64,000 nt of DNA from Ollibium composti (lineage in GTDB: Bacteria > Pseudomonadota > Alphaproteobacteria > Rhizobiales > Rhizobiaceae), in assembly GCF_004801285.1 (NCBI RefSeq), contig NZ_SSNY01000006.1, positions 124,001 to 188,000 on the forward strand, in the 5' to 3' direction. A program made the position numbers and the translations under genes. This document shows positions 1 through 64,000 of the stretch, in pieces (within the stretch, counting starts at the first letter, position 1; every line of letters starts with the position of its first letter). Below the pieces are notes generated by a model. The model worked only from the letters and a program-made list of their open reading frames with translations. It did not search any database and was not told the DNA's origin.

Positions 1-512
1 GCAACGCTGTCTTCGATGACAACGCAGTCCATCGGCGCCACGCCCATCGACTGTGCCGCATGGAGGAAAAGATCCGGGAACGGTTTCGCCCGGCCGACCA
101 TCGTGGCGGAATACATGGCGTGCTCGAACAGCGGCAGTAGGCCGGTGGCGCCGAGCGTGATGTGCATCTTCGTCACCCGCGCCGAGGAGGCGACGCAATA
201 GGGGATGCCGGCGGTGCGCACGGTATCGATGAAGGTGCGCACATGCGGCACGGCCTCGACCCGGCCGCCGAGGAGTTCCGGCAGGCCGGCGTTCCAGCGC
301 TCGACGAAATCGGCGCCGAGGCTGGCGCCGGCGGCCTCCACCTCCTGCTGCACGGACACCATGGAGCGGCCGGAGAAATATTTGCGGCAATGCTCGAAGG
401 TGACCGGATAGCCGGCCTCGGTCAGCCAGGCGGCCAGCCGCTCGTTGGCGATGTTCTCGGTGTCGACCAGCACGCCGTCGCAGTCGAAGATCACCAGCTT
501 CGGCGCTGCCAT
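1..512 (-). CDS. HAD-family phosphatase, partial (C-terminus outside window)
   Basis: The minus strand starts with an ATG at 510-512 and stays open to the window edge. The N-terminus MAAPKLVIFDCDGVLVDT carries HAD motif I (Asp10 and Asp12), followed by a cap region typical of beta-phosphoglucomutase-like phosphatases. A second motif, VASSAR, and a Lys-containing AKPFPD stretch (motif III) are also visible. HAD enzymes of this type dephosphorylate small sugar or organic phosphates in the cytoplasm; the substrate cannot be read here. The start lies 2 bases after the dut stop on the same strand, so the two are probably co-transcribed. Confidence 0.85.
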   Translation of the reverse strand, partial: MAAPKLVIFDCDGVLVDTENIANERLAAWLTEAGYPVTFEHCRKYFSGRSMVSVQQEVEAAGASLGADFVERWNAGLPELLGGRVEAVPHVRTFIDTVRTAGIPYCVASSARVTKMHITLGATGLLPLFEHAMYSATMVGRAKPFPDLFLHAAQSMGVAPMDCVVIEDSV

Positions 513-514
513 GC

Positions 515-997
515 TCACGCCGTCCCGGTCGAGCCGAAGCCGCCGGCGCCTCGCGCGGTGCCGTTGGCGAGGCTGCGTTCCTCGACCCGGATCTGCACGA
601 CCGGCGCAAAGATGATCTGGGCCACGCGCATGCCGCGCTCGACGGTGAAATCCTCGTCGCCGAGATTGACCAGCAGCACCTTGACCTCGCCGCGATAGTC
701 GCTGTCGACGGTGCCGGGCGTGTTGAGGCAGGTGATGCCGTGCTTCAGCGCAAGGCCCGAGCGCGGCCGGACCTGACCTTCGAGTCCCTCGGGGATTTCC
801 ATCACCAGACCGGTCGGCACCAGCACCCGACGACCCGGCAGGATCAGCAGCGGGCGATCCTCCGGTACGGCGGCGCGCAGGTCCATGCCGGCCGCACCCG
901 CGCTCTCATAGGCGGGCAGGGGCAGACCTTCGCCATGCGGCAAGCGGACGAAGCCGATCAGGGGACCGATGACGGATTGCTGGGAAGAAGCGGACAT
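515..997 (-). CDS. dut: deoxyuridine 5'-triphosphate nucleotidohydrolase (dUTPase)
   Basis: Hydrolyses dUTP to dUMP and pyrophosphate, keeping uracil out of DNA and supplying dTMP synthesis. The 160 residues contain the trimeric dUTPase motifs in order: AGMDL (36-40), RPRSGLA (77-83), GTVDSDYRG (95-103) with the catalytic Asp, and the C-terminal glycine-rich GAGGFGSTG (150-158) that closes over the nucleotide. Length is normal for the bacterial family. It sits just upstream of the HAD phosphatase gene on the same strand. Confidence 0.96.
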
Positions 998-1199
998 GGC
1001 GGCGATCCTATCGGCCAGGGGACGGCGCGGGTCAATCGGCGGGCGGCCGCTTTCAACGGCTTTCTCAATACCCGTCGCGACATACCGGCAGGTTGGTCGC
1101 AGCTTGCCGGCAAAGGAGGCGGAAAAATGCCGCGTTCACGCTTTTTTACCCATGATCGGCGATTCTGGTGCAGGCGTCGCGAGCCAAGGAGAGGCGATC

Positions 1200-1994
1200 A
1201 TGTGCCGTTGGGCGGCCTATCTCGGGGAACCGGTCTTCCTGGAAGACATCGTCACCGCGCCCTGCCATTCGCTGATCGAGCAGAGCCACCACGCGCTGGA
1301 GGCGAAGACACCGACCAACGGCGACGGCTTCGGCGTCGCCTGGTACGGCGACCGGCCGGAACCCGGCCTCTACCGCGACATCCTGCCGGCATGGTCCGAC
1401 CCGAACCTGAAAAGCCTGTGCCGACAGATCAGATCTGGCCTGTTCCTGGCGCATGTGCGCGCCTCGACCGGCGGTGCCACCAGCCGCGCCAATTGCCATC
1501 CCTTCATCCTCGGCCCCTGGGCCTTCATGCACAACGGCCAGATCGGCGGCTTCGAGAAGATCCGGCGCCCGCTGGAGGCCAGCCTGACCGACGACCTCTA
1601 CGAACGGCTGGAAGGCGGCACCGATTCCGAACTTTTCTTCCTTCTCCTGTTTGCTGAGGGGTTAGAACAGGACCCGCAGGGCGCGATGGAACGCGCCACA
1701 CGGCGCGTCATCGCGGCACAACGCGGTGCCGGCATCGAGCCGTCCTTCAAGCTCACGGCAGCGCTGGCCAACGGCGAGACGCTTCACGCCGTGCGCTACA
1801 CCACGCACGCCACCGCGCCGACACTCTATGCGTCGGCCTTCGGCGAGGGCCGCTGCATCATGTCGGAACCGCTCGACCGCGACGGCTGCGACTGGCAGGC
1901 AGTGCCGCCGGGCAGCTTCGTCACGCTGAGCCGGCAAGGCATGACGGTGCGGCCGTTCGAGCCGGCAAGCGAGGACTTGGCGCTGGCCGGCTGA
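1200..1994 (+). CDS. class II glutamine amidotransferase (YafJ/EgtC-like)
   Basis: The protein begins MCRWAAYLG, so removal of Met exposes Cys2, the N-terminal nucleophile of class II amidotransferases. It also has NGDGFGVAWY near residue 40, HVRAST near 80 and HNGQI near 110, all glutaminase-domain signatures. At 264 residues it is a stand-alone domain like YafJ/EgtC; the amide substrate is unknown and no ergothioneine genes are nearby. The ATG at 1200 is preceded by GGAGAG and gives the required MC start; longer in-frame starts would bury the nucleophile. It is monocistronic, divergent from dut. Confidence 0.88.
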   Translation: MCRWAAYLGEPVFLEDIVTAPCHSLIEQSHHALEAKTPTNGDGFGVAWYGDRPEPGLYRDILPAWSDPNLKSLCRQIRSGLFLAHVRASTGGATSRANCHPFILGPWAFMHNGQIGGFEKIRRPLEASLTDDLYERLEGGTDSELFFLLLFAEGLEQDPQGAMERATRRVIAAQRGAGIEPSFKLTAALANGETLHAVRYTTHATAPTLYASAFGEGRCIMSEPLDRDGCDWQAVPPGSFVTLSRQGMTVRPFEPASEDLALAG

Positions 1995-2230
1995 CGGCGC
2001 CGCTCGCCCCCTGGCGATCCCGCCGTATCCGCCACGGCGGCGGAGCCATCCTGGCGATGTGAGACGGCTGAGCGCTCCCGTTTGCAGCGGTTGTGGCGTG
2101 CCGATCCTCGCCGGAGCCGCAGCATCGGGTTCCTTGCTGTTCCGGCTGCATCTCCCCGCCCCGGGATCTGCCGAAAAGCTCCCGTCCGCCCTTGCGCCGA
2201 TGTCGCTGACGCCTCCGTGAATTTTCATGC

Positions 2231-2258
2231 TTGACTTCAATACGTACGTACGTATTAT
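2231..2258 (+). promoter_or_regulatory. promoter with embedded TetR operator
   Basis: TTGACT (2231-2236) and TATTAT (2253-2258) are separated by 16 bp. The spacer and part of the -10 hold a perfect 18-bp palindrome, AATACGTACGTACGTATT (2239-2256). The predicted transcription start falls at about 2265-2266, on the ATG of the TetR gene. Autorepression by the adjacent TetR protein is inferred. Confidence 0.75.
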
Positions 2259-2265
2259 TCCGTTC

Positions 2266-2859
2266 ATGGCTAGACAATCGCTCCGTGAAACACTTCTCGA
2301 CGCCGGCTTCCGCACCATCTGGGACGCCGGCTACTCCGCCTCAGGCGTCCGCGACATCGTCGCGGCGGCAGGGGCAAAGCCGGGCTCCTTCACCAACCAC
2401 TTCCCGTCCAAGGAAGCGTTCGTCGGCGAGGTGCTTGACCGCTACTTCGCCTATGTCTCCGGACTGGTGGAAACGGCCCTTGCCGCCGACGGCACGCCGC
2501 CGGTGGGTCGCCTGAAGCGCTATCTCGACGTCATCACCTCGAAGCTGGAGGCCGCCGACTGGGCGCGCGGCTGCATGATCGGAAACCTCAGTCTGGAGAC
2601 CGTCGTGCACAGCGAGCCGCTGCGGCAGCAACTGGTGTCCATCTTCGAGCGCTGGCGCCAGCCCTTCGCCAACTGCATCCGCGAAGGCCAGGCGTCGGGC
2701 GAGATCGACGACCGGTTCGAAGCCGATGACCTCGCCGATTTCCTTCTGTCGTCGTGGCAGGGGGCGATGCTGCGCATGAAGGTGGAGCGCAGCCCCGAAC
2801 CGCTGGAGCGGTTCAAGAGGATCATCTTCGCAACAACATTTGGAAAGGTTCCGTCATGA
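2266..2859 (+). CDS. TetR/AcrR-family transcriptional regulator
   Basis: A 197-residue one-component repressor. An N-terminal helix-turn-helix covers about residues 8-50 (SASGVRDIVAAAGAKPGSF, then the family's NHFPSKEAF), followed by an all-helical ligand-binding domain. The chosen ATG lies just after the promoter and palindromic operator; an upstream ATG at 2227 is in frame but would put the operator inside the gene. No Shine-Dalgarno precedes 2266, suggesting a leaderless mRNA. It overlaps the haloalkane dehalogenase gene by 4 bases, so it probably controls that enzyme in response to its substrate or a related electrophile. Confidence 0.9.
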   Translation: MARQSLRETLLDAGFRTIWDAGYSASGVRDIVAAAGAKPGSFTNHFPSKEAFVGEVLDRYFAYVSGLVETALAADGTPPVGRLKRYLDVITSKLEAADWARGCMIGNLSLETVVHSEPLRQQLVSIFERWRQPFANCIREGQASGEIDDRFEADDLADFLLSSWQGAMLRMKVERSPEPLERFKRIIFATTFGKVPS

Positions 2860-3767
2860 GTGCCGACCAGACTTTGAAGCAGCAGCGCCACGAGATCGAC
2901 GTACTCGATTCGACGATGAGCTACGTCGAGGCGGGCGGAGACGGGCCGACCGTCCTGTTCCTGCACGGCAACCCGACCTCGTCCTACATCTGGCGCAACA
3001 TCATTCCCCACGTCGCACCGGTCGGCCGCTGCATCGCGCCCGACCTGATCGGCTACGGGCAGTCCGGCAAGCCCGACATCGCCTACCGTTTCTTCGACCA
3101 GGTGCGCTATCTCGACGCCTTCATCGAAAAGCTGGGCATCGGCGACATGGTGCTGGTGGCGCAGGATTGGGGCACGGCGCTCGCCTTTCACCTGGCGTCG
3201 CGGCGGCCGCACCGCATTCTCGGCCTCGCCTTCATGGAATTCATCCGGCCCTTCGACCGCTGGGAGGATTTTCACCAGCGCGACGAGGCGCGCGCCTTGT
3301 TCAAGGCGTTCCGCACGCCCGGCCAAGGCGAAAAGCTCGTTCTCGAGGACAATATCTTCATCGAGCGGGTGCTGCCCGCCTCGGTGATGCGCAAGATGAG
3401 CGCCGAGGAGATGGACGCCTACCGTGCGCCCTTCCCGACGCCGGCCTCGCGCAAGCCGATCCTGAGCATGCCCAACGAAATGCCGATCGGAAGCCTGCCC
3501 GCCGATGTCGCGGCCATCAGCGCGCACGACCACCGGGCGCTCCGCCTTTCAACCTACCCGAAAATCCTGTTCCACGGAGAGCCCGGCGCGCTGGTTTCGC
3601 CCGCCGCAGCCAACGCTTTCGCGGCCACCCTGACCGACTGCAAGGTGATAAACCTCGGCCCCGGCGCGCACTACCTGCAGGAAGACCATCCCGACGCGAT
3701 CGGCGCCGCCCTGCGCGACTGGGTCCCGGCAATTGCCGCGAGGGAGCACAAAGCCGCGGTGGCCTGA
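2856..3767 (+). CDS. haloalkane dehalogenase (HLD subfamily II type)
   Basis: An alpha/beta hydrolase of 303 residues that would cleave carbon-halogen bonds hydrolytically. The whole HLD-II catalytic set is visible: halide-binding Asn39 (HGNPTSSY), nucleophile Asp104 with halide-binding Trp105 (QDWG), acid Glu128 (FMEFI) and His272 (GAHYLQEDHPD). These match the LinB/DhaA pattern. It overlaps the upstream TetR gene (ATGA), so the two form an operon. No halocarboxylate or other haloalkane-degradation genes are nearby, so the natural substrate is open. Assignment to HLD-II comes from motif comparison by eye. Confidence 0.9.
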   Translation: MSADQTLKQQRHEIDVLDSTMSYVEAGGDGPTVLFLHGNPTSSYIWRNIIPHVAPVGRCIAPDLIGYGQSGKPDIAYRFFDQVRYLDAFIEKLGIGDMVLVAQDWGTALAFHLASRRPHRILGLAFMEFIRPFDRWEDFHQRDEARALFKAFRTPGQGEKLVLEDNIFIERVLPASVMRKMSAEEMDAYRAPFPTPASRKPILSMPNEMPIGSLPADVAAISAHDHRALRLSTYPKILFHGEPGALVSPAAANAFAATLTDCKVINLGPGAHYLQEDHPDAIGAALRDWVPAIAAREHKAAVA

Positions 3768-3864
3768 GGCAAAAGCTGCGCTGACACCGAACGTTGGCCG
3801 GCGGCCGCCATAGGCGCGGCTGCCGGTCCCTCAGGTGCAATTATCGTCGCGTCGTCCCGGTTCG

Positions 3865-4347
3865 TCATGTCCGAGCAAACAGACCAGCAAACCGGCTGAG
3901 ATAGAGCGGCCAGCCCTGATCACCGGCAACGCCGTCGCGCTCGCTTTCCCAGCCCATACCGTGGCGGTCGAGGTTGCGATGCTCGATCTCGACGCGCGTT
4001 CTGCTCGGCGTCTCGGCGGTGAAGCGCACTTCCCATTCGCTCGTCTTGTCGGGGTCCATCTCGATCTGCCAGCGCGGGCTGATGTCCCAGCTCAACAGCA
4101 GGCGGGTGGGTGGTTCATAGGCCAGCACGCGCGCCCAGCGGCATTCGCTGCCGTCGGCGCCGCGGTCGTAGATATGGCCACCGACGTGCCGCTCGAAGAC
4201 CGTCTCGGCGATCGGCACGGCAAGCAGGTTGTGCTCGGGCGGCTTGAAGCTGCCGAAGTCCTCGGTGAAAACCTTGAAGGCTCGCTCGATCGGCGCTTCG
4301 ACGACGACGGACTGCCTCACGGTTGCGATGGGCACATGCGTGTTCAT
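3865..4347 (-). CDS. SRPBCC/AHSA1-family protein
   Basis: A 160-residue START-like helix-grip protein with the typical opening VVVEAPIERAFKVFTEDFGSF and a C-terminal GMGWESERDGVAGDQGW that would form the long closing helix. The family binds hydrophobic ligands; no catalytic residues can be assigned. Its ATG overlaps the stop of the ArsR gene by 4 bases. ArsR plus AHSA1 is a recurrent pair in which the regulator controls the SRPBCC gene. Function beyond that is unknown. Confidence 0.85.
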   Translation of the reverse strand: MNTHVPIATVRQSVVVEAPIERAFKVFTEDFGSFKPPEHNLLAVPIAETVFERHVGGHIYDRGADGSECRWARVLAYEPPTRLLLSWDISPRWQIEMDPDKTSEWEVRFTAETPSRTRVEIEHRNLDRHGMGWESERDGVAGDQGWPLYLSRFAGLFART

Positions 4348-4676
4348 GTCTGCTCCTCTTGCGGTTGCCGTTCGCCGGGCTGCTCCACGGCGATCTTGTA
4401 GGCCGCCAGCGTCCGGCTCCAGAACCGATCGAGCCAGGCCCGCATCTGGCCAAGGCCCTCCGGGTCGATCTGGTAGACGTTGGAAGCCCCCCGGGGCTCG
4501 GCGCGGACCAGCCGGGATTCGCGCAAGACCTTGAGATGCTGGGAAACGGCCGATTGCGAAACCGTCATCGCCCGCGTGATCTCCGCCACCGACCGGGGCT
4601 TCTCGGCGACAAGCTCGAAAATCTGCCTGCGGGTCGGATCGCCGAGTGCGGTGAGTTGTGCACTGCTATTAGCCAT
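4344..4676 (-). CDS. ArsR-family winged-helix regulator
   Basis: A 110-residue protein with the ArsR winged helix: a helix-turn-helix around residues 30-55 (AEITRAMTVSQSAVSQHLKVL), then the wing (LVRAEPRGASNVYQID). No metal-binding cysteine cluster such as ELCVCDL is present, so it is not a classical metal sensor. It forms an operon with the SRPBCC gene and probably represses itself through the palindrome immediately upstream. The start codon lies about six bases after the -10 element, so the transcript may be leaderless. Confidence 0.88.
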   Translation of the reverse strand: MANSSAQLTALGDPTRRQIFELVAEKPRSVAEITRAMTVSQSAVSQHLKVLRESRLVRAEPRGASNVYQIDPEGLGQMRAWLDRFWSRTLAAYKIAVEQPGERQPQEEQT

Positions 4677-4681
4677 AGCTT

Positions 4682-4711
4682 ATCATAAGTAAAGACTTAT
4701 GCCATTGTCAA
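4682..4711 (-). promoter_or_regulatory. ArsR promoter and operator
   Basis: On the minus strand TTGACA (4706-4711) and TATGAT (4682-4687) are 18 bp apart. The spacer holds the inverted repeat CATAAGT-N4-ACTTATG (4684-4701), overlapping the -10. Position and symmetry suggest an autoregulatory ArsR site. There is no room for a Shine-Dalgarno sequence before the ATG at 4676. Confidence 0.7.
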
Positions 4712-4794
4712 GCTGGCGGAGCCGACGGCCGAAAATTCCTGTTCGACAGGCCAGCGCCCCGCCGCTATAAGCCGCGCGACAACGGATTCCTCAC

Positions 4795-6384
4795 ATGGCC
4801 GAGACGATTTCCCAGGCGGTTTCGCGCCGCCGCACCTTCGCGATCATCGCCCACCCCGACGCCGGCAAGACGACGCTGACGGAAAAGCTGCTCCTGTTCG
4901 GCGGCGCCATCCAGCTCGCAGGCGAGGTCAAGGCCAAGAAGGATCGCATCCAGACGCGCTCCGACTGGATGAAGATCGAGCGCGAGCGCGGCATCTCGGT
5001 CGTCACCTCGGTGATGACCTTCGAGTATGGCGACAACGTCTTCAACCTGCTCGACACGCCCGGCCACGAGGACTTCGCCGACGACACCTACCGCACGCTG
5101 TCGGCGGTGGACTCGGCCGTCATGGTCATCGACGCCGCCAAGGGCATCGAGCCGCGCACGCTGAAGCTGTTCGAGGTGTGCCGGCTGCGCGACATCCCGA
5201 TCGTCACCTTCGTCAACAAGATGGACCGCGAGGCGCGCAACACCTTCGAGATCCTCGACGAGATCGAACAGAAGCTGGCGCTCGACACCGCGCCGATCAC
5301 CTGGCCGATCGGCCAGGGCAAGACCTTTTCGGGCACCTACCACCTGGCCGACAACGCCGTGCGGCGGTCCGACACGGAGACCGGGCGCACGCCGGTCAAC
5401 GGGCCGGATTCCAACCGCGTCGCCGGCCTGCTGCCCGACAACGAGCGGCCGACCTTCATCGAGGAACTGGAGCTGGCGCGGGAAGCCTGCCGACCTTTCG
5501 ACCTTGATGCCTTCCGCGAAGGCCACCTGACGCCGGTCTACTTCGGCTCGGCGCTGAGGAATTTCGGCGTCCGCGACCTGATCGAGGGGCTCGGCGCCTT
5601 CGCCCCGCCGCCGCGTGACCAGGAAGCCGACACGCGCACGGTGCATGCGACCGAGCCGGGCATGAGTGCCTTCGTCTTCAAGATCCAGGCCAATATGGAC
5701 CCCAACCACCGCGACCGCATCGCCTTCGTGCGCGTCTGCTCCGGCACGCTGGAGCGCGGCATGAAGGCGAAGCTGGTGCGCACCGGCAAGCCGATGAGCC
5801 TTTCGGCGCCGCAATTCTTCTTCGCCCGCTCGCGCGTCACCGCCGACGAGGCCTATGCCGGCGACGTTGTCGGCATTCCCAACCACGGCACATTGCGCAT
5901 CGGCGACACGTTGACCGAGGGCGAGGAAATCCTGTTCCGCGGCGTGCCGAACTTCGCCCCCGAAATCCTGCGCCGCGTGCGTCTCGGCGACGCCATGAAG
6001 GCCAAGAAACTGAAGGAAGCCTTGCAGCAGATGGCTGAGGAGGGCGTCGTCCAGCTCTTCCAGCCGGAGGACGGTTCGCCGGCCATTGTCGGCGTCGTCG
6101 GCGCTCTGCAGCTCGACGTTTTGAAGGAGCGGCTTTCCGTCGAATACGGCCTGCCGGTGGACTTCGAAATGTCGCGCTTTTCCGTCTGCCGCTGGATCTC
6201 GGCCGACGAGCGTGCGGAACTCACCCGCTTCGTCGAGGGGCATCGCGGCGACATCGCCCGCGACCTCGACGGCGATCCGGTCTTCCTGGCCCAGCACGAG
6301 TTCTCGCTCAACTACGAGGCCGAACGCTGGAAGGCCATCCGCTTCGCCGCGATCAAGGACTACCAGGTGCGGGAAGCGGCGTAG
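4795..6384 (+). CDS. prfC: peptide chain release factor 3
   Basis: A translational GTPase that recycles RF1/RF2 from the ribosome after peptide release. The 529 residues match the usual RF3 length. It has a P-loop HPDAGKTT (about 19-26), switch region RGISVVTSV, DTPGHEDF (G3) and NKMD (G4), followed by the RF3-type domains II and III without the EF-G domain IV. The ATG at 4795 gives the standard MAETISQAVSRRRTFAIIAHP start. It stands alone between the divergent ArsR operon and the TRAP transporter. Confidence 0.96.
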   Translation: MAETISQAVSRRRTFAIIAHPDAGKTTLTEKLLLFGGAIQLAGEVKAKKDRIQTRSDWMKIERERGISVVTSVMTFEYGDNVFNLLDTPGHEDFADDTYRTLSAVDSAVMVIDAAKGIEPRTLKLFEVCRLRDIPIVTFVNKMDREARNTFEILDEIEQKLALDTAPITWPIGQGKTFSGTYHLADNAVRRSDTETGRTPVNGPDSNRVAGLLPDNERPTFIEELELAREACRPFDLDAFREGHLTPVYFGSALRNFGVRDLIEGLGAFAPPPRDQEADTRTVHATEPGMSAFVFKIQANMDPNHRDRIAFVRVCSGTLERGMKAKLVRTGKPMSLSAPQFFFARSRVTADEAYAGDVVGIPNHGTLRIGDTLTEGEEILFRGVPNFAPEILRRVRLGDAMKAKKLKEALQQMAEEGVVQLFQPEDGSPAIVGVVGALQLDVLKERLSVEYGLPVDFEMSRFSVCRWISADERAELTRFVEGHRGDIARDLDGDPVFLAQHEFSLNYEAERWKAIRFAAIKDYQVREAA

Positions 6385-6681
6385 CCGATCCCGCGCCTTG
6401 ACAGCGCCGACCAGCTAAAATTAACGTGTGAAGCAAGGTGCAAACTGTCATCGGAGGACGACGAGATCGCTCCGGGTTGCCGGCGGGGGTCGTCTGTGGC
6501 ACCAAACGACGCTCGAAGCCGCAAGCCATGCCGGTTGATCGTCCGGAAAGGATGATGCAGGCTGCTTGAACGGTGGCAGCCGTCGAGGGAGGACAACCGG
6601 GCAACCGGCCAACAAAACCCGGCGCTTCGTCCGGGTTATCAACGAAATGGCGGCGCCTTGCCGTTTTCCAGGGAGGAAACC
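6385..6681. other. intergenic region between prfC and the TRAP operon
   Basis: No convincing gene is present. A TTGACA at 6398-6403 has no good -10 partner. An inverted repeat AACCCGG/CCGGGTT (6616-6622 and 6631-6637, loop of 8) lies about 45 bases before the transporter start and lacks a T-run, so it is more likely a leader structure than a terminator. Confidence 0.4.
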
Positions 6682-7737
6682 ATGACACTATCTCGCCGCA
6701 GCTTCGTGAAAACCACCGGCGCGCTTCTGGCTGCGCCCGCTCTGCTCAAGAGCGGCATCGCCCGCGCGCAGGATACGGTGACGCTCAAGCTGCACCATTT
6801 CCTGCCGCCGGTCTCCAACGTGCACGCCCGCCTTCTGACGCCCTGGGCGAAATCGATCGAGGACGAGAGCCAGGGCAGACTGAAGGTCCAGATTTTCCCG
6901 GCCATGCAGCTCGGCGGCAAGCCGCCGCAGCTCTACGACCAGGCGGCCAACGGCGTCGTCGACATCGTCTGGACTCTGCCCGGCAACACGCCCGGCCGCT
7001 TCCCCTCCACCGAGGTGTTCGAGCTGCCTTTCGTGGCAGCGGCCGAGGCCAAGGCCAATGCGCCGGCCTGCCAGGAATTCGGCGAGACGCATATCGCCAA
7101 GGAGACGGCCGACACCAAGATCCTGTGCTTCTGGGCGCATGACGCCGGCCTGATTCACACCAACAAGGAAATCAAGACGAAGGAAGACCTTGCCGGATTG
7201 AAGCTGCGTAACCCGACGCGGCTGGCCGGCGAGGCGCTGACGGCGCTTGGCGCCACCTCGGTCGGCATGCCGGTGCCGCAGGTGCCCGAGGCGCTGGCGC
7301 AGCGCGCCATCGACGGCTGCGTCATTCCGTGGGAGGTGGTGCCTTCGGTCAAGGTGGACGAGCTGACCAAGTTCCACACCGCCATCCCCGGCTCGCCGAC
7401 GCTCTATACGACGACCTTCTTCCTGGCGATGAACAAGGGCAGCTACGAGCGCCTGTCGGACGACCAGCGCGGCGTCCTCGACAAGCTGAGCGGCATGCAT
7501 TTCGCCAACCTCGCCGGTGAAATGTGGGACACTGTCGGCAAGGAAGTGGGCGACAAGATCAAGGCCGACGGCAAGGGTGTCGTCTCCTCGATTTCCGAGG
7601 AAGAGAAAGCCCGTTGGATCGAGGCCACCAAGCCGGTGCACATCAAATGGGTCGAGGACGTCAAGGCCAAGGGGCTCGACGGCGACGCACTGATCAAGAC
7701 CGCGCAGGAACTGATCGCGAAATACGGCAAGGCGTGA
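6682..7737 (+). CDS. TRAP transporter solute-binding protein (DctP family)
   Basis: Periplasmic receptor of a tripartite ATP-independent transporter. The N-terminus LSRRSFVKTTGA with a following hydrophobic stretch and AQD is a twin-arginine signal, implying export in a folded state. The mature domain begins VTLKLHHFLPPVSNVHAR and contains KLRNPTRLAGEAL, the region bearing the conserved arginine that binds a substrate carboxylate in this family. The ATG at 6682 follows GGGAGGAAA; it was preferred to 6658. The total is 351 residues. Substrate is probably an organic acid, but no adjacent enzyme identifies it. Confidence 0.92.
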   Translation: MTLSRRSFVKTTGALLAAPALLKSGIARAQDTVTLKLHHFLPPVSNVHARLLTPWAKSIEDESQGRLKVQIFPAMQLGGKPPQLYDQAANGVVDIVWTLPGNTPGRFPSTEVFELPFVAAAEAKANAPACQEFGETHIAKETADTKILCFWAHDAGLIHTNKEIKTKEDLAGLKLRNPTRLAGEALTALGATSVGMPVPQVPEALAQRAIDGCVIPWEVVPSVKVDELTKFHTAIPGSPTLYTTTFFLAMNKGSYERLSDDQRGVLDKLSGMHFANLAGEMWDTVGKEVGDKIKADGKGVVSSISEEEKARWIEATKPVHIKWVEDVKAKGLDGDALIKTAQELIAKYGKA

Positions 7738-7810
7738 CGAACAGCGTGACGGCGCGCCAAACCGGGCGGCGGCGATGCCGTCCTGAGCGCCAGGCGGCAG
7801 GGGGTTGACC

Positions 7811-8353
7811 ATGGAAACACCGGCACCCCCTGACAGCGCGCCAGACGTGCGGTGGATCGACCGGCTGGCCGCCGCGCTTGCGGTGGCCGGCGGCACGCTG
7901 ACATGCCTCGCCGCCGCGCTGGTGACGGTCAGCGTCGTTGGTCGCTGGCTGTTCAACAGTCCGATCCCGGCCGACTACGAAATGGTCGAGATCGCGGTGG
8001 GCGTGTCCGTCTTCGCCTTCCTCGGCCAGACGCAAGCGCGCAGCGGCCACATCGCCGTCGATACCTTCACGCTCAAGCTGCCGGCCAGGGTGAACGCGAC
8101 GATAGACGGCGTCTGGGATCTGGTGCTGGCGGCGTTCCTCGGCTTCTTCGCCTGGGGCCTGTTCGCCGGCGGCATGGATGCGCGCACGAACGGGCTAACG
8201 CTGATCCAGCTTCCGTGGCCAGTGTGGCCGGTCTACCTGCTGTGCTCCGTGCTTGCCGGGCTCGCCTGCGTGATCGCGGTGGCGACGGCGATCCTGAAAA
8301 TCATCCACCGGCTCCCGCCCGCGGTGCATACATCGTCGGAGGTGCGCGAATGA
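7811..8353 (+). CDS. TRAP transporter small permease (DctQ family)
   Basis: A 180-residue inner-membrane protein with four predicted helices (about residues 20-45, 60-75, 100-120 and 140-165). It has the DctQ-type segment VGRWLFNSPIPADYEMVEIAVGVS and the GHIAVD motif. It connects the receptor with the large permease. The ATG at 7811 is preferred over a TTG two codons upstream. It overlaps the DctM gene by 4 bases, so the two are translationally coupled. Confidence 0.9.
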   Translation: METPAPPDSAPDVRWIDRLAAALAVAGGTLTCLAAALVTVSVVGRWLFNSPIPADYEMVEIAVGVSVFAFLGQTQARSGHIAVDTFTLKLPARVNATIDGVWDLVLAAFLGFFAWGLFAGGMDARTNGLTLIQLPWPVWPVYLLCSVLAGLACVIAVATAILKIIHRLPPAVHTSSEVRE

Positions 8354-9792
8354 GCGGGTTCTCCATCGCGCTGATCGGCTTCGGCGCCATGCTGGTGCTG
8401 ATCGCCATCCGCATGCCGATCGCGCTCGCCATGCTGGTCGTCGGCTCCGCCGGTTATGCGTATCTCAACGGCATGCATGCGCTGATCTATTACCTGCGCG
8501 TCAATGCCTACAGCCAGTTCGCCAGCTATACGCTGTCGGTCATCCCGCTGTTCATCCTCATGGGTGCGCTGGCGGAGGGATCGGGCATGGCCTCGACCCT
8601 TTTCCGCGCGGCGGAACGAAGGTTGGGGCGCGTGCGCGGCGGCATGCCGATGGCGGTGATCGCCGCCTGCACCGGCTTCGGCGCCATCTGCGGCTCCTCG
8701 GTGGCCACCGCCGCCACCTTCGGCCGTGCGGCGCTGCCGGAACTGCGCCGCGCCAAGGTCGATCCCGGTTTCGGCACCGGCACCATCGCCGCCGGCGGCA
8801 CGCTGGGCATCCTGATCCCGCCCTCGGTTATCCTGGTCATCTACGCCATCACAGCCGAGCAGAACATCGCCAAGCTGTTCCAGGCAGCCCTCATCCCCGG
8901 ACTGATGGCGGCGACCTTCTACTGCATCGCCATCGCCATCATCGTGCGGCGAAAGCCCGAACTGGCGCCGCCGCTGGAGATCACGCCGCCGCAGGCGACG
9001 CCCCGCCCGGTCTGGGCACGGCCATTGGGAGCGATCGCGGTGATCGCAGCCATCGGTCTATGGTCGGTCGGCTATGCCAACACCGTCGGCGCGCTGCTGC
9101 TCGGCATCGTCGGCCTGGTTTTCCTGCTCCTCGACTTCGCCATCATCCCGGCGGCGGCGGTGGCGATCATCGTGGTCGGCGGCATCTATGGCGAGGTGTT
9201 CACGCCGACGGAAGGGGCTGCGGTGGGCGCGGCGACCATGCTGGCGATCGGCGTCGCTCAAGGGTCGCTGGACTGGAAGCGCATCAAGGTGGCTTTCCTC
9301 CAGACAGCCGAGACGACCGGCATGATCTTCCTGATCCTGCTCGGCGCGGAAGTTTTCGGCGCCTTCCTGGCACTGACGCAGATGCCGATGGGCCTGGCCG
9401 AAATGATCGGCGATTCGGGCCTGTCGCCCTATGCCGTGGTGTGGGGCATGCTGGTCGCCTACATCGTGCTGGGCGCGGTGATGGATGAACTGGCGATGAT
9501 CCTGCTGACACTGCCGGTGTTCATGCCGATCGTGCTGACGCTGGATTTCGGCATGACCAGCGAAGACGTCGCCATCTGGTTCGGCATTCTGGTGCTCGTC
9601 GTCGTCGCCATCGGCCTTGCCGCACCGCCCATCGGCCTCAATGTCTTCGTCGTCAACAAGGTGGCCAAGGACGTACCGATCATCAGCACCTACAAGGGCG
9701 TGATCCCGTTCGTGCTGGCAGACCTCATCCGCCTGGCGCTCCTGACGGCCTTCCCCGCCCTCTCGCTATGGCTGGTGCATGTGCTGAACTGA
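8350..9792 (+). CDS. TRAP transporter large permease (DctM family)
   Basis: The transport subunit, 480 residues with about 12 or more hydrophobic segments. Family landmarks are SVIPLFILMGALAEGSG, the GFGAICGSSVATAATFG motif and APPIGLNVFVVN near the C-terminus. It is longer than the roughly 430 residues common for DctM, with an extra hydrophobic block around residues 225-275 (PLGAIAVIAAIGLWSVGYANT onward). It ends the TRAP operon; the next gene is convergent. Confidence 0.92.
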   Translation: MSGFSIALIGFGAMLVLIAIRMPIALAMLVVGSAGYAYLNGMHALIYYLRVNAYSQFASYTLSVIPLFILMGALAEGSGMASTLFRAAERRLGRVRGGMPMAVIAACTGFGAICGSSVATAATFGRAALPELRRAKVDPGFGTGTIAAGGTLGILIPPSVILVIYAITAEQNIAKLFQAALIPGLMAATFYCIAIAIIVRRKPELAPPLEITPPQATPRPVWARPLGAIAVIAAIGLWSVGYANTVGALLLGIVGLVFLLLDFAIIPAAAVAIIVVGGIYGEVFTPTEGAAVGAATMLAIGVAQGSLDWKRIKVAFLQTAETTGMIFLILLGAEVFGAFLALTQMPMGLAEMIGDSGLSPYAVVWGMLVAYIVLGAVMDELAMILLTLPVFMPIVLTLDFGMTSEDVAIWFGILVLVVVAIGLAAPPIGLNVFVVNKVAKDVPIISTYKGVIPFVLADLIRLALLTAFPALSLWLVHVLN

Positions 9793-9807
9793 CACCGGCC
9801 GCGCCGC

Positions 9808-10179
9808 TCAGGACCGCCGGTTGGCGAGCGCCCGTTTCACGGCGAGCGTCAGCCGCTCTATATCCTCATCGTCCAGCCTGCCGATGTTCTCCGCCAGAAG
9901 GTTGGCGAGTTCGGTTGCGGCCGGTGTCAGGCCGGACGTGTCCAGCCGGACGCGCGGATGCGAGGCTTCGGCCAGCCGCTGCAGGTCCTCGGCGTCGTCC
10001 CAGATGATGTTGAAGTAACCGATGATCTTCTGGATCAGCGTCCAGGTCGGGATGCCGCGCCGGCCATGTTCCAGCGCCGACAGGTAGGCGGCCGAGACGC
10101 CGATGGCCGCGGCCATGTCCTTCTGGCTGACGCCGCGCTCGCGGCGGAGTTCCCGGATGCGTTCGCCGAGCGGCGTCAC
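9808..10179 (-). CDS. XRE-family helix-turn-helix protein
   Basis: A 123-residue protein with an N-terminal Cro/C1 helix-turn-helix (about residues 3-60: RIRELRRERGVSQKDMAAAIGV, AAYLSALEHGRRG) and a charged helical tail. I chose the GTG at 10177-10179 because AGGAG sits just upstream; the longer reading from 10239 overlaps the Smr gene. It is the last gene of a Tim44-mltA-Smr-XRE operon, an order common in Rhizobiales near gyrB. Target unknown. Confidence 0.85.
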   Translation of the reverse strand: MTPLGERIRELRRERGVSQKDMAAAIGVSAAYLSALEHGRRGIPTWTLIQKIIGYFNIIWDDAEDLQRLAEASHPRVRLDTSGLTPAATELANLLAENIGRLDDEDIERLTLAVKRALANRRS

Positions 10180-10189
10180 GGCCTTCTCC

Positions 10190-10726
10190 TCACGCCTTGA
10201 CGCGGCGCAGCCGCACATAGAGCGCGCCGGTACCGCCATGGTTGCGCGCGGCGTGGTCGTGGCTGGACACCAGCGGCCGGAACAGCGGCGTCGACAGCCA
10301 TGCCGGCACCGAACGCCTCAGCACGCCGTCGCCGCCCGAGGACGAGCCCTTGCCGGTGATGACGAGCACATAGCGCACGCCGCCGGCATGGGCGCGGCTG
10401 AGGAAGGAATAGAGCAGCGCGTGCGCCTCGTCCTGCGTCAGGCCATGTAGGTCGACGCGCCCCTCGATGGGCATGCGGCCTCTGGCCAGCTTGTCGTGCG
10501 TCGGTCGGTCGAGCGCGTGGATAGCGTGGCCGGCGCCGGCTTTTTCGGGCCGTTTCGATGTCGGCGGCGGTACGGGCTCGGACTTGGAAGGCGCCTTTTC
10601 CGGTTCCAGAACGACATCCGGCACCTCGACCGAGCGCTTGCCCCGCAGCGGCGTCGCGCTGCGCGCCACCAGCGACCACAGAACCCGATCCTCATCCGTC
10701 AGATTTTTTGCCGGCCGGCGGCTCAT
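10190..10726 (-). CDS. Smr-domain protein
   Basis: A 178-residue protein with a basic, proline-rich N-terminal half and a C-terminal Smr domain. The domain has the hallmark VDLHGLTQDEAHALL and a nucleic-acid-binding loop VITGKGSSSGGDGVLRRSVPAWL. Smr domains act as DNA or RNA endonucleases (ribosome rescue, MutS2 tails); the role of stand-alone rhizobial members is not established. It overlaps mltA by 4 bases. Confidence 0.9.
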   Translation of the reverse strand: MSRRPAKNLTDEDRVLWSLVARSATPLRGKRSVEVPDVVLEPEKAPSKSEPVPPPTSKRPEKAGAGHAIHALDRPTHDKLARGRMPIEGRVDLHGLTQDEAHALLYSFLSRAHAGGVRYVLVITGKGSSSGGDGVLRRSVPAWLSTPLFRPLVSSHDHAARNHGGTGALYVRLRRVKA

Positions 10727-11829
10727 CCTCCGGCCCTCGAAACAAGCGGGCGCGGCAGCAGCGCATAGAAATCCGCGGCATGGCGCACGACGCCGGCGAT
10801 CTCACCGGCCGCATCTCCCGAACCGGCGAACAGGTCGCCGCGCGCAGCGCCGACGATGGCCGAGCCTGTGTCCTGCGCGATCATCAGCCGCCGGAAACCG
10901 CCGTCGCCGAAAGCCTGCAAGGCCGGCGCGGAAATAAAGAAAGGCGTGCCGAAGGTGTGCAGCAGCCGGTCGACGGCGACCGAGCGGCCGGGCGTCAGCG
11001 GCACCTTGGCGGCGGCGACCGGGCCGAGCACCGGATCGTCCACCGGCGCCTCGCGAAAGAAGATGTAGGAGCGATTCTGCTGCAGGATCTCGTCGACGCG
11101 GTGCGGATTGTCCCGAAACCAGGCGCGGATCGACTGCATCGTCACCTTTTCCAGCGGGATTTCGCCGAGATCGGCCAGGATTCGGCCCGGCCCGGAAAAA
11201 TGCTGGCCGGATTTCGCCGCATAGGTGACACGCAGCCGCCGACCGTCGGTCATGGCAAGTCGGGCCGCACCCTGCACATGGATGAAGAAGGCATCGACCT
11301 TGTCCCTGAGCCAAGCGATCTCAAGTCCGCGCCCAGCCAGCGCGCCACCTTCGATGGCCGCACGGTCGAAATACTCCACCGGCCCCGGCTGGGCATGGCG
11401 GGCGAAGGCGAGATAGGGGTCCATGCCTTGCGGCCGGTTGGTATCGTCGATGTCGATCAGATCGGCCGGTCGCGCCAGCAACGGCACGGTGAATTCGGCC
11501 GTACGGACCGCCGAAGCTTCCGCTTCCGGCTCGTAGAAACCTGTGACCAGCCCCCGATCGCCAGTGTCCGGCCTTACCAGCGCGGGTACGAAATGCTGCT
11601 CGAAGAAAGCACGCGCCTGCGACCGATTCGGCGCCGAAACGGCTCTTGCCGCCGCATGGCTTTCGGCAAAGGCGATAAGATCGACCCCGAGCGCCCCCGT
11701 CCTGTAGGGCTTGGTCAGGACCTGGAAGGCCGAGCGGCGGAAAGCTTCGAAAGCGGGAAGGAGATCGTCGTCCGCCCAACCGGGCAGATCGGCGAAGGAG
11801 ACGGGCCGGAAAGCCTCGGAGAGCGGCAT
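10723..11829 (-). CDS. mltA: membrane-bound lytic murein transglycosylase A (MltA)
   Basis: Cleaves the glycan strand of peptidoglycan with formation of 1,6-anhydromuramic acid. The 368 residues contain the MltA domain (about 90-250, including GLVTGFYEPE and YFDRAAIEGG) and the C-terminal 3D domain with LMIAQDTGSAIVGAARGDLF, whose aspartates are catalytic in the family. No signal peptide or lipobox is visible, and a stop lies in frame ten codons upstream of the ATG, so export is unexplained. It lies 25 bases after the Tim44-like gene. Confidence 0.9.
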   Translation of the reverse strand: MPLSEAFRPVSFADLPGWADDDLLPAFEAFRRSAFQVLTKPYRTGALGVDLIAFAESHAAARAVSAPNRSQARAFFEQHFVPALVRPDTGDRGLVTGFYEPEAEASAVRTAEFTVPLLARPADLIDIDDTNRPQGMDPYLAFARHAQPGPVEYFDRAAIEGGALAGRGLEIAWLRDKVDAFFIHVQGAARLAMTDGRRLRVTYAAKSGQHFSGPGRILADLGEIPLEKVTMQSIRAWFRDNPHRVDEILQQNRSYIFFREAPVDDPVLGPVAAAKVPLTPGRSVAVDRLLHTFGTPFFISAPALQAFGDGGFRRLMIAQDTGSAIVGAARGDLFAGSGDAAGEIAGVVRHAADFYALLPRPLVSRAGG

Positions 11830-11854
11830 GGTTGCGGCCCTCCCCTGTGCCCGG

Positions 11855-12568
11855 CTAGTCCTCTTCCTCGGTGGCGACCAGTTTCCAGTTGGGATCGCGC
11901 GAGCGGGTATCGCGTGCGAAGGTCCACACGTCCTTGACCTCGGCGACCGTCTCGGGATCGCCGTCGATGACGGTGCCGGCCTTGTCGCGGGTGGCCGAGA
12001 TCAGCTCGCTGACGATGCGCAGCGTCACATGCGCCTCCGAGCCCTTCATCTCGGCGGCGACGATGTCGGCCTTGTCGATGCCGACGAAGGAGGACTGCAC
12101 CTTCTCCGACTTCGCCTCGCGCTCGCCGATTGCCGCGACGAAACCGTCATAGACCTCGCGCGACAGGAGATTCTTGAGCGTCTTGCGGTCACCGTCGGCA
12201 TAGGCCATCACGATCATCTCGTAGGCCATCTTGGCGCCGTCGACGAAACCCTTCGGCTCGAAGGAAGCCTCGGCATCCTTGATGGCGCGCAGGCCGCGAT
12301 TGAGATCGGTGTCCGGCTTGGCGACGGCATCGATGGAGGCGTATGCATCGGGCGCCGGCTCGCCCGGCGGGCGCTTGCGCGGCAGGGCGACGACGTTTTC
12401 GGGCGCCTGGGGGGCATCCTTGGCGTCCTTCGCGTCGCGGCGGGCGGAATAGGGATCGAAAGGCGGCCGCTCATTGCCGGTGCGACGCCCCAGCACGTTG
12501 CGCAACTGGAAAAAGATCACGACCGCCGCGACCAGGAAGAAAATCGTGCCGATGTCGAAAAATTCCAT
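11855..12568 (-). CDS. Tim44/TimA-like inner-membrane protein
   Basis: A 237-residue protein. It has one N-terminal membrane helix (about residues 6-22, IGTIFFLVAAVVIFFQL), a disordered charged linker, and a C-terminal Tim44-like domain (about 95-230, starting FVDGAKMAYEMIVMAYADGD). Bacterial members are membrane-anchored and thought to bind other proteins. I took the ATG at 12566-12568 because it gives the standard MEFFDIGTIFF start; the longer upstream reading has no support. First gene of the mltA operon, divergent from fxsA. Confidence 0.88.
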   Translation of the reverse strand: MEFFDIGTIFFLVAAVVIFFQLRNVLGRRTGNERPPFDPYSARRDAKDAKDAPQAPENVVALPRKRPPGEPAPDAYASIDAVAKPDTDLNRGLRAIKDAEASFEPKGFVDGAKMAYEMIVMAYADGDRKTLKNLLSREVYDGFVAAIGEREAKSEKVQSSFVGIDKADIVAAEMKGSEAHVTLRIVSELISATRDKAGTVIDGDPETVAEVKDVWTFARDTRSRDPNWKLVATEEED

Positions 12569-12731
12569 CTCTGCGCCAATCAATCCGTGGAGCGCCCGGC
12601 ATGGCGTCCATTCAACAAAGCATATAGAACGCGGCTCACAATCATTCAAATCAAAGCCGGATATGCCTATCTAACGGCTTCGACGCCGGCAGCAAGCGGC
12701 TTTCGGCACAACAAGCGATAGCGGACAGAGC

Positions 12732-13226
12732 GTGCGCATTTCCTTCCTCCCTTTTTTCCTGCTGGCTTTGCCGCTGATGGAGATCGCCGGCTTCGTCGTC
12801 GTCGGCCGTCAGATCGGCGCGCTGGCGACGGTCGGCCTGGTGCTTCTGTCCGCCGTCGCCGGCGGCCTGCTCCTGCGCCACCAGGGTTTCGGCGTCATGG
12901 CGCGCATCCGGGCCGAGACGGAAGCCGGCCGCGACCCCAGCCGCCATCTCGCCCATGGCGTGATGATCGTGGTCGCCTCGATCCTGCTCATCGTGCCGGG
13001 CTTCATCACCGATATCGCCGGCCTTCTCCTGTTCCTGCCGCCGGTGCGCGACCTCGCCTGGCGCCGGCTCAAGGACCGCATCACCGTGGTCGGCGGCTTC
13101 GGCATGGGGCCGGGACGCGGGGGCGGCCCCGGCCGGCGGCCGGAACGGACGATCGATCTCGACAGCGACGAGTTCTCGCGCAAGCCGAACCCGGATTCGC
13201 CCTGGCGCCGCCTCGGCGACGAGTGA
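12732..13226 (+). CDS. fxsA: FxsA-family membrane protein
   Basis: A 164-residue inner-membrane protein with helices at about 4-22, 27-47 and 76-100. It has the family pattern PLMEIAGFVVVGRQIG and LLIVPGFITDIAGLLLFLPP, and a cytoplasmic tail rich in Gly and Arg. FxsA overproduction reduces phage T7 exclusion in E. coli; its normal role is unknown. The start is GTG. It lies upstream of secB, as in other Rhizobiales. Confidence 0.9.
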   Translation: MRISFLPFFLLALPLMEIAGFVVVGRQIGALATVGLVLLSAVAGGLLLRHQGFGVMARIRAETEAGRDPSRHLAHGVMIVVASILLIVPGFITDIAGLLLFLPPVRDLAWRRLKDRITVVGGFGMGPGRGGGPGRRPERTIDLDSDEFSRKPNPDSPWRRLGDE

Positions 13227-13349
13227 GCGCCGCCGTTCGGCGACAGTAGCGGCCGAACCTTGTGTTGTCAGGCCGGGCGTGATAGCGAACCCCCGGATTC
13301 ACCGGGTCTTTCGGCCCGTATACACCACGTTCGACAAGGAAAAGGGCTC

Positions 13350-13847
13350 ATGGCCGAAACCAACGAAGCACCGACGGGCGCCGCAGCCAACGGCAACGGA
13401 ACGCAGCCGACGCTCAACGTGCTGGCGCAGTATGTGAAGGACCTTTCCTTCGAGAGCCCCGGCGCGCCCAACTCGCTGCGCGGCCGCGACAAGGCTCCCG
13501 GCATCGCCATCAACGTCAACGTCAACGCTAACCCGCTGTCCGACAAGCAGTTCGACGTCAACCTGACGCTGAACGCCAAGGCCTCGTTCGACAAGGATGT
13601 GCTGTTCAACGTCGAGCTGGTCTATGGCGGCGTCTTCAACATTGACGGCTTCCCGCAGGAGCACATGCTGCCGCTGCTGTTCATCGAATGCCCGCGCCTC
13701 CTGTTCCCCTTTGCGCGCCAGATCATCGCCGAGGCGACCCGCAACGGCGGCTTCCCGCCGCTGATGCTCGACCCGATCGATTTCGCGCAGATGTTCCAGC
13801 AGAAGCTGGCCGAGGACCAGGCAGCCTCCAAGGTCAAGGCAAGCTGA
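13350..13847 (+). CDS. secB: protein-export chaperone SecB
   Basis: Cytoplasmic homotetrameric chaperone that holds preproteins unfolded for SecA. The 165-residue protein has the conserved [15 protein letters not shown] near the N-terminus, the beta core [19 protein letters not shown], and the [20 protein letters not shown] and [12 protein letters not shown] stretches. Length is typical of alphaproteobacterial SecB. A strong terminator follows. Confidence 0.96.
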
Positions 13848-13866
13848 CATCTCTTCGACCGACGAA

Positions 13867-13899
13867 AGAAAAACCCGGCCTCGCGCCGGGTTTTTTGTC
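13867..13899. terminator. bidirectional rho-independent terminator (secB / dnaQ)
   Basis: The inverted repeat AAACCCGGC (13871-13879) and GCCGGGTTT (13885-13893) has a 5-base loop and is followed by a T-run (13891-13896). It is preceded by an A-rich stretch, so it can work for both convergent genes. Confidence 0.9.
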
Positions 13900-13949
13900 T
13901 TTGACATCGATAGTTCGAGAAGCGGAAGGCTCCGTTTCGGGTTTCTGCC

Positions 13950-14642
13950 TTACTGCCGCAGCCAGAGCGCCTTTTCGCCCAGCGTCTCGACCATTTTGGC
14001 GTGCGCAGCGCGCTCGGCCTCGCTGAGGCGTGGCGCCAATGGCACCGGTCGTGCAGCGACGACGATTTCCACTGTCGCCTGCACGGCAATCGCGTCCGGA
14101 CGGGCGGCGCTATCCAGGATAAGCGCGGCCTGCTTGCCGCCGATCAGTTCGATATAGACCTCGGCCAGCAGTTCCGAATCGAGCAGCGCGCCGTGTTTGG
14201 TGCGATGGCTGTTGTCGATGCCATAGCGGCGGCACAGCGCGTCGAGCGAATTCGGTCCCATCGGATGCTTGCGGCGCGCCAGCGCCAGCGTGTCCACCAC
14301 GCGCTCTTGACTCACCGCCGGATGGCCGAGGCGGGCAAACTCGGCATTGATGAAGCCCATGTCGAAGCCGGCATTGTGGGCGACCAGCTTGGCACCGTCG
14401 ATGAAGGCGAGGAATTTCTCAGCCAGATCGCCGAAGGTCGGCTTGCCGACCAGCTGCTCGGCGCCGATGCCGTGCACGGCCTGCGCCTCGGGGTTGATCG
14501 CGCGGCCTTGCGGATTGATGTAGTGATGGAAGGTGCGGCCGGTCGGGAACCGGTTGTCCAGCTCGACGCAGCCAAGCTCGATGATGCGGTCCTCGCGGGC
14601 GTCGAGGCCGGTGGTTTCGGTGTCGAAAATGATCTCACGCAT
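13950..14642 (-). CDS. dnaQ: DNA polymerase III epsilon subunit (3'-5' exonuclease)
   Basis: Proofreading exonuclease of the replicative polymerase. The DnaQ-type Exo motifs are visible: FDTETTG (6-12), HNAGFDMGF (about 88-96), and the late HRTKHGALLDSELLAEVY with the catalytic His and Asp. The 230-residue length is normal. It is the last gene of the maf-aroE-coaE-dnaQ operon that reads away from the origin. Confidence 0.95.
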   Translation of the reverse strand: MREIIFDTETTGLDAREDRIIELGCVELDNRFPTGRTFHHYINPQGRAINPEAQAVHGIGAEQLVGKPTFGDLAEKFLAFIDGAKLVAHNAGFDMGFINAEFARLGHPAVSQERVVDTLALARRKHPMGPNSLDALCRRYGIDNSHRTKHGALLDSELLAEVYIELIGGKQAALILDSAARPDAIAVQATVEIVVAARPVPLAPRLSEAERAAHAKMVETLGEKALWLRQ

Positions 14643-14717
14643 CGAATCGCTCCGGGCCCAAGATGGAGTCTCGGCCTGCCGGGCGCAAGATCGATGAGGA
14701 TTTGTCCACGGCAGCCG

Positions 14718-15311
14718 TCAAGCCGGCTGCCCGCTCGTCAGCGCGGCGACGATCCGTTCCACCGCGGCGCGCGTCACGTCGAAGCCCCGGCTTGTGTCGA
14801 TGACGAAATCCGCCTGCCGGCGCTTCTCGGCGTCCGGAACCTGCCGGGCCAGGATGGCCTCGAATTTCTCCGCCGTCATGCCGGGCCGGGCCAAAACGCG
14901 CTCGCGCTGCACGGCGGCCGGCGCGCTGACGACAGCGACCTTGTCGACGCGCCCGCGCCCGCCCGTCTCGAACAGCAGCGGGATATCGAGCACGACCAGC
15001 GGCGCGCCGGCGGCGCGATGGCGCGCGACGAAAGCGTCGGCGTCGGCGCGCACCAGCGGATGGACGATGGCTTCGAGCGCTTTCAAGGCGGTCGGGTCGG
15101 CAAGCACGCGGGCCGCGAGGCGAGTGCGGTCGACCACCCCATCCACGACCATGCCGGGAAAGGCCACCTCGATCAGCGGCACTGCCTTGCCGGCATAGAG
15201 CCGATGCACCGCCTCGTCGGAATCGTGCACCGGCACGCCGGCCTCGGAAAACATCCTCGCCGTCGCCGACTTGCCCATGCCGATTGAACCGGTGAGGCCG
15301 AGCACGATCAT
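14718..15311 (-). CDS. coaE: dephospho-CoA kinase
   Basis: Last step of coenzyme A synthesis: phosphorylates the ribose 3'-hydroxyl of dephospho-CoA. The N-terminus [21 protein letters not shown] contains the P-loop GSIGMGKS (about 8-15). The lid [12 protein letters not shown] and [11 protein letters not shown] are also family hallmarks. The ATG at 15309-15311 overlaps the aroE stop and gives 197 residues; upstream in-frame sequence belongs to aroE's shadow. Confidence 0.95.
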
Positions 15312-16156
15312 GCGGCGGCCCCGAGATCGGCGACGACCAATGCCCGCAATTCCGGAGTCACCCTCGGTCGGACACCGAACCAACGCTCGAAGCCGGGCAC
15401 GGCCTGGTGAAGCAGCATGCCCAGCCCGTCCACCGTCTTCAGCCCACAAGCGCGCGCGGCAGCCAGCAGCGGCGTCTCCAGCGGCACGTAGACGATGTCA
15501 GTGACGACGGCATGGGCGGGCAGAAGCGCCGGATCGGCGGGCAGTTCTTCCTTGCCCTTGCCCGCCATTCCGACGGAGGTCGTGTTGACGAGCAGGCCGG
15601 CATCGCCGAGCAATTCCGGCACGGCCTCCAGCGGATGAGCTGTGACGCCAGCGCCGAAGCGGTCGCGCAGTTCCTCGGCGCGGGCAAGGGTGCGGTTGGC
15701 GATGCGGATGTTGTTCGCCCCGCGCGTCTTCAGCGCGTGGATGACGGCTCGCGCAGCACCGCCGGCGCCGAGCACGACAGCCGCGCCGTTGCCGGTCCAG
15801 CCGGGGGCGTATTCGTCGAGGTTGGCGGCAAAACCGTAGGCGTCGGTGTTGCCACCGGTCAAAAGACCGTCCTCGAACCACAAGGTGTTGACGGCGCCGA
15901 TCAACTCGGCCGCCTCATCGCGGCGCCCCGCTCCGGCGAATACAGCCTCCTTGTGTGGAAGCGTGACGTTGCCGCCGCTGAAGCCATTCCCACGCAAACC
16001 GGCGAGAAAGGCGGAGAGGTCCGCCGGCGCAACGTCGATGGCCTCGTAGCTGCCGGCGATGCCATGGGCGGCCAGCCAATGGCCGTGGATCTTCGGTGAG
16101 CGTGAATGGGCGATCGGATGGCCGATGACGAAGGCCCTTTTCCCCGGCTCAGCCAT
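15308..16156 (-). CDS. aroE: shikimate 5-dehydrogenase
   Basis: Reduces 3-dehydroshikimate with NADPH in aromatic amino acid synthesis. Substrate-side motifs are [18 protein letters not shown] (about 8-25) and NVTLPHKE with the catalytic Lys. The NADP fold shows [13 protein letters not shown] and [11 protein letters not shown], whose Arg contacts the 2'-phosphate. At 282 residues it has family length. The ATG overlaps the maf stop by 8 bases, indicating tight coupling. Confidence 0.95.
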
Positions 16157-16748
16157 CGATGGCCCCGAGGCGGCGCAGTTCGCCAAGCACCGCCAGCAGC
16201 GGCAGGCCGACGATGGTGAAATAATCGCCTTCGATCTTGTCGAAAAGCTGGATGCCCTCGCCTTCGATCTGGTAGGCGCCGACGCTCTGCAACGCCCTGG
16301 TGCCGACGCGCGCCAGATGGCGGCCGATGAAGGCGGGATCGAGCTTGCGCATGGTGAGCGCGGCGACGCCGACATGGCGCCAGACCACGGTGCCGTCGCG
16401 CGCCAGCACGGCGGCGCTGTTCAGGTGATGGGTCTTGCCGGACAGCGCCAAAAGATGACGGCGGGCGCCTTCCATGTCGGCCGGCTTGTGAAAGATTTCA
16501 TCGCCCAGCGACAGTGTCTGGTCGCAACCGAGCACCAGCCGGCCCGGATGCTTTTCCGAAACGGCGACCGCCTTGGCCTCCGCCAGCACCAACGCGACAT
16601 CCTCCGCCGACGCGCCACTGTCCTTCAGCGGGGCCTCGAGCGCGCGCTCGTCCAGATCGGCGGGGATCGCTTCGACCGCGACGCCGGCGTTTTCGAGCAT
16701 GGCCCGGCGAAACGGGCTGCCCGAGGCGAGGATGAGTGTTTCGGCCAT
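16149..16748 (-). CDS. Maf-family nucleoside triphosphate pyrophosphatase
   Basis: House-cleaning enzyme that hydrolyses non-canonical or pyrimidine nucleoside triphosphates. The 199 residues begin [21 protein letters not shown], carrying the Maf SxSxxR motif, and also show [17 protein letters not shown] and the C-terminal [15 protein letters not shown]. It is the first gene of the aroE-coaE-dnaQ operon. In other Rhizobiales its upstream neighbour is the PPSR gene; here 19.6 kb of other genes intervene. Confidence 0.93.
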
Positions 16749-16982
16749 GATGCGCTCCGTTGGCTCGGTTCGGCTGCGTGGGGCCGGCTTGGGCTCCCTG
16801 CCATGGCTCCTTAAAGCATTTCGGCCAGAGATTGAAACTGCCGTTTCACGGTGCGGGCCCTGTCACAGGCCGGCTCCGTATCACCATCGCGGTATCTGCG
16901 AAAAGTTCGACATTTCCACCGAGCGGGAGCCGTTCCTGCAATTCTTCAAATTCATGGCGCGGGAATAGGCGCGAGCCGGAGC

Positions 16983-18581
16983 CTACCTGCTCAGGATCAT
17001 TTCCGCGGCACGCTGGCCGATCATCATCGACGGGGCGTTGGTGTTGCCGCCGATCAGCGTCGGCATGACGGACGCATCGGCGACGCGCAGCCCGTCGATG
17101 CCGCGCACCTTGAGCGTCGCGGGATCGACGACCGCCATGGCGTCGGTGCCCATCTTGCAGGTGCCGACCGGGTGGTAGACGGTCAGCGCCTCGGCGCGCA
17201 GATAGGCGAGGATCTCGTCGTCCGTGCGGACGTCCCTGCCCGGCAGCATCTCCTTGCCGCGTATGGCGTCGAACACCGGCGAAGCGAAGATCCGGCGCGC
17301 CACCTTGATGCCCTCGACCAGGACTTTGGCGTCCTGCTCGTCGGAGAAGAAGCGATGGTCGATCAGGACCTTACGCCCGTCTCCGCCAGAAAGCCGGATT
17401 TCGCCGATGCTTTTCGGCCGCAGCACGCAGGTGTGGATGGCATAGCCGTGGCCGTATTCGACCAGCCGGCCACGGTGGCTGCGATAGCCCGGCACGAAGT
17501 GGAACTGGATGTCGGGGAGCCCGTCGGCATAGCGCGTGCGGGCAAAACCGCCGGCCTCGACATAATTGGTAGTCAGCATGCCCTTGCGCCGGGCGAAATA
17601 GCTGAAGGGCGCCGCCAGCATCCTGGGCAGGTTCTGCACCGACAGGCCGAGCGTGAGGCTGCTCGACGACCGCACGGTAATCATGCCGTCGACGTGATCG
17701 CGCAGGTTCTTGCCGACGCCGGGCAGGTCGAGCACCGGCTCGATGCCGATCTGCCGCAGCTCCGCCGCCGGTCCGATGCCGGAGGCGAGCAGCAGCTGGG
17801 GCGAGTTGATCGCCCCAGACGACAGCACGATCTCGCGCGTGGCGGTCAGCGCCCATTCGCCACCGTCCTGCCGCACGCGCAGGCCGGTCGCGCGGCCGTC
17901 CGCCACGATGATCCCGGCGACCTCGCAGCTGCCGAGCACGGTCAGGTTCGGCCGGTCGAGAACGGGCCGGACGAAGGCGGTGTAGCTGCTGAAGCGCTGG
18001 CCGCGATCCTGCGTGACGTTGTAGACGCCGAGCCCGAACTGGCTCTCGGCGTTGAAGTCGCGATTCTCCGGAAGGCCAGCATCGGCGCCGGCCTTGACGA
18101 ACATGGCCGACAACACGTTGGGGTCGCGCGGGTTGTCGACCAGAAGCTCGCCGCCGGTGCCGTGGAAGCGCGGATCCTGGCCGAGCAGGTTGCGCTCCAG
18201 CTTCTTGAACACGGGCAGCACGTCGTCATAGGCCCAGCCGGCGCAGCCGAGCCCGGCCCATTCGTCGTAGTCCTGTGCCGCGCCGCGGATATAGACCATC
18301 GAATTGATCGACGACGAGCCGCCCAACGCCTTGCCGCGGTTGACCGGTATGGAGCGGTTGTTCAGCTGCGGCTGCGGCACGCCGAAATAGCAGTAGTCGT
18401 AGTTCGGATTGCCGTAGAGCGACAGGATGCCGGCCGGGACCCTGACGCGCAGGCTGTCGTCGCTGCCGCCCGCCTCGATCAGGCAGACGCGCGCGGCCGG
18501 ATCGGCGCTGAGGCGGTTGGCCAGCACGCAGCCGGCCGACCCCGCGCCGACGACGATATAGTCATAGCTATCGCTTGGCAC
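16983..18581 (-). CDS. GMC-family FAD-dependent oxidoreductase
   Basis: A 532-residue flavoprotein of the choline dehydrogenase/alcohol oxidase class. The FAD fold opens YDYIVVGAGSAGCVLANRL (about 6-24). GMC signature 1 is GKALGGSSSINSMVYIRG (about 85-102) and signature 2 is SSGAINSPQLLLASGIGP. The catalytic His lies in YHPVGTCKMG and the distal Asn in GGNTNAPS. It oxidises an alcohol to an aldehyde; the substrate is not evident. A GTG start follows GAGGG. It lies 70 bases after the binding-protein gene and ends the polyamine-type transporter operon. Confidence 0.9.
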   Translation of the reverse strand: MPSDSYDYIVVGAGSAGCVLANRLSADPAARVCLIEAGGSDDSLRVRVPAGILSLYGNPNYDYCYFGVPQPQLNNRSIPVNRGKALGGSSSINSMVYIRGAAQDYDEWAGLGCAGWAYDDVLPVFKKLERNLLGQDPRFHGTGGELLVDNPRDPNVLSAMFVKAGADAGLPENRDFNAESQFGLGVYNVTQDRGQRFSSYTAFVRPVLDRPNLTVLGSCEVAGIIVADGRATGLRVRQDGGEWALTATREIVLSSGAINSPQLLLASGIGPAAELRQIGIEPVLDLPGVGKNLRDHVDGMITVRSSSSLTLGLSVQNLPRMLAAPFSYFARRKGMLTTNYVEAGGFARTRYADGLPDIQFHFVPGYRSHRGRLVEYGHGYAIHTCVLRPKSIGEIRLSGGDGRKVLIDHRFFSDEQDAKVLVEGIKVARRIFASPVFDAIRGKEMLPGRDVRTDDEILAYLRAEALTVYHPVGTCKMGTDAMAVVDPATLKVRGIDGLRVADASVMPTLIGGNTNAPSMMIGQRAAEMILSR

Positions 18582-18651
18582 CCGGCCCTCACCAGTTCGA
18601 TGCTTCGCCTAGGCAGAAGCCGGGAGCGCGGACGATCCTGGCCGACACGCG

Positions 18652-19689
18652 CTATTGCAGAAGCTGCGTCCAGACCTTGGTGACGAGTTCCTGCGCCGCC
18701 GGCGAACAGGCCTGCCCCATCTTGACCGGCACCGTTGGGAACAGCTCAGGCGCGTTCTCCTTGTTGTAGAGCGCCTTGGCCGGATCGACCTTGATCGGCG
18801 AGGAATGGCCGTAATAGTTGTACTGCTCGGTGGCGTTGTCGAGCTGGGTCATGAAGTCGATGAACTTCTTGGCGTTGTCGAGATTGGCCGCGCCCTTCGG
18901 CACGGCATAGGAATCCAGCCAGCCGACCAGCCCTTCCTTCGGCATCGCATATTCGACGTTGGCATGGTCGTTGCGGCGCAGGCGCATGGTGTTGCCGTCC
19001 CACCAGAAATGCGCCGCCACCTCGCCGCTGCCGACGCGGTTCTCGATGTTGTCGCTGGAATAGGCGGCAACGAAGGGCTTCTGGGCCTGCAGGAGGTCCA
19101 GCACCTTCTTCATCTCCTGCGGGTCCTCGCTGCAATAGGGGATGCCGAGATAGTTTTCAGCCGCCGGGATCACCTCGTCCGGCTGCGCCAGGCTGGCGAT
19201 CTTGCCCTTCAACTCGTCGGACGGCTCGAAATAGACCTTCCAACTATCGACCGGCCCCTTGTAGAGGTCGCGGTTGACGGTGAAGCCGGCATTGCCGAAA
19301 GCGAGCGGCACCGAATAGTTGCCGGTAGGGTCCCACCACTGCTTCTGCCAGTCCGGCAGGATGCGCTCGAAGGACGGCAGCGAGGACGCGCCGATGTCCT
19401 CCAGCAGGCCGCTGTCGACCATGATCTTCACGAAATGCTGCGAGGGCGTGACGATGTCGTAGCCGGACGAACCGGCCTGCAGCTTGGTCAGAAGGTCCTC
19501 GTTGGAGGAGAAGGCATCGACGGTGACCTTGATGCCGGTTTCCTTCTCGAACTTCGCCACCATGTCGGGCGAGATCGAATCCGCCCAGGCATAGATCGAG
19601 AGGCTGCCGTCGGCCCGCGCCGATCCGGCAAAGGCGAGGCCTGCCGCCGCAACGGCCGCGAGCAACGAGATGGAGGTTTTTCTGGTCAT
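18652..19689 (-). CDS. ABC transporter periplasmic binding protein, polyamine type (PotD/PotF-like)
   Basis: A 345-residue exported receptor with a Sec signal peptide (about residues 1-24, ending GSARA). The mature part begins SLSIYAWADSISPDMVAKFEKETGIKV, the PotD/PotF pattern. It continues with SGYDIVTPSQHFVKIM and a C-terminal lobe containing FWWDGNTMRLRR. Substrates could be putrescine, spermidine or another cationic amine. The ATG at 19687-19689 was chosen because AGGGGAAAACC precedes it and it gives a clean signal peptide. It follows its two permease genes in the operon. Confidence 0.9.
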   Translation of the reverse strand: MTRKTSISLLAAVAAAGLAFAGSARADGSLSIYAWADSISPDMVAKFEKETGIKVTVDAFSSNEDLLTKLQAGSSGYDIVTPSQHFVKIMVDSGLLEDIGASSLPSFERILPDWQKQWWDPTGNYSVPLAFGNAGFTVNRDLYKGPVDSWKVYFEPSDELKGKIASLAQPDEVIPAAENYLGIPYCSEDPQEMKKVLDLLQAQKPFVAAYSSDNIENRVGSGEVAAHFWWDGNTMRLRRNDHANVEYAMPKEGLVGWLDSYAVPKGAANLDNAKKFIDFMTQLDNATEQYNYYGHSSPIKVDPAKALYNKENAPELFPTVPVKMGQACSPAAQELVTKVWTQLLQ

Positions 19690-19791
19690 GGTTTTCCCCT
19701 GGAAGTTCTTGTCCCGGAGGGGACGATAGCAAACGCCTTGCATCGATAAATTTGAATTGCCCGACGCGCTGCTTAGGAAAAAGCTCGCTCC

Positions 19792-20580
19792 TCAACGCCG
19801 GCGCTGCACCAGGAAGGCGACCGTCGCCAGGACGACGGAGACGATCATGATCAGCGTCGATATGGCGTTGAGCTGCGGCGACACGCCCTGCTTTATCAGC
19901 GAGAAGATGTAGACCGGCAAGGTGGTGGCGCCGCCGGAATTCAACAGGTTGCTGGTGATGAAATCGTCCATCGAGATGACGAAGGCGAGCATCGCCCCGC
20001 TGAATACGCCCGGCATGATCAGCGGCAGCGTCACGCGCCGGAACGCCACCCAGCCGGACGCGTAGAGATCGCGCGCCGCCTCCTCCAGGTCGGCGTCCAT
20101 GCCTTGCAGGCGCGCGCGGATGGGCAGGAAGGCGAAGGGGATGCAGAAGGTGGTGTGGGCAATCATCAGCTTCAGCAGGCCGCTGGTCAGGCCGAGCTCG
20201 GAAAACAGGATCAGCACGGCGACGGCGACGACGATCTCCGGCAGCAGCAGCGGCAGGTTGACGATGGTCTCGGAGGCGCGGCGGAAACGCACTTGCCTGC
20301 CGCGGACGATCACAAGGGCGGCCATCAGCGCAACGACGATCGACAGGGTGGTGGCGACGGCGGCGACCAGCAGCGACGTCTTGACCGCGCCGACGAGGGC
20401 CGCGTTCGACAGGGCGGTCGAATACCAGTGCAGCGAGAAGCCGCCCCAGTTGGCGACGATGCGGTTGGCGTTGAAGGAATAGAACACCACCACCGCGATC
20501 GGCAGGTAGAGATAGACGAAGAACAGCACACTCAGCGGGCCGAAGCCGGGATAGCGCCGCACGTCCGAATTGCCGCTCAT
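19792..20580 (-). CDS. ABC transporter permease, PotC/PotI type
   Basis: A 262-residue inner-membrane protein with six predicted helices. The cytoplasmic EAA loop reads EEAARDLYASGWVAFRRVTLP, which docks on the ATPase. Sequence and position are those of the second permease of polyamine ABC importers. It overlaps the preceding permease gene by 4 bases. Confidence 0.9.
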   Translation of the reverse strand: MSGNSDVRRYPGFGPLSVLFFVYLYLPIAVVVFYSFNANRIVANWGGFSLHWYSTALSNAALVGAVKTSLLVAAVATTLSIVVALMAALVIVRGRQVRFRRASETIVNLPLLLPEIVVAVAVLILFSELGLTSGLLKLMIAHTTFCIPFAFLPIRARLQGMDADLEEAARDLYASGWVAFRRVTLPLIMPGVFSGAMLAFVISMDDFITSNLLNSGGATTLPVYIFSLIKQGVSPQLNAISTLIMIVSVVLATVAFLVQRRR

Positions 20581-21476
20581 GCCGCCGCCTCCGCTCTTTC
20601 CCTGCGGATCGCACGCAGGCCGCGCCAGACGAGGAAGACGAGCACGGCCGCCATCAGCACGATGGAGATGGCGGCGCCCAGCGGCCAGTTGCGGGCGGCG
20701 CCGAACTGCAGCTGGATGAGGTTGCCCATCATCATCGTCTTGCCGCCGCCGAGCAGGATCGGCTCCAGCACCGCACCCAGGCAGGGCACGAAAACCAGGA
20801 TGGAGCCGGCCATCATGCCCGGCCGGCAGAGCGGCAGGATGACCCTGCGCAAGGTCGTCAGCCGGCTTCCATAGAGATCGTGCGAGGCCTCGACCAGCGC
20901 CGGATCGAGCTTTTCGATCGAGGCGAAGATCGGCAGGATCATCAGCGGAATATAGGAGTAGACGAGGCCGATCAGCATGGCCGTGTCGGTGAACAGCAGA
21001 CTGCCCATGTTATCGACCAGTCCCAGCGCGTGCAGGGTCTTGGCGATGACGCCGTCGTTGCCGAGGATGATGATCCAGGAATAGACGCGCACGATCATCG
21101 ACACCCAGAAGGGCAGCGTGACCAGATAGATCAAAAGCATCTTCGCCGTCGCCTTCTGCAGCGAGATGAAATAGGCCACCGGAAACGACAGGAGCAGGCA
21201 GATGAAGGTGGTCGCCGCGGCCAGGATCATGGTCCGGGCGACGACGATCAGATATTGCGGGTTGAACTCCAGCTCGCCGGTCCAGCCCTCGTTGAACAGG
21301 ATCTGCCGGTAGGGCGCGGTGGTGAAGACATAGTCGAAGCCGCCATAGGGGCCGCGCGTCGAGAACGACACCAGGACGATGATGCCGACCGGCACGATCA
21401 GCGTGGCGAGCATGATCAGTTGCGCCGGCAGCAGGCCGAGCACGTTCCAGCGGGCGTTTCTCGCCTCGGCGTTCAT
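20577..21476 (-). CDS. ABC transporter permease, PotB/PotH type
   Basis: A 299-residue inner-membrane protein with about six helices. The EAA loop is [21 protein letters not shown] (about 205-225). A relatively long periplasmic stretch follows the first helix, as in PotB/PotH. It overlaps both its upstream ATPase gene and downstream permease gene by 4 bases, so the three are co-translated. Confidence 0.9.
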
Positions 21477-22564
21477 GCTCCCAGGATCCTAACGGATTCG
21501 GCGGCGAAGCTCACCTTGATCGGCTGGCCGACTTCGAACATGCGGCCGCGCGAAGCGGCGTTGCGCTTGGAGACGCGCAGCTTCGCGGCACCCGTATCGA
21601 CGACATAGTAGGTGTAGCCGCCGAGATAGTTGGCGCCCTCGATGGTGCCGTCGACAGCGATCTGGCCGGGCCGCGCCGGCAGGCTGATCTTTTCCGGACG
21701 GATCGACATCCAGGCCTGCCCGCCTACCGCCGCCCGCTTCTGCGGCGCGCTGAGCGTCACGCCGAGCGGCGTCGAGACCGTTGCGTTGTCGCCGTCCACG
21801 GAAAGGACGCCGGCTTCCAGGAAGTTGGTTTCGCCGATGAAGTCGGCGACGAAGCGGTTGGACGGCTCCTCGTAGATTGCGGCCGGCGTGCCGATCTGCT
21901 GGATCTCGCCGTCGCCGAGCACGCAGATGCGGTCCGACATGTCCAGCGCTTCTTCCTGATCGTGGGTGACGAAGACGAAGGTGATGCCGGTCTGGCGCTG
22001 CAGCGTGCGCAACTCGTCGCGCATCGCCTGCCTGAGCTTGAGGTCCAGCGCCGACAGCGGCTCGTCGAGCAGCAGCACTTCCGGCTCTGGGGCCAGCGCC
22101 CTTGCAAGCGCGATGCGCTGGCGCTGGCCGCCCGAGAGCTGCTGCGGCCTGCGTGCCGCGAACTGCTCCATGTGCACGAGACGCAGCATGTCGGCGACGC
22201 GCGCCTCGCGGCGCTCCTTCGCCCAGCCGAGGTTTTCCAGCCCGAAGGCGACGTTCTGGCTGAGCGTCATGTGCGGAAACAGCGCGTAGCTCTGGAACAC
22301 CGTGTTGACGCGGCGCTTGTGCGGCGGCAAGCCCCTGATGTCGGCGCCGCGCAGCAGGATCTCGCCGCCGGAAGGTTGTTCGAAGCCGGCGATCATGCGC
22401 AGCAAGGTTGTCTTGCCGCAGCCCGAAGGCCCCAACAACGTGAAGAACTCGTTCTCGCGGATGTCGAAGGTGACCGGCTTCAGCGCCTGATAGCTGCCGA
22501 AGCTCTTCGACACGCCCCTGATCTCGACGGCCTTGGCCTGCTCAGACGAGCCGTTGTTGTCCAT
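21473..22564 (-). CDS. ABC transporter ATPase, PotA type
   Basis: A 363-residue ATPase. Walker A is GPSGCGKTT, the Q-loop is in [13 protein letters not shown], the signature is [15 protein letters not shown], Walker B is [11 protein letters not shown] and the switch His is in [14 protein letters not shown]-terminal TOBE domain follows, as in PotA. I chose the ATG at 22562-22564; a longer TTG-initiated reading adds 11 residues with no homology support. It begins the four-gene transporter run, about 100 bases after the BCAA-type binding protein gene on the same strand. Confidence 0.92.
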
Positions 22565-22599
22565 GCGGTTGCCCCCGACAGGGATGGGATCGCCCAAGA

Positions 22600-22641
22600 G
22601 GTGCGGCCCCGAAAAACGGACCGCACCGCCCTATCGGGCGG
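22600..22641 (-). promoter_or_regulatory. two intergenic hairpins between binding protein and PotA-type gene
   Basis: GGTGCGG (22600-22606) pairs with CCGCACC (22621-22627), and CCGCCC (22626-22631) pairs with GGGCGG (22636-22641). No T-run follows in the direction of transcription. Such stems commonly stabilise the upstream mRNA end, here that of a binding-protein gene that must be highly expressed. Differential expression within one operon is an inference. Confidence 0.45.
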
Positions 22642-22663
22642 CGCGGCTTCGGTTGCTGGCAGG

Positions 22664-23794
22664 TTATTGCTTGACCCACTTGCCGTCCTTGACGGCGTAG
22701 GTGTCGATGACGACGTTCATCTCGATCTGGCCGTTCTCGTCGAAGGAGATGTTGCCGAGGATGCCGTCGTGATGCATCTCGCGGATTGCCTTGCTCAGCG
22801 CCTCCTTGTCCTCGATGCCCTTTTCCTTGATCGCCTCGAGCAGGATCTGGGCGGCCTCATAGGCGTATTTCGCATAGGAGCCGGCCGGCTCGGCATACTT
22901 CTTGGCTTCATAGGCCTTGTAGAAGGCGTCGAGCTTGGGGTTGTTCTGGTCCGCCGGGATGCCGACGATGGTGCCTTCGGCCGCCTTGCCGGCGATCTCG
23001 ATGAACTTCGGATCGTAGATGCCGGAAATGCCGTACATCGGTAGCGAGCCCATGCCGAGATCGGCCATCTGGCTGCGCACCAAAGCTGCTTCGGTCACCA
23101 CGCCGCCGAAATAGACGGCGTCGGGCGACGCCGCCTTGGCCGTCGTCAGCATGGCGCGGAAATCGGTGGTGCCGACCGCCGCCGCGTCGGAAAAGACGAT
23201 CTCGCCGCCGGCGGCCTTGAAGAAGTCGCCGAACCACTTGGTGTTGGCCGCGCCATAGTCGGTGGTGTCGGAAATGATGGCGATCTTCTTGACCTTGCCC
23301 TCCTTGGCGATCGCGTCGGCGAGCGGCTTGTTCTCATTGACGAGGGTCGGCGTCACCCGCGTGACGTTGGGCATGTTCTGGTCGGTGATTTTCGGGCTGA
23401 CCGCGCCCCAGACGATGAAGGGCATCTGCGCGCGGTTGAAGATCGGCATCGTCGCCAAGGCCACAGGGCTGTTCCAGTGGCCGGTCGCGGCGACGACGGC
23501 CGGATCGTTGATCAGTTTCTGCGCGGCCGAGACGCCGACGGCGGGATCGGAAGCGTCGTCGAGCACGACGGCTTCCACCTGATGCGGGTAGCCGCTTTCG
23601 TTGGCCTGGTCGATGGCGAGCAGGAAACCGTTGCGGGCGCCGAGCCCCTGCTGGGCGTTGCCGCCCGAAAGCGGCCCGATGAAGCCGAGCTTGATCTGGT
23701 CGGCTCGGGCCTGGGCAACGCCCAGCGAGACGGCGAGCACGGCGCCGGCCAGCATCGACGAGACACGAATGAACACGGTTCTCCGGTTCTGCAT
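22664..23794 (-). CDS. branched-chain amino acid-type ABC transporter substrate-binding protein
   Basis: A 376-residue periplasmic receptor (Peripla_BP_6/LivJ type). The signal peptide covers about residues 1-32 (MLAGAVLAVSLGVAQARA). The mature protein starts DQIKLGFIGPLSGGNAQQGLGARNG, followed by VVLDDASDPAVGVSAAQKLI and TGHWNSPVALA. The family carries amino acids, amides, urea and aromatic acids. I started it at the ATG 23792-23794; the open frame extends far upstream only as a shadow of livH. It diverges from its presumed permease genes, with a shared 192-bp promoter region. Confidence 0.9.
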   Translation of the reverse strand: MQNRRTVFIRVSSMLAGAVLAVSLGVAQARADQIKLGFIGPLSGGNAQQGLGARNGFLLAIDQANESGYPHQVEAVVLDDASDPAVGVSAAQKLINDPAVVAATGHWNSPVALATMPIFNRAQMPFIVWGAVSPKITDQNMPNVTRVTPTLVNENKPLADAIAKEGKVKKIAIISDTTDYGAANTKWFGDFFKAAGGEIVFSDAAAVGTTDFRAMLTTAKAASPDAVYFGGVVTEAALVRSQMADLGMGSLPMYGISGIYDPKFIEIAGKAAEGTIVGIPADQNNPKLDAFYKAYEAKKYAEPAGSYAKYAYEAAQILLEAIKEKGIEDKEALSKAIREMHHDGILGNISFDENGQIEMNVVIDTYAVKDGKWVKQ

Positions 23795-23986
23795 AGTTCC
23801 ACCTCTTTTTAGATTATCGCCGCCAGCGTAGCGGCCCGTCCGATCCCGAATGTCGGTTGACGCTAAAGTATGGGCGGGCGCGGGGATGCGAAATTCGGAA
23901 ATTGCGATCCGTGACTTCGGAGATTCATTATGTGCGCCCGTATGCACGGCTGGTATTCCTGCCGGCTCCAATCGGAAATGTGGCGC
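23795..23986. promoter_or_regulatory. divergent promoter region between binding protein and livH-like gene
   Basis: The region controls two head-to-head transcription units of the island. A TTGACG lies at 23861-23866 without a convincing -10. A dyad of AATT blocks occurs in CGAAATTCGGAAATTGCG (about 23889-23906), a possible regulator site. I could not define the promoters further. Confidence 0.4.
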
Positions 23987-24892
23987 ATGGCGGAACTGCT
24001 CATCCAGCAAGGCCTGAACTGGATCACCCTCGGCTGCATCTATGCGCTGCTGGCGATCGGCTTCAGCCTGATCTTCGGTGTCCTCAACGTCATCCACTTC
24101 TCGCATGGCGACGTCGCCATGACGGCGCCCTTCATCTGCCTGGCGCTGGCGACCGCCTTCGGCGCGACGAGTCCGACCTGGCTGGTTCTCGCGCTGGTCA
24201 TCGCGATCCTCGCCGTCGGCCTCATCGGCGTCGTCCTTGACCGGGTCGTCATCCGCCAGTTCCGCGACGCGCCGGCGATGATGGCGCTGGTGTCGACGGT
24301 AGCGCTCGGCATCGTCATCCGCGAATCGATCCGCCACCTCTATCCGGAAGGCTCGAACCCGCATGCCTTCCCGCGACTGGTCTCGGGCGTCGCCTTCGAG
24401 ATCGCCGGCGTGCCGGTGAACTGGTTCGCGCTGCTGGTGACGGTGCTGACCGTCGTTTTGATCGGATTGCTGTTCGTCTTCCTGCGCATGACGCCGCTCG
24501 GCCTGCGCATCCGGGCCGCCTCCGAGGACCGGGTGGTGGCGCGCATGATGGGCATCCGCGACGGGCGCGTCTTTCGCGCCACCTTCTTCATCGCCTCCGC
24601 CATCGGCGCCATCGCCGGGTTGCTGTTCGCCAGCTATGCCGGGGTGACGCGCTTCGATTTCGGCATCATGGCCGGCCTGCTCGGCTTTTCGGCGGCGGTG
24701 ATCGGCGGCCTGGGTTCGATGCCGGGCGCCATCCTCGGCGGCCTCATCATCGCCGGCATCGAGGTGCTGGCGCAGACCTTCGTGCCGGACGGCGCCTCCT
24801 ACCGCCTCGTCTTCGTCTTCGTGCTCGTCATCGTGGTGCTGGTCTTCCGCCCCGCCGGCCTGCTCGGCCGCCCCCTCATGGAAAAGGTGTAG
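23987..24892 (+). CDS. branched-chain amino acid-type ABC permease (LivH family)
   Basis: A 301-residue inner-membrane protein with about eight hydrophobic segments. It begins MAELLIQQGLNWITLGCIYALLAIGFSLIFGVLNVIHFSHGD, the classic LivH opening. It ends with GLGSMPGAILGGLIIAGIEVL and VFRPAGLLG. Starts at 23930 and 23978 are in frame; 23987 gives the family N-terminus. Its stop is one base before the livM-like ATG. Confidence 0.92.
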   Translation: MAELLIQQGLNWITLGCIYALLAIGFSLIFGVLNVIHFSHGDVAMTAPFICLALATAFGATSPTWLVLALVIAILAVGLIGVVLDRVVIRQFRDAPAMMALVSTVALGIVIRESIRHLYPEGSNPHAFPRLVSGVAFEIAGVPVNWFALLVTVLTVVLIGLLFVFLRMTPLGLRIRAASEDRVVARMMGIRDGRVFRATFFIASAIGAIAGLLFASYAGVTRFDFGIMAGLLGFSAAVIGGLGSMPGAILGGLIIAGIEVLAQTFVPDGASYRLVFVFVLVIVVLVFRPAGLLGRPLMEKV

Positions 24893-24893
24893 C

Positions 24894-26084
24894 ATGCAGG
24901 CCGAAGCTTCCGCCGTCGCGGCTTCCCCGGCAACGCCAAGCAAGGCGGCGGCCGCCGCCTTCGTCGTCCTCTCGCAACTCGGCGGCGCGGCGTTCCTCTA
25001 TTTCCTGCTGAAGGCCGACGGCGGCTGGCAGGTCGTTGGCCTGCTCGCCGTGCTCGGGCTTGGCTTCACTCTTCTGGAAAAATTCCCGCAGGTCGCGGAG
25101 TTCGCCAGGGCGAGCCTCGCCAGCCTGCCGCTTCTCACTATCGCGGTGGCGGCCGTGGTGGTCGTGGCGTTTCCGTTCGCCGTCGGCTCCAACACCTACA
25201 TGCTGCACCTTCTGATCGTGGCGCAGCTCTACGCCGTGCTGGCGCTGGCGCTCAACTTCCAGCTCGGCAGCGCCAATATTCCCAATTTCGCCACCGGCGC
25301 CTCCTACGGCATCGGCGCCTATGTCTCGGCGCTGCTCGCCATCAACTTCGGCCTGAGCTTCTGGCTGACGCTGCCGCTCGCGGCGCTGGCCGCGACGCTG
25401 TTCGGCTTCGTCATCGGCATCCCCTCGATGCGGACGCGCGACACCTATCTCGCGCTGGTCACCATCGCCTTCGGCGTCGTGGTGCAGCAGCTTCTCAACA
25501 ATTTCGATTTCACCGGTGGCCCCAACGGGCTGGTCGGCATTCCGGCGCCAAGCCTGTTCGGCCATTCCTTCGCCGACCCACTGGTGATCTTCGGCCACAA
25601 GCTACCCAGCCAGGCCAATTTCTACTATCTCTCGGCGGCACTGGTGGTGGTGGCCATCGTCACCGCGCACCGGCTGCACGGCTCGCGCATCGGACTTGCC
25701 TGGAACGCGCTGCGCGCCGACGAGATCGCGGCGCGGGCGCAAGGCATCAACGTCGCCTGGTTCAAGGTGCTGGCCTTCGCGGTCGATGCCTTCCTCGCCG
25801 CCTTCGCCGGCACCATCTACGCCTTCTATGTCTCCTACATCTCGCCCGACAACTTCACCTTCCTCGTCTCCGTCACCATCATGACGATGGTCATCGTCGG
25901 CGGCATGGACAACATCTTCGGCGTCATCGTCGGCGCCTTCCTGCTCACCATCCTGCCGGAAAAGCTGCGCGCCTTCTCCGACTACCGGCTGCTGTTCTTC
26001 GGCGTCGTCATCATCGGCTTCCTGATGATCCGGCCGCAGGGCCTGTTCCCGCAGCGCATGCGCAGCTACGGAGGCCGTTCGTGA
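24894..26084 (+). CDS. branched-chain amino acid-type ABC permease (LivM family)
   Basis: A 396-residue membrane protein. About 75 extra N-terminal residues (two helices) precede the LivM core that starts near LLIVAQLYAVLALALNFQLG. The core shows NFATGASYGIGAYVSALLA and the EAA-like RGSRIGLAWNALRADEIAA-type loop. The C-terminus ends FLMIRPQGLFPQRM. The gene overlaps the LivG-type gene by 4 bases (GTGA). Confidence 0.92.
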   Translation: MQAEASAVAASPATPSKAAAAAFVVLSQLGGAAFLYFLLKADGGWQVVGLLAVLGLGFTLLEKFPQVAEFARASLASLPLLTIAVAAVVVVAFPFAVGSNTYMLHLLIVAQLYAVLALALNFQLGSANIPNFATGASYGIGAYVSALLAINFGLSFWLTLPLAALAATLFGFVIGIPSMRTRDTYLALVTIAFGVVVQQLLNNFDFTGGPNGLVGIPAPSLFGHSFADPLVIFGHKLPSQANFYYLSAALVVVAIVTAHRLHGSRIGLAWNALRADEIAARAQGINVAWFKVLAFAVDAFLAAFAGTIYAFYVSYISPDNFTFLVSVTIMTMVIVGGMDNIFGVIVGAFLLTILPEKLRAFSDYRLLFFGVVIIGFLMIRPQGLFPQRMRSYGGRS

Positions 26085-26866
26085 GCGCGCTTCTGACGGT
26101 CGAGGGCGTCACCATGCGCTTCGGCGGGCTGGTGGCGGTCAACAACGTCGGCTTCTCGCTGGCGAAGGGCGCGGTGCTTTCGGTGATCGGCCCGAACGGT
26201 GCCGGCAAGTCGACGCTGTTCAACGTCATTACCGGCGTCTACAAGCCGACCGCCGGCACGGTGACGTTCGCCGGCGCCGAGATCACCGGCAAGCCCGCCT
26301 ACGACGTCGTCGAGCGCGGCATCGCCCGCACCTTCCAGTCGTCGCGCCTGTTCGGCGACCTCAGCGTGCTCGACAATGTCATCATCGGCATGCACACGCG
26401 CACCCGCACCGGTGTGCTCGACGCGCTGTTCCGTCCCGCGGCATCGAAGCGCGAGATGGCCGCCTGCGTCGCCAAGGCCGAGGCGCTGCTCAAGGCCGGC
26501 TCCGGCGACCTCTACGACCAGCGCTACCGCCCTGCCGGCGCGCTGGCGCAGGCCGACCGGCGGCGGCTGGAGATCGCCCGCGCGCTGGCCTCCGAACCGA
26601 AGCTGCTTTTGCTCGACGAGCCTTCCGTCGGCATGGACGAAACAGAGACGGACGCCCTGGTCGCCGACATCAGGCGGCTGCGGGTGGAAAATCCGGAGCT
26701 GGCGGTGATCCTGATCGAGCACGACATGCGGGTGGTCGAGGCCTTCCCCGACAACGTCATGTGCATCGACTACGGCAGCAAGATCGCCGAAGGCAGCTTC
26801 GCCACTGTCCGCAGCGATCCGCGTGTCCAGGAAGCCTATCTCGGAAAGGCGGCGGCCGATGCTTGA
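26081..26866 (+). CDS. branched-chain amino acid-type ABC ATPase (LivG family)
   Basis: A 261-residue ATPase with Walker A GPNGAGKSTLFN, Q-loop RTFQSSRLF, Walker B LLLLDEPSVGMD and switch HDMRVV. The signature region reads GALAQADRRRLEIARAL, with ALAQAD in place of the usual LSYGQQ; LivG members tolerate variation here. Starts at GTG 26081. It overlaps the next gene by 8 bases. Confidence 0.92.
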   Translation: MSALLTVEGVTMRFGGLVAVNNVGFSLAKGAVLSVIGPNGAGKSTLFNVITGVYKPTAGTVTFAGAEITGKPAYDVVERGIARTFQSSRLFGDLSVLDNVIIGMHTRTRTGVLDALFRPAASKREMAACVAKAEALLKAGSGDLYDQRYRPAGALAQADRRRLEIARALASEPKLLLLDEPSVGMDETETDALVADIRRLRVENPELAVILIEHDMRVVEAFPDNVMCIDYGSKIAEGSFATVRSDPRVQEAYLGKAAADA

Positions 26867-27560
26867 GCTGAAGGACGTGGACACCGCCTATGGCGCGGTG
26901 CCGATGCTGCGCGGCGTCACCATCAGCGTCAGGCCCGGTGAACTGGTCTGCCTGCTCGGCCCCAATGGCGCCGGCAAGACGACGACCTTCATGACCGTGT
27001 GCGGCGTCGTCAAGGCGCAGCGCGGCAAGGTCGAGGTGATGGGCAAGGACATCGCCGCGCTCGGCACGGAAAACCTTGCAGCGCTCGGCGTCGGTCTCGT
27101 GCCGGAAGGGCGGCGGCTGTTCCCCGGCCTGACCGTGCAGGAGAACCTGCGCCTCGGCTACGACGCCGTTTCCGGCAGGGGACCCGATTTCGAGCCCCAA
27201 CTGGAAAAGATGTGCGCGCTGTTCCCGCGCATCCGCGAGCGGCTGCGCCAGGCGGCGGGCACGCTCTCGGGCGGCGAGCAGGCAATGGTGGCGCTGGCAC
27301 GCGCGCTGATCGGCGAGCCGAAGATGGTGGTGATGGACGAGCCGTCGCTCGGCCTGTCGCCCAAGCTGATCGGCGAATATTTCGAGATCACGCAGGAAAT
27401 CCACCGCCACGGTACCACCGTGCTTCTGATCGAGCAGAACGCCGAAATGGGGCTCGGCATCGCCGACCGCGGCTACGTGCTGGTCAAGGGCAAGGTGGCG
27501 CAGGAGGGACCGGCCAGGGAGCTTCTGGCGTCGAGGACGGCGCGCAGCCTCTACCTTTAG
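26859..27560 (+). CDS. branched-chain amino acid-type ABC ATPase (LivF family)
   Basis: A 233-residue ATPase: Walker A GPNGAGKTTT, EGRRLFPGLTVQENL typical of LivF, signature LSGGEQAMVALARAL, Walker B VVMDEPSLGLSP, and LLIEQNAEMGL. The ATG at 26859 gives the expected MLELKDVDTAYG start; an upstream start at 26823 runs inside the LivG-type gene. It closes the transporter genes; the monooxygenase gene starts 156 bases later on the same strand. Confidence 0.92.
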   Translation: MLELKDVDTAYGAVPMLRGVTISVRPGELVCLLGPNGAGKTTTFMTVCGVVKAQRGKVEVMGKDIAALGTENLAALGVGLVPEGRRLFPGLTVQENLRLGYDAVSGRGPDFEPQLEKMCALFPRIRERLRQAAGTLSGGEQAMVALARALIGEPKMVVMDEPSLGLSPKLIGEYFEITQEIHRHGTTVLLIEQNAEMGLGIADRGYVLVKGKVAQEGPARELLASRTARSLYL

Positions 27561-27716
27561 TCCGGACCGGGATTTTCGCTCCGGCCGGCATTTAGGGACA
27601 GGCTAACCACTGACACGTGAAATCGTAATTTTCGCCGTCCGGCCCCTCCGGTAAACCAGCAAGCAGACCTCCGCCGCCCCGCTACGCTTCGCGGGGAGCC
27701 AGAAAAGGACGCAGAC

Positions 27717-29009
27717 ATGTCGGTTGAAACGGTAGACACGCTCGTTGTCGGCGCTGGCCAGGCGGGTGTGGCCATGAGCGAGCACCTGAGCAAGTGCGGC
27801 GTGCCCCATCTCGTGCTCGAACGGCACCGCATCGCCGAGCGGTGGCGCTCCGAGCGGTGGGATTCGCTGGTCGCCAACGGCCCGGCCTGGCACGACCGCT
27901 TCCCAGGCATGGAGTTCCCCCGCACCGATGCCGACGGCTTCGCGCCGAAGGAAGAGGTGGCGGACTATTTCGTTGCTTATGCCGAAAAGATCGGCGCGCC
28001 CATCCGCTGCGGCGTGGAGGTGAAGGAGGTGCGCCGCAACGTCGGCCGCGCCGGCTTCCGCGTCGAGACTTCGCAGGGCGTGATCGAGGCGCGCAACGTC
28101 GTCGCCGCCACCGGGCCGTTCCAGCGCCCCGTCTGGCCGAACCTCGTTCCCGAGACGGCGGGCCTGATGCAGATGCACTCCAACAACTACCGCAATCCCG
28201 GCCAGTTGCCCGAGGGTGCCGTGCTGGTGGTCGGCGCCGGGTCCTCGGGCGTGCAGATCGCCGACGAATTGCTGCGCGCCGGCAAGCGCGTCTATCTGTC
28301 AGTCGGACCCCACGACCGCCCGCCCCGCGCCTATCGCGGGCGTGACTTCTGCTGGTGGCTGGGCGTGCTCGGCAAATGGGACATGGAGACACCAGGTCCC
28401 GGCACCGAGCATGTGACGATCGCCGTGAGCGGCGCGCGCGGCGGCGAGACGATCGACTTCCGCCGCCTGGCTCAGCAGGGAATGACGCTCGTCGGCCTCA
28501 CCGAATCCTACAAGGACGGCTTGATGCGCTTTGCGCCCGACCTTGGCAAAAACGTCGCGCGCGGCGACGCCAACCTGATGTCGCTGCTCGACGAGGCCGA
28601 CGCCTATGTCGCCCGCAACGGCATCGACCTGCCGGAGGAACCCGAGGCACGCACGATCGGGCCGGATCCGGACTGCCTGAAGAACCCCATCCTCGAACTC
28701 GACATCAAGGAGGCCGGCATCACCTCGATCATCTGGGCGACCGGTTACGCGGTCGACTACGGCTGGCTGAAGGTCGACGCCTTCGACGAGAAGGGCCGGC
28801 CGAAACACCAGCGCGGCGTCTCGGCCGAGCCCGGCATCTATTTCCTCGGCCTGCCGTGGCAGTCGCGCCGGGGCTCCAGCTTCATCTGGGGCGTCTGGCA
28901 CGACGCCAAGCACCTCGCCGACCGCATTTCCACGCAGGGCAAGTATCTGGCCTATCACGCGGCCGCGAACCGCAAGGACGCAGACCTGGCCCGCGCCGCG
29001 AACGGCTGA
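27717..29009 (+). CDS. NAD(P)/FAD-dependent flavoprotein monooxygenase (CzcO/FMO-like)
   Basis: A 430-residue flavoprotein with two dinucleotide folds: GAGQAG (12-17) for FAD and GAGSSG (173-178) for NAD(P)H. Between them lies MHSNNYR (153-159), corresponding to the H-x-x-x-Y part of the FMO/Baeyer-Villiger fingerprint. IIWATGYAVDYGWL is the late ATG motif. Such enzymes oxygenate soft nucleophiles (N, S) or ketones. The gene follows livF-like and precedes Rid, DUF1028 and aldehyde dehydrogenase genes in one direction, suggesting it starts oxidation of the imported compound. A hairpin CCCCGC/GCGGGG (27677-27696) lies just upstream. Confidence 0.88.
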   Translation: MSVETVDTLVVGAGQAGVAMSEHLSKCGVPHLVLERHRIAERWRSERWDSLVANGPAWHDRFPGMEFPRTDADGFAPKEEVADYFVAYAEKIGAPIRCGVEVKEVRRNVGRAGFRVETSQGVIEARNVVAATGPFQRPVWPNLVPETAGLMQMHSNNYRNPGQLPEGAVLVVGAGSSGVQIADELLRAGKRVYLSVGPHDRPPRAYRGRDFCWWLGVLGKWDMETPGPGTEHVTIAVSGARGGETIDFRRLAQQGMTLVGLTESYKDGLMRFAPDLGKNVARGDANLMSLLDEADAYVARNGIDLPEEPEARTIGPDPDCLKNPILELDIKEAGITSIIWATGYAVDYGWLKVDAFDEKGRPKHQRGVSAEPGIYFLGLPWQSRRGSSFIWGVWHDAKHLADRISTQGKYLAYHAAANRKDADLARAANG

Positions 29010-29086
29010 GCGGCAAGGCGAGCCGAAACCCTTTCACGGGCATGCGCAGAACGGCGCGTGCCCGATCCACCCCGACGGAGAGCACC

Positions 29087-29500
29087 ATGGCGCATACGAG
29101 AATCCGCAAGTTCAACACCAAGGACACCTATCCCGAGCAGAAGCTGGACAACGACTTGTGCCAGGCGGTGGTGGCGCGCGGCACGACGATCTTCCTGCGC
29201 GGCCAGTGTCCGCAGGACCTCGACACCGCAAAGGACATCGGCAGCCACGATCCGGTCGAGCAGACCCACAAGGTCATGCAGAACATCAGGCAGCTCATCG
29301 AGGAAGCCGGCGGCAAGATGGAACACCTGGTCAAGGTGGTGGTCTACATCACCGACGTGCGCCACCGCGAGGCGGTCTACCGCACCATGGGCGAATACAT
29401 CAAAGGCGTGCATCCCGTCTCAACCGGGCTGGTGGTGACCGCGCTCGCCCGTCCCAACTGGCTGGTCGAGATCGACGGCACGGCCGTCATTCCGGACTGA
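29087..29500 (+). CDS. RidA (YjgF/YER057c/UK114) family protein, Arg-less variant
   Basis: A 137-residue Rid-fold protein with the family core EQTHKVMQNIRQLIEEAGGKMEHLVKVVVYITD and C-terminal WLVEIDGTAV. Canonical RidA uses Arg105 (in PARS) to hydrolyse enamines and imines. By eye that position is Ser112 here (HPVSTG), so canonical 2-aminoacrylate deaminase activity is unlikely. Arg-less subfamilies often sit in catabolic operons with dedicated substrates. It ends 5 bases before the DUF1028 gene. Confidence 0.9.
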   Translation: MAHTRIRKFNTKDTYPEQKLDNDLCQAVVARGTTIFLRGQCPQDLDTAKDIGSHDPVEQTHKVMQNIRQLIEEAGGKMEHLVKVVVYITDVRHREAVYRTMGEYIKGVHPVSTGLVVTALARPNWLVEIDGTAVIPD

Positions 29501-29505
29501 GCGCC

Positions 29506-30180
29506 ATGACCTTCTCGATCGTCGCGCGCTGCGCCAAGACCGGCATGTTCGGTGTCGCCGTTTCCTCCTCCTCGCCGGCGGTTGCGGCGCGCTGCGCCTA
29601 TGCGCAGGCGAAAGTCGGTGCCGTCGCCAGCCAGAACGTCACCGACCCGACGCTGGGGACGCGCGGGCTGGAGCTGATGGCGCGCGGCGCGTCCGCCACC
29701 GAGGCCGTCGCCATCCTGAAACGCACCGGCGCCTATCCCGAATACCGGCAGGTGCTGGCGGTCGACGCGAACGGCATCAGCGCCATTCATTCCGGCCCGA
29801 AGGCGCTCGGCACCTGGGCCGAGGCGCGGGCGGAAAACGTCGCCTGCGGCGGCAACCTGCTTGCCCATGACGGCGTGCCGCAAGCCATGGTCGAGGCGTT
29901 CCTCGCCTCCGAAGGCCATCTCGGCGACCGCATCGTCGCCACCATGCGTGCCGCGCTGAAGGCCGGCGGCGAGGCCGGCCCGGTGCGCTCGGCCGGCATG
30001 AAGCTGGTGCGGGACGTCGCCTGGCCGGTCGCCGACCTGCGCTGCGACTGGACCGAGGGCTGCCCGATCGAGGAACTGGCGACGATCTGGGAGATCTACA
30101 AGCCGCAGCTCGACGCCTACGTGACCCGCGCCCTCAATCCCTCCGACGCGCCGAGCTACGGCGTGCCCGGCGACGAATAG
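29506..30180 (+). CDS. DUF1028 protein, candidate Ntn-type hydrolase
   Basis: A 224-residue protein with the DUF1028 opening TFSIVARCAKTGMFGVAVSSSSPAVAARC. It continues with GAVASQNVTDPTLGTRGLELM and WPVADLRCDWTEGCPIEEL. I recall that DUF1028 belongs to the Ntn-hydrolase clan. Consistent with that, residue 2 is Thr, which Met removal would expose as an N-terminal nucleophile. No reaction is established to my knowledge; amide hydrolysis is an inference. It is tightly linked to the Rid gene (5 bp) and the aldehyde dehydrogenase gene (29 bp). Confidence 0.88.
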   Translation: MTFSIVARCAKTGMFGVAVSSSSPAVAARCAYAQAKVGAVASQNVTDPTLGTRGLELMARGASATEAVAILKRTGAYPEYRQVLAVDANGISAIHSGPKALGTWAEARAENVACGGNLLAHDGVPQAMVEAFLASEGHLGDRIVATMRAALKAGGEAGPVRSAGMKLVRDVAWPVADLRCDWTEGCPIEELATIWEIYKPQLDAYVTRALNPSDAPSYGVPGDE

Positions 30181-30209
30181 CCGACGACACCAAGCGAGCA
30201 GGAGCCGTC

Positions 30210-31700
30210 ATGAGCGAACTCGGCCATAAGGACTGGATCGGCAAGGCGGCGGCGATCCGCTTTCGCGACAAGGCCTTCATCGACGGCAAACCGGTCGCCG
30301 CGCGCTCGGGCCGCACCTTCGCCAGCATCAACCCGGCAACCGGCGGGACCTTGGCGGAAGTCGCCTCCTGCGGCGAGGAGGACATCGACCTTGCCGTCGC
30401 CGCGGCGCGGCGCAGCTTCGAAAGCGGCGTCTGGTCGCGCGCCGCGCCAGCGCACCGCAAGGAGGTGCTTCTGCGGCTCGCAGCACTGCTGCGCGAAAAC
30501 CTGCATGAGCTGGCGCTCCTGGAGTCGCTCGACATGGGCAAGCTGGTCAACGACGCCGCGACCGTCGACGTGCCGGGCTCGGCGGCGATCTTCCAGTGGT
30601 ACGCGGAGGCCATCGACAAGCTCTACGACGAGGTCGCCCCGACTGGCACCGGCAATCTTGCCCTTGTGCGCCGCGAGCCGCTCGGCGTCGTCGGTGCCGT
30701 TGTGCCGTGGAACTTCCCGCTCGACATGGCGACATGGAAATGCGCGCCGGCGCTCGCCGCCGGCAATTCGGTGGTGCTGAAGCCGGCCGAGCAGTCGCCC
30801 TTCTCGGCGCTCAGGCTGGCGGAACTCGCCATGGAGGCGGGACTGCCCGCCGGCGTCCTCAACGTCGTGCCGGGGCTCGGCGAAACCGCCGGCCAGGCGC
30901 TCGGCCGCCATATGGACGTCGACTGCCTCGCCTTCACCGGCTCGACGGCCGTGGGCAAGATGTTCCTGCAATATTCCGGGCAGTCGAACATGAAGCAGGT
31001 CTGGCTGGAGACGGGCGGCAAGAGCCCCAACCTGGTCTTCGCCGATTGCAGCGATCTCGATGCGGCGGCCGACATGGCGGCCTTCGGCATCTTCTTCAAC
31101 CAGGGCGAGGTCTGCTCGGCGAACTCGCGCCTGCTCGTGCAGCGGAGCGTCAAGGACGCGCTGGTCGACAAGCTGGTGCAGCGCGCCGCAAGCATGCAGC
31201 CCGGCGATCCTCTCGACCCGGCCTCGAAGATGGGGGCCATGGTCGACGCCGGCCACACCGCCAACGTCATGCGCTTCATCGAGGCCGGCCGGAAGACGGC
31301 GCGGCTGGTTGCCGGCGGCGACCAGGTCAGCGTCAACGGGCGCGGCAGCTTCGTGCGGCCGACCATCTTCGACGACGTCGCGCCGAACGACGTGCTGGCC
31401 CGCGACGAGATCTTCGGCCCGGTGCTTGCCGTCGTCGCCTTCGACGACGAGGACGAGGCCATCCGCATCGCCAACGACAGCGTCTACGGGCTGGCCGCAT
31501 CCGTGTGGACGGACAGCCTGTCGCGCGCCCACCGCATCGCCGAGCGGCTGAGAGCCGGCACGGTTTCGGTCAACACCGTGGATGCCTTGAGCCCGATGAC
31601 ACCCTTCGGCGGATTCAAGCAATCGGGCTTCGGCCGCGACCTGTCGCTGCACGCCTTCGACAAGTACACGGCACTGAAGACGACCTGGATCAAGTATTGA
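30210..31700 (+). CDS. aldehyde dehydrogenase, PuuC-like
   Basis: A 496-residue NAD(P)-dependent enzyme. Key motifs are the NAD-binding VVPWNFPLDMATWK, FTGSTAVGK, the general base Glu in LETGGKS and the nucleophile Cys in NQGEVCSANSR. Extended similarity (WYAEAIDKLYDEVAP, SNMKQVWLE, GGFKQSGFGRD) recalls PuuC, which oxidises gamma-glutamyl-gamma-aminobutyraldehyde. A 4-aminobutyraldehyde-like product would fit the amine-type transporter in the island. A clear AGGAG precedes the ATG. It ends the monooxygenase-Rid-DUF1028 run. Confidence 0.92.
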   Translation: MSELGHKDWIGKAAAIRFRDKAFIDGKPVAARSGRTFASINPATGGTLAEVASCGEEDIDLAVAAARRSFESGVWSRAAPAHRKEVLLRLAALLRENLHELALLESLDMGKLVNDAATVDVPGSAAIFQWYAEAIDKLYDEVAPTGTGNLALVRREPLGVVGAVVPWNFPLDMATWKCAPALAAGNSVVLKPAEQSPFSALRLAELAMEAGLPAGVLNVVPGLGETAGQALGRHMDVDCLAFTGSTAVGKMFLQYSGQSNMKQVWLETGGKSPNLVFADCSDLDAAADMAAFGIFFNQGEVCSANSRLLVQRSVKDALVDKLVQRAASMQPGDPLDPASKMGAMVDAGHTANVMRFIEAGRKTARLVAGGDQVSVNGRGSFVRPTIFDDVAPNDVLARDEIFGPVLAVVAFDDEDEAIRIANDSVYGLAASVWTDSLSRAHRIAERLRAGTVSVNTVDALSPMTPFGGFKQSGFGRDLSLHAFDKYTALKTTWIKY

Positions 31701-31750
31701 GAGCCGCCCCGGCTTGATTGCCGCCCCGTGAAGCGGCAAGAGTGCGGCTC

Positions 31751-32686
31751 ATGCCGCTCCGTTTCACGCTCAGACAACTGGAATACTTCGTCGCCGTGGG
31801 CGAAGCCGGCTCCATCGCCAAGGCGGCCGAGCAGGTCAACGTCTCGCCGCCGTCCATCTCGGCCTCCATCGCGCAGCTGGAAACCGAGTTCGGCGTCCAG
31901 CTCTTCGTGCGCAAGCATTCGCACGGCCTGTCGCTGACGGCCGGCGGGCGTGTCTTCCTGAAGGAGGCGGCGCGGCTGCTCGCCGACGCCGAGGCGCTGC
32001 ACGACATCGCCGGCGACATCGCCGACAAGGTGCGCGGCCCGCTGGCCATCGGCTGCCTGCTGACCTTCGCGCAGATCGTCCTGCCGGCGCTGCGGCTGAA
32101 GTTCGAGCAGGTCTATCCGGACGTGCGCGTCAGGCAGCTGGAGCGCGACCAGGGCCAGTTGCTGCAGATGCTGCAGACCGGCGAGATCGACGCGGCACTG
32201 ACCTACGACCTCGAATTGTCGCAGGACATCACCTTCGAACCGCTGATGGTGCTGCCCGCCTACGCCATGCTGCCCGCCAACCACCGCTTCGCCGGCAAGA
32301 CGGTGCTGACCGCGGAGGAACTGGTAGACGAGCCGATGGTGCTGCTCGACCTGCCGTTCAGCCGCGAATACTTCCTCTCCACCTTCCAGCAGAAGGGGTT
32401 GCGGCCCAACATCGCCGAGCGCACCGGCGATATCGCGGTGATGCGCTCGATGGTGGCCAACGGCTTCGGTTACGGCATCGCCAACATGCGCCCGCTCAAC
32501 ACCATGTCGCCCGACGGCAAGCCGCTGGTGTTCGTGCCGATCAAGGGCGATATCCGACCCCTCACCATGGGCGTGCTCCTGCCCAATGCCGAGCACCGCA
32601 CGCAAACCGTGCAGGCCTTCATCGACCATTGCCGCCGCTTCGTCGCCGAGCAGGGCGTGTTCGGCATCGAGCGCGTGGTGAGGTAG
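31751..32686 (+). CDS. LysR-family transcriptional regulator
   Basis: A 311-residue regulator. The N-terminal winged helix reads FTLRQLEYFVAVGEAGSIAK and VSPPSISASIAQLE. A periplasmic-binding-like effector domain follows from about residue 90. The ATG at 31751 is taken because the LysR core starts four residues later. It lies 50 bases after the aldehyde dehydrogenase gene and is convergent with the M20 gene. The palindrome in the divergent argE-like/TMADH-like promoter has LTTR geometry and could be its target. Confidence 0.9.
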   Translation: MPLRFTLRQLEYFVAVGEAGSIAKAAEQVNVSPPSISASIAQLETEFGVQLFVRKHSHGLSLTAGGRVFLKEAARLLADAEALHDIAGDIADKVRGPLAIGCLLTFAQIVLPALRLKFEQVYPDVRVRQLERDQGQLLQMLQTGEIDAALTYDLELSQDITFEPLMVLPAYAMLPANHRFAGKTVLTAEELVDEPMVLLDLPFSREYFLSTFQQKGLRPNIAERTGDIAVMRSMVANGFGYGIANMRPLNTMSPDGKPLVFVPIKGDIRPLTMGVLLPNAEHRTQTVQAFIDHCRRFVAEQGVFGIERVVR

Positions 32687-32739
32687 GCCAGCCGCCCTGC
32701 CCGCCCAAGCGCGTCGCGATCTTTCAGATTCGCTCCGTA

Positions 32740-32764
32740 CCCGAAACCGGTTCCCACTTTCGGG
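32740..32764. repeat. REP-like palindromic element, copy 1
   Basis: CCCGAAA (32740-32746) and TTTCGGG (32758-32764) flank a core shared with copy 2: AAACCGGTTCCCACTTT (32744-32760). It lies in the 87-bp gap between convergent LysR and M20 genes and could also terminate transcription. It resembles small intergenic palindromes frequent in Rhizobiales genomes, as I recall them. Confidence 0.65.
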
Positions 32765-32773
32765 AGACATGCT

Positions 32774-33931
32774 TCAGGCAATACCGGCGGCGAGCCGCTC
32801 CACGAGCTTGTCCAGCATGTCGTCGCACCGGCGCATCTGTTCGACGCCGACGAATTCGTCCGGCTTGTGGCCCTGCGCCATCGAGCCCGGCCCGCACACC
32901 ACCGTCGGCGTGCCGACATCGCGGCTGAACAGGCCTCCCTCCGTGCCGAAGGCCACCTTGATGGTGCCGTTCGCGCCGATGAGCGATTTCACGAAGGCGA
33001 CGGCCTCGGAATTCGTCGGCGTGTCGAGACCCGGATAGGTGTTGAAGACCTCGATGTCGATCGCCGCTTCCGGCGCGATGGAAGACGCCTCGGAGGCGAT
33101 GCGCGCGGCTTCCTTCCTGATCCGTTCAAGGATCGCCTCGGCATTGTCGGCGGCGATATTGCGGATCTCGAAATCGATCCGGCACAGGTTCGGCACGATG
33201 TTGAGCGCGACGCCGGCATTCATCCTGCCGACATGCACGGTGGTGTAGGGAATGTCGTAGTCACCGTCGCGCGCGCCGTCGCGGGTCAGCCGTTCCTGCT
33301 CCTTGCGCAAGGCGGCGACGAAATCACAGCCGAGGTGGATGGCGTTGAGAGCGAGCGGCGCCAGCGCCGAATGGCCTTCCCGCCCCCTGCAGATGGCGTG
33401 CGCGCCGATCTTGCCCTTGTGACCGGTGGCGACCTGCATCGCCGTCGGCTCGCCGACGATACACAAAGCCGGCTTTTGCGGCGCGGCGCGAAGCATCTCG
33501 ACCAGGCTGCGCACGCCGATGCAGCCGATCTCCTCGTCGTAGGAAAGCGCCAGATGCAGCGGCGTCTTCAATTCCATCTTCGCGGCCTTGAGCGCCGCCG
33601 CGAGGGCGCTGGCGACGAAACCCTTCATGTCGGCGGCGCCGCGCCCGTAAAGCTTGCCGTCGCGCGCGGTCATCTCGAACGGCGGCAGCGTCCAGTCCTG
33701 CCCGTCGACGGGAACGACGTCGGTGTGGCCGGACAGCATGACGCCGGCGCCACCCGCCGGTCCGATCGTGGCAAAGAGGTTCGCCTTGTGGCCATCCTCG
33801 CTGTGGATGATCTGCGATGCGATGCCATGGGCCTCGAGCAGGCCGGCCACGTAGGAGATCAGGTCGAGGTTGGAGTCCCGGCTCACCGTCGGGAAGGCGA
33901 TGAGCCTTTCAAGGATTTCGATGCTGTCCAT
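32774..33931 (-). CDS. M20-family deacylase (acetylornithine deacetylase/ArgE-like)
   Basis: A 385-residue di-zinc amidohydrolase. Metal and catalytic residues are visible in SGHTDVVPVDG, YGRGAADMKGF, SYDEEIGCIG and VGEPTAMQ, with a late His in GHKPDEF. Family members remove acyl groups from amino acids such as N-acetylornithine. In this setting it more likely deacylates an intermediate of the island's pathway. The ATG at 33929-33931 has AGAGG at good spacing; ATGs up to 33967 are possible. It diverges from the TMADH-like gene. Confidence 0.88.
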   Translation of the reverse strand: MDSIEILERLIAFPTVSRDSNLDLISYVAGLLEAHGIASQIIHSEDGHKANLFATIGPAGGAGVMLSGHTDVVPVDGQDWTLPPFEMTARDGKLYGRGAADMKGFVASALAAALKAAKMELKTPLHLALSYDEEIGCIGVRSLVEMLRAAPQKPALCIVGEPTAMQVATGHKGKIGAHAICRGREGHSALAPLALNAIHLGCDFVAALRKEQERLTRDGARDGDYDIPYTTVHVGRMNAGVALNIVPNLCRIDFEIRNIAADNAEAILERIRKEAARIASEASSIAPEAAIDIEVFNTYPGLDTPTNSEAVAFVKSLIGANGTIKVAFGTEGGLFSRDVGTPTVVCGPGSMAQGHKPDEFVGVEQMRRCDDMLDKLVERLAAGIA

Positions 33932-34045
33932 GCTCGCGACCTCTTTTGTTCCGGTCATGTCTAGCATCCTGCCACGGCGATCCGAAACTCGCTTTTGACG
34001 ACGCGCGGCATCGCCGCATCTTAATCCGCACCGCCGGTGGCACCC

Positions 34046-34062
34046 ATTAGGACCCTCCTAAT
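34046..34062. promoter_or_regulatory. LysR-type palindrome in divergent promoter
   Basis: ATTAGGA-CCC-TCCTAAT is a perfect 7-bp inverted repeat with T-N11-A geometry, the usual LTTR box. It lies in the 258-bp region between the divergent M20 and TMADH-like genes. Binding by the LysR product of the nearby gene is inferred. Confidence 0.6.
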
Positions 34063-34189
34063 CGATGCAGAAGAAAACTTTTGTTTCCCGCTCCGTCGCA
34101 CAATCTAAGAGTGACGGCGCCATCCGGCTTCACGTCCGCGGCCACGGCTTCGCCGTGCCGGACCCGCCGCGACAGCAGGAGGAGTTTCC

Positions 34190-36259
34190 ATGCGCGACCC
34201 ACGCTACGATATCCTGTTCGAGCCGATGAAGATTGGCCCGCATGTCGCGAAGAACCGGTTCTACCAGGTGCCGCACTGCAACGGCGGCGGCTATCGCGAT
34301 CCTTCTGCGGCGGCGGCCATGCGCGGCATCAAGTCCGAGGGCGGCTGGGGCGTCATCTTCACCGAGCAGACCGAGATGCACCACACCTCGGAGATTACCC
34401 CCTTCATCGAGCTGCGCCTGTGGGAGGACCAGGATATCCCCGGCCTTCGCCGCATGTCCGACGCCATGAAGGTGCATGGCGCGCTCGCCGGCATCCAGCT
34501 CGCCTATTCCGGCATCAACGGCCCGAATTTCTATACCAAGGAAGTGCCGCTCGCCCCGTCCGCGCTGCCGATCCGCACCTTCACCAACGATCCGGTGCAG
34601 GCCCGCGCGCTCGACCTCACCGACATCAAAAATCTCCGCCGCTGGTTCGTCAACGCGGCGAAGCGCTCGAAGATCGCCGGCTTCGACCTGATCTGCCTCT
34701 ACGGCGCCCACGGCTTCGGCATCTTCCAGCATTTCCTGTCGCGTGCCACCAACCAGCGCACCGACGAATATGGCGGCAGCCTGGAAAACCGCTCGCGCTT
34801 CGCCCGCGAGGTGGTGGCCGATATCCGCGAGGCGGTCGGCGACACGACCGCGATCACCATGCGCGTCAGCCTCGACGAGACGATCGGCGAACTCGGTTTT
34901 TCCAACGCTGAGGTCCGCGAGTTCGTCGCAATGAACGCCGACCTTCCGGACCTTTGGGATCTCGCCCACGGCGCCTGGGAGGATTGCTCCGGCCCCTCGC
35001 GCTTCAAGGAAGAGGCTGCGCAGGAGCTGCTGGTCAAGGGCATCCGCGAACTGTCGTCAAAGCCGGTCGTCGGCGTCGGCCGTTTCACCTCGCCGGACGT
35101 CATGGTGAGGATGATCAAATCCGGCACGCTCGACTTCATCGGCTGCGCCCGGCCTTCCATCGCCGATCCGTTCCTGCCGAAGAAGGTCGAGGAAGGCCGC
35201 ATCGAGGACATCCGCGAGTGCATCGGTTGCAACATGTGCATCACCGGCGACATGACCATGTCGATCTCGCGCTGCACGCAGAACCCGACCTTCATGGAGG
35301 AGTGGCGCAAGGGCTGGCACCCCGAACGCATGCAGGCCAAGGGTGACAGCGAGAGCGTGCTGATCGTCGGCGCCGGTCCGGCCGGACTGGAAGCGGCACG
35401 GGCGTTGGGCTTGCGCGGCTATCAGGTGGCGCTGGCCGAAGCCGGCACCGAGCTTGGCGGACGCGTGGCGCGCGAATGCAGGCTGCCGGGGCTCTCGGCC
35501 TGGGGCCGCGTGCGCGACTATCGCCAGTACCAGATCGGCAAGATGGCGAATGTCGACGTCTATTTCGACAGCCGGCTCACCGCCGACGACATCCTCGCCT
35601 TCGGCTTCCAGAACGTGGCGATTGCCACCGGCTCGACATGGCGACGCGACGGCGTGGCGCGCGCCCATGTCGTGCCGATGCCGATTGACCCCGCCATGCC
35701 TGTCTACACCCCCGACGACCTGATGGACGGCAAGGCGCCTTCCGGCAACGTCGTGCTGTTCGACGACGACCATTACTATATGGGCGGCGTGCTGGCGGAA
35801 CTAATGGCGCGGCAGGGCGCGAAGGTCACGTTGGTGACGCCTTCCGCCTATGTCTCGGACTGGACCCGCAACACGCTGGAACAGGGCGCCATCCATCGCA
35901 GGCTGGCCGAACTGGGCGTCGAGATCGTGCTGAACCGTTCCGTGACGCGGATCGCCGGCGGCGGCGTCAAGACGGCCTGCGTCTATACCGGCACCGAACA
36001 GGAGATGGATGCCGATGCGGTGGTGCTGGTGGCCTCGCGCCAACAGAACGACGCGTTGTGGCAGGAGCTGAAGGGCCGCCGCGGCGAATGGGCCGACAAC
36101 GGCATCCGCTCGATCAGGGTGATCGGCGATGCCGAGGCGCCCGGACCCATCGCGTGGGCCACCTATGCCGGCCACCGCTTCGCGCGCGAGCTGGACGAAC
36201 CGGACATCGGCGACGCCCTGCCGTTCAGGCGGGAAGTGACGGCATTGGCGGCGGAATAG
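34190..36259 (+). CDS. trimethylamine dehydrogenase-like iron-sulfur flavoprotein
   Basis: A 689-residue protein of the TMADH/DMADH family. An N-terminal FMN barrel comes first, then a 4Fe-4S site (Cys344, 347, 350, 362 in CIGCNMC and RCTQN), then an ADP/FAD-like C-terminal domain (VLIVGAGPAGLEAA). Cys30 in FYQVPHC matches the Cys that binds FMN covalently in TMADH. The barrel Tyr and His (YGAH, 171-174) are kept. The substrate pocket differs: position 60 is Gln and the Trp355 equivalent is lost, so the substrate is probably not trimethylamine. It would oxidatively demethylate a secondary or tertiary amine and pass electrons to a flavoprotein acceptor. Confidence 0.9.
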   Translation: MRDPRYDILFEPMKIGPHVAKNRFYQVPHCNGGGYRDPSAAAAMRGIKSEGGWGVIFTEQTEMHHTSEITPFIELRLWEDQDIPGLRRMSDAMKVHGALAGIQLAYSGINGPNFYTKEVPLAPSALPIRTFTNDPVQARALDLTDIKNLRRWFVNAAKRSKIAGFDLICLYGAHGFGIFQHFLSRATNQRTDEYGGSLENRSRFAREVVADIREAVGDTTAITMRVSLDETIGELGFSNAEVREFVAMNADLPDLWDLAHGAWEDCSGPSRFKEEAAQELLVKGIRELSSKPVVGVGRFTSPDVMVRMIKSGTLDFIGCARPSIADPFLPKKVEEGRIEDIRECIGCNMCITGDMTMSISRCTQNPTFMEEWRKGWHPERMQAKGDSESVLIVGAGPAGLEAARALGLRGYQVALAEAGTELGGRVARECRLPGLSAWGRVRDYRQYQIGKMANVDVYFDSRLTADDILAFGFQNVAIATGSTWRRDGVARAHVVPMPIDPAMPVYTPDDLMDGKAPSGNVVLFDDDHYYMGGVLAELMARQGAKVTLVTPSAYVSDWTRNTLEQGAIHRRLAELGVEIVLNRSVTRIAGGGVKTACVYTGTEQEMDADAVVLVASRQQNDALWQELKGRRGEWADNGIRSIRVIGDAEAPGPIAWATYAGHRFARELDEPDIGDALPFRREVTALAAE

Positions 36260-36282
36260 ATTCTTTCCTCACAAGTCCGGAC

Positions 36283-36305
36283 GGAAAACCGGTTCCCACT
36301 TTTCC
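36283..36305. repeat. REP-like palindromic element, copy 2
   Basis: GGAAAA (36283-36288) and TTTTCC (36300-36305) flank the same 17-bp core as copy 1, AAACCGGTTCCCACTTT (36286-36302), in the same orientation. It lies at the junction between the island and the PPSR gene. Confidence 0.65.
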
Positions 36306-36322
36306 TGGAATTGCTCCGGCCG

Positions 36323-37144
36323 CTACCGCCCCTTGCCGCGCAGTCCCAGGATCGCGGCCGCCGTCTCCTCGATCGAGCGGCGGCTGACGTCGATCAGCGG
36401 CCAGCCATGGCGCGCGCAAAGCTGGCGGGCATAGGCGAGTTCTTCGGCAATCGTGGCGCGATCGACATAGGTCGCCGAATCGTAGCCCGGCGTGGTGCCG
36501 AGCAGGCGGTTCTGGCGCACATGCGAGATGCGTTCGGCGGTGGCGACGAGGCCGACGACCAGCGGGCCTTTCAGCTCGATCAGGCTTTGCGGCATCGGCA
36601 CGCCGAGCACGATGGGGATGTTGGCGGTCTTGATGCCACGATTGGCGAGATAGATGCTGGTCGGCGTCTTCGACGTGCGCGAGATGCCGATCAGCACGAT
36701 GTCGGCCTCGTCGAGATCGTGCTGGAGCTGGCCGTCGTCGTGCTCCATCGTGAAGTTCAGCGCATCGATACGGCGGAAATAGTCGGCGTCGAGCACATGC
36801 TGGGCGCCGACGCGGCGGCCGGCCGGCGTGCCGAGATAGGACTGGAAGACCGTCAGCACCGGCTCCAGCACCGAAACGCAGGGCAGGCCCATGGCCGCGC
36901 AGCGCTCGTCGATGCGATGCGCCAAGGCCTGGTCGACCACCGTGTAGAGGACGATGCCCGGTTCCTCCTCGATATCCTCGAACACCTTCATCAACTGCTT
37001 GTCCGTGCGGATCAGCGGATAGATGTGCTCGATGGCGCGCGCATCCTTGTACTGCGCCGACGCGGCGCGGCCGGCGGCCAGCAGAGTCTCGCCGGTCGCA
37101 TCCGAAATCAGGTGCAGATGGAAGAAGCTTTGCGGTTTGTTCAC
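36323..37144 (-). CDS. PEP synthase regulatory protein-type kinase/pyrophosphorylase (PPSR, DUF299)
   Basis: Bifunctional serine/threonine kinase and phosphorylase of the family that controls PEP synthetase or pyruvate phosphate dikinase. The N-terminus is [19 protein letters not shown], and the ADP/ATP loop [11 protein letters not shown] (about 150-160) is the family P-loop. I start it at GTG 37142-37144, giving 273 residues, the usual family length. The frame stays open to 37315, but that extension has no family similarity and overlaps the candidate oriC. First leftward gene from the origin. Confidence 0.9.
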
Positions 37145-37531
37145 GATCTTCTTTGCACCCTGTGGGCCGGTGTGGACAAAGCGGGAGAGCCGGACGGCCG
37201 CCGCCAAGGCGACTGTATCAGAAGCCGATTTGTCCACAATCGAGGCCGGATCGGTATCCTCCGGCTGGGTGGGGACAAGTTCGGGGACGAGCCGAACCGT
37301 TCCTGCACTATCCACAGGCCACAGCCTATGGAGGCGGGCTCAAGGCTTTGTATTTTCTTTGTGATTCCTGGCCATCCACCGTCTTTTCCCGAAGGCGAAA
37401 TCCTGGTCGCGACACTATGGCGACTGGACTTTAAGGCGCCGGAACTGGACAGCTGCGCATTCCCGATTCAAACAGACTCTTAGAATCAGAAGATTCCTTA
37501 AAATCTCTTTTCTTTGATTTAAGGACACCTT
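37145..37531. other. oriC: candidate chromosomal replication origin (oriC)
   Basis: This 387-bp gap between PPSR and hemE is the place where oriC has been mapped in Caulobacter and Sinorhizobium (upstream of hemE), from established knowledge. Visible here are three DnaA-box-like 9-mers with one mismatch to TTATCCACA: 37171-37179 (minus strand), 37230-37238 and 37308-37316. There are also five GANTC sites (37363, 37465, 37475, 37483, 37492) and an AT-rich inverted repeat at 37496-37524. Core genes diverge from this point. Box function and the unwinding site are inferred. Confidence 0.8.
37496..37524 (+). promoter_or_regulatory. AT-rich inverted repeat covering the hemE Shine-Dalgarno
   Basis: CCTTAAAATC (37496-37505) pairs with GATTTAAGG (37516-37524), with one bulged A and a pyrimidine-rich loop. 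The right arm includes the AAGG of the hemE ribosome site. It could be part of the origin's unwinding element, a translational control hairpin, or both. TTAA half-sites for CtrA fall in each arm. Confidence 0.5.
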
Positions 37532-38578
37532 GTGAAAGCGAGCGCGATGGCACCGGAACGGACAGTGCTGAGGGTGCTGAAGGGCGAGACGGTGTTTCCG
37601 CCGCCCCTTTGGATGATGCGGCAGGCCGGCCGTTATCTCCCTGAGTACCGTGAGAGCCGCAAGCGCGCGGGATCGTTCCTCGATCTCTGCTACGATCCGG
37701 ATCTGGCCGTCGAGGTGACCTTGCAGCCGATCGAGCGATTCGGCTTTGACGTGTCCATCCTGTTTTCCGATATCCTTGTCGTGCCCCATGCGCTGGGCCG
37801 GATGCTGCGCTTCGAGGAAGGCCGCGGCCCGCAGATGATGCCGATAACGGCACGTGAGATAGACGCACTGGAGACGGAAGCGTTTCACGTGAATCTGGCA
37901 CCGGTCTATGAAACGGTGCGGCAATTGCGGCAGAAACTGCCGGCCGAGACGACGCTGATCGGCTTCTGCGGGGCACCTTGGACGGTGGCGACCTACATGA
38001 TCGCCGGCCACGGCACGCCGGACCAGGCGCCGGCGAGACTGTTCGCCTATCGGGAGCCGGAAGCCTTTCGTAAGCTGCTTGGACTGCTCGCGGCACAGTC
38101 GGCTGACTATCTGATCCGGCAGATCGAAGCGGGCGCCGATGCGGTGCAGATCTTCGATTCATGGGCGGGCGTGCTCGACGAGGCTTCATTTGAGGCCTTC
38201 TGCGTGGAACCGGTCAGGGAGATCGTGGCGCGGGTGAAGGCGGCGCATCCCGATGTGCCGGTGATCGGCTTCCCGAAGGGCGCCGGCGCCGGTTATGCCT
38301 CCTATCGTCAAAAGACCGGCGTGGACGGGTTGGGGCTCGACTGGACCGTTTCGTTGACGGCGGCGCAGGCCTTGCAGCGCGAAGGCGCAGTGCAGGGCAA
38401 TCTCGATCCGTTGCGGCTGGTGGCCGGCGGGCGGGCGCTCGAAGACGGAGTGGATGCCATCCTGAAGGCGCTCGGCAATGGTCCGCTGATCTTCAATCTC
38501 GGTCACGGGATCGTGCCGGAGACGCCGATCGCCCATGTCGAGGCGATGGTAAGGCAGGTGCGGAGCGCGGTGCGATGA
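37532..38578 (+). CDS. hemE: uroporphyrinogen decarboxylase
   Basis: Converts uroporphyrinogen III to coproporphyrinogen III in heme synthesis. The 348 residues contain the signature [20 protein letters not shown] (about 24-43), [12 protein letters not shown] with the catalytic Asp, and [16 protein letters not shown] at 37532 follows AAGGA at 6-7 bases and is preferred to the ATG at 37547. A parS-like palindrome lies inside the gene at 37882-37895. It overlaps hemJ by 4 bases. Confidence 0.96.
37882..37895. promoter_or_regulatory. parS: parS-like site inside hemE
   Basis: GTTTCACGTGAATC differs by one base from GTTTCACGTGAAAC. The change creates a GANTC (GAATC, 37891-37895). It lies about 360 bp from the candidate oriC and 6-8 kb from the other sites. 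ParB binding at a one-mismatch site is plausible but untested. Confidence 0.6.
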
Positions 38579-39114
38579 CGAGCGGCAGCGGAACGGCGGA
38601 CAGCGGAGCGACCGCGCTGAAGCGGGCGGCGATTGCCATTGTCATCTTCCTCGTCCTGGCAGGCCTGCTGTTCCTGTTCGGCCCGGACGATTTCTATCCC
38701 TGGGCCAAGGCCATCCATGTTATCGCCGTCATTTCCTGGATGGCCGGCATGCTCTACCTGCCGCGGTTGTTCGTCTATCACGCCGAGGCGGAGACAGGCT
38801 CGGTCCAGTCCGAGACGTTCAAGGTGATGGAACGGCGCCTGCTGCGCGGCATCATCAACCCGGCTATGGTGGTTGCCTGGGCGTTCGGCCTGTGGCTTGC
38901 CTGGAAGGGGCACTGGTTCTCCGACGGCTGGCTGCATGCCAAGCTTGCCGCCGTCATCGCGCTGTCGGCCGTGCACGGCTATCTGTCGGCGGCGGTGCGC
39001 AAATTTTCGCAGGATCGTAACGAAAAGCCGGCGCGGCACTGGCGGATCGTCAACGAAATCCCCACATTGTTGATGATCGTCATCGTCATCTTGGTGATCG
39101 TGAAGCCGTTCTGA
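38575..39114 (+). CDS. hemJ: protoporphyrinogen oxidase HemJ
   Basis: Inner-membrane heme protein that oxidises protoporphyrinogen IX. The 179 residues have four helices. The family sequence [32 protein letters not shown] (about 40-70) carries the conserved His, and a further [19 protein letters not shown] follows. The first 15 or so residues are extra and polar. Its ATG overlaps the hemE stop, so the two heme-synthesis genes are coupled. Confidence 0.93.
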
Positions 39115-39275
39115 GCGCAACGACCCCGGTGAAAAGCCCGCTTGCTCTTTGCAGGGGCCGGCGATAAAAGACGGGTCTTCCTCCCGCCATGCGCCCGCCT
39201 TTGTCTGCTTGCGGCCGCGTCGGCAATCGTCGCATTCCGTCGATCTTTCTCCCATTGCCTATTCAGAGTCCGCCT

Positions 39276-40541
39276 ATGCAGGAAATGAAACTCGCAGAGT
39301 TCAAGAACAAGAAACCGCCTGAGCTGATCGCTTATGCCGAATCGCTCGAGGTCGAGAACGCCAGCGTCATGCGCAAGCAGGAACTGATGTTCGCGATCCT
39401 GAAGAAACTGGCGGCGCAGGACGTCGAGATCATCGGCGACGGCGTGGTGGAAGTGCTGCAGGACGGCTTCGGCTTCCTGCGCTCGGCCAACGCCAACTAC
39501 CTGCCGGGTCCGGACGACATCTACATCTCGCCCTCGCAGATCCGCCGCTTCTCGCTGAAGACCGGCGATACGGTGGAAGGACCGATCCGCAGCCCGAAAG
39601 AAGGCGAACGCTATTTCGCGCTGCTCAAGGTCAACACCATCAATTTCGACGATCCCGAGAAGATCCGCCACAAGATCCACTTCGACAACCTGACGCCGCT
39701 CTACCCGACGGAGCGGCTGAAGATGGAAACGGAAGCGCCGGCTGGCAAAGATATTTCGCCGCGCGTTATCGACCTGGTGGCGCCGATCGGTAAGGGGCAG
39801 CGCGCGCTGATCAACGCGCAGCCGCGCACCGGCAAGACGGTGCTGATGCAGAACATCGCGCACTCGATCACGACGAACCATCCGGAATGCTATCTGATCG
39901 TGCTTTTGATCGACGAGCGGCCGGAGGAAGTCACCGACATGCAGCGTTCGGTCAAGGGCGAGGTGATTTCCTCGACCTTCGACGAGCCGGCGGCGCGCCA
40001 CGTGCAGGTCGCCGAAATGGTGATCGAGAAGGCCAAGCGACTGGTCGAGCACGGCCGCGACGTGGTCATCCTGCTCGATTCGATCACGCGCCTCGGTCGT
40101 GCCTACAACACCGTCGTCCCCTCTTCCGGCAAGGTGCTGACCGGCGGTGTCGACGCCAATGCGCTGCAGCGGCCGAAGCGCTTCTTCGGCGCGGCGCGCA
40201 ACATCGAGGAAGGCGGCTCGCTCACCATCATCGCCACCGCGCTGATCGACACCGGCAGCCGCATGGACGAAGTGATCTTCGAGGAGTTCAAGGGCACCGG
40301 TAACTGCGAGATCCAGCTCGACCGCAAGGTGGCGGACAAGCGCATCTATCCGGCCATGGACATCCTCAAGTCCGGCACGCGCAAGGAAGACCTGCTCGTT
40401 CCCCGCGCGGACCTGCAGAAGATCTTCGTCCTGCGCCGCATCCTGGCGCCGATGGGCACGACCGATGCGATCGAGTTCCTCATCGACAAGCTCAAGCAGA
40501 CCAAGACGAATGCGGATTTCTTCGATTCGATGAACACCTGA
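39276..40541 (+). CDS. rho: transcription termination factor Rho
   Basis: Hexameric RNA helicase that ends transcription. The protein is 421 residues, the usual rhizobial length. It has an N-terminal helical and cold-shock RNA-binding part ([23 protein letters not shown]). The ATPase domain carries Walker [26 protein letters not shown], Walker [17 protein letters not shown] and the R-loop KGTGN. The ATG at 39276 was chosen because the family starts [17 protein letters not shown]; an upstream start at 39189 adds 29 residues with no family match. Confidence 0.96.
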
Positions 40542-40575
40542 GCCCGCGCCGCGAGGCACGTATCTTGGAATGAAG

Positions 40576-40604
40576 AACGGCCGCGCAAGCGGCCGTTTTG
40601 TTTT
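40576..40604 (+). terminator. rho-independent terminator after rho
   Basis: AACGGCCGC and GCGGCCGTT form a 9-bp stem (40576-40584, 40589-40597) closed by a GCAA tetraloop and followed by TTTTGTTTT. It would end the rho transcript before the convergent DUF255 gene. Confidence 0.9.
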
Positions 40605-40636
40605 GGTTCCTGATGCGTGGGTCGAGATGTTGGAGA

Positions 40637-42649
40637 TCACCGGCGGCGCAGGAGCTCGTTCAGTTCGCCCGGATCGGTGACCGGCGGCAGGCAAACCTGT
40701 CCGGTGCACAGATAAGCGCCTGGTCTGTCCACGGGCGGCATGACGTTTCCCGGCAGAAGCGGTCGATTCGCCTCCGTTCCAACTGTGAGCAGGATATCGA
40801 CGCGGCGCGGATCCGGATTCCGATTCGCCACCGGAACGAGCCTTGGTGCTTCTGGTGTATCGATCACGACGAGTTTCATCGGTTCGATCGCCATGGCGCA
40901 GGCGTTGACGATGCCGGCCTGGCCATAGGCCTGTCTGGCGATGCGGCCTGCGGCATGTTCGGCGACCAGATAGGCTTGCTCGGCCAAAGCGGCGTCGCCG
41001 GTCAGGCTGGCGTAGCGGACTTGCGCTTCGATGATCTGCGCCGTCGCCGACGGGATCGCGTCGTCGACGTCGCCGCGAACGCGAAGCGGTACATCCATGC
41101 TGTCTGAGGCTGTCAGATAATACCCTGTACCCTCCTCGTCGCGGTACCAGGCATCGAGCTGTTCGAGCAGTGCACCTGCCGTTGCGACGTAGTCCTGCTC
41201 GAGGGTTGCCTCGAATAGTGCGATGGCGGCGTTGGCCATGGCGGCGTAGTCGCTGGAGAGGGCGGGATACAATCGCGCCGGACCCAGGATGGAATGCGGT
41301 AGCCGATCTTGCGCGCGCGCAGCGAGGATGTGGGCAAATGCCGCTTGCGCCGCTTCGATCCAGTCCGGCCGATCGAGACTGCGGCCGCATTCGGCAAGGG
41401 CGACGATAGCGAGCCCGTTCCAGTCGGCCAGGATCTTGTCGTCGCGACCCGGCCTGGCACGGGGTTCGCGCGCCGAGAGCAGCGCGCTTTTCAACGTCCG
41501 GACGCGTTCTGGCTCTTGAAGGCTGCGCTCGCGCTGGTCGGCGGTCTGGAAGATGATGGGACTGCCTTCCCATCCGGGCGGGCTGGCGAGGGAGAAGAAT
41601 CGGTCGAAATCGGCCGGATCGACGGTCGCGTCGACCTCCGTCCGCGTCCAGGTGTAGAAAAGCCCTTCTTCTCCATCGCTGTCGGCGTCCAGGCTGGCGG
41701 CGAAGGCACCGTCACCGGTTCGCATCTCGCGCAGGAGCCAATCGATGGTTTCTTCGATTCGGGTCCGGAACAGTTTCTTTCCGGTCGCGGCATAGGCCCA
41801 GTTGCACAGGCGCAGCAACTGGGCGTTGTCGTAGAGCATTTTCTCGAAATGCGGCACCAACCATTCAGCGTCGGTCGAGTATCGGCTGAGCCCGCCGCCA
41901 ATATGGTCGTATATGCCGCCGGAAAGCATGGCTTCCAGGCTGATCAGGACGGCGTCGCGATGCTGCTGGTTGCTGGAAGCTAACCATGACAACCAAAGCG
42001 TGTGAATGAAGGGCGTGTTCGGGAACTTCGGTGCGCCGCGCAAGCCGCCACGTTCGCCATCCATCATGCCGCCTATGCCCTCGGCCAAAGCGGTGAGGCT
42101 TCCGGGACCGAGTTGCGTCTTGCCGGCGTTTGCCGATAGCTGGGCATCGACATGCGCGATCAGCGCGTCGGCGCTTTGGGCAAGGCTTTCGGCCTTGTCC
42201 CGCCACGCCTTGTCGACCGCTTGCAGCACCTGGATGAAGCCTGGCCGGCCGTAGCGCGGTTCGCGCGGGAAGTAGGTTCCACCCCAGAACGGCTTTCCCT
42301 GCGGCGTCAGGAACATGGTGAGCGGCCAGCCGCCCTGCTCTCCCATGGCGGCAAGCGCAGCCATGTAGATCTGGTCGATGTCCGGCCGTTCCTCCCGGTC
42401 GACCTTGATATTGACGAACAGCCGGTTCATGACGTCGGCGACTTCGGCGTTCTCGAAGCTTTCATGCGCCATGACGTGGCACCAGTGGCACGCGGCATAG
42501 CCGATCGAAACGAGAACGGGCTTGCCGGTCGCCTCGGCTTCGGCGAGGGCTTGCCGCGACCAGGGCCGCCAATGCACGGGGTTGTCGGCATGCTGGCGCA
42601 GGTAGGGGCTCGCCTCGCGGGCCAGCAGGTTTTCCGGAGGCAGGGGCAT
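40637..42649 (-). CDS. DUF255 thioredoxin-domain protein (YyaL/SSP411 type)
   Basis: A 670-residue cytoplasmic protein. The N-terminal thioredoxin-like DUF255 domain (about 1-165) opens with [15 protein letters not shown] and has the CxxC in [16 protein letters not shown] six-hairpin glycosidase-like (alpha/alpha) domain follows, with [28 protein letters not shown]. The family's biochemical role is not known. It is the only gene here that runs against the origin-outward direction between rho and mnmE, and it diverges from mnmE with a 57-bp gap. Confidence 0.9.
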
Positions 42650-42706
42650 GAGTGATATTTATCTCCGCTGAGAACTGAACGTAGGGCGGACCAGCCGGGC
42701 AGGCAA

Positions 42707-44026
42707 ATGATCTTCTCCGATTCCATTGTCGCATTGTCGAGCGGCCGCTTGCCGGCGGGCGTCGCGGTCGTCCGCGTTTCCGGCCCCGAAACTCGATTCG
42801 TTATCGAAACGATTGCCGGAATCCTTCCTGAACCGCGCGTCGCCGTCTTTCGCCGGTTGCGTGATGCCGACGGTGGCACTATCGATCATGGGATCGTCCT
42901 TTTCTTCCCCGGACCCAACAGTTTTACCGGCGAGGATGTAGCGGAATTCCAGGTTCATGGTGGCAAGGCGTCGGTTTCCGCTCTGCTGGATCGGTTGACG
43001 GCATTCGAAGGGGTCCGCCATGCGGAGGCCGGCGAATTCACCCGGCGCGCCTTTCTGAACGGAAAGCTCGATCTTCCGCAAACCGAGGCGCTTGCGGATC
43101 TCATCAATGCCGAGACGGAAGCGCAGCGGCGCTTTGCGGCGGGCAATGCCGATGGCGCACAGGGTCGCCTTTACCAAAGCTGGCGCAAGCGGCTCATTCA
43201 CGCGCGCGCGATGATCGAAGCGGAGATCGATTTCGCCGACGAAGACGATGTGCCCGGTTCGGTCGCCGATGCGGTCACGGCGGATATGGGCATCCTGATC
43301 GGAGAGATTGAGTCGCATGTCGAGGGGTTTCGGGCTGCCGAGATCATCCGCGATGGCTTCGAGGTCGTGATTCTAGGGCCACCCAATGCCGGCAAATCCA
43401 GCCTTCTCAACGCATTGGCCCGGCGTGACGTGGCCATTGTCACGGACGAACCCGGCACGACGCGCGACCTGCTGGAGGTTTCGCTCGACCTGAACGGACT
43501 TTATGTACGCATTGTCGACACGGCAGGATTGCGGGAAGCCGCAGGCGCGGTCGAAGCGATCGGTATCGAAAGGGCGAAAACCCGCGCCCGCGATGCGCAT
43601 CTGGTGCTGTTGCTGCATGATATGGCCGGGGCCGATCAGATCGATCCAGCAGGGGTTGGATCCGTGCCAATCCTGCACATCGGGACAAAAGCGGACCTCG
43701 AACCCTCAGGCCGGGACAAGCCCTACGAACTCGTCCTATCGGCTAGAACCGGCGCCGGCTTGACTGAGCTGACGGATGAGATCGCGCGCCGCGCGAAAGC
43801 TCAGGTCGAAAGCGCCGGAGACATCCTTCCGTCGCGCCTCAGGCATGTCGAATTGCTCAGGGATACGCTTGGGTTTCTACGCCAGGCGGTGGAGCGATAT
43901 GAGGAACGCGATGTGCAGGCAGAGATGCTGCGTCTGGCCACGGATCGGTTGGGTCGGATTGTTGGGGCGGTCGACGTGGAAGACCTTCTCGACGTGATTT
44001 TCGGACAGTTCTGCATCGGCAAGTGA
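42707..44026 (+). CDS. mnmE: tRNA uridine-5-carboxymethylaminomethyl modification GTPase
   Basis: With MnmG it modifies U34 of certain tRNAs. The 439 residues have an N-terminal folate-binding domain. A GTPase domain is inserted in a helical domain: GPPNAGKSSLLN, the potassium-loop region DEPGTTRD, DTAGLRE and a G4-like GTKAD. The C-terminal CIGK includes the conserved Cys. The stop codon overlaps the first parS-like site, so the segregation array begins at the end of this gene. Confidence 0.96.
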   Translation: MIFSDSIVALSSGRLPAGVAVVRVSGPETRFVIETIAGILPEPRVAVFRRLRDADGGTIDHGIVLFFPGPNSFTGEDVAEFQVHGGKASVSALLDRLTAFEGVRHAEAGEFTRRAFLNGKLDLPQTEALADLINAETEAQRRFAAGNADGAQGRLYQSWRKRLIHARAMIEAEIDFADEDDVPGSVADAVTADMGILIGEIESHVEGFRAAEIIRDGFEVVILGPPNAGKSSLLNALARRDVAIVTDEPGTTRDLLEVSLDLNGLYVRIVDTAGLREAAGAVEAIGIERAKTRARDAHLVLLLHDMAGADQIDPAGVGSVPILHIGTKADLEPSGRDKPYELVLSARTGAGLTELTDEIARRAKAQVESAGDILPSRLRHVELLRDTLGFLRQAVERYEERDVQAEMLRLATDRLGRIVGAVDVEDLLDVIFGQFCIGK

Positions 44027-44039
44027 TTCACGTGAAACA
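44024..44039. promoter_or_regulatory. parS: parS-like site 1 (mnmE stop)
   Basis: TGATTCACGTGAAACA matches the universal parS TGTTTCACGTGAAACA except at base 3. The change makes a GANTC site (44025-44029). Its first three bases are the mnmE stop codon. Confidence 0.8.
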
Positions 44040-44058
44040 GAGTCGCGCTATTGAGCGA

Positions 44059-44074
44059 TGATTCACGTGAAACA
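44059..44074. promoter_or_regulatory. parS: parS-like site 2
   Basis: Identical 16-mer to site 1 (TGATTCACGTGAAACA), 35 bp further on, again containing GATTC (44060-44064). It is in the mnmE-mnmG gap. Confidence 0.8.
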
Positions 44075-44087
44075 TCGCGATCGAGAT

Positions 44088-44103
44088 TGTTTCACGTGAA
44101 ACG
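44088..44103. promoter_or_regulatory. parS: parS site 3
   Basis: TGTTTCACGTGAAACG contains the perfect 14-bp palindrome GTTTCACGTGAAAC (44089-44102). It is 29 bp from site 2 and has no GANTC. ParB binding is expected from conservation of parS across bacteria. Confidence 0.9.
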
Positions 44104-44161
44104 GCTGGCTTGACAGGAGCGTGGCCGACGCCCAAGTGTCGCGCCCAAGGATGGAAGGACC

Positions 44162-46033
44162 ATGACTGGAAACTACGACGTCGTCGTCATCGGCGGTGGG
44201 CATGCCGGTTGCGAGGCCGCGAGCGCGGCAGCACGTTCCGGCGCACGGACGGCCTTGGTGACGCTGCGTTTCGATACGATCGGCGTGATGAGCTGCAACC
44301 CTGCGATCGGTGGCCTTGGGAAAGGCCATCTGGTGCGGGAGATCGATGCCATGGACGGGCTGATGGGCCGTGTGGCGGATGCCGCCGGGATCCAGTTTCG
44401 TTTGCTGAACCGGCGCAAAGGGCCGGCTGTGCGCGGTCCGCGTGCCCAGGCCGATCGCAAGCTGTACCGTTTGGCGATGCAGGCTGCCATTCAGGAACAG
44501 AAAGGCCTTGAGGTCATCGAGGGCGAGGCGGTCGATTTCGAGATCACTGGCGGACAGGTCGCAGCGGTCATGCTGGCCGATGGTCAGAGGCTGTCTTGCG
44601 GCGCCGTCGTGCTCACCACCGGGACGTTCCTACGCGGGCTGATCCACATAGGTGAACGCAAGATCGTTGCCGGACGGATGAACGAACAAGCCTCCGCAGG
44701 CTTGTCGACAACGTTGACCCGGGCCGGCTTTCGGCTAGGTCGCCTGAAGACCGGCACGCCCCCTCGCCTCGATGGCCGCACCATCGGCTGGGCCTCGCTC
44801 GACATGCAGCCGGGCGATGACGAGCCCGTACCTTTCTCCTTGCTGACGGACCGGATCACGACCCCGCAGGTCGAGTGCGGGATAACACGGACGACGCCCG
44901 ATACCCACGCTGTCATCCGGGCCAATCTCGGCCGGTCGGCGATGTATTCGGGGTCGATCGAAGGCATCGGTCCGCGCTATTGTCCGTCGATCGAGGACAA
45001 GATCGTCAAGTTCGGCGATCGCGAAGGCCATCAGGTGTTCCTGGAGCCGGAGGGCCTCGACGATCACACCATCTATCCGAACGGCATCTCCACGTCGCTT
45101 CCGCAGGATGCGCAGTTCGAATTGCTCAAGACCATCCCGGGGCTCGAGCGGGCCGTCATGCTGCAGCCAGGCTATGCCATCGAGTACGACCATATCGATC
45201 CGCGCGAGCTGGAACCGACGCTGGAGACTGCGAAAGTCCGGGGATTGTTCCTGGCTGGGCAGATCAACGGCACCACCGGCTATGAGGAGGCTGCCGCGCA
45301 GGGTTTGCTCGCCGGCCTCAACGCGGCAAGGTCCGCGTCCCGGTCGGAGCCGGTCCTGATCAGCCGCAGCGAGGCTTACATCGGGGTGATGATCGACGAC
45401 CTCATAAGCCGTGGCATCAAGGAACCCTATCGGATGTTCACGTCGCGGGCCGAGTTCAGATTATCGCTGCGCGCCGACAATGCGGACGAGCGGTTGACGC
45501 CGAAGGCGATCGCGCTGGGTATTGTCTCAAGCGAGCGGACTGGACGCTACAGCCAAGTGAAGGCGCGGATCGATGAGGCGCGGTCGCTGGCGCTGTCCTT
45601 GCAGTTGACGCCCAATGAAGTGGCGCGCCACGGACTGGAAATCAACCAGGATGGCGTACGCCGCTCCGGCTACGATCTGCTTGCGCGGCCCGGTGTGGAC
45701 GTGGCGTGGCTTGCCGGCGTCGATCCTGCCTTCGCAAAGATCGACGCCAAGACGGCGGAAGCTCTTGAAACAGAAGCGAAATATTCCGTCTATCTGGAGC
45801 GTCAGAAGGCCGACGTCGCGCAATTGCAGCAGGAAGAAGCGCGTGCCATCCCGGCCTCACTGGATTTTTCGACCGTGCCCGGCCTATCCAACGAATTGCG
45901 ACAGAAGATGCGCGAGCGGCGCCCGCGCTCGGTGGCGGACGCGCAACGCATGGAGGGCATGACGCCGGCGGCGCTGGCGCTCATCGTCGCGCATGTGCGC
46001 GCCAGTGAACTGGCCGATAGGGGCGCGGCGTGA
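44162..46033 (+). CDS. mnmG: tRNA uridine-5-carboxymethylaminomethyl modification enzyme
   Basis: FAD-binding partner of MnmE, formerly GidA. The 623 residues start with [23 protein letters not shown] (FAD fold). They include the family block [23 protein letters not shown], the CxG-type and [11 protein letters not shown] regions, [16 protein letters not shown], and a C-terminal MnmE/tRNA-binding helical domain. AAGGACC precedes the ATG. It overlaps rsmG by 4 bases. Its upstream gap contains three parS-type sites. Confidence 0.96.
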
Positions 46034-46665
46034 GCCTGCAGTCTCTTGAAGGACTGCAAAGGGTCGCTGGTCCCGTTTCACGTGAAACATTCGACCGCTT
46101 TGTCGAATTCGAAGCGCTTTTTCGCAAATGGAACCAGCGCATCAATCTTGCGGCTCGATCCACCGAATCGGATCTCTGGTCGCGGCATATCCTCGACAGT
46201 GCGCAGCTGGCGGTATTGCGGCCGCAAGCGCAGCGATGGCTGGATCTCGGCTCCGGTGGTGGCTTTCCCGGTCTGATTGTCGCGCTCATTGAAAAGGAAC
46301 GCGGCGGTTTCGTCGAACTGGTTGAAAGCAACCGAAAGAAGGCCGGCTTTTTGCAGGCCGCGATCAGTCATTTCGCACTGCCCGCGCGCGTCGTCCCGCT
46401 TCGCATCGAGGACGCCCCGGCTGCCGTGACCCAGCCGCAGGTCGTCACAGCGCGTGCGCTGGCTTCCCTCGACGTCCTACTGAACCTTGCTTTCCCCTGG
46501 TTGTCGGCAGGCGCCACCGCGCTGTTTCACAAAGGCCGGGATTACCGGCGCGAGATCGAAGAAAGCGTTCACCGCTGGTCCTTCGATCTGTTACAACATC
46601 CGAGTCTGATCGATCCGGACGGCGTTATCCTCGAGATATCCAATCTTCACCGGGTCGAGTCCTGA
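46030..46665 (+). CDS. rsmG: 16S rRNA (guanine527-N7)-methyltransferase
   Basis: Methylates G527 of 16S rRNA; loss gives low-level streptomycin resistance in other bacteria. The 211 residues have [17 protein letters not shown] (SAM motif I), [12 protein letters not shown] and the late [12 protein letters not shown] parS palindrome encodes the VSRET near residue 17, a coincidence known from other bacteria. The start is GTG. It is followed 18 bases later by parA. Confidence 0.95.
46074..46089. promoter_or_regulatory. parS: parS site 4, inside rsmG
   Basis: CGTTTCACGTGAAACA includes the perfect GTTTCACGTGAAAC (46075-46088). It lies in the coding sequence for VSRET and is the closest site to parAB. 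Confidence 0.88.
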
Positions 46666-46683
46666 TATATGCAGTTCTGATAT

Positions 46684-46686
<3 letters not shown>
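46663..46686. repeat. direct repeat TGATATATG before parA
   Basis: TGATATATG occurs at 46663-46671 and again at 46678-46686. The first copy includes the rsmG stop and the second runs into the parA start codon. The 15-bp spacing suggests a short tandem duplication that moved the start region. Confidence 0.5.
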
Positions 46687-47487
<801 letters not shown>

Positions 47488-47514
47488 ACGATTCGACACC
47501 GGAACGATTCAAGA

Positions 47515-48393
47515 ATGAATGAAGATCCTTCTAGAAAGCGGCTCGGGCGAGGCCTTGCCGCGCTGATCGGGGAAATGGACCGCCCTGCTCCCGCTCCGGA
47601 AAAGCGCGCGGCGGCCGATGGCAAGGCGCCGATCGAATTCGTTTCGGCGAACCCGAAGAATCCGCGCCGCAGCTTCGCCGAGGCCGATCTGACGGATCTG
47701 GCGCAGTCGATCCGCGAACACGGCATCGTCCAGCCTGTGGTTGTGCGTCCTTCCCCGTCGCAATCCGGGCGCTATGAGATCATCGCTGGTGAGCGGCGCT
47801 GGCGCGCGGCGCAACGCGCCGGGCTGACGGAGATCCCAATCATCGTTCGTGAGGTCAGTGACCGGACGGCGCTCGAACTGGCGATCATCGAGAATGTCCA
47901 GCGCGCCGACCTGAATCCCGTCGAGGAAGCGCAAGGCTACCAGCAGCTGATCGACGAGCATGGCTACAGCCAGGCCGACCTCGGCCAGGTGATCGGCAAG
48001 AGCCGCAGCCATGTCGCCAACACGCTGCGGCTTCTGAAGCTGCCGCCCGTCATCCGCGACATGCTGGTGGACGGCGCGCTGTCGGCCGGCCATGCCCGCA
48101 CGCTGGTCACGGCGGAGGACCCGGCAGGCTTGGCCAAGCGGATCGTCGAGGAGGGCCTGTCCGTGCGCCAGGCGGAAGCGTTGGCGCAGATGCCAGCTGC
48201 CGCACAGCGCGAAGCCAAGCCCGGCGCGCCGGCCGAAAAGGATGCCGACACGCTGGCCCTGGAAAAGCTCCTGTCGGACACGCTTGGCATGAAGGTGCAG
48301 GTGGCGCACAAGGACCGGGGCGGTGAGGTTCGCATCGGCTACCGCACGCTGGAGCAGCTCGACGAGTTGTGCCGACGCCTCAAGCAGGACTGA
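47515..48393 (+). CDS. parB: chromosome partitioning protein ParB
   Basis: CTP-dependent DNA clamp that loads at parS and spreads. The 292 residues start RKRLGRGLAALIGEM (ParA-stimulating tail). The N-terminal domain has the CTP-binding AGERRWRAAQRAGL. The central helix-turn-helix reads YSQADLGQVIGKSRSHVANTLRLLKLP, and a C-terminal dimer domain follows. Two GANTC sites (47490, 47506) sit in the parA-parB gap. Downstream the usual rhizobial neighbours are absent and a convergent recQ follows. Confidence 0.96.
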   Translation: MNEDPSRKRLGRGLAALIGEMDRPAPAPEKRAAADGKAPIEFVSANPKNPRRSFAEADLTDLAQSIREHGIVQPVVVRPSPSQSGRYEIIAGERRWRAAQRAGLTEIPIIVREVSDRTALELAIIENVQRADLNPVEEAQGYQQLIDEHGYSQADLGQVIGKSRSHVANTLRLLKLPPVIRDMLVDGALSAGHARTLVTAEDPAGLAKRIVEEGLSVRQAEALAQMPAAAQREAKPGAPAEKDADTLALEKLLSDTLGMKVQVAHKDRGGEVRIGYRTLEQLDELCRRLKQD

Positions 48394-48509
48394 AAGCACG
48401 CGATTTTTCGAAGTGCTCCCGGAGGAATAATGCCTCTCCGCCGTCGATGTCTCCCAACTCGCCAACCTATAATAAGCCGGCTAAATATGGAAATATTGGC
48501 ATGCGCCGG

Positions 48510-50312
<1,803 letters not shown>

Positions 50313-50395
50313 GGCGGGCTGCTTGAAGACATGGGAATTCGGCGACGAATCACTCCCTAGCAGATTCGTGCGTCGCTGCGCGAAACCGGGCGAGC

Positions 50396-51058
50396 CTATT
50401 TGCCGGCGGGCGGCTCGGTCTTGCAAACCAGGCGCAGGATGGTTTCCACGTTGAAGCGCAGGCGCTCCTCCAGGGCTGCCGGCGTCATCAGGTCGCGCTG
50501 GAATATGATCGAGCCGGAAAAGCGGTTGGTGAAATAATAGTAGCCGATCGCGGCGATGGTGATGTTGAGCTGCACCGGGTCGATGCCCGCGCGAAAGTCG
50601 CCGCTCTTTTCGCCGCGATCGAGCAGTGCGCCGACCATGCCGACGAACCGGCGGCTGACCTGCTCGATCGTCTGCGACTTCTTCAGGTGCCTTGCCTTGT
50701 GCAGGTTCGCGCTGTTGACCAGCGTCAGGAACTCGGGGTTCTTCAGATAGTAATCCCAGGTGAAACGCACCAGCCGCTCGAGCGCCTCGCGCGGCTCAAG
50801 CCGGTCGAGGTCGAGCTTCTGCTCGGCGGTGCGGATGTCGACATAGGCATCCTCCAGCACGCGCTGGAACAGGTCTTCCTTGCTGTTGAAGTAGTGATAG
50901 ATCATGCGCTTGTTGGCCTTCGCGCGCTCGGCGATGACGTCGACGCGCGCGCCGGCGAGTCCGCTCTTGGCGAACTCCTTCTTGGCTGCGGCGAGGATCC
51001 TCGCCTGCGTCGCCTCCGCGTCGCGGATCCTCGGTCTGGGTGCGCTCTTCACCGTCAT
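50396..51058 (-). CDS. TetR-family regulator of the adjacent transport/catabolic cluster
   Basis: A 220-residue repressor. The helix-turn-helix lies at about residues 15-60 (ARILAAAKKEFAKSGLAGARVDVIAERA, then KRMIYHYFNSKEDLF), with a helical ligand domain behind it. The ATG at 51056-51058 has a strong AGGAGG upstream; the longer frame to 51151 is rejected. It diverges from the binding-protein operon. A shared operator (sites at 51165, 51296 and 61153) suggests it controls both that operon and the CoA-transferase operon. Confidence 0.9.
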   Translation of the reverse strand: MTVKSAPRPRIRDAEATQARILAAAKKEFAKSGLAGARVDVIAERAKANKRMIYHYFNSKEDLFQRVLEDAYVDIRTAEQKLDLDRLEPREALERLVRFTWDYYLKNPEFLTLVNSANLHKARHLKKSQTIEQVSRRFVGMVGALLDRGEKSGDFRAGIDPVQLNITIAAIGYYYFTNRFSGSIIFQRDLMTPAALEERLRFNVETILRLVCKTEPPAGK

Positions 51059-51164
51059 CGCCGCCTCCTGTCGCCATGGCCGGAAGGCAGCTGACCTTCC
51101 GACACGTTCCGTCTGATTCCGACAACGGGGCCATCCGGCCGCCGGAATCACTTTCGCACTGGAG

Positions 51165-51182
51165 ATAACGTACTGGTTACTT
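51165..51182. promoter_or_regulatory. candidate TetR operator A
   Basis: ATAACGTACTGGTTACTT contains the inverted repeat TAAC-N6-GTTA. Its right half TGGTTACTT is identical to the half-site upstream of the CoA-transferase gene (61153-61173). Located 107 bp upstream of the TetR start. Confidence 0.55.
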
Positions 51183-51295
51183 GGCGTGCGCGCCAGTGCC
51201 GTCGTCTCCGCCCGTACCCGTTGCCGCGCAAGGGCCGTTCGTACTGGGCCTCTTCATAGGTTCTTGGAAACGGCGTTGACACTGTTTCGATAAAG

Positions 51296-51316
51296 AAGTA
51301 ACTAGATGGTGCAATA
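51296..51316. promoter_or_regulatory. candidate TetR operator B
   Basis: On the plus strand it reads AAGTAAC-TAGATG-GTGCAATA. Its reverse complement matches 18 of 21 bases of operator C at 61153-61173. Position over the predicted -10 of the transporter operon fits repression. Confidence 0.65.
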
Positions 51317-51386
51317 AAGCTCCGGCGAAGACGTAAATCGAGCGATTTCCTTCGATGGCGGGGCGCGGACGAACCGGGAGGAAGGC

Positions 51387-52499
51387 ATGTCGTTCATCAA
51401 GAAATTCATCGAGCAGGAGACGATCAACCGCCGCAACCTGCTCTTGGCCTCGGCCTATGGCCTCAGCGGCGCGGCGGCGTTGCGCATGTTCGGCGCGGGC
51501 GCCGCGCATGCCGCGGTGGAGAACCCGACGATCGCGTGGAGCTATCGCGACCGCACCAATCCGTACTGGAACTATATCGTGTACGGCGGCGAGGCCTTTG
51601 TCGAAAGTCTCGGCCTGCCGAAAAGCGCGCTGGTCAATCTCATTAACGAAGGATCGAGCGAGAAGTCGCTGGCCGACGTCAAGGCGCTGCTCGCCAAGGA
51701 CGGCAACAAGGTCGCGCTGGCGATCGACGCCAACGACGCGCCGAACTGCCGCCCCGTGGTCGAGGCCGTCGCCGCCGCGGGCGCGCATGTCTCGACCATC
51801 TGGAACAAGACCGACGACCTGCATCCCTGGGATTTCGGCGACAATTACGTGTCGCACATGACCTGGTCGGACGAGGGGCCGGCGGAGCAGACCGCCCGCA
51901 TCCTGTTCGACGCGATGGGCAAGAAGGGCGGCGTCGTCCATCTCGGCGGCATCGCCTCCAACAACCCCGCCGTCGAGCGCCTCAACGGCCTGAAGAACGC
52001 GCTGAAGGATTATCCCGACATCCAGCTTCTGGATGCGCAGCCGGCCGACTGGGACACGCAGAAGGCGAACCAGATCATGGCGAGCTTCCTCACCCGCTAC
52101 GGCGACGAGATCAAGGGCGTCCACTGCGCCAACGACACGATCGCCTACGGCGTCCTCGAGGCGCTGCGCGCCGAAGGCATCGAAGGCATGCCCGTCGTTT
52201 CCTACGACGGCAACGAGCGGGCGGTCGAGCTCGTCGCCAAGGGCGAGATCCTGGCGACGGTCTTCACCAATCCCTACTGGGGCGGCGGCATCACGGCGGC
52301 CTTGGCCTACTATGCCACCATCGGCGCCTTCAAGCCGTCGGACGAGCCGCACGAGCATCGCGAATTCTACGGGCCGACGATCCTCATCACGCCCAAGGAC
52401 GCGCTCGACTTCAAGGCCAAGTACCTCGACACCAACCCGACCTACGACTGGAAGGACTTCTGGGGTCCGAGCAACGGCCCGATCCAGTACAAGTCCTGA
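51387..52499 (+). CDS. sugar-type ABC transporter substrate-binding protein (RbsB-like)
   Basis: A 370-residue periplasmic receptor. The N-terminus TINRRNLLLASAYGLSGAAAL is a twin-arginine-like signal ending near AHA. The mature domain has the two-lobed Peripla_BP_4 fold: INEGSSEKSLADVKALL, VHLGGIASNNPAVERLNGLKNAL, HCANDTIAYGVLEALR and VVSYDGNERAVELVAKGE. Ligands in this family are pentoses, polyols, autoinducers or other neutral compounds. First gene of a seven-gene rightward run under the TetR operator. Confidence 0.9.
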   Translation: MSFIKKFIEQETINRRNLLLASAYGLSGAAALRMFGAGAAHAAVENPTIAWSYRDRTNPYWNYIVYGGEAFVESLGLPKSALVNLINEGSSEKSLADVKALLAKDGNKVALAIDANDAPNCRPVVEAVAAAGAHVSTIWNKTDDLHPWDFGDNYVSHMTWSDEGPAEQTARILFDAMGKKGGVVHLGGIASNNPAVERLNGLKNALKDYPDIQLLDAQPADWDTQKANQIMASFLTRYGDEIKGVHCANDTIAYGVLEALRAEGIEGMPVVSYDGNERAVELVAKGEILATVFTNPYWGGGITAALAYYATIGAFKPSDEPHEHREFYGPTILITPKDALDFKAKYLDTNPTYDWKDFWGPSNGPIQYKS

Positions 52500-52586
52500 T
52501 CTCGGACGGATGCGGCTGTTCACCGGCCGCATCGCAACACGGGGCGACGACGCTGCCGTCGCCCGCCTTTGCCGCGATAACCGGAT

Positions 52587-53552
52587 ATGGCCAACATGTT
52601 GACGCAGGACAATCTGCAGAAATGGGCGCCGCTCTTGGTGCTCGTCGTGCTCGTCGTGTTCTTCACGGCGGTCAATCCCAACTTCCTGTCGATCCGCAAC
52701 TTCGCCCGCATCGCCATCGCCTCGACGCCGGCGCTGATGATCGCGGTCGGCGTTACCTTCGTCATCCTGATGGGATCGATCGACCTTTCCATGGAGGGCT
52801 CGGTCGCGGTGTGCGCGGTGTTGTTCGCCACCTTCTTCGCGGCGCTTGGCGGTTCGCTCGCCGGGCCAGGCCTGCTCGCCGTTCCGGCCACCCTGCTGGT
52901 GGGCGCGGTGTTCGGCGCCATCAACGGCCTCGTCCACGTCAAGCTGCGCATACCCTCCTTCATGGCCAGCCTGTCGATGGGTTTCGTCGGCATCGGCCTG
53001 TCGCTGCTGATCACCGGCGGCGATCGCATCCTGGTCGAGGACCCGCTGTTCCGTTCGCTGCTGACGGTCCGGCTGGGTGGGTTCCCGCTGATGACCTACG
53101 TGGCGATCGTCGCGCTGCTCGCCGGCTGGTTCATCCAGAACCACACGACGATCGGCCGTAATTTCTACGCTGTCGGCGGCGGCGAGGACCTGGCGCATGC
53201 CTCCGGCCTCAACGTCAACAAGGTGCGCGTCATCTGCTTCCTCATCGCCGGGGTATTCTATGCGCTCGGCGCCATGCTGGCGGTGGCGCAGATCGGCATC
53301 GCGGAGACGGTCACTGGCCGCAACCTGATGTTCGTCTCGATCACCTCGGTCGTCGTCGGCGGCACGGCGCTGTGGGGCGGCTCGGGTGGCGTGTGGAACA
53401 CGCTGATCGGCGTCTTGATCGTCAACGTCATCGGCAACGGCATGGTGGTGATCGGCCTGCCGAGCTACGTCCAGGACGGCGTGCTGGGATTGCTCGTCAT
53501 CACCGCGGTCTACCTGTCGACCGACCGCCGGTCGCTATCCTTCGTGAAGTAG
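52587..53552 (+). CDS. sugar-type ABC transporter permease 1 (RbsC-like)
   Basis: A 321-residue inner-membrane protein with about eight to ten helices. It carries the RbsC pattern GVTFVILMGSIDLSMEGSVAV and the late VVVGGTALWGGSGGVWNTLIGVL. It forms half of a heterodimeric channel with the second permease. The ATG at 52587 has no clear ribosome site; 52596 is an alternative. Six bases separate it from the ATPase gene. Confidence 0.9.
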   Translation: MANMLTQDNLQKWAPLLVLVVLVVFFTAVNPNFLSIRNFARIAIASTPALMIAVGVTFVILMGSIDLSMEGSVAVCAVLFATFFAALGGSLAGPGLLAVPATLLVGAVFGAINGLVHVKLRIPSFMASLSMGFVGIGLSLLITGGDRILVEDPLFRSLLTVRLGGFPLMTYVAIVALLAGWFIQNHTTIGRNFYAVGGGEDLAHASGLNVNKVRVICFLIAGVFYALGAMLAVAQIGIAETVTGRNLMFVSITSVVVGGTALWGGSGGVWNTLIGVLIVNVIGNGMVVIGLPSYVQDGVLGLLVITAVYLSTDRRSLSFVK

Positions 53553-53558
53553 GGCGCC

Positions 53559-55064
53559 ATGTTCGAGCTCCGCAAAGTCGAAAAGCGATTCCCCGGCGTC
53601 CATGCGCTGAAGGGCATCGACTTCAAGATCGGCCGCGGCGAGATCGTCGGCCTGGTGGGCGAGAACGGCGCCGGCAAGTCGACGCTGATGAAGGTGATCT
53701 ACGGCGCCTACCAGCACGACGGCGGCGAGGTGCTGGTCGACGGCAAGCCGGTCCGTTTCCACAGCCCGCGCGAGGCGATGGACCGGGGCGTCGGCATGGT
53801 GTTCCAGGAACAGTCGCTGATCCCCAACCTGACGGTGATGGAGAACGTCTTCCTCGGCTACGAGAAGCAGTTCGTCCGCTTCGGCAAGATCGACTGGAAA
53901 CGCATGGCCGAGGCGACGCGCCACCAGCTCGAGAAGGTGAAGCTCGCCATCGACCCGGCCACCGTCACCTCGAAACTGTCCTTCGCGCAGCGCCAGCTCG
54001 TCGAACTCGCCAAGGTGCTGACGCTGGAAGAGCGGGTGGATGGCAACCTCGTCATCCTGCTCGACGAGCCGACGTCGGTGCTGGCCAAGGAGGAGATCGA
54101 GCTGCTGTTCACCCTGATGCGGGACCTGCGCAAGCGGGCGTCCTTCATCTTCGTCTCGCACCGGCTCGACGAGGTGATCGAACTGTCCGACCGCATCTAC
54201 GTCATGAAGGACGGGGCGGTGGTCGACGCGGTCGAAAGCGGCAAGGCCGAGGTGGAAGCCATCCAGCGCAAGATGGTGGGCCGCGACATCAACCGGGAAT
54301 ATTACCGCGAGGAAAAGCAGCGGCCCTACGACGAAGGCAAGGTGCTGCTCGAACTCGACGCCATCAGCCTGCCCGGCCGCTACAAGGATATATCGCTCAA
54401 ACTGCATGCCGGCGAAGTGCTGTGCCTGGTCGGCGTCGAAGGCGCCGGGCGCGAGGCGATCCTGCGCACGGTCTTCGGCCTGCTTGCGCCGCAGACCGGA
54501 AAAATGTCGATCCACGGCAGTCCGGCCGGCGCCGTCAGCGCCTCGCAGCGCGTGGCGCACGGCATCGGCTACGTGCCGCGCGAGCGCAAGATCGAAGGCA
54601 TCGTCAGCGGCATGAGCGTCTTCGAGAACATGACGCTCTCGCAGATGGACAAATACACCAGGGCCGGCGTGCTCGACATCGCTGCCGAACGCAAGCTGGC
54701 GCGCGACTGGATCAAGCGGCTGTCGATCAAGGCGTCTTCGGAGAATGCCGATTGCGGCAACCTGTCGGGAGGAAACCAGCAGAAGGTCGTGCTCGCAAAA
54801 TGGCGCAGCGGCGGCTCCGACATCATCCTGCTCGACCATCCGACGCGCGGCCTCGACATCGGCGCCAAGGAGGATGTGTACGACATGGTCCGCGAAATGT
54901 CGGCTGCGGGCGTCGGCGTCGTGCTGGTCGCCGACACGCTGGAGGAGGCCATCGGCCTCAGTCACACCATTGCCGTTGTCAAGGATGGCGAGATCAAGAA
55001 ATGGTACAATTGTCCGCCCGGCGCGAAGCCGTCCCTCTACGACCTGATCCACTACATGATCTGA
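53559..55064 (+). CDS. sugar-type ABC transporter ATPase, duplicated (RbsA-like)
   Basis: A 501-residue protein with two ATPase domains. Domain 1 has Walker A GENGAGKSTLMK, signature LSFAQRQLVELAKVL and Walker B VILLDEPTSVL. Domain 2 has the degenerate Walker A GVEGAGREAIL usual in RbsA/MglA proteins, signature LSGGNQQKVVLAKW, and DHPTRGLDIGAKEDVY, where the usual DEPTRG Glu is His. Domain 1 probably carries most catalysis. It lies between the two permease genes. Confidence 0.92.
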   Translation: MFELRKVEKRFPGVHALKGIDFKIGRGEIVGLVGENGAGKSTLMKVIYGAYQHDGGEVLVDGKPVRFHSPREAMDRGVGMVFQEQSLIPNLTVMENVFLGYEKQFVRFGKIDWKRMAEATRHQLEKVKLAIDPATVTSKLSFAQRQLVELAKVLTLEERVDGNLVILLDEPTSVLAKEEIELLFTLMRDLRKRASFIFVSHRLDEVIELSDRIYVMKDGAVVDAVESGKAEVEAIQRKMVGRDINREYYREEKQRPYDEGKVLLELDAISLPGRYKDISLKLHAGEVLCLVGVEGAGREAILRTVFGLLAPQTGKMSIHGSPAGAVSASQRVAHGIGYVPRERKIEGIVSGMSVFENMTLSQMDKYTRAGVLDIAAERKLARDWIKRLSIKASSENADCGNLSGGNQQKVVLAKWRSGGSDIILLDHPTRGLDIGAKEDVYDMVREMSAAGVGVVLVADTLEEAIGLSHTIAVVKDGEIKKWYNCPPGAKPSLYDLIHYMI

Positions 55065-55075
55065 GGCGCACCGGC

Positions 55076-56017
55076 ATGACGCTCGACCGGCTCAAGCAGC
55101 ATTTCCCGTGGGTCACGCTCGTGGTCCTGATCCTGATCGTCGGCGCCATGGACCCCAATTTCCTGCGGCCGCAGAACCTCGTCGAGCTGGCCGGCGACAT
55201 CGCGCCCCTGTTCATCATGGCGCTCGGCATGACGCTGGCGATCTATATTGGCGGCATCGACCTGTCGGCCCAGTCGGTGGCCAACATGACGACCGTGCTG
55301 GCGACGATCACGCTGCCGCTCTTCGGCGTCTTCTCGGCGCTCGTGGTGATCGCGGTGGGCTTCCTGTTCGGCGCGGTGTCCGGACTGGTGACGACGCGGC
55401 TCAAGGTGCCGTCCTTCATCGCGACGCTCGCTGTCGGCGGCATCGCGCTTTCGGTCGGCCAGTTCGCGTCGGGGCAGCGGGCGCTCTACATGGATGCCGG
55501 ACAGCGCGACCGTGCGTTCGGCTGGATGCTCGGCAGCACGGCCGGCATCCCGCACGAACTGGTGCTGTCGCTGGTCCTGCTCGCCTTCGCCTGGTTCATC
55601 CAGAACAGGATGAAGGCGGGCCGCATCCTGAAGGCGGTCGGCGCCGGCGAGCTGGCTGCGGTCGCGTCCGGCCTTCGCGTCGATCGCTACAAGATCCTGG
55701 CCTTCGCGCTGTCGGGCATGTTCGCGGCGATTGCCGGCCTGCTGTTCTCGGTCAAGCTGTCCGGCGGTTCGCCGACGTTGGCGGAAGGTTTCCTGCTGCC
55801 GGCGATCGTCGCGGTGCTGGTCGGCGGCACGCCGCTCACCGGCGGCGTCGGCGGCGTGCTCAACACGCTGATCGGGGCGATGATCGTCGCCGTCGTGCGG
55901 GCGAGCATGCTCTATCTCGATATTCCGGCGACCAGCCAGCAGATCTTCTTCGGCATCGTGCTGATCGTCGCGATCGCGCTGACCATCGACCGCTCGAAGA
56001 TGCGGATCGTCAAGTAG
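55076..56017 (+). CDS. sugar-type ABC transporter permease 2 (RbsC-like)
   Basis: A 313-residue inner-membrane protein. It has MALGMTLAIYIGGIDLSAQSVANM and LVGGTPLTGGVGGVLNTLIGAM, the two RbsC hallmarks. The GIDLS motif in both permeases fits a sugar- or autoinducer-class importer. It is followed by the alcohol dehydrogenase gene after 17 bases. Confidence 0.9.
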   Translation: MTLDRLKQHFPWVTLVVLILIVGAMDPNFLRPQNLVELAGDIAPLFIMALGMTLAIYIGGIDLSAQSVANMTTVLATITLPLFGVFSALVVIAVGFLFGAVSGLVTTRLKVPSFIATLAVGGIALSVGQFASGQRALYMDAGQRDRAFGWMLGSTAGIPHELVLSLVLLAFAWFIQNRMKAGRILKAVGAGELAAVASGLRVDRYKILAFALSGMFAAIAGLLFSVKLSGGSPTLAEGFLLPAIVAVLVGGTPLTGGVGGVLNTLIGAMIVAVVRASMLYLDIPATSQQIFFGIVLIVAIALTIDRSKMRIVK

Positions 56018-56034
56018 CGCGGCGGGAGGACGGC

Positions 56035-57063
56035 ATGGAGACCATGCAGGCGGCGGTGCTCGTTGCGCCGAAGCGCTTCGAAGTGAGGGAGGTCGCCGTG
56101 CCGGCGCTCGGGCCGGACGATGTCCTGATCAAGGTGGACCGCTGCGGCATCTGCGGCACCGACATCCATATGTTCAACGGCCACTATGCCGCCGACATGC
56201 TGCCGCTGGTCCCCGGTCATGAATTCACCGGCACCGTCCACCGCGTTGGCGAGCGGGTCGCCAACCTGCAGCCGGGACAGCGCGTCGTCGCCGATATCAA
56301 CATCGGCTGCGGCCATTGCTTTTTCTGCCGCCGCCACGAGGTGCTGAACTGCGCGGAGGTGCGCCAGGTCGGCATCCATCGCGACGGCGGTTTCGCCGAA
56401 TATGTCGCCGTGCCCGGACGGCTGGTCATTCCCGCGCCCGACGACGTCGCGCCGCAGATGCTGGCGCTGACCGAGCCGGTCGCCTGCGTCGTCAGGGCAG
56501 CGCGCAAAGCCGACGTGCGCTTCGGCCAGTCCGTCGTCGTGCTCGGTGCCGGCCCTGTCGGCAACCTGCATATCCAGATGATGCGCTTGATCGGCGCCGC
56601 GCCCATCATCGCGGTCGAGTTGACGCCGGAGCGCGCCGCGCTGGCCGGCCGGGCCGGCGCGGACCGCGTCGTCAGCGACCCGGCGGCCACCAAAGCGACG
56701 GTGCGCGCGATGACCGGCGGGCGCGGTGCCGACATCGTCATCGAGAGCGTCGGCAATGCGGCGCTCTACGCCAGGGCCTTCGAGCTGATCCGCCCCGGCG
56801 GCCATGTCGCGGCGTTCGGCATCACCGGGCCGCAGGACAGCGTGCCGCTCAAGCTGCTCGACACGGTTCTGAGGGAGAATTCGGTGAAGGGGTCGGTCGC
56901 CGGCATGGGCGAGGACATGCACGACGCGCTGACCCTTCTGGCGCACAAGCGCTTCGATACGGAGCCGTTCACGGGTTCGACCTATCCGCTGGATTCCATC
57001 CAGGAGGCCTTCGAGACGTTGAAGGATCGCCCCGGCGCGCTGAAGACGCAGATCGCGATATAG
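56035..57063 (+). CDS. zinc-dependent medium-chain alcohol dehydrogenase
   Basis: A 342-residue NAD(P)-dependent dehydrogenase of the sorbitol/threonine dehydrogenase type. Catalytic zinc ligands are in CGICGTDIH and GHEFTG. The structural zinc loop is GCGHCFFCRRHEVLNC, and the cofactor fold VVLGAGPVGNLHIQM. It would oxidise a secondary alcohol of the imported compound. GGGAGGA precedes the ATG. Confidence 0.92.
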   Translation: METMQAAVLVAPKRFEVREVAVPALGPDDVLIKVDRCGICGTDIHMFNGHYAADMLPLVPGHEFTGTVHRVGERVANLQPGQRVVADINIGCGHCFFCRRHEVLNCAEVRQVGIHRDGGFAEYVAVPGRLVIPAPDDVAPQMLALTEPVACVVRAARKADVRFGQSVVVLGAGPVGNLHIQMMRLIGAAPIIAVELTPERAALAGRAGADRVVSDPAATKATVRAMTGGRGADIVIESVGNAALYARAFELIRPGGHVAAFGITGPQDSVPLKLLDTVLRENSVKGSVAGMGEDMHDALTLLAHKRFDTEPFTGSTYPLDSIQEAFETLKDRPGALKTQIAI

Positions 57064-57136
57064 CCGCGACGCGCTTGCAATCAGGATGAGCGGGTCTTTA
57101 CCCATTGTGTAACCGCAGGATGTGCGGAGGACGAAG

Positions 57137-58636
57137 ATGGATCAACGGGCAGCAACACTGGCATTGCCGGAAACGCCGAGAAGCTTCGGCTTCTTCGTCG
57201 ACGGCCAGACGATCGAGGCGGGACCGCGCGGTCATTTCGAGCGGCGGAGCCCCGGCCACGACGTGCCGGTCACGCGGATGCCGAAATGCACGAAGGCCGA
57301 TCTCGACATGGCCGTGGCTGCGGCAAGGCGTGCCTTCGAGGACGGCCGCTGGTCGCGCATCCCGGCCGTCGAGCGCGCCGACGTGCTGCTGCGCGCGGCG
57401 CAGATCCTGCGGCGCCGCACCGAAGAGATCGCCTACTGGGAGACGCTGGAGAACGGCAAGCCGATCAGCCAGGCGCGCGCCGAGGTCGGCGGCTGTGCCG
57501 GCATGTTCGAATATGCGGCGGGCGCTGCGCGCGCCCTGCACGGCGATGCCTTCAACAATCTGGGCGAAGGCATGTTCGGCGTGGTTACGCGCGAACCGAT
57601 CGGCGTCGTCGGCCTGATCACGCCGTGGAACTTCCCGTTCCTGATCCTGTGCGAGCGCGTGCCCTATATCCTGGCGGCGGGCTGCACGATCGTCGCCAAG
57701 CCATCCGAGGTCACTTCGGCGACGACGCTGCTCCTGGCCGAGGTGCTGGCGGAGGCCGGGCTTCCGGCCGGCTGCTACAATGTCGTCACCGGTTCCGGCA
57801 GCACCGTCGGGCAAGCAATGACCGAGCATGCCGACATCGACATGGTGTCGTTCACCGGCTCGACCGCCGTGGGGCGCCGCTGCGTGGCCGCCGCCGCCGG
57901 CAACTTCAAGAAGCTCGGGCTCGAGCTCGGCGGCAAGAACCCGCAGATCGTCTTTGCCGACGCCGACCTGGAAGACGCGGCGGATGGCGTCGCCTTCGGC
58001 ATCGGCTTCAACACCGGCCAGTGCTGCGTCAGCGGCAGCCGGCTGATCGTCGAGCGCTCGGTGGCGCGCGATTTCGAAGCGATGGTCGCCGCCAAGCTCG
58101 CCAAGGCGAAGGTCGGCGATCCGCTGGACCCTGAAACGCAGATCGGCGCCATCACCACGACGGCGCAGAACGACACCATCCTCGGCTATATCGCCAACGG
58201 CAAGCAGGAAGGCGCGCGGCTGGTATGCGGCGGCGACAGGCTCGATTTCGGCCGCGGCCAGTACATCGCGCCGACCCTGTTCGGCGACGTTACCGGCACG
58301 ATGGCGATCGCCCGCGAGGAGATCTTCGGACCTGTGCTCGCCGTCATGCCGTTCGACACGATGGAAGAGGCGATCGCCATCGCCAACGATACCGTCTACG
58401 GTCTGGCCGCGAGCGTATGGACGAAAAACATCGACAAGGCGCTCACCGTTTCGCGGCGGGTACGGGCGGGACGCTTCTGGGTCAACACCACGCTGGCCGG
58501 CGGCCCCGAACTGCCGATCGGCGGGTTCAAGCAATCGGGCTGGGGCCGCGAAGCCGGTATCTACGGCGTGGAGGAGTACACGCAGGTCAAGTCCGTCCAT
58601 ATCGAGATCGGCAGGCGCCAGCCCTGGGTAGGATGA
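57137..58636 (+). CDS. aldehyde dehydrogenase (NAD-dependent)
   Basis: A 499-residue enzyme with TPWNFPFLILCERVP, FTGSTAVGRR, the general base Glu in LELGGKNPQIVFAD and the nucleophile Cys in NTGQCCVSGSR. The sequence type is near betaine-aldehyde or lactaldehyde dehydrogenases. The ATG at 57137 has GGAGGACGAAG upstream; the in-frame start at 57122 lies before this site. It overlaps the GMC oxidoreductase gene by 4 bases, implying that the two enzymes act in sequence, alcohol to aldehyde to acid. Confidence 0.92.
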   Translation: MDQRAATLALPETPRSFGFFVDGQTIEAGPRGHFERRSPGHDVPVTRMPKCTKADLDMAVAAARRAFEDGRWSRIPAVERADVLLRAAQILRRRTEEIAYWETLENGKPISQARAEVGGCAGMFEYAAGAARALHGDAFNNLGEGMFGVVTREPIGVVGLITPWNFPFLILCERVPYILAAGCTIVAKPSEVTSATTLLLAEVLAEAGLPAGCYNVVTGSGSTVGQAMTEHADIDMVSFTGSTAVGRRCVAAAAGNFKKLGLELGGKNPQIVFADADLEDAADGVAFGIGFNTGQCCVSGSRLIVERSVARDFEAMVAAKLAKAKVGDPLDPETQIGAITTTAQNDTILGYIANGKQEGARLVCGGDRLDFGRGQYIAPTLFGDVTGTMAIAREEIFGPVLAVMPFDTMEEAIAIANDTVYGLAASVWTKNIDKALTVSRRVRAGRFWVNTTLAGGPELPIGGFKQSGWGREAGIYGVEEYTQVKSVHIEIGRRQPWVG

Positions 58637-60234
58637 TGCGGGAAAGCGGCTACGACTATGTGATTATCGGCGGCGGGTCGGCGGGCTGCGTGCTCGCCGC
58701 GCGGCTGACGGAAAACCCGGCCGTGCGCGTGCTCCTTCTGGAGGCGGGCGGCCGCGACCGGCATCCCTATATCCACATGCCGGTCGGCTTTTCGAAGATG
58801 ACCTCCGGGCCTTTCACCTGGGGGCTGAAGACGGCACCGCAGCGGCATGCCCACAATCGCGAGATCCCCTATGCACAGGCGCGGGTGATCGGCGGCGGCT
58901 CGTCGATCAACGCCGAGGTCTATACGCGCGGCCACCCGTCCGACTACGACCGCTGGGCCAACGAGGAAGGTGCCGCCGGCTGGTCGTTCAGGGAGGTACA
59001 GCCTTACTTCCTGCGCTCGGAAGGCAACACTATCCTGTCGGGGGAATGGCACGGCACGGACGGACCGCTCGGCGTCTCCAACCTGCCCGATCCGCAGCGC
59101 ACGTCGCGCGCCTTCGTGCAGGCGTGCCAGGAATACGGCATGCCCTACAATCCGGATTTCAATGGCCGCACGCAGCAAGGGGCCGGCATCTACCAGACGA
59201 CGATCAGGAACAACCGTCGCTGCTCGGCGGCCGTCGGCTACCTGCGGCCAGCGCGCGGCCGGGCCAACCTGACGGTCGAGACGGGCTGCCTCGTCCGGCG
59301 CATCGTTTTCGAGGGTGTGCGGGCCGTCGGCGTCGAATATGCGAAGGACGGCCGCGCCGTCCTGGCGCGGGTCGACAGCGAAGTGCTGGTCACGGCTGGC
59401 GCCATCGGCTCGCCGAAGATCATGATGCTATCGGGCATCGGCCCGGCGGCGCATCTGCGCCAGCACGGCATCGACGTGGTGCATGACCTGCCCGGCGTCG
59501 GCGAGAACCTCAACGACCATTTCGGCGTCGACATCGTCGCCGAGCTGAAGGGGCCGACCAGCCTCGACAAATACAACAAGCTGCACTGGATGCTGTGGGC
59601 CGGCATCCAGTACGTGCTTTTCAATTCCGGACCGGTGACCTCCAACGTCGTCGAGGGCGGCGCCTTCTGGCACTCGCGGCCGGACGGGGAAGTTCCCGAC
59701 CTGCAATTCCATTTCCTGGCGGGCGCGGGCGCGGAGGAGGGTGTTCCGACGGTTCCGTCGGGCTCCGGCATCACGCTCAATTCCTATACGCTGCGGCCGA
59801 AAAGCCGGGGCACGGTCCGGCTGCGTTCGGCCGACGCCGAGGCGCTGCCGGTCATCGACCCGAATTTTCTCGCCGAGCCGGACGACGTCAAGATATCCGC
59901 CGAAGGCGTGCGCATCAGCCGCGAGATCTTCCGCCAGCCATCGCTGCAGAAATACATCAAGCGCCTGCACGTACCGGGCGAAGAGGTGAGGTCGCAGGCC
60001 GATTTCGCCGACTACGCGCGCCGCTACGGGCGCACGTCCTATCACCCGACCGGCACCTGCAAGATGGGCGTTGACGCCATGGCGGTGGTCGATCCGCAGT
60101 TGCGGGTGCGCGGGCTGGACAACATCCGCATCTGCGATTCCTCGACGATGCCCAGCCTGATCGGCTCCAACACCAATGCGGCGACGATCATGATCGGCGA
60201 AAAGGCGTCCGACCTCATCCGCGGCAACAAATAG
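58633..60234 (+). CDS. GMC-family FAD-dependent oxidoreductase
   Basis: A 533-residue choline dehydrogenase-like protein. The FAD fold is YDYVIIGGGSAGCVLAARL. GMC signature 1 is ARVIGGGSSINAEVYTRG and signature 2 is TAGAIGSPKIMMLSGIGP. The active-site His lies in YHPTGTCKMG and the Asn in GSNTNAAT. It supplies an aldehyde, probably to the overlapping aldehyde dehydrogenase. It is related to, but clearly distinct from, the GMC gene at 16983. Confidence 0.92.
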   Translation: MMRESGYDYVIIGGGSAGCVLAARLTENPAVRVLLLEAGGRDRHPYIHMPVGFSKMTSGPFTWGLKTAPQRHAHNREIPYAQARVIGGGSSINAEVYTRGHPSDYDRWANEEGAAGWSFREVQPYFLRSEGNTILSGEWHGTDGPLGVSNLPDPQRTSRAFVQACQEYGMPYNPDFNGRTQQGAGIYQTTIRNNRRCSAAVGYLRPARGRANLTVETGCLVRRIVFEGVRAVGVEYAKDGRAVLARVDSEVLVTAGAIGSPKIMMLSGIGPAAHLRQHGIDVVHDLPGVGENLNDHFGVDIVAELKGPTSLDKYNKLHWMLWAGIQYVLFNSGPVTSNVVEGGAFWHSRPDGEVPDLQFHFLAGAGAEEGVPTVPSGSGITLNSYTLRPKSRGTVRLRSADAEALPVIDPNFLAEPDDVKISAEGVRISREIFRQPSLQKYIKRLHVPGEEVRSQADFADYARRYGRTSYHPTGTCKMGVDAMAVVDPQLRVRGLDNIRICDSSTMPSLIGSNTNAATIMIGEKASDLIRGNK

Positions 60235-60301
60235 GCCGTAGCGTTGCGGTCCGGCGGCGATCCTCGGCGGATCGCCGCCTGCATTTCAGCTTCGCCCGCC
60301 T

Positions 60302-61120
60302 TCAATCCCACTCAGGCGCATAGGGCACCAGGTCGCGGCCGACAATGCGATAGTTGGTATGGGTCAGCGCCTCGATCCGCGCCATGTCGATGCTCGACAG
60401 GGTGAAATCCATGATGTCGAAATTGGCGCGGATGTTGTCCGGCTTGGTCGACATGGTGTTCAGCGACACCCCCTTCTGCAGTATCCAGCGCAGCACGATC
60501 TGGGCCGCCGACTTGCCGTAGAGCGCGCCGATCTCGGCGAAGAGCGGGACCTCGAACACCTTGCCGCGCGCCACCGAGCAGTAGGACGACAGCGGGATGC
60601 CGGTCTCAGTAGCGGCCGCCAGAAGGACATCCTGGTTGAGCAGGGGATGGAATTCGACCTGATTAGTCACCAGCGGGACGTCGACGATGGCCTTCGCGTC
60701 GCGCATCATCCGGGCCGTGTGGTTGGAAATGCCGATATGGCGGGCCAGCCCCTTTTCCTGGGCCTTCTGGAGCTGGCGCAGCGGCGGCGCGATGTTGCCG
60801 TCCACCGCCGGCCAGTGCAGCAGAAGGACGTCGGCATAATCCGTCCGCAACGCCTTCAGGCTGCGCTCAACCGAGGCGAGGAACAGATGGTTGGCGAAGT
60901 TTTCGACGCCGACCTTGGTGGTGATGCAAAGCTCGGCGCGCGGCACGCCGCCCCCGGCCAGCGCCTCGCCGACCTCGCTCTCGTTTTCGTACATCTGCGC
61001 GGTGTCGAAGGCGCGGTAGCCGGTCGCCAGCGCCGCCGCGATGGCCTGCCTGCAAGTCTCGCCGCGCAGCGGATATGTGCCGAAAGCGCGCTGGTATGTC
61101 TGCTGGAAATAGATGCTCAT
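60302..61120 (-). CDS. aldo-keto reductase
   Basis: A 272-residue NADPH-dependent reductase with the catalytic tetrad Asp and Tyr in YRAFDTAQMYENE, Lys in TTKVG and His in LLLHWPA. Fold markers HIGISNHTARMM, NQVEFHPLLNQ and IVLRWILQKGVSLNT are present. It runs against its neighbours and is divergent from the CoA-transferase gene, sharing a 156-bp regulatory region with operator C. The ATG at 61118-61120 is used; a GTG at 61135 is possible. Confidence 0.92.
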   Translation of the reverse strand: MSIYFQQTYQRAFGTYPLRGETCRQAIAAALATGYRAFDTAQMYENESEVGEALAGGGVPRAELCITTKVGVENFANHLFLASVERSLKALRTDYADVLLLHWPAVDGNIAPPLRQLQKAQEKGLARHIGISNHTARMMRDAKAIVDVPLVTNQVEFHPLLNQDVLLAAATETGIPLSSYCSVARGKVFEVPLFAEIGALYGKSAAQIVLRWILQKGVSLNTMSTKPDNIRANFDIMDFTLSSIDMARIEALTHTNYRIVGRDLVPYAPEWD

Positions 61121-61152
61121 TCGGCCGTTCCCCACTCTCCGTTCGAATCCGC

Positions 61153-61173
61153 TATTGCACCAGATGGTTACTT
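61153..61173. promoter_or_regulatory. candidate TetR operator C
   Basis: TATTGCACCA-GATG-GTTACTT matches operator B (reverse complement) in 18 of 21 positions. The last T begins a perfect TATAAT (61173-61178), a -10 for the rightward CoA-transferase gene. It could also affect the leftward aldo-keto reductase gene. Confidence 0.65.
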
Positions 61174-61276
61174 ATAATATGAGCATGGTCAGGCTGCAAG
61201 ACGGTTCCTTGTCCGGTCCGAAACAGGTGCCGGCGACATGGAAATGCAGCCGTGAAGAATCACAGCGAGGATGCCG

Positions 61277-62860
61277 ATGTCCAAGATCACGAACGCGGAA
61301 AACGCGGTCAAACGCATCGCCGACGGCGCTGTCGTCGCGGTGAATTCGTCGAGCGGCCTGTGCTGTCCGGATCATGTCCTGCAGGCGCTCGGCGAGCGCT
61401 ATCGCGCCGAGCGGCATCCCGGCCGGCTGACGATGGTGCATCCGATCGCCGCCGGCGACATGTTCGGCACCAAGGGCATCGACCATCTCGCACAGGACGG
61501 CATGATCGACACCATCATCGCCGGCTCCTACCCTTCCGGCCCCTCGTCGGCGGAGCCGCCGCTGATCTGGCAGATGCTGGGCGAGAACAAGGTGGCGGCC
61601 TACAATGTGCCGAGCGGCATCCTGTTCGACGTCCTGCGCGAAGCCGCCGGCAAGCGGCCGGGCGTCATCACCAAGATCGGCCTCGACACCTTCGTCGATC
61701 CGGACCTCGACGGCTGCGCCATGAACGAGCGGGCGCGGGAAAAGGCGATCGTGCGCAAGATCGATTTCGAGGGCGAGGAATGGCTCTATTTTCCGACGAT
61801 CGCGCCGGACGTCGCCATCATCCGCGCCTCGACGGCGGACGAACGCGGCAACCTCACCTTCGAGCACGAAGGCGCCTATCTCGGCGCGATGGAACTCGCG
61901 CTCGCTGCGCACAACTGCGGCGGACTGGTCATCGCCCAGGTCAAGCGGGTGGCGCAGGCCGGCAGCCTGAGGCCGCATGACGTGCGGGTGCCGGGCATCC
62001 TGGTCGACATGATCGTCGAGGCGCCCGACCAGTTGCAGACCACCGCCACGGACTATGACCCGGCGATTTCCGGCGAGCTGTTCCGGCCGCTCGACACCTT
62101 CCGCACGCCCGCCTTCGATCCCGCCAAGGTCATCGCGCGCCGCGTCGCGGCCGAGCTCAAGCCCGGCTGGGCGGTCAATATCGGCTTCGGCATCTCGGCC
62201 AACGTGCCGCGCATCTTCCTCGAGGAAGGCCGGCACGGCGAGGTGACCTGGGTGATCGAGCAGGGCGCGGTCGGCGGCATCCCGCTGCTCGACTTCAAGT
62301 TCGGCTGCTCCTCCAATGCCGAGGCCTTCGTGCCGTCGCCGCACCAGTTCACCTATTTCCAGGCGGCGGGTTTCGACGCCTCGCTGCTGTCCTTCCTGCA
62401 GATCGGCGCGGACGGGTCGGTCAATGTCTCGAAACTCGCGGTCAGGCCGCATGTCACCGCCGGCGCCGGCGGTTTCGTAGACATCACCGCGCGGGCGAAG
62501 AAGATCGTCTTTTCCGGCTATTTCAACGCCGGCGCGAAGCTCTCCATCGCCGACGGCAAACTGTCGATCGACAAGGAGGGCAAGGTCGCCAAGCTGGTGC
62601 CCGAGGTCGACCAGGTGTCGTTTTCCGGCAAGCGCGCCACGGCGCAGGGCCAGGATATCACCTATGTCACGGAACGCTGCGTGCTGCGGCTGATCGACGG
62701 CAAGGTGACGGTCACCGAGATCGCCCCCGGTATCGACCTCCAGCGCGACGTGCTCGACCGCGCGGCGTTCCCGCTGACCGTTGCGCCGTCGCTCAAGCCG
62801 ATGCAAGCTGACCTCTTTCTGCCCGGCGGGAGCTCCGCCGGCAAGGAGGCGGCCGAATAA
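61277..62860 (+). CDS. acyl-CoA:acetate/propionate CoA-transferase (fused subunits, YdiF/Pct-like)
   Basis: A 527-residue protein with the alpha and beta halves of family I CoA-transferases joined. The alpha half starts KITNAENAVKRIADGAVVAV. The beta half contains VIEQGAVGGIP, whose Glu would form the CoA thioester. It activates a carboxylic acid by moving CoA from an acyl-CoA donor. The ATG at 61277 fits the ribosome site better than 61271. Its stop overlaps the enoyl-CoA hydratase start (TAATG). Confidence 0.9.
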   Translation: MSKITNAENAVKRIADGAVVAVNSSSGLCCPDHVLQALGERYRAERHPGRLTMVHPIAAGDMFGTKGIDHLAQDGMIDTIIAGSYPSGPSSAEPPLIWQMLGENKVAAYNVPSGILFDVLREAAGKRPGVITKIGLDTFVDPDLDGCAMNERAREKAIVRKIDFEGEEWLYFPTIAPDVAIIRASTADERGNLTFEHEGAYLGAMELALAAHNCGGLVIAQVKRVAQAGSLRPHDVRVPGILVDMIVEAPDQLQTTATDYDPAISGELFRPLDTFRTPAFDPAKVIARRVAAELKPGWAVNIGFGISANVPRIFLEEGRHGEVTWVIEQGAVGGIPLLDFKFGCSSNAEAFVPSPHQFTYFQAAGFDASLLSFLQIGADGSVNVSKLAVRPHVTAGAGGFVDITARAKKIVFSGYFNAGAKLSIADGKLSIDKEGKVAKLVPEVDQVSFSGKRATAQGQDITYVTERCVLRLIDGKVTVTEIAPGIDLQRDVLDRAAFPLTVAPSLKPMQADLFLPGGSSAGKEAAE

Positions 62861-63630
62861 TGTCCGACAGCGGCGTGCATCTGGAAGTCGAGGGCGGCGT
62901 GGCGCTGATCGTGCTTCGGCGCGAAGGCAAGCTGAACGCCCTCGACGCCGGCATGGTCCGCGAGCTGGCGCTGGCTTGCGCCACGATCGAGCACGATGCC
63001 GCCGTGCGCGTCGCGATCCTCACCGGCTCCGGCGCCAAGGCGTTCTCGGCCGGCGGCGACATCGAGGCGTGGAGCGGCGAGACGCCGGAAGATTTCGGCC
63101 GCTTCTGGGTGCGCGAGGGCCATGCCGCCTTCGATGCGCTGGCGCGGCTGCGGCAACCGCTCATCGCCGTGCTGAACGGCCATACGCTGGGCGGCGGGCT
63201 GGAGCTTGCGGCCTGCGCCGACTTCCGCATCGCCGAGGCACATGTGAAGATCGGCCTGCCCGAAACGGGCCTCGGCGTCATTCCCGGCTGGTCCGGCACG
63301 CAGCGCGCCGTGCGCCGCTTCGGCGCCCGGCTGGTGCGGCGCATGGCGATCTTCGGCGAGGTGTTCGGCGCCGACGAGGCGCTTCGTCTCGGGCTGGTCG
63401 ATGCGGTGACCGAAAGCGGCAAGGGGCTCGAGCACGCCCGGCAGGTCGCCGCCCGGGTCTGCGCGCGCGGGCCGCTCGCCACCGAACTTACCAAGATGCT
63501 GGTCAACGCGGCCGAGGGCGAGGAAACCGACCGGGTCCTCGATGCCCTGGCCGGTATCGCCGTGGCGGGATCGGACGACCTCAAGGAAGGGCTTGCGGCG
63601 TTCCGCGCCAAGCGGTTGCCACGCTTCTGA
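62860..63630 (+). CDS. enoyl-CoA hydratase/isomerase family protein
   Basis: A 256-residue crotonase-fold enzyme. Oxyanion-hole elements are SGAKAFSAGGDIEAW and the GHTLGGGLELAACADFRIA block. In canonical hydratases two Glu residues act; here LPETGLGVIPGWSGTQRAVR keeps the second. It would hydrate or isomerise the acyl-CoA produced by the CoA-transferase. Same operon as the latter. Confidence 0.9.
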   Translation: MSDSGVHLEVEGGVALIVLRREGKLNALDAGMVRELALACATIEHDAAVRVAILTGSGAKAFSAGGDIEAWSGETPEDFGRFWVREGHAAFDALARLRQPLIAVLNGHTLGGGLELAACADFRIAEAHVKIGLPETGLGVIPGWSGTQRAVRRFGARLVRRMAIFGEVFGADEALRLGLVDAVTESGKGLEHARQVAARVCARGPLATELTKMLVNAAEGEETDRVLDALAGIAVAGSDDLKEGLAAFRAKRLPRF

Positions 63631-63694
63631 CACCGCCGCATCCGGCGAACCGCTTCTCTCCGTTGCCGTCCCGTCACTCCAAAGGAATCAAGAC

Positions 63695-64000
63695 ATGATC
63701 CGGCATTTCGTGCTCCTGCGCTTTCTCGACAGTGTCGATGTCGAAACCAAGGCGTCGATCTACAGCGACCTTCGCGGCCTGCGCGATCGCCTGCCCGGCA
63801 TCGTCGGCTTCCATGCCGGCCCCAATGTCAGTGTCGAGACGGAGCTGATCCGTGGCAACGCCGATGCCTTTTGGGTCGACTTCGCTGACAGCGCCGCGCG
63901 CGATGCCTATCTCGTCGATGCCAGGCACCGCGAGATCGGCGCGCGCATCGTCGCCAATACGGTAGGCGGGGCCGATGGGGTCACCGTGGTCGATATCGAA
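63695..64000 (+). CDS. Dabb (stress-responsive A/B barrel) domain protein, partial
   Basis: Open reading frame starting ATG after AAAGGA and running off the window after 102 codons. The start MIRHFVLLRFLDSV and the later GFHAGPNVSVE and DAYLVDARHREIG are typical of the Dabb fold. Family members include small dimeric barrels, some acting in catabolic or biosynthetic clusters. The missing end prevents assignment. Probably the third gene of the CoA-transferase operon, 64 bases after the hydratase. Confidence 0.8.
   Translation, partial: MIRHFVLLRFLDSVDVETKASIYSDLRGLRDRLPGIVGFHAGPNVSVETELIRGNADAFWVDFADSAARDAYLVDARHREIGARIVANTVGGADGVTVVDIE

Follow-up and report, generated by a model that had tools for sequence, protein, structure and literature searches.

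The hin genes for histamine catabolism have been described in Pseudomonas (PMC8231116, PMC6467879). In P. putida U and P. aeruginosa PAO1 they lie at several loci (hinABCD, hinFLHG, hinIJ and hinK), with HinA as an APC-type permease for import and HinC as an aminotransferase for the first step. According to Table 3 of PMC6467879, HinD is an aldehyde dehydrogenase, HinF an FAD monooxygenase (EC 1.14.13.5), HinG a formylaspartate-type amidase (EC 3.5.1.8) and HinI an aspartate ammonia-lyase; the available part of that paper calls HinL only an 'enamine deaminase' and HinH only an 'amidase', and gives a step for neither. For cheese Brevibacterium a putative histamine pathway with homologues of HinADFGHIL has been proposed, in which a histamine oxidase stands in place of HinC (PMC6467879).

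A further enzyme acting on histamine, histamine dehydrogenase, is known from Rhizobium sp. (6de6) and Nocardioides simplex (3k30), both for its enzymology and as a biosensor tool. Agmatine and 1,3-diaminopropane are slow substrates, the rate with agmatine being about 10% of that with histamine (PMC10180351). The available text of PMC10180351 nowhere uses the terms operon, gene cluster or pathway. The searches we made found no paper linking histamine dehydrogenase to the hin genes, and such a link may be in print elsewhere.

Studying a stretch of 64,000 nucleotides from the alphaproteobacterium Ollibium composti (contig NZ_SSNY01000006.1, in the following the window), we found a gene cluster which, with a probability of about 0.92, is a histamine catabolic cluster. 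It has in common with the Pseudomonas hin genes an orthologous monooxygenase, Rid, DUF1028 and M20 protein, a HinD-like aldehyde dehydrogenase (ALDH) and a HinK-type LysR regulator. It differs from them in the first step, where a histamine dehydrogenase is encoded instead of the HinC aminotransferase, in import, with ABC importers beside the cluster instead of the permease HinA, and in having its genes at one locus, where the M20 gene is inverted. Brevibacterium likewise has another deaminating enzyme, but it is an actinobacterium with a copper oxidase, whereas the window encodes a flavin dehydrogenase.

Gene organization and relation to the hin genes

The cluster begins with four genes on the forward strand, separated by 77, 5 and 29 bp according to the ORF calls. 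They encode an FMO-like flavoprotein (27717-29009) that has two GxGxxG motifs, a Rid protein (29087-29500, PF01042), a DUF1028 protein (29506-30180; 214.7 bits, cut-off 26.2) and an ALDH (30210-31700, PF00171 with 558 bits). The initial annotation had the arrangement of these four genes right, but let the cluster end at 31700, which is too early: a LysR regulator (31751-32686, forward strand), an M20 deacylase (32774-33931, reverse strand) and a histamine dehydrogenase (34190-36259, forward strand) follow. FMO, Rid and DUF1028 are contiguous, and the ALDH and LysR genes lie between them and the inverted M20 gene.

The best PDB matches of the LysR protein are 6m5f and 3fzv (about 211 bits and 39% identity; next best 97.7 bits), which we take to be PA0218, the P. 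aeruginosa protein HinK that acts as histamine regulator. Searching 398 genomes with this sequence gave 23 matches at E <= 1e-60. Twelve of these genomes, seven of them presumably Pseudomonas, have a HinK match of 56-89%, and all twelve carry FMO, Rid, DUF1028 and M20 genes in one run, in the same order and on the same strand. This order is that of hinF-hinL-hinH-hinG (PA5393-PA5390). Identities of the window proteins to the genes at the corresponding positions in the twelve genomes are 66-74% for the FMO, 55-60% for Rid, 47-52% for DUF1028 and 46-49% for M20. The remaining 11 matches are weaker (39-41%) and include the genome of the window; seven loci from six of these genomes (L231-L237) have an FMO in four cases and HpaB instead in three. 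The sequences support conserved gene sets and the assignment of the window genes as probable orthologues of hinF, hinL, hinH, hinG, hinD and hinK.

The FMO stays below the cut-off of TIGR04046 (MSMEG_0569; 365.8 against 498.35 bits). The description of the ALDH as PuuC-like holds in so far as PuuC is its nearest model, but the score of 638.6 does not reach the cut-off of 850; the protein is 71, 61 and 62% identical to the ALDHs of three of the 12 HinK-bearing loci (L221, L227 and L228). This HinD-like enzyme most likely converts imidazoleacetaldehyde to imidazole-4-acetate, so that an aldehyde is probably oxidised as first suggested, though in the hin context not one of the aminobutyraldehyde type. 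The M20 protein exceeds the acetylornithine deacetylase cut-offs (PRK07522, 520.5 against 412; TIGR01892, 383.4 against 297.7), and the gene context points to an N-formyl-L-aspartate deformylase. This suggests that the labels 'acetylornithine deacetylase' and 'PuuC-like' are misleading in this gene setting.

A probable histamine dehydrogenase in the cluster

The 689-residue flavoprotein encoded at 34190-36259 matches 6de6 ('Histamine dehydrogenase') over residues 1-686 in phmmer (E=0, 1337.4 bits), compared with 841 bits for 3k30 and 567 bits for trimethylamine dehydrogenase. All 13 active-site or pocket residues listed for the Rhizobium enzyme (PMC10180351), Cys30 included, are identical. By analogy, cysteines 344, 347, 350 and 362 would bind the iron-sulfur cluster, and the protein is predicted to carry 6-S-Cys-FMN and 4Fe-4S. 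Its sequence makes it most likely a histamine dehydrogenase.

A HinC-type aminotransferase was not seen among the cluster ORFs, and the HinC step is likely to be covered by the dehydrogenase. A class-III aminotransferase, 50% identical to the one of L221, is encoded on another contig of the genome, so that deamination may not depend on the dehydrogenase alone.

The pathway was drafted from chemistry and neighbouring genes before the match to histamine dehydrogenase was found. Histamine would be imported by one of two flanking ABC importers and lose its amino group to histamine dehydrogenase, giving imidazole-4-acetaldehyde, which the ALDH would oxidise to imidazole-4-acetate. Ring hydroxylation by the FAD monooxygenase (HinF) would yield imidazolone acetate, whose ring DUF1028 (HinH) may open to give N-formimino-L-aspartate, and Rid (HinL) may hydrolyse the C=N bond to give N-formyl-L-aspartate, which M20 (HinG) would split into formate and L-aspartate. 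An aspartase encoded elsewhere could convert L-aspartate to fumarate, and the HinK-like LysR protein presumably controls the genes of the cluster. From the sequence we infer that the organism uses this pathway. A match to the aspartase (43% identity) is located on contig C3 of the same genome, away from the cluster. In Aminobacter, Pseudohalocynthiibacter and Leisingera caerulea the cluster has an annotated aspartate ammonia-lyase as neighbour; aspartase neighbours are rare (four of 171 loci).

Rid and DUF1028 proteins

As stated in the initial annotation, the Rid protein lacks the catalytic arginine of RidA. At this position 57 alignment rows have serine (48, the window protein among them), cysteine (8) or glycine (1), and none has arginine. 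The annotation of the DUF1028 protein with Thr2 stands as well, with the family score given above and Thr2 present in 66 of 66 sequences. The structure model of the DUF1028 protein (pLDDT 91.3) matches best 2imh, a DUF1028 protein (TM 0.8), followed by proteasome subunits (TM about 0.4), and predicts an Ntn-hydrolase-like fold with Thr2 as putative N-terminal nucleophile. No paper turned up under 'DUF1028' or 'COG3342', a result that concerns only the use of these words in the open literature searched.

The opening of the imidazolone ring is an amide hydrolysis, which fits an Ntn-hydrolase-like fold, and DUF1028 is thus the likely ring opener. The removal of NH3 from the formimino group is a hydrolysis of C=N, and Rid is thus likely to act on the ring-opened formimino compound. 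The earlier suggestion that Rid processes a C=N intermediate and DUF1028 cuts an amide-type bond is in this form plausible. The same enzymes could also have exchanged or otherwise different roles, a possibility to which we give about one chance in three. The names of HinL and HinH come without steps in the available part of PMC6467879, and Rid is devoid of the arginine needed for 2-imino-acid hydrolysis (PMC4433059). Rid might, for example, act on an unstable hydroxy-imidazole or imine product of the FMO and DUF1028 hydrolyse the formimino amide, an arrangement that we consider conceivable but doubtful; the chemistry of both steps suits the first assignment.

Conservation across genomes

Loci were selected by DUF1028 similarity, and L218-L237 by HinK, M20 or DUF1028 matches. 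Short loci, three duplicates, L001-L032, L196-L217 and loci with less than 43% identity or less than 90% coverage were removed, leaving 171 distinct loci; the identity thresholds were set by us. Outside annotated plasmids ORFs were called by a custom procedure, and some family labels were assigned by us.

At 146 of the 171 loci a Rid gene with the orientation of DUF1028 is found no more than 300 bp away from it, and at 121 an FMO gene within 12 kb, which is more than chance. At five loci with DUF1028 paralogues (<43%), taken as a small control, Rid was found once and FMO, HpaB, M20 and dehydrogenase never at the set thresholds. The initial annotation had made its proposal depend on the genes being conserved together, which they are across the 171 loci. 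The dehydrogenase is found near 63 loci, 58 of which also have the FMO. Since 108 loci have no dehydrogenase within 12 kb and 120 lack an ALDH of the window type, many relatives must begin with a different entry enzyme or a different imidazole.

The 20 named Pseudaminobacter and Mesorhizobium loci all have FMO and Rid, 19 each have LysR, M20 and histamine dehydrogenase, and 17 have the ALDH. The nearest named relative, Pseudaminobacter manganicus (L106; DUF1028 94% identical), has FMO, Rid and DUF1028, and no LysR, M20, ALDH or dehydrogenase within 10 kb at the set thresholds. Of eight genomes searched from the same genus as the window, two have no DUF1028 match.

Candidate importers

As noted initially, a LivHMGF-type set on the forward strand (LivH 23987-24892 and LivM 24894-26084, both PF02653; LivG 26081-26866 and LivF 26859-27560, both read from ORFs) precedes the FMO gene and ends 156 bp upstream of it. 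A LivK-type binding protein (22664-23794, reverse strand; PF13458, 196.5 bits) is encoded divergently from LivH. LivF or a Liv set is found at two of five clusters of the same genus, five of the 20 Pseudaminobacter and Mesorhizobium loci and 16 of the 171 loci. The cluster does not always include the Liv importer, which varies even within the genus; its position makes it a candidate histamine importer. A second candidate is a Pot-type ABC transporter on the reverse strand (19792-22564), judged by eye from its ORFs to comprise an ATPase (21473-22564) and two permeases (20577-21476 and 19792-20580). Of 171 loci, 83 have within 12 kb an ABC ATPase that shares 38% or more of its residues with the Pot-type one, a loose threshold that also admits taurine- and nitrate-type ATPases. 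Import by a flanking ABC system, as first proposed, is plausible.

Other substrates and pathways

A physiological substrate other than histamine, such as agmatine, methylhistamine, histaminol or imidazole-lactate, is improbable. The slow turnover of agmatine by histamine dehydrogenase (PMC10180351) would allow it, and the neighbours of the 171 loci suggest several entry routes: 27 loci have GMC-type genes nearby, 24 have Rieske genes and seven have class-III aminotransferases, and GMC genes also lie near 15 of the 20 Pseudaminobacter and Mesorhizobium loci. However, neither a GMC nor a Rieske gene was seen among the cluster ORFs, and monooxygenase, deaminase, amidase, deformylase and regulator form the hin set, described for histamine.

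FMO-type enzymes can oxidise amines, and the initial annotation proposed an undescribed pathway in which the FMO oxygenates an imported amine directly. The four genes by themselves name no substrate, but given their orthology with hinF, hinL, hinH and hinD, and with a histamine dehydrogenase and a HinK-like regulator next to them, this reading has hardly any likelihood: amine catabolism is borne out by the dehydrogenase and the hin gene set, the enzyme acting on the amine is most likely the dehydrogenase, the FMO most likely catalyses the third step, with imidazoleacetate as its substrate, and the hin genes of Pseudomonas are already described (PMC8231116, PMC6467879).

Further pathways were considered and dropped. 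Homarine or N-methylpyridine was one of them; Leisingera has a separate DUF1185-hydrolase-LLM-ALDH set upstream. For pyrrole-2-carboxylate no pathway paper was found in the literature searched, which included part of one review. A gamma-glutamyl-putrescine route, taken from the PuuC-like ALDH, would involve a glutamine-synthetase-like family, and none was recognised among the frequent neighbours, labelled by eye. Betaine demethylation, taken from Rieske and 'OYE' neighbours, was abandoned as the 'OYE' is the histamine dehydrogenase.

Possible exchange of the oxygenase and implications

At the 171 loci the oxygenase is an FMO only in 117 cases, HpaB only in 31, both in four and neither in 19. 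Among 31 HpaB-bearing genomes searched, seven have an FMO match of 65-81% (one in the same locus, two with internal stops) and 24 have no HinF-grade FMO, eight of these having only matches of 38-42% and 16 none; one genome (G027) has a weak HpaB (38%), and the stricter count is 23 of 30. Two HpaB-only loci, L068 and L127, carry histamine dehydrogenase, 'HpaB-only' referring for L127 to the locus level. We tentatively suggest that Rid, DUF1028 and M20 might form a portable module opening oxidised imidazole rings, which by a swap of interchangeable oxygenases might serve imidazoles beyond histamine. Its oxygenase could be a HinF-type FMO at most loci and HpaB with a flavin reductase, or a Rieske enzyme, at others, an assignment we regard as less than even in its chances.

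New in our analysis are the version of the hin set headed by a dehydrogenase, its alphaproteobacterial spread and the variant with HpaB for FMO. The cluster ties histamine dehydrogenase, a widely used biosensor enzyme, to a likely physiological pathway, and offers a probable substrate class for DUF1028 and Arg-less Rid subfamilies whose database names say little. It further suggests that mesorhizobia commonly use histamine and that this trait is present in marine roseobacters as well.

Gene cluster and its conservation

LivHMGF importer genes precede four plus-strand genes, and their coordinates agree with the gaps claimed in the initial annotation. They code for an FMO-like flavoprotein (27717-29009), a Rid protein (29087-29500; PF01042), a DUF1028 protein (29506-30180; PF06267, well above the cut-off) and an aldehyde dehydrogenase (ALDH, 30210-31700) whose nearest model is PuuC, under the PuuC cut-off; Pfam and NCBIfam return the same family calls as that annotation. 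The RidA-type arginine position is occupied by serine in the window and by serine, cysteine or glycine in all 57 aligned rows, and Thr2 of DUF1028 is found in 66 of 66 sequences.

DUF1028 matches, subfamilies mixed, occur in 125 of 297 genomes of the order and in six of eight of the genus, the window's own genome counted. Neighbourhoods came from this 297-genome search, 15 annotated plasmid loci, 80 loci from named genomes (the best 80 among 554 confirmed) and 20 loci from genomes bearing HinK, the LysR-type regulator of Pseudomonas histamine catabolism (hin) genes. Within 12 kb of 171 distinct loci of the DUF1028 subfamily, Rid is near 160 (co-directional and within 300 bp in 146), M20 near 123, FMO near 121, LysR near 118, an ABC ATPase with 38% or more identity to that of the second transporter set (Pot) near 83, histamine dehydrogenase near 63, window-type ALDH near 51, HpaB near 35, GMC near 27, Rieske near 24, LivF near 16, class-III aminotransferase near seven and aspartase near four. 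The co-occurrence of the cluster genes is real and wide, and FMO, Rid and DUF1028 are kept together elsewhere.

All five same-genus neighbourhoods fetched contain FMO, Rid, DUF1028, ALDH, LysR, M20 and dehydrogenase. Among 20 named Pseudaminobacter/Mesorhizobium loci, FMO and Rid are present in 20, LysR, M20 and dehydrogenase in 19 each, ALDH in 17, a GMC gene in 15 and LivF in five. The exception is Pseudaminobacter manganicus (L106), in which FMO, Rid and DUF1028 are the sole cluster genes within 10 kb; its DUF1028 is the closest relative (94%) among the best 80 of 554, followed by that of a Mesorhizobium bin (93%), so the window probably comes from Mesorhizobium in the wide sense.

Histamine dehydrogenase and the probable route to aspartate

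The imidazoleacetate route comprises a monooxygenase, ring opening, deimination and deformylation. Three plasmid records show an annotated aspartate ammonia-lyase gene next to the cluster, which suggests a pathway ending in aspartate, and once this end product is assumed the enzyme set fits that route. This hypothesis preceded the dehydrogenase and HinK matches. The product of gene 34190-36259 has Oxidored_FMN and pyridine-nucleotide domains in Pfam, matches the histamine dehydrogenases 6de6 (1337 bits, residues 1-686 of 689) and 3k30 (841 bits), scores lower against trimethylamine dehydrogenase (567 bits), and keeps all 13 residues that PMC10180351 names for its Rhizobium counterpart. By these sequence matches it is a histamine dehydrogenase. 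The genome also holds an aspartase homologue (43%) on another contig and, outside the cluster, a class-III aminotransferase that shares 50% identity with the one in neighbourhood L221.

Relationship to the hin genes

The LysR gene product (31751-32686) has 6m5f and 3fzv as best structural relatives, which we take to be HinK. HinK is reported to be PA0218 and to respond to imidazole-4-acetate (PMC8231116). The 6m5f/3fzv-type regulator sequence matched 23 of 398 genomes of the phylum at E <= 1e-60. Twelve of these match at 56-89%, and all twelve carry FMO, Rid, DUF1028 and M20 as one run on one strand (66-74%, 55-60%, 47-52% and 46-49% identical to the window, respectively); seven, with 80-89% regulator identity, are probably Pseudomonas. 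The other eleven, including the window's genome, match at 39-41%; of seven loci fetched from six of them (L231-L237), four carry FMO and the remaining three carry HpaB.

The run order is that of hinF, hinL, hinH and hinG, which are PA5393 to PA5390 in PMC8231116. According to PMC6467879, HinF is an FAD-monooxygenase (EC 1.14.13.5), HinL an enamine deaminase, HinH an amidase, HinG an amidase (EC 3.5.1.8), HinD an aldehyde dehydrogenase and HinI an aspartate ammonia-lyase. Because gene order, identities and these functions agree, the window's FMO, Rid, DUF1028 and M20 (32774-33931, minus strand) are most likely HinF, HinL, HinH and HinG. The pathway, initially regarded as a candidate undescribed one, is thus most likely a known one.

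The FMO is also related to TIGR04046 flavoproteins (365.8 bits, below the cut-off), which belong to nitrilase-linked clusters; this kinship may hint at heteroaromatic substrates for them.

Proposed mechanism

Histamine dehydrogenase would act first, followed by ALDH, FMO, DUF1028 with Rid, and M20, yielding aspartate. DUF1028 would open the imidazolone ring as an Ntn-hydrolase, a reasonable role because its predicted fold (pLDDT 91.3) resembles 2imh (TM 0.8), then proteasome subunits (TM about 0.4). Rid would subsequently hydrolyse the formimino C=N, although this division of steps is conjectural and the two may act in opposite order. M20 would be the deformylase; as it also scores above cut-off against two models for acetylornithine deacetylase, we infer this role from orthology with HinG.

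Variants and comparison with the known pathway

A type II dehydroquinate dehydratase-like gene, found in 15 loci overall, lies beside Rid-DUF1028 in L046, L048, L050, L051, L192, L193, L194, L130 and L161, most of which also have hydroxypyruvate-reductase-like, quinone oxidoreductase and GST genes. In L133, L135, L138, L140, L157, L167 and L186 the surroundings of FMO and Rid contain an insertion of one or two genes for Rieske oxygenases, possibly as an entry for methylated imidazoles. In Leisingera (L101:2091-6919, L195:3637-8767) a set of DUF1185, alpha/beta hydrolase, flavin reductase, LLM monooxygenase, ALDH and GntR genes directly upstream of the cluster looks like a separate N-heterocycle pathway. 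The window's genome has a second DUF1028 gene, 31% identical (contig C6:47874-48443); in the 19 kb fetched around it (L093), no Rid, FMO, HpaB, M20 or dehydrogenase gene reaches the thresholds used.

HpaB takes the place of FMO beside Rid-DUF1028 in L053, L055, L057, L059, L062-L068, L077, L082, L105 and others, often with an HpaC-type flavin reductase. HpaB without FMO occurs in 31 of the 171 loci, two of them with dehydrogenase and none with window-type ALDH, and a HinF-grade FMO is absent from 24 of 31 HpaB-bearing genomes searched (23 of 30 without G027, a weak case). Such loci may start from imidazoleacetate or another imidazole.

The cluster is real, conserved and well explained, and its pathway is ordinary. 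However, deamination falls to a dehydrogenase, whereas the Pseudomonas hin pathway uses the aminotransferase HinC, and unlike in that pathway the genes share one locus, with candidate ABC importers beside them; for Brevibacterium, PMC6467879 argues similarly for a histamine oxidase as the deaminating enzyme. Relative to the known pathway, the first step and the distribution of the cluster are new, and compared with the dehydrogenase, importer and single-locus differences the HpaB variant is the less expected result.
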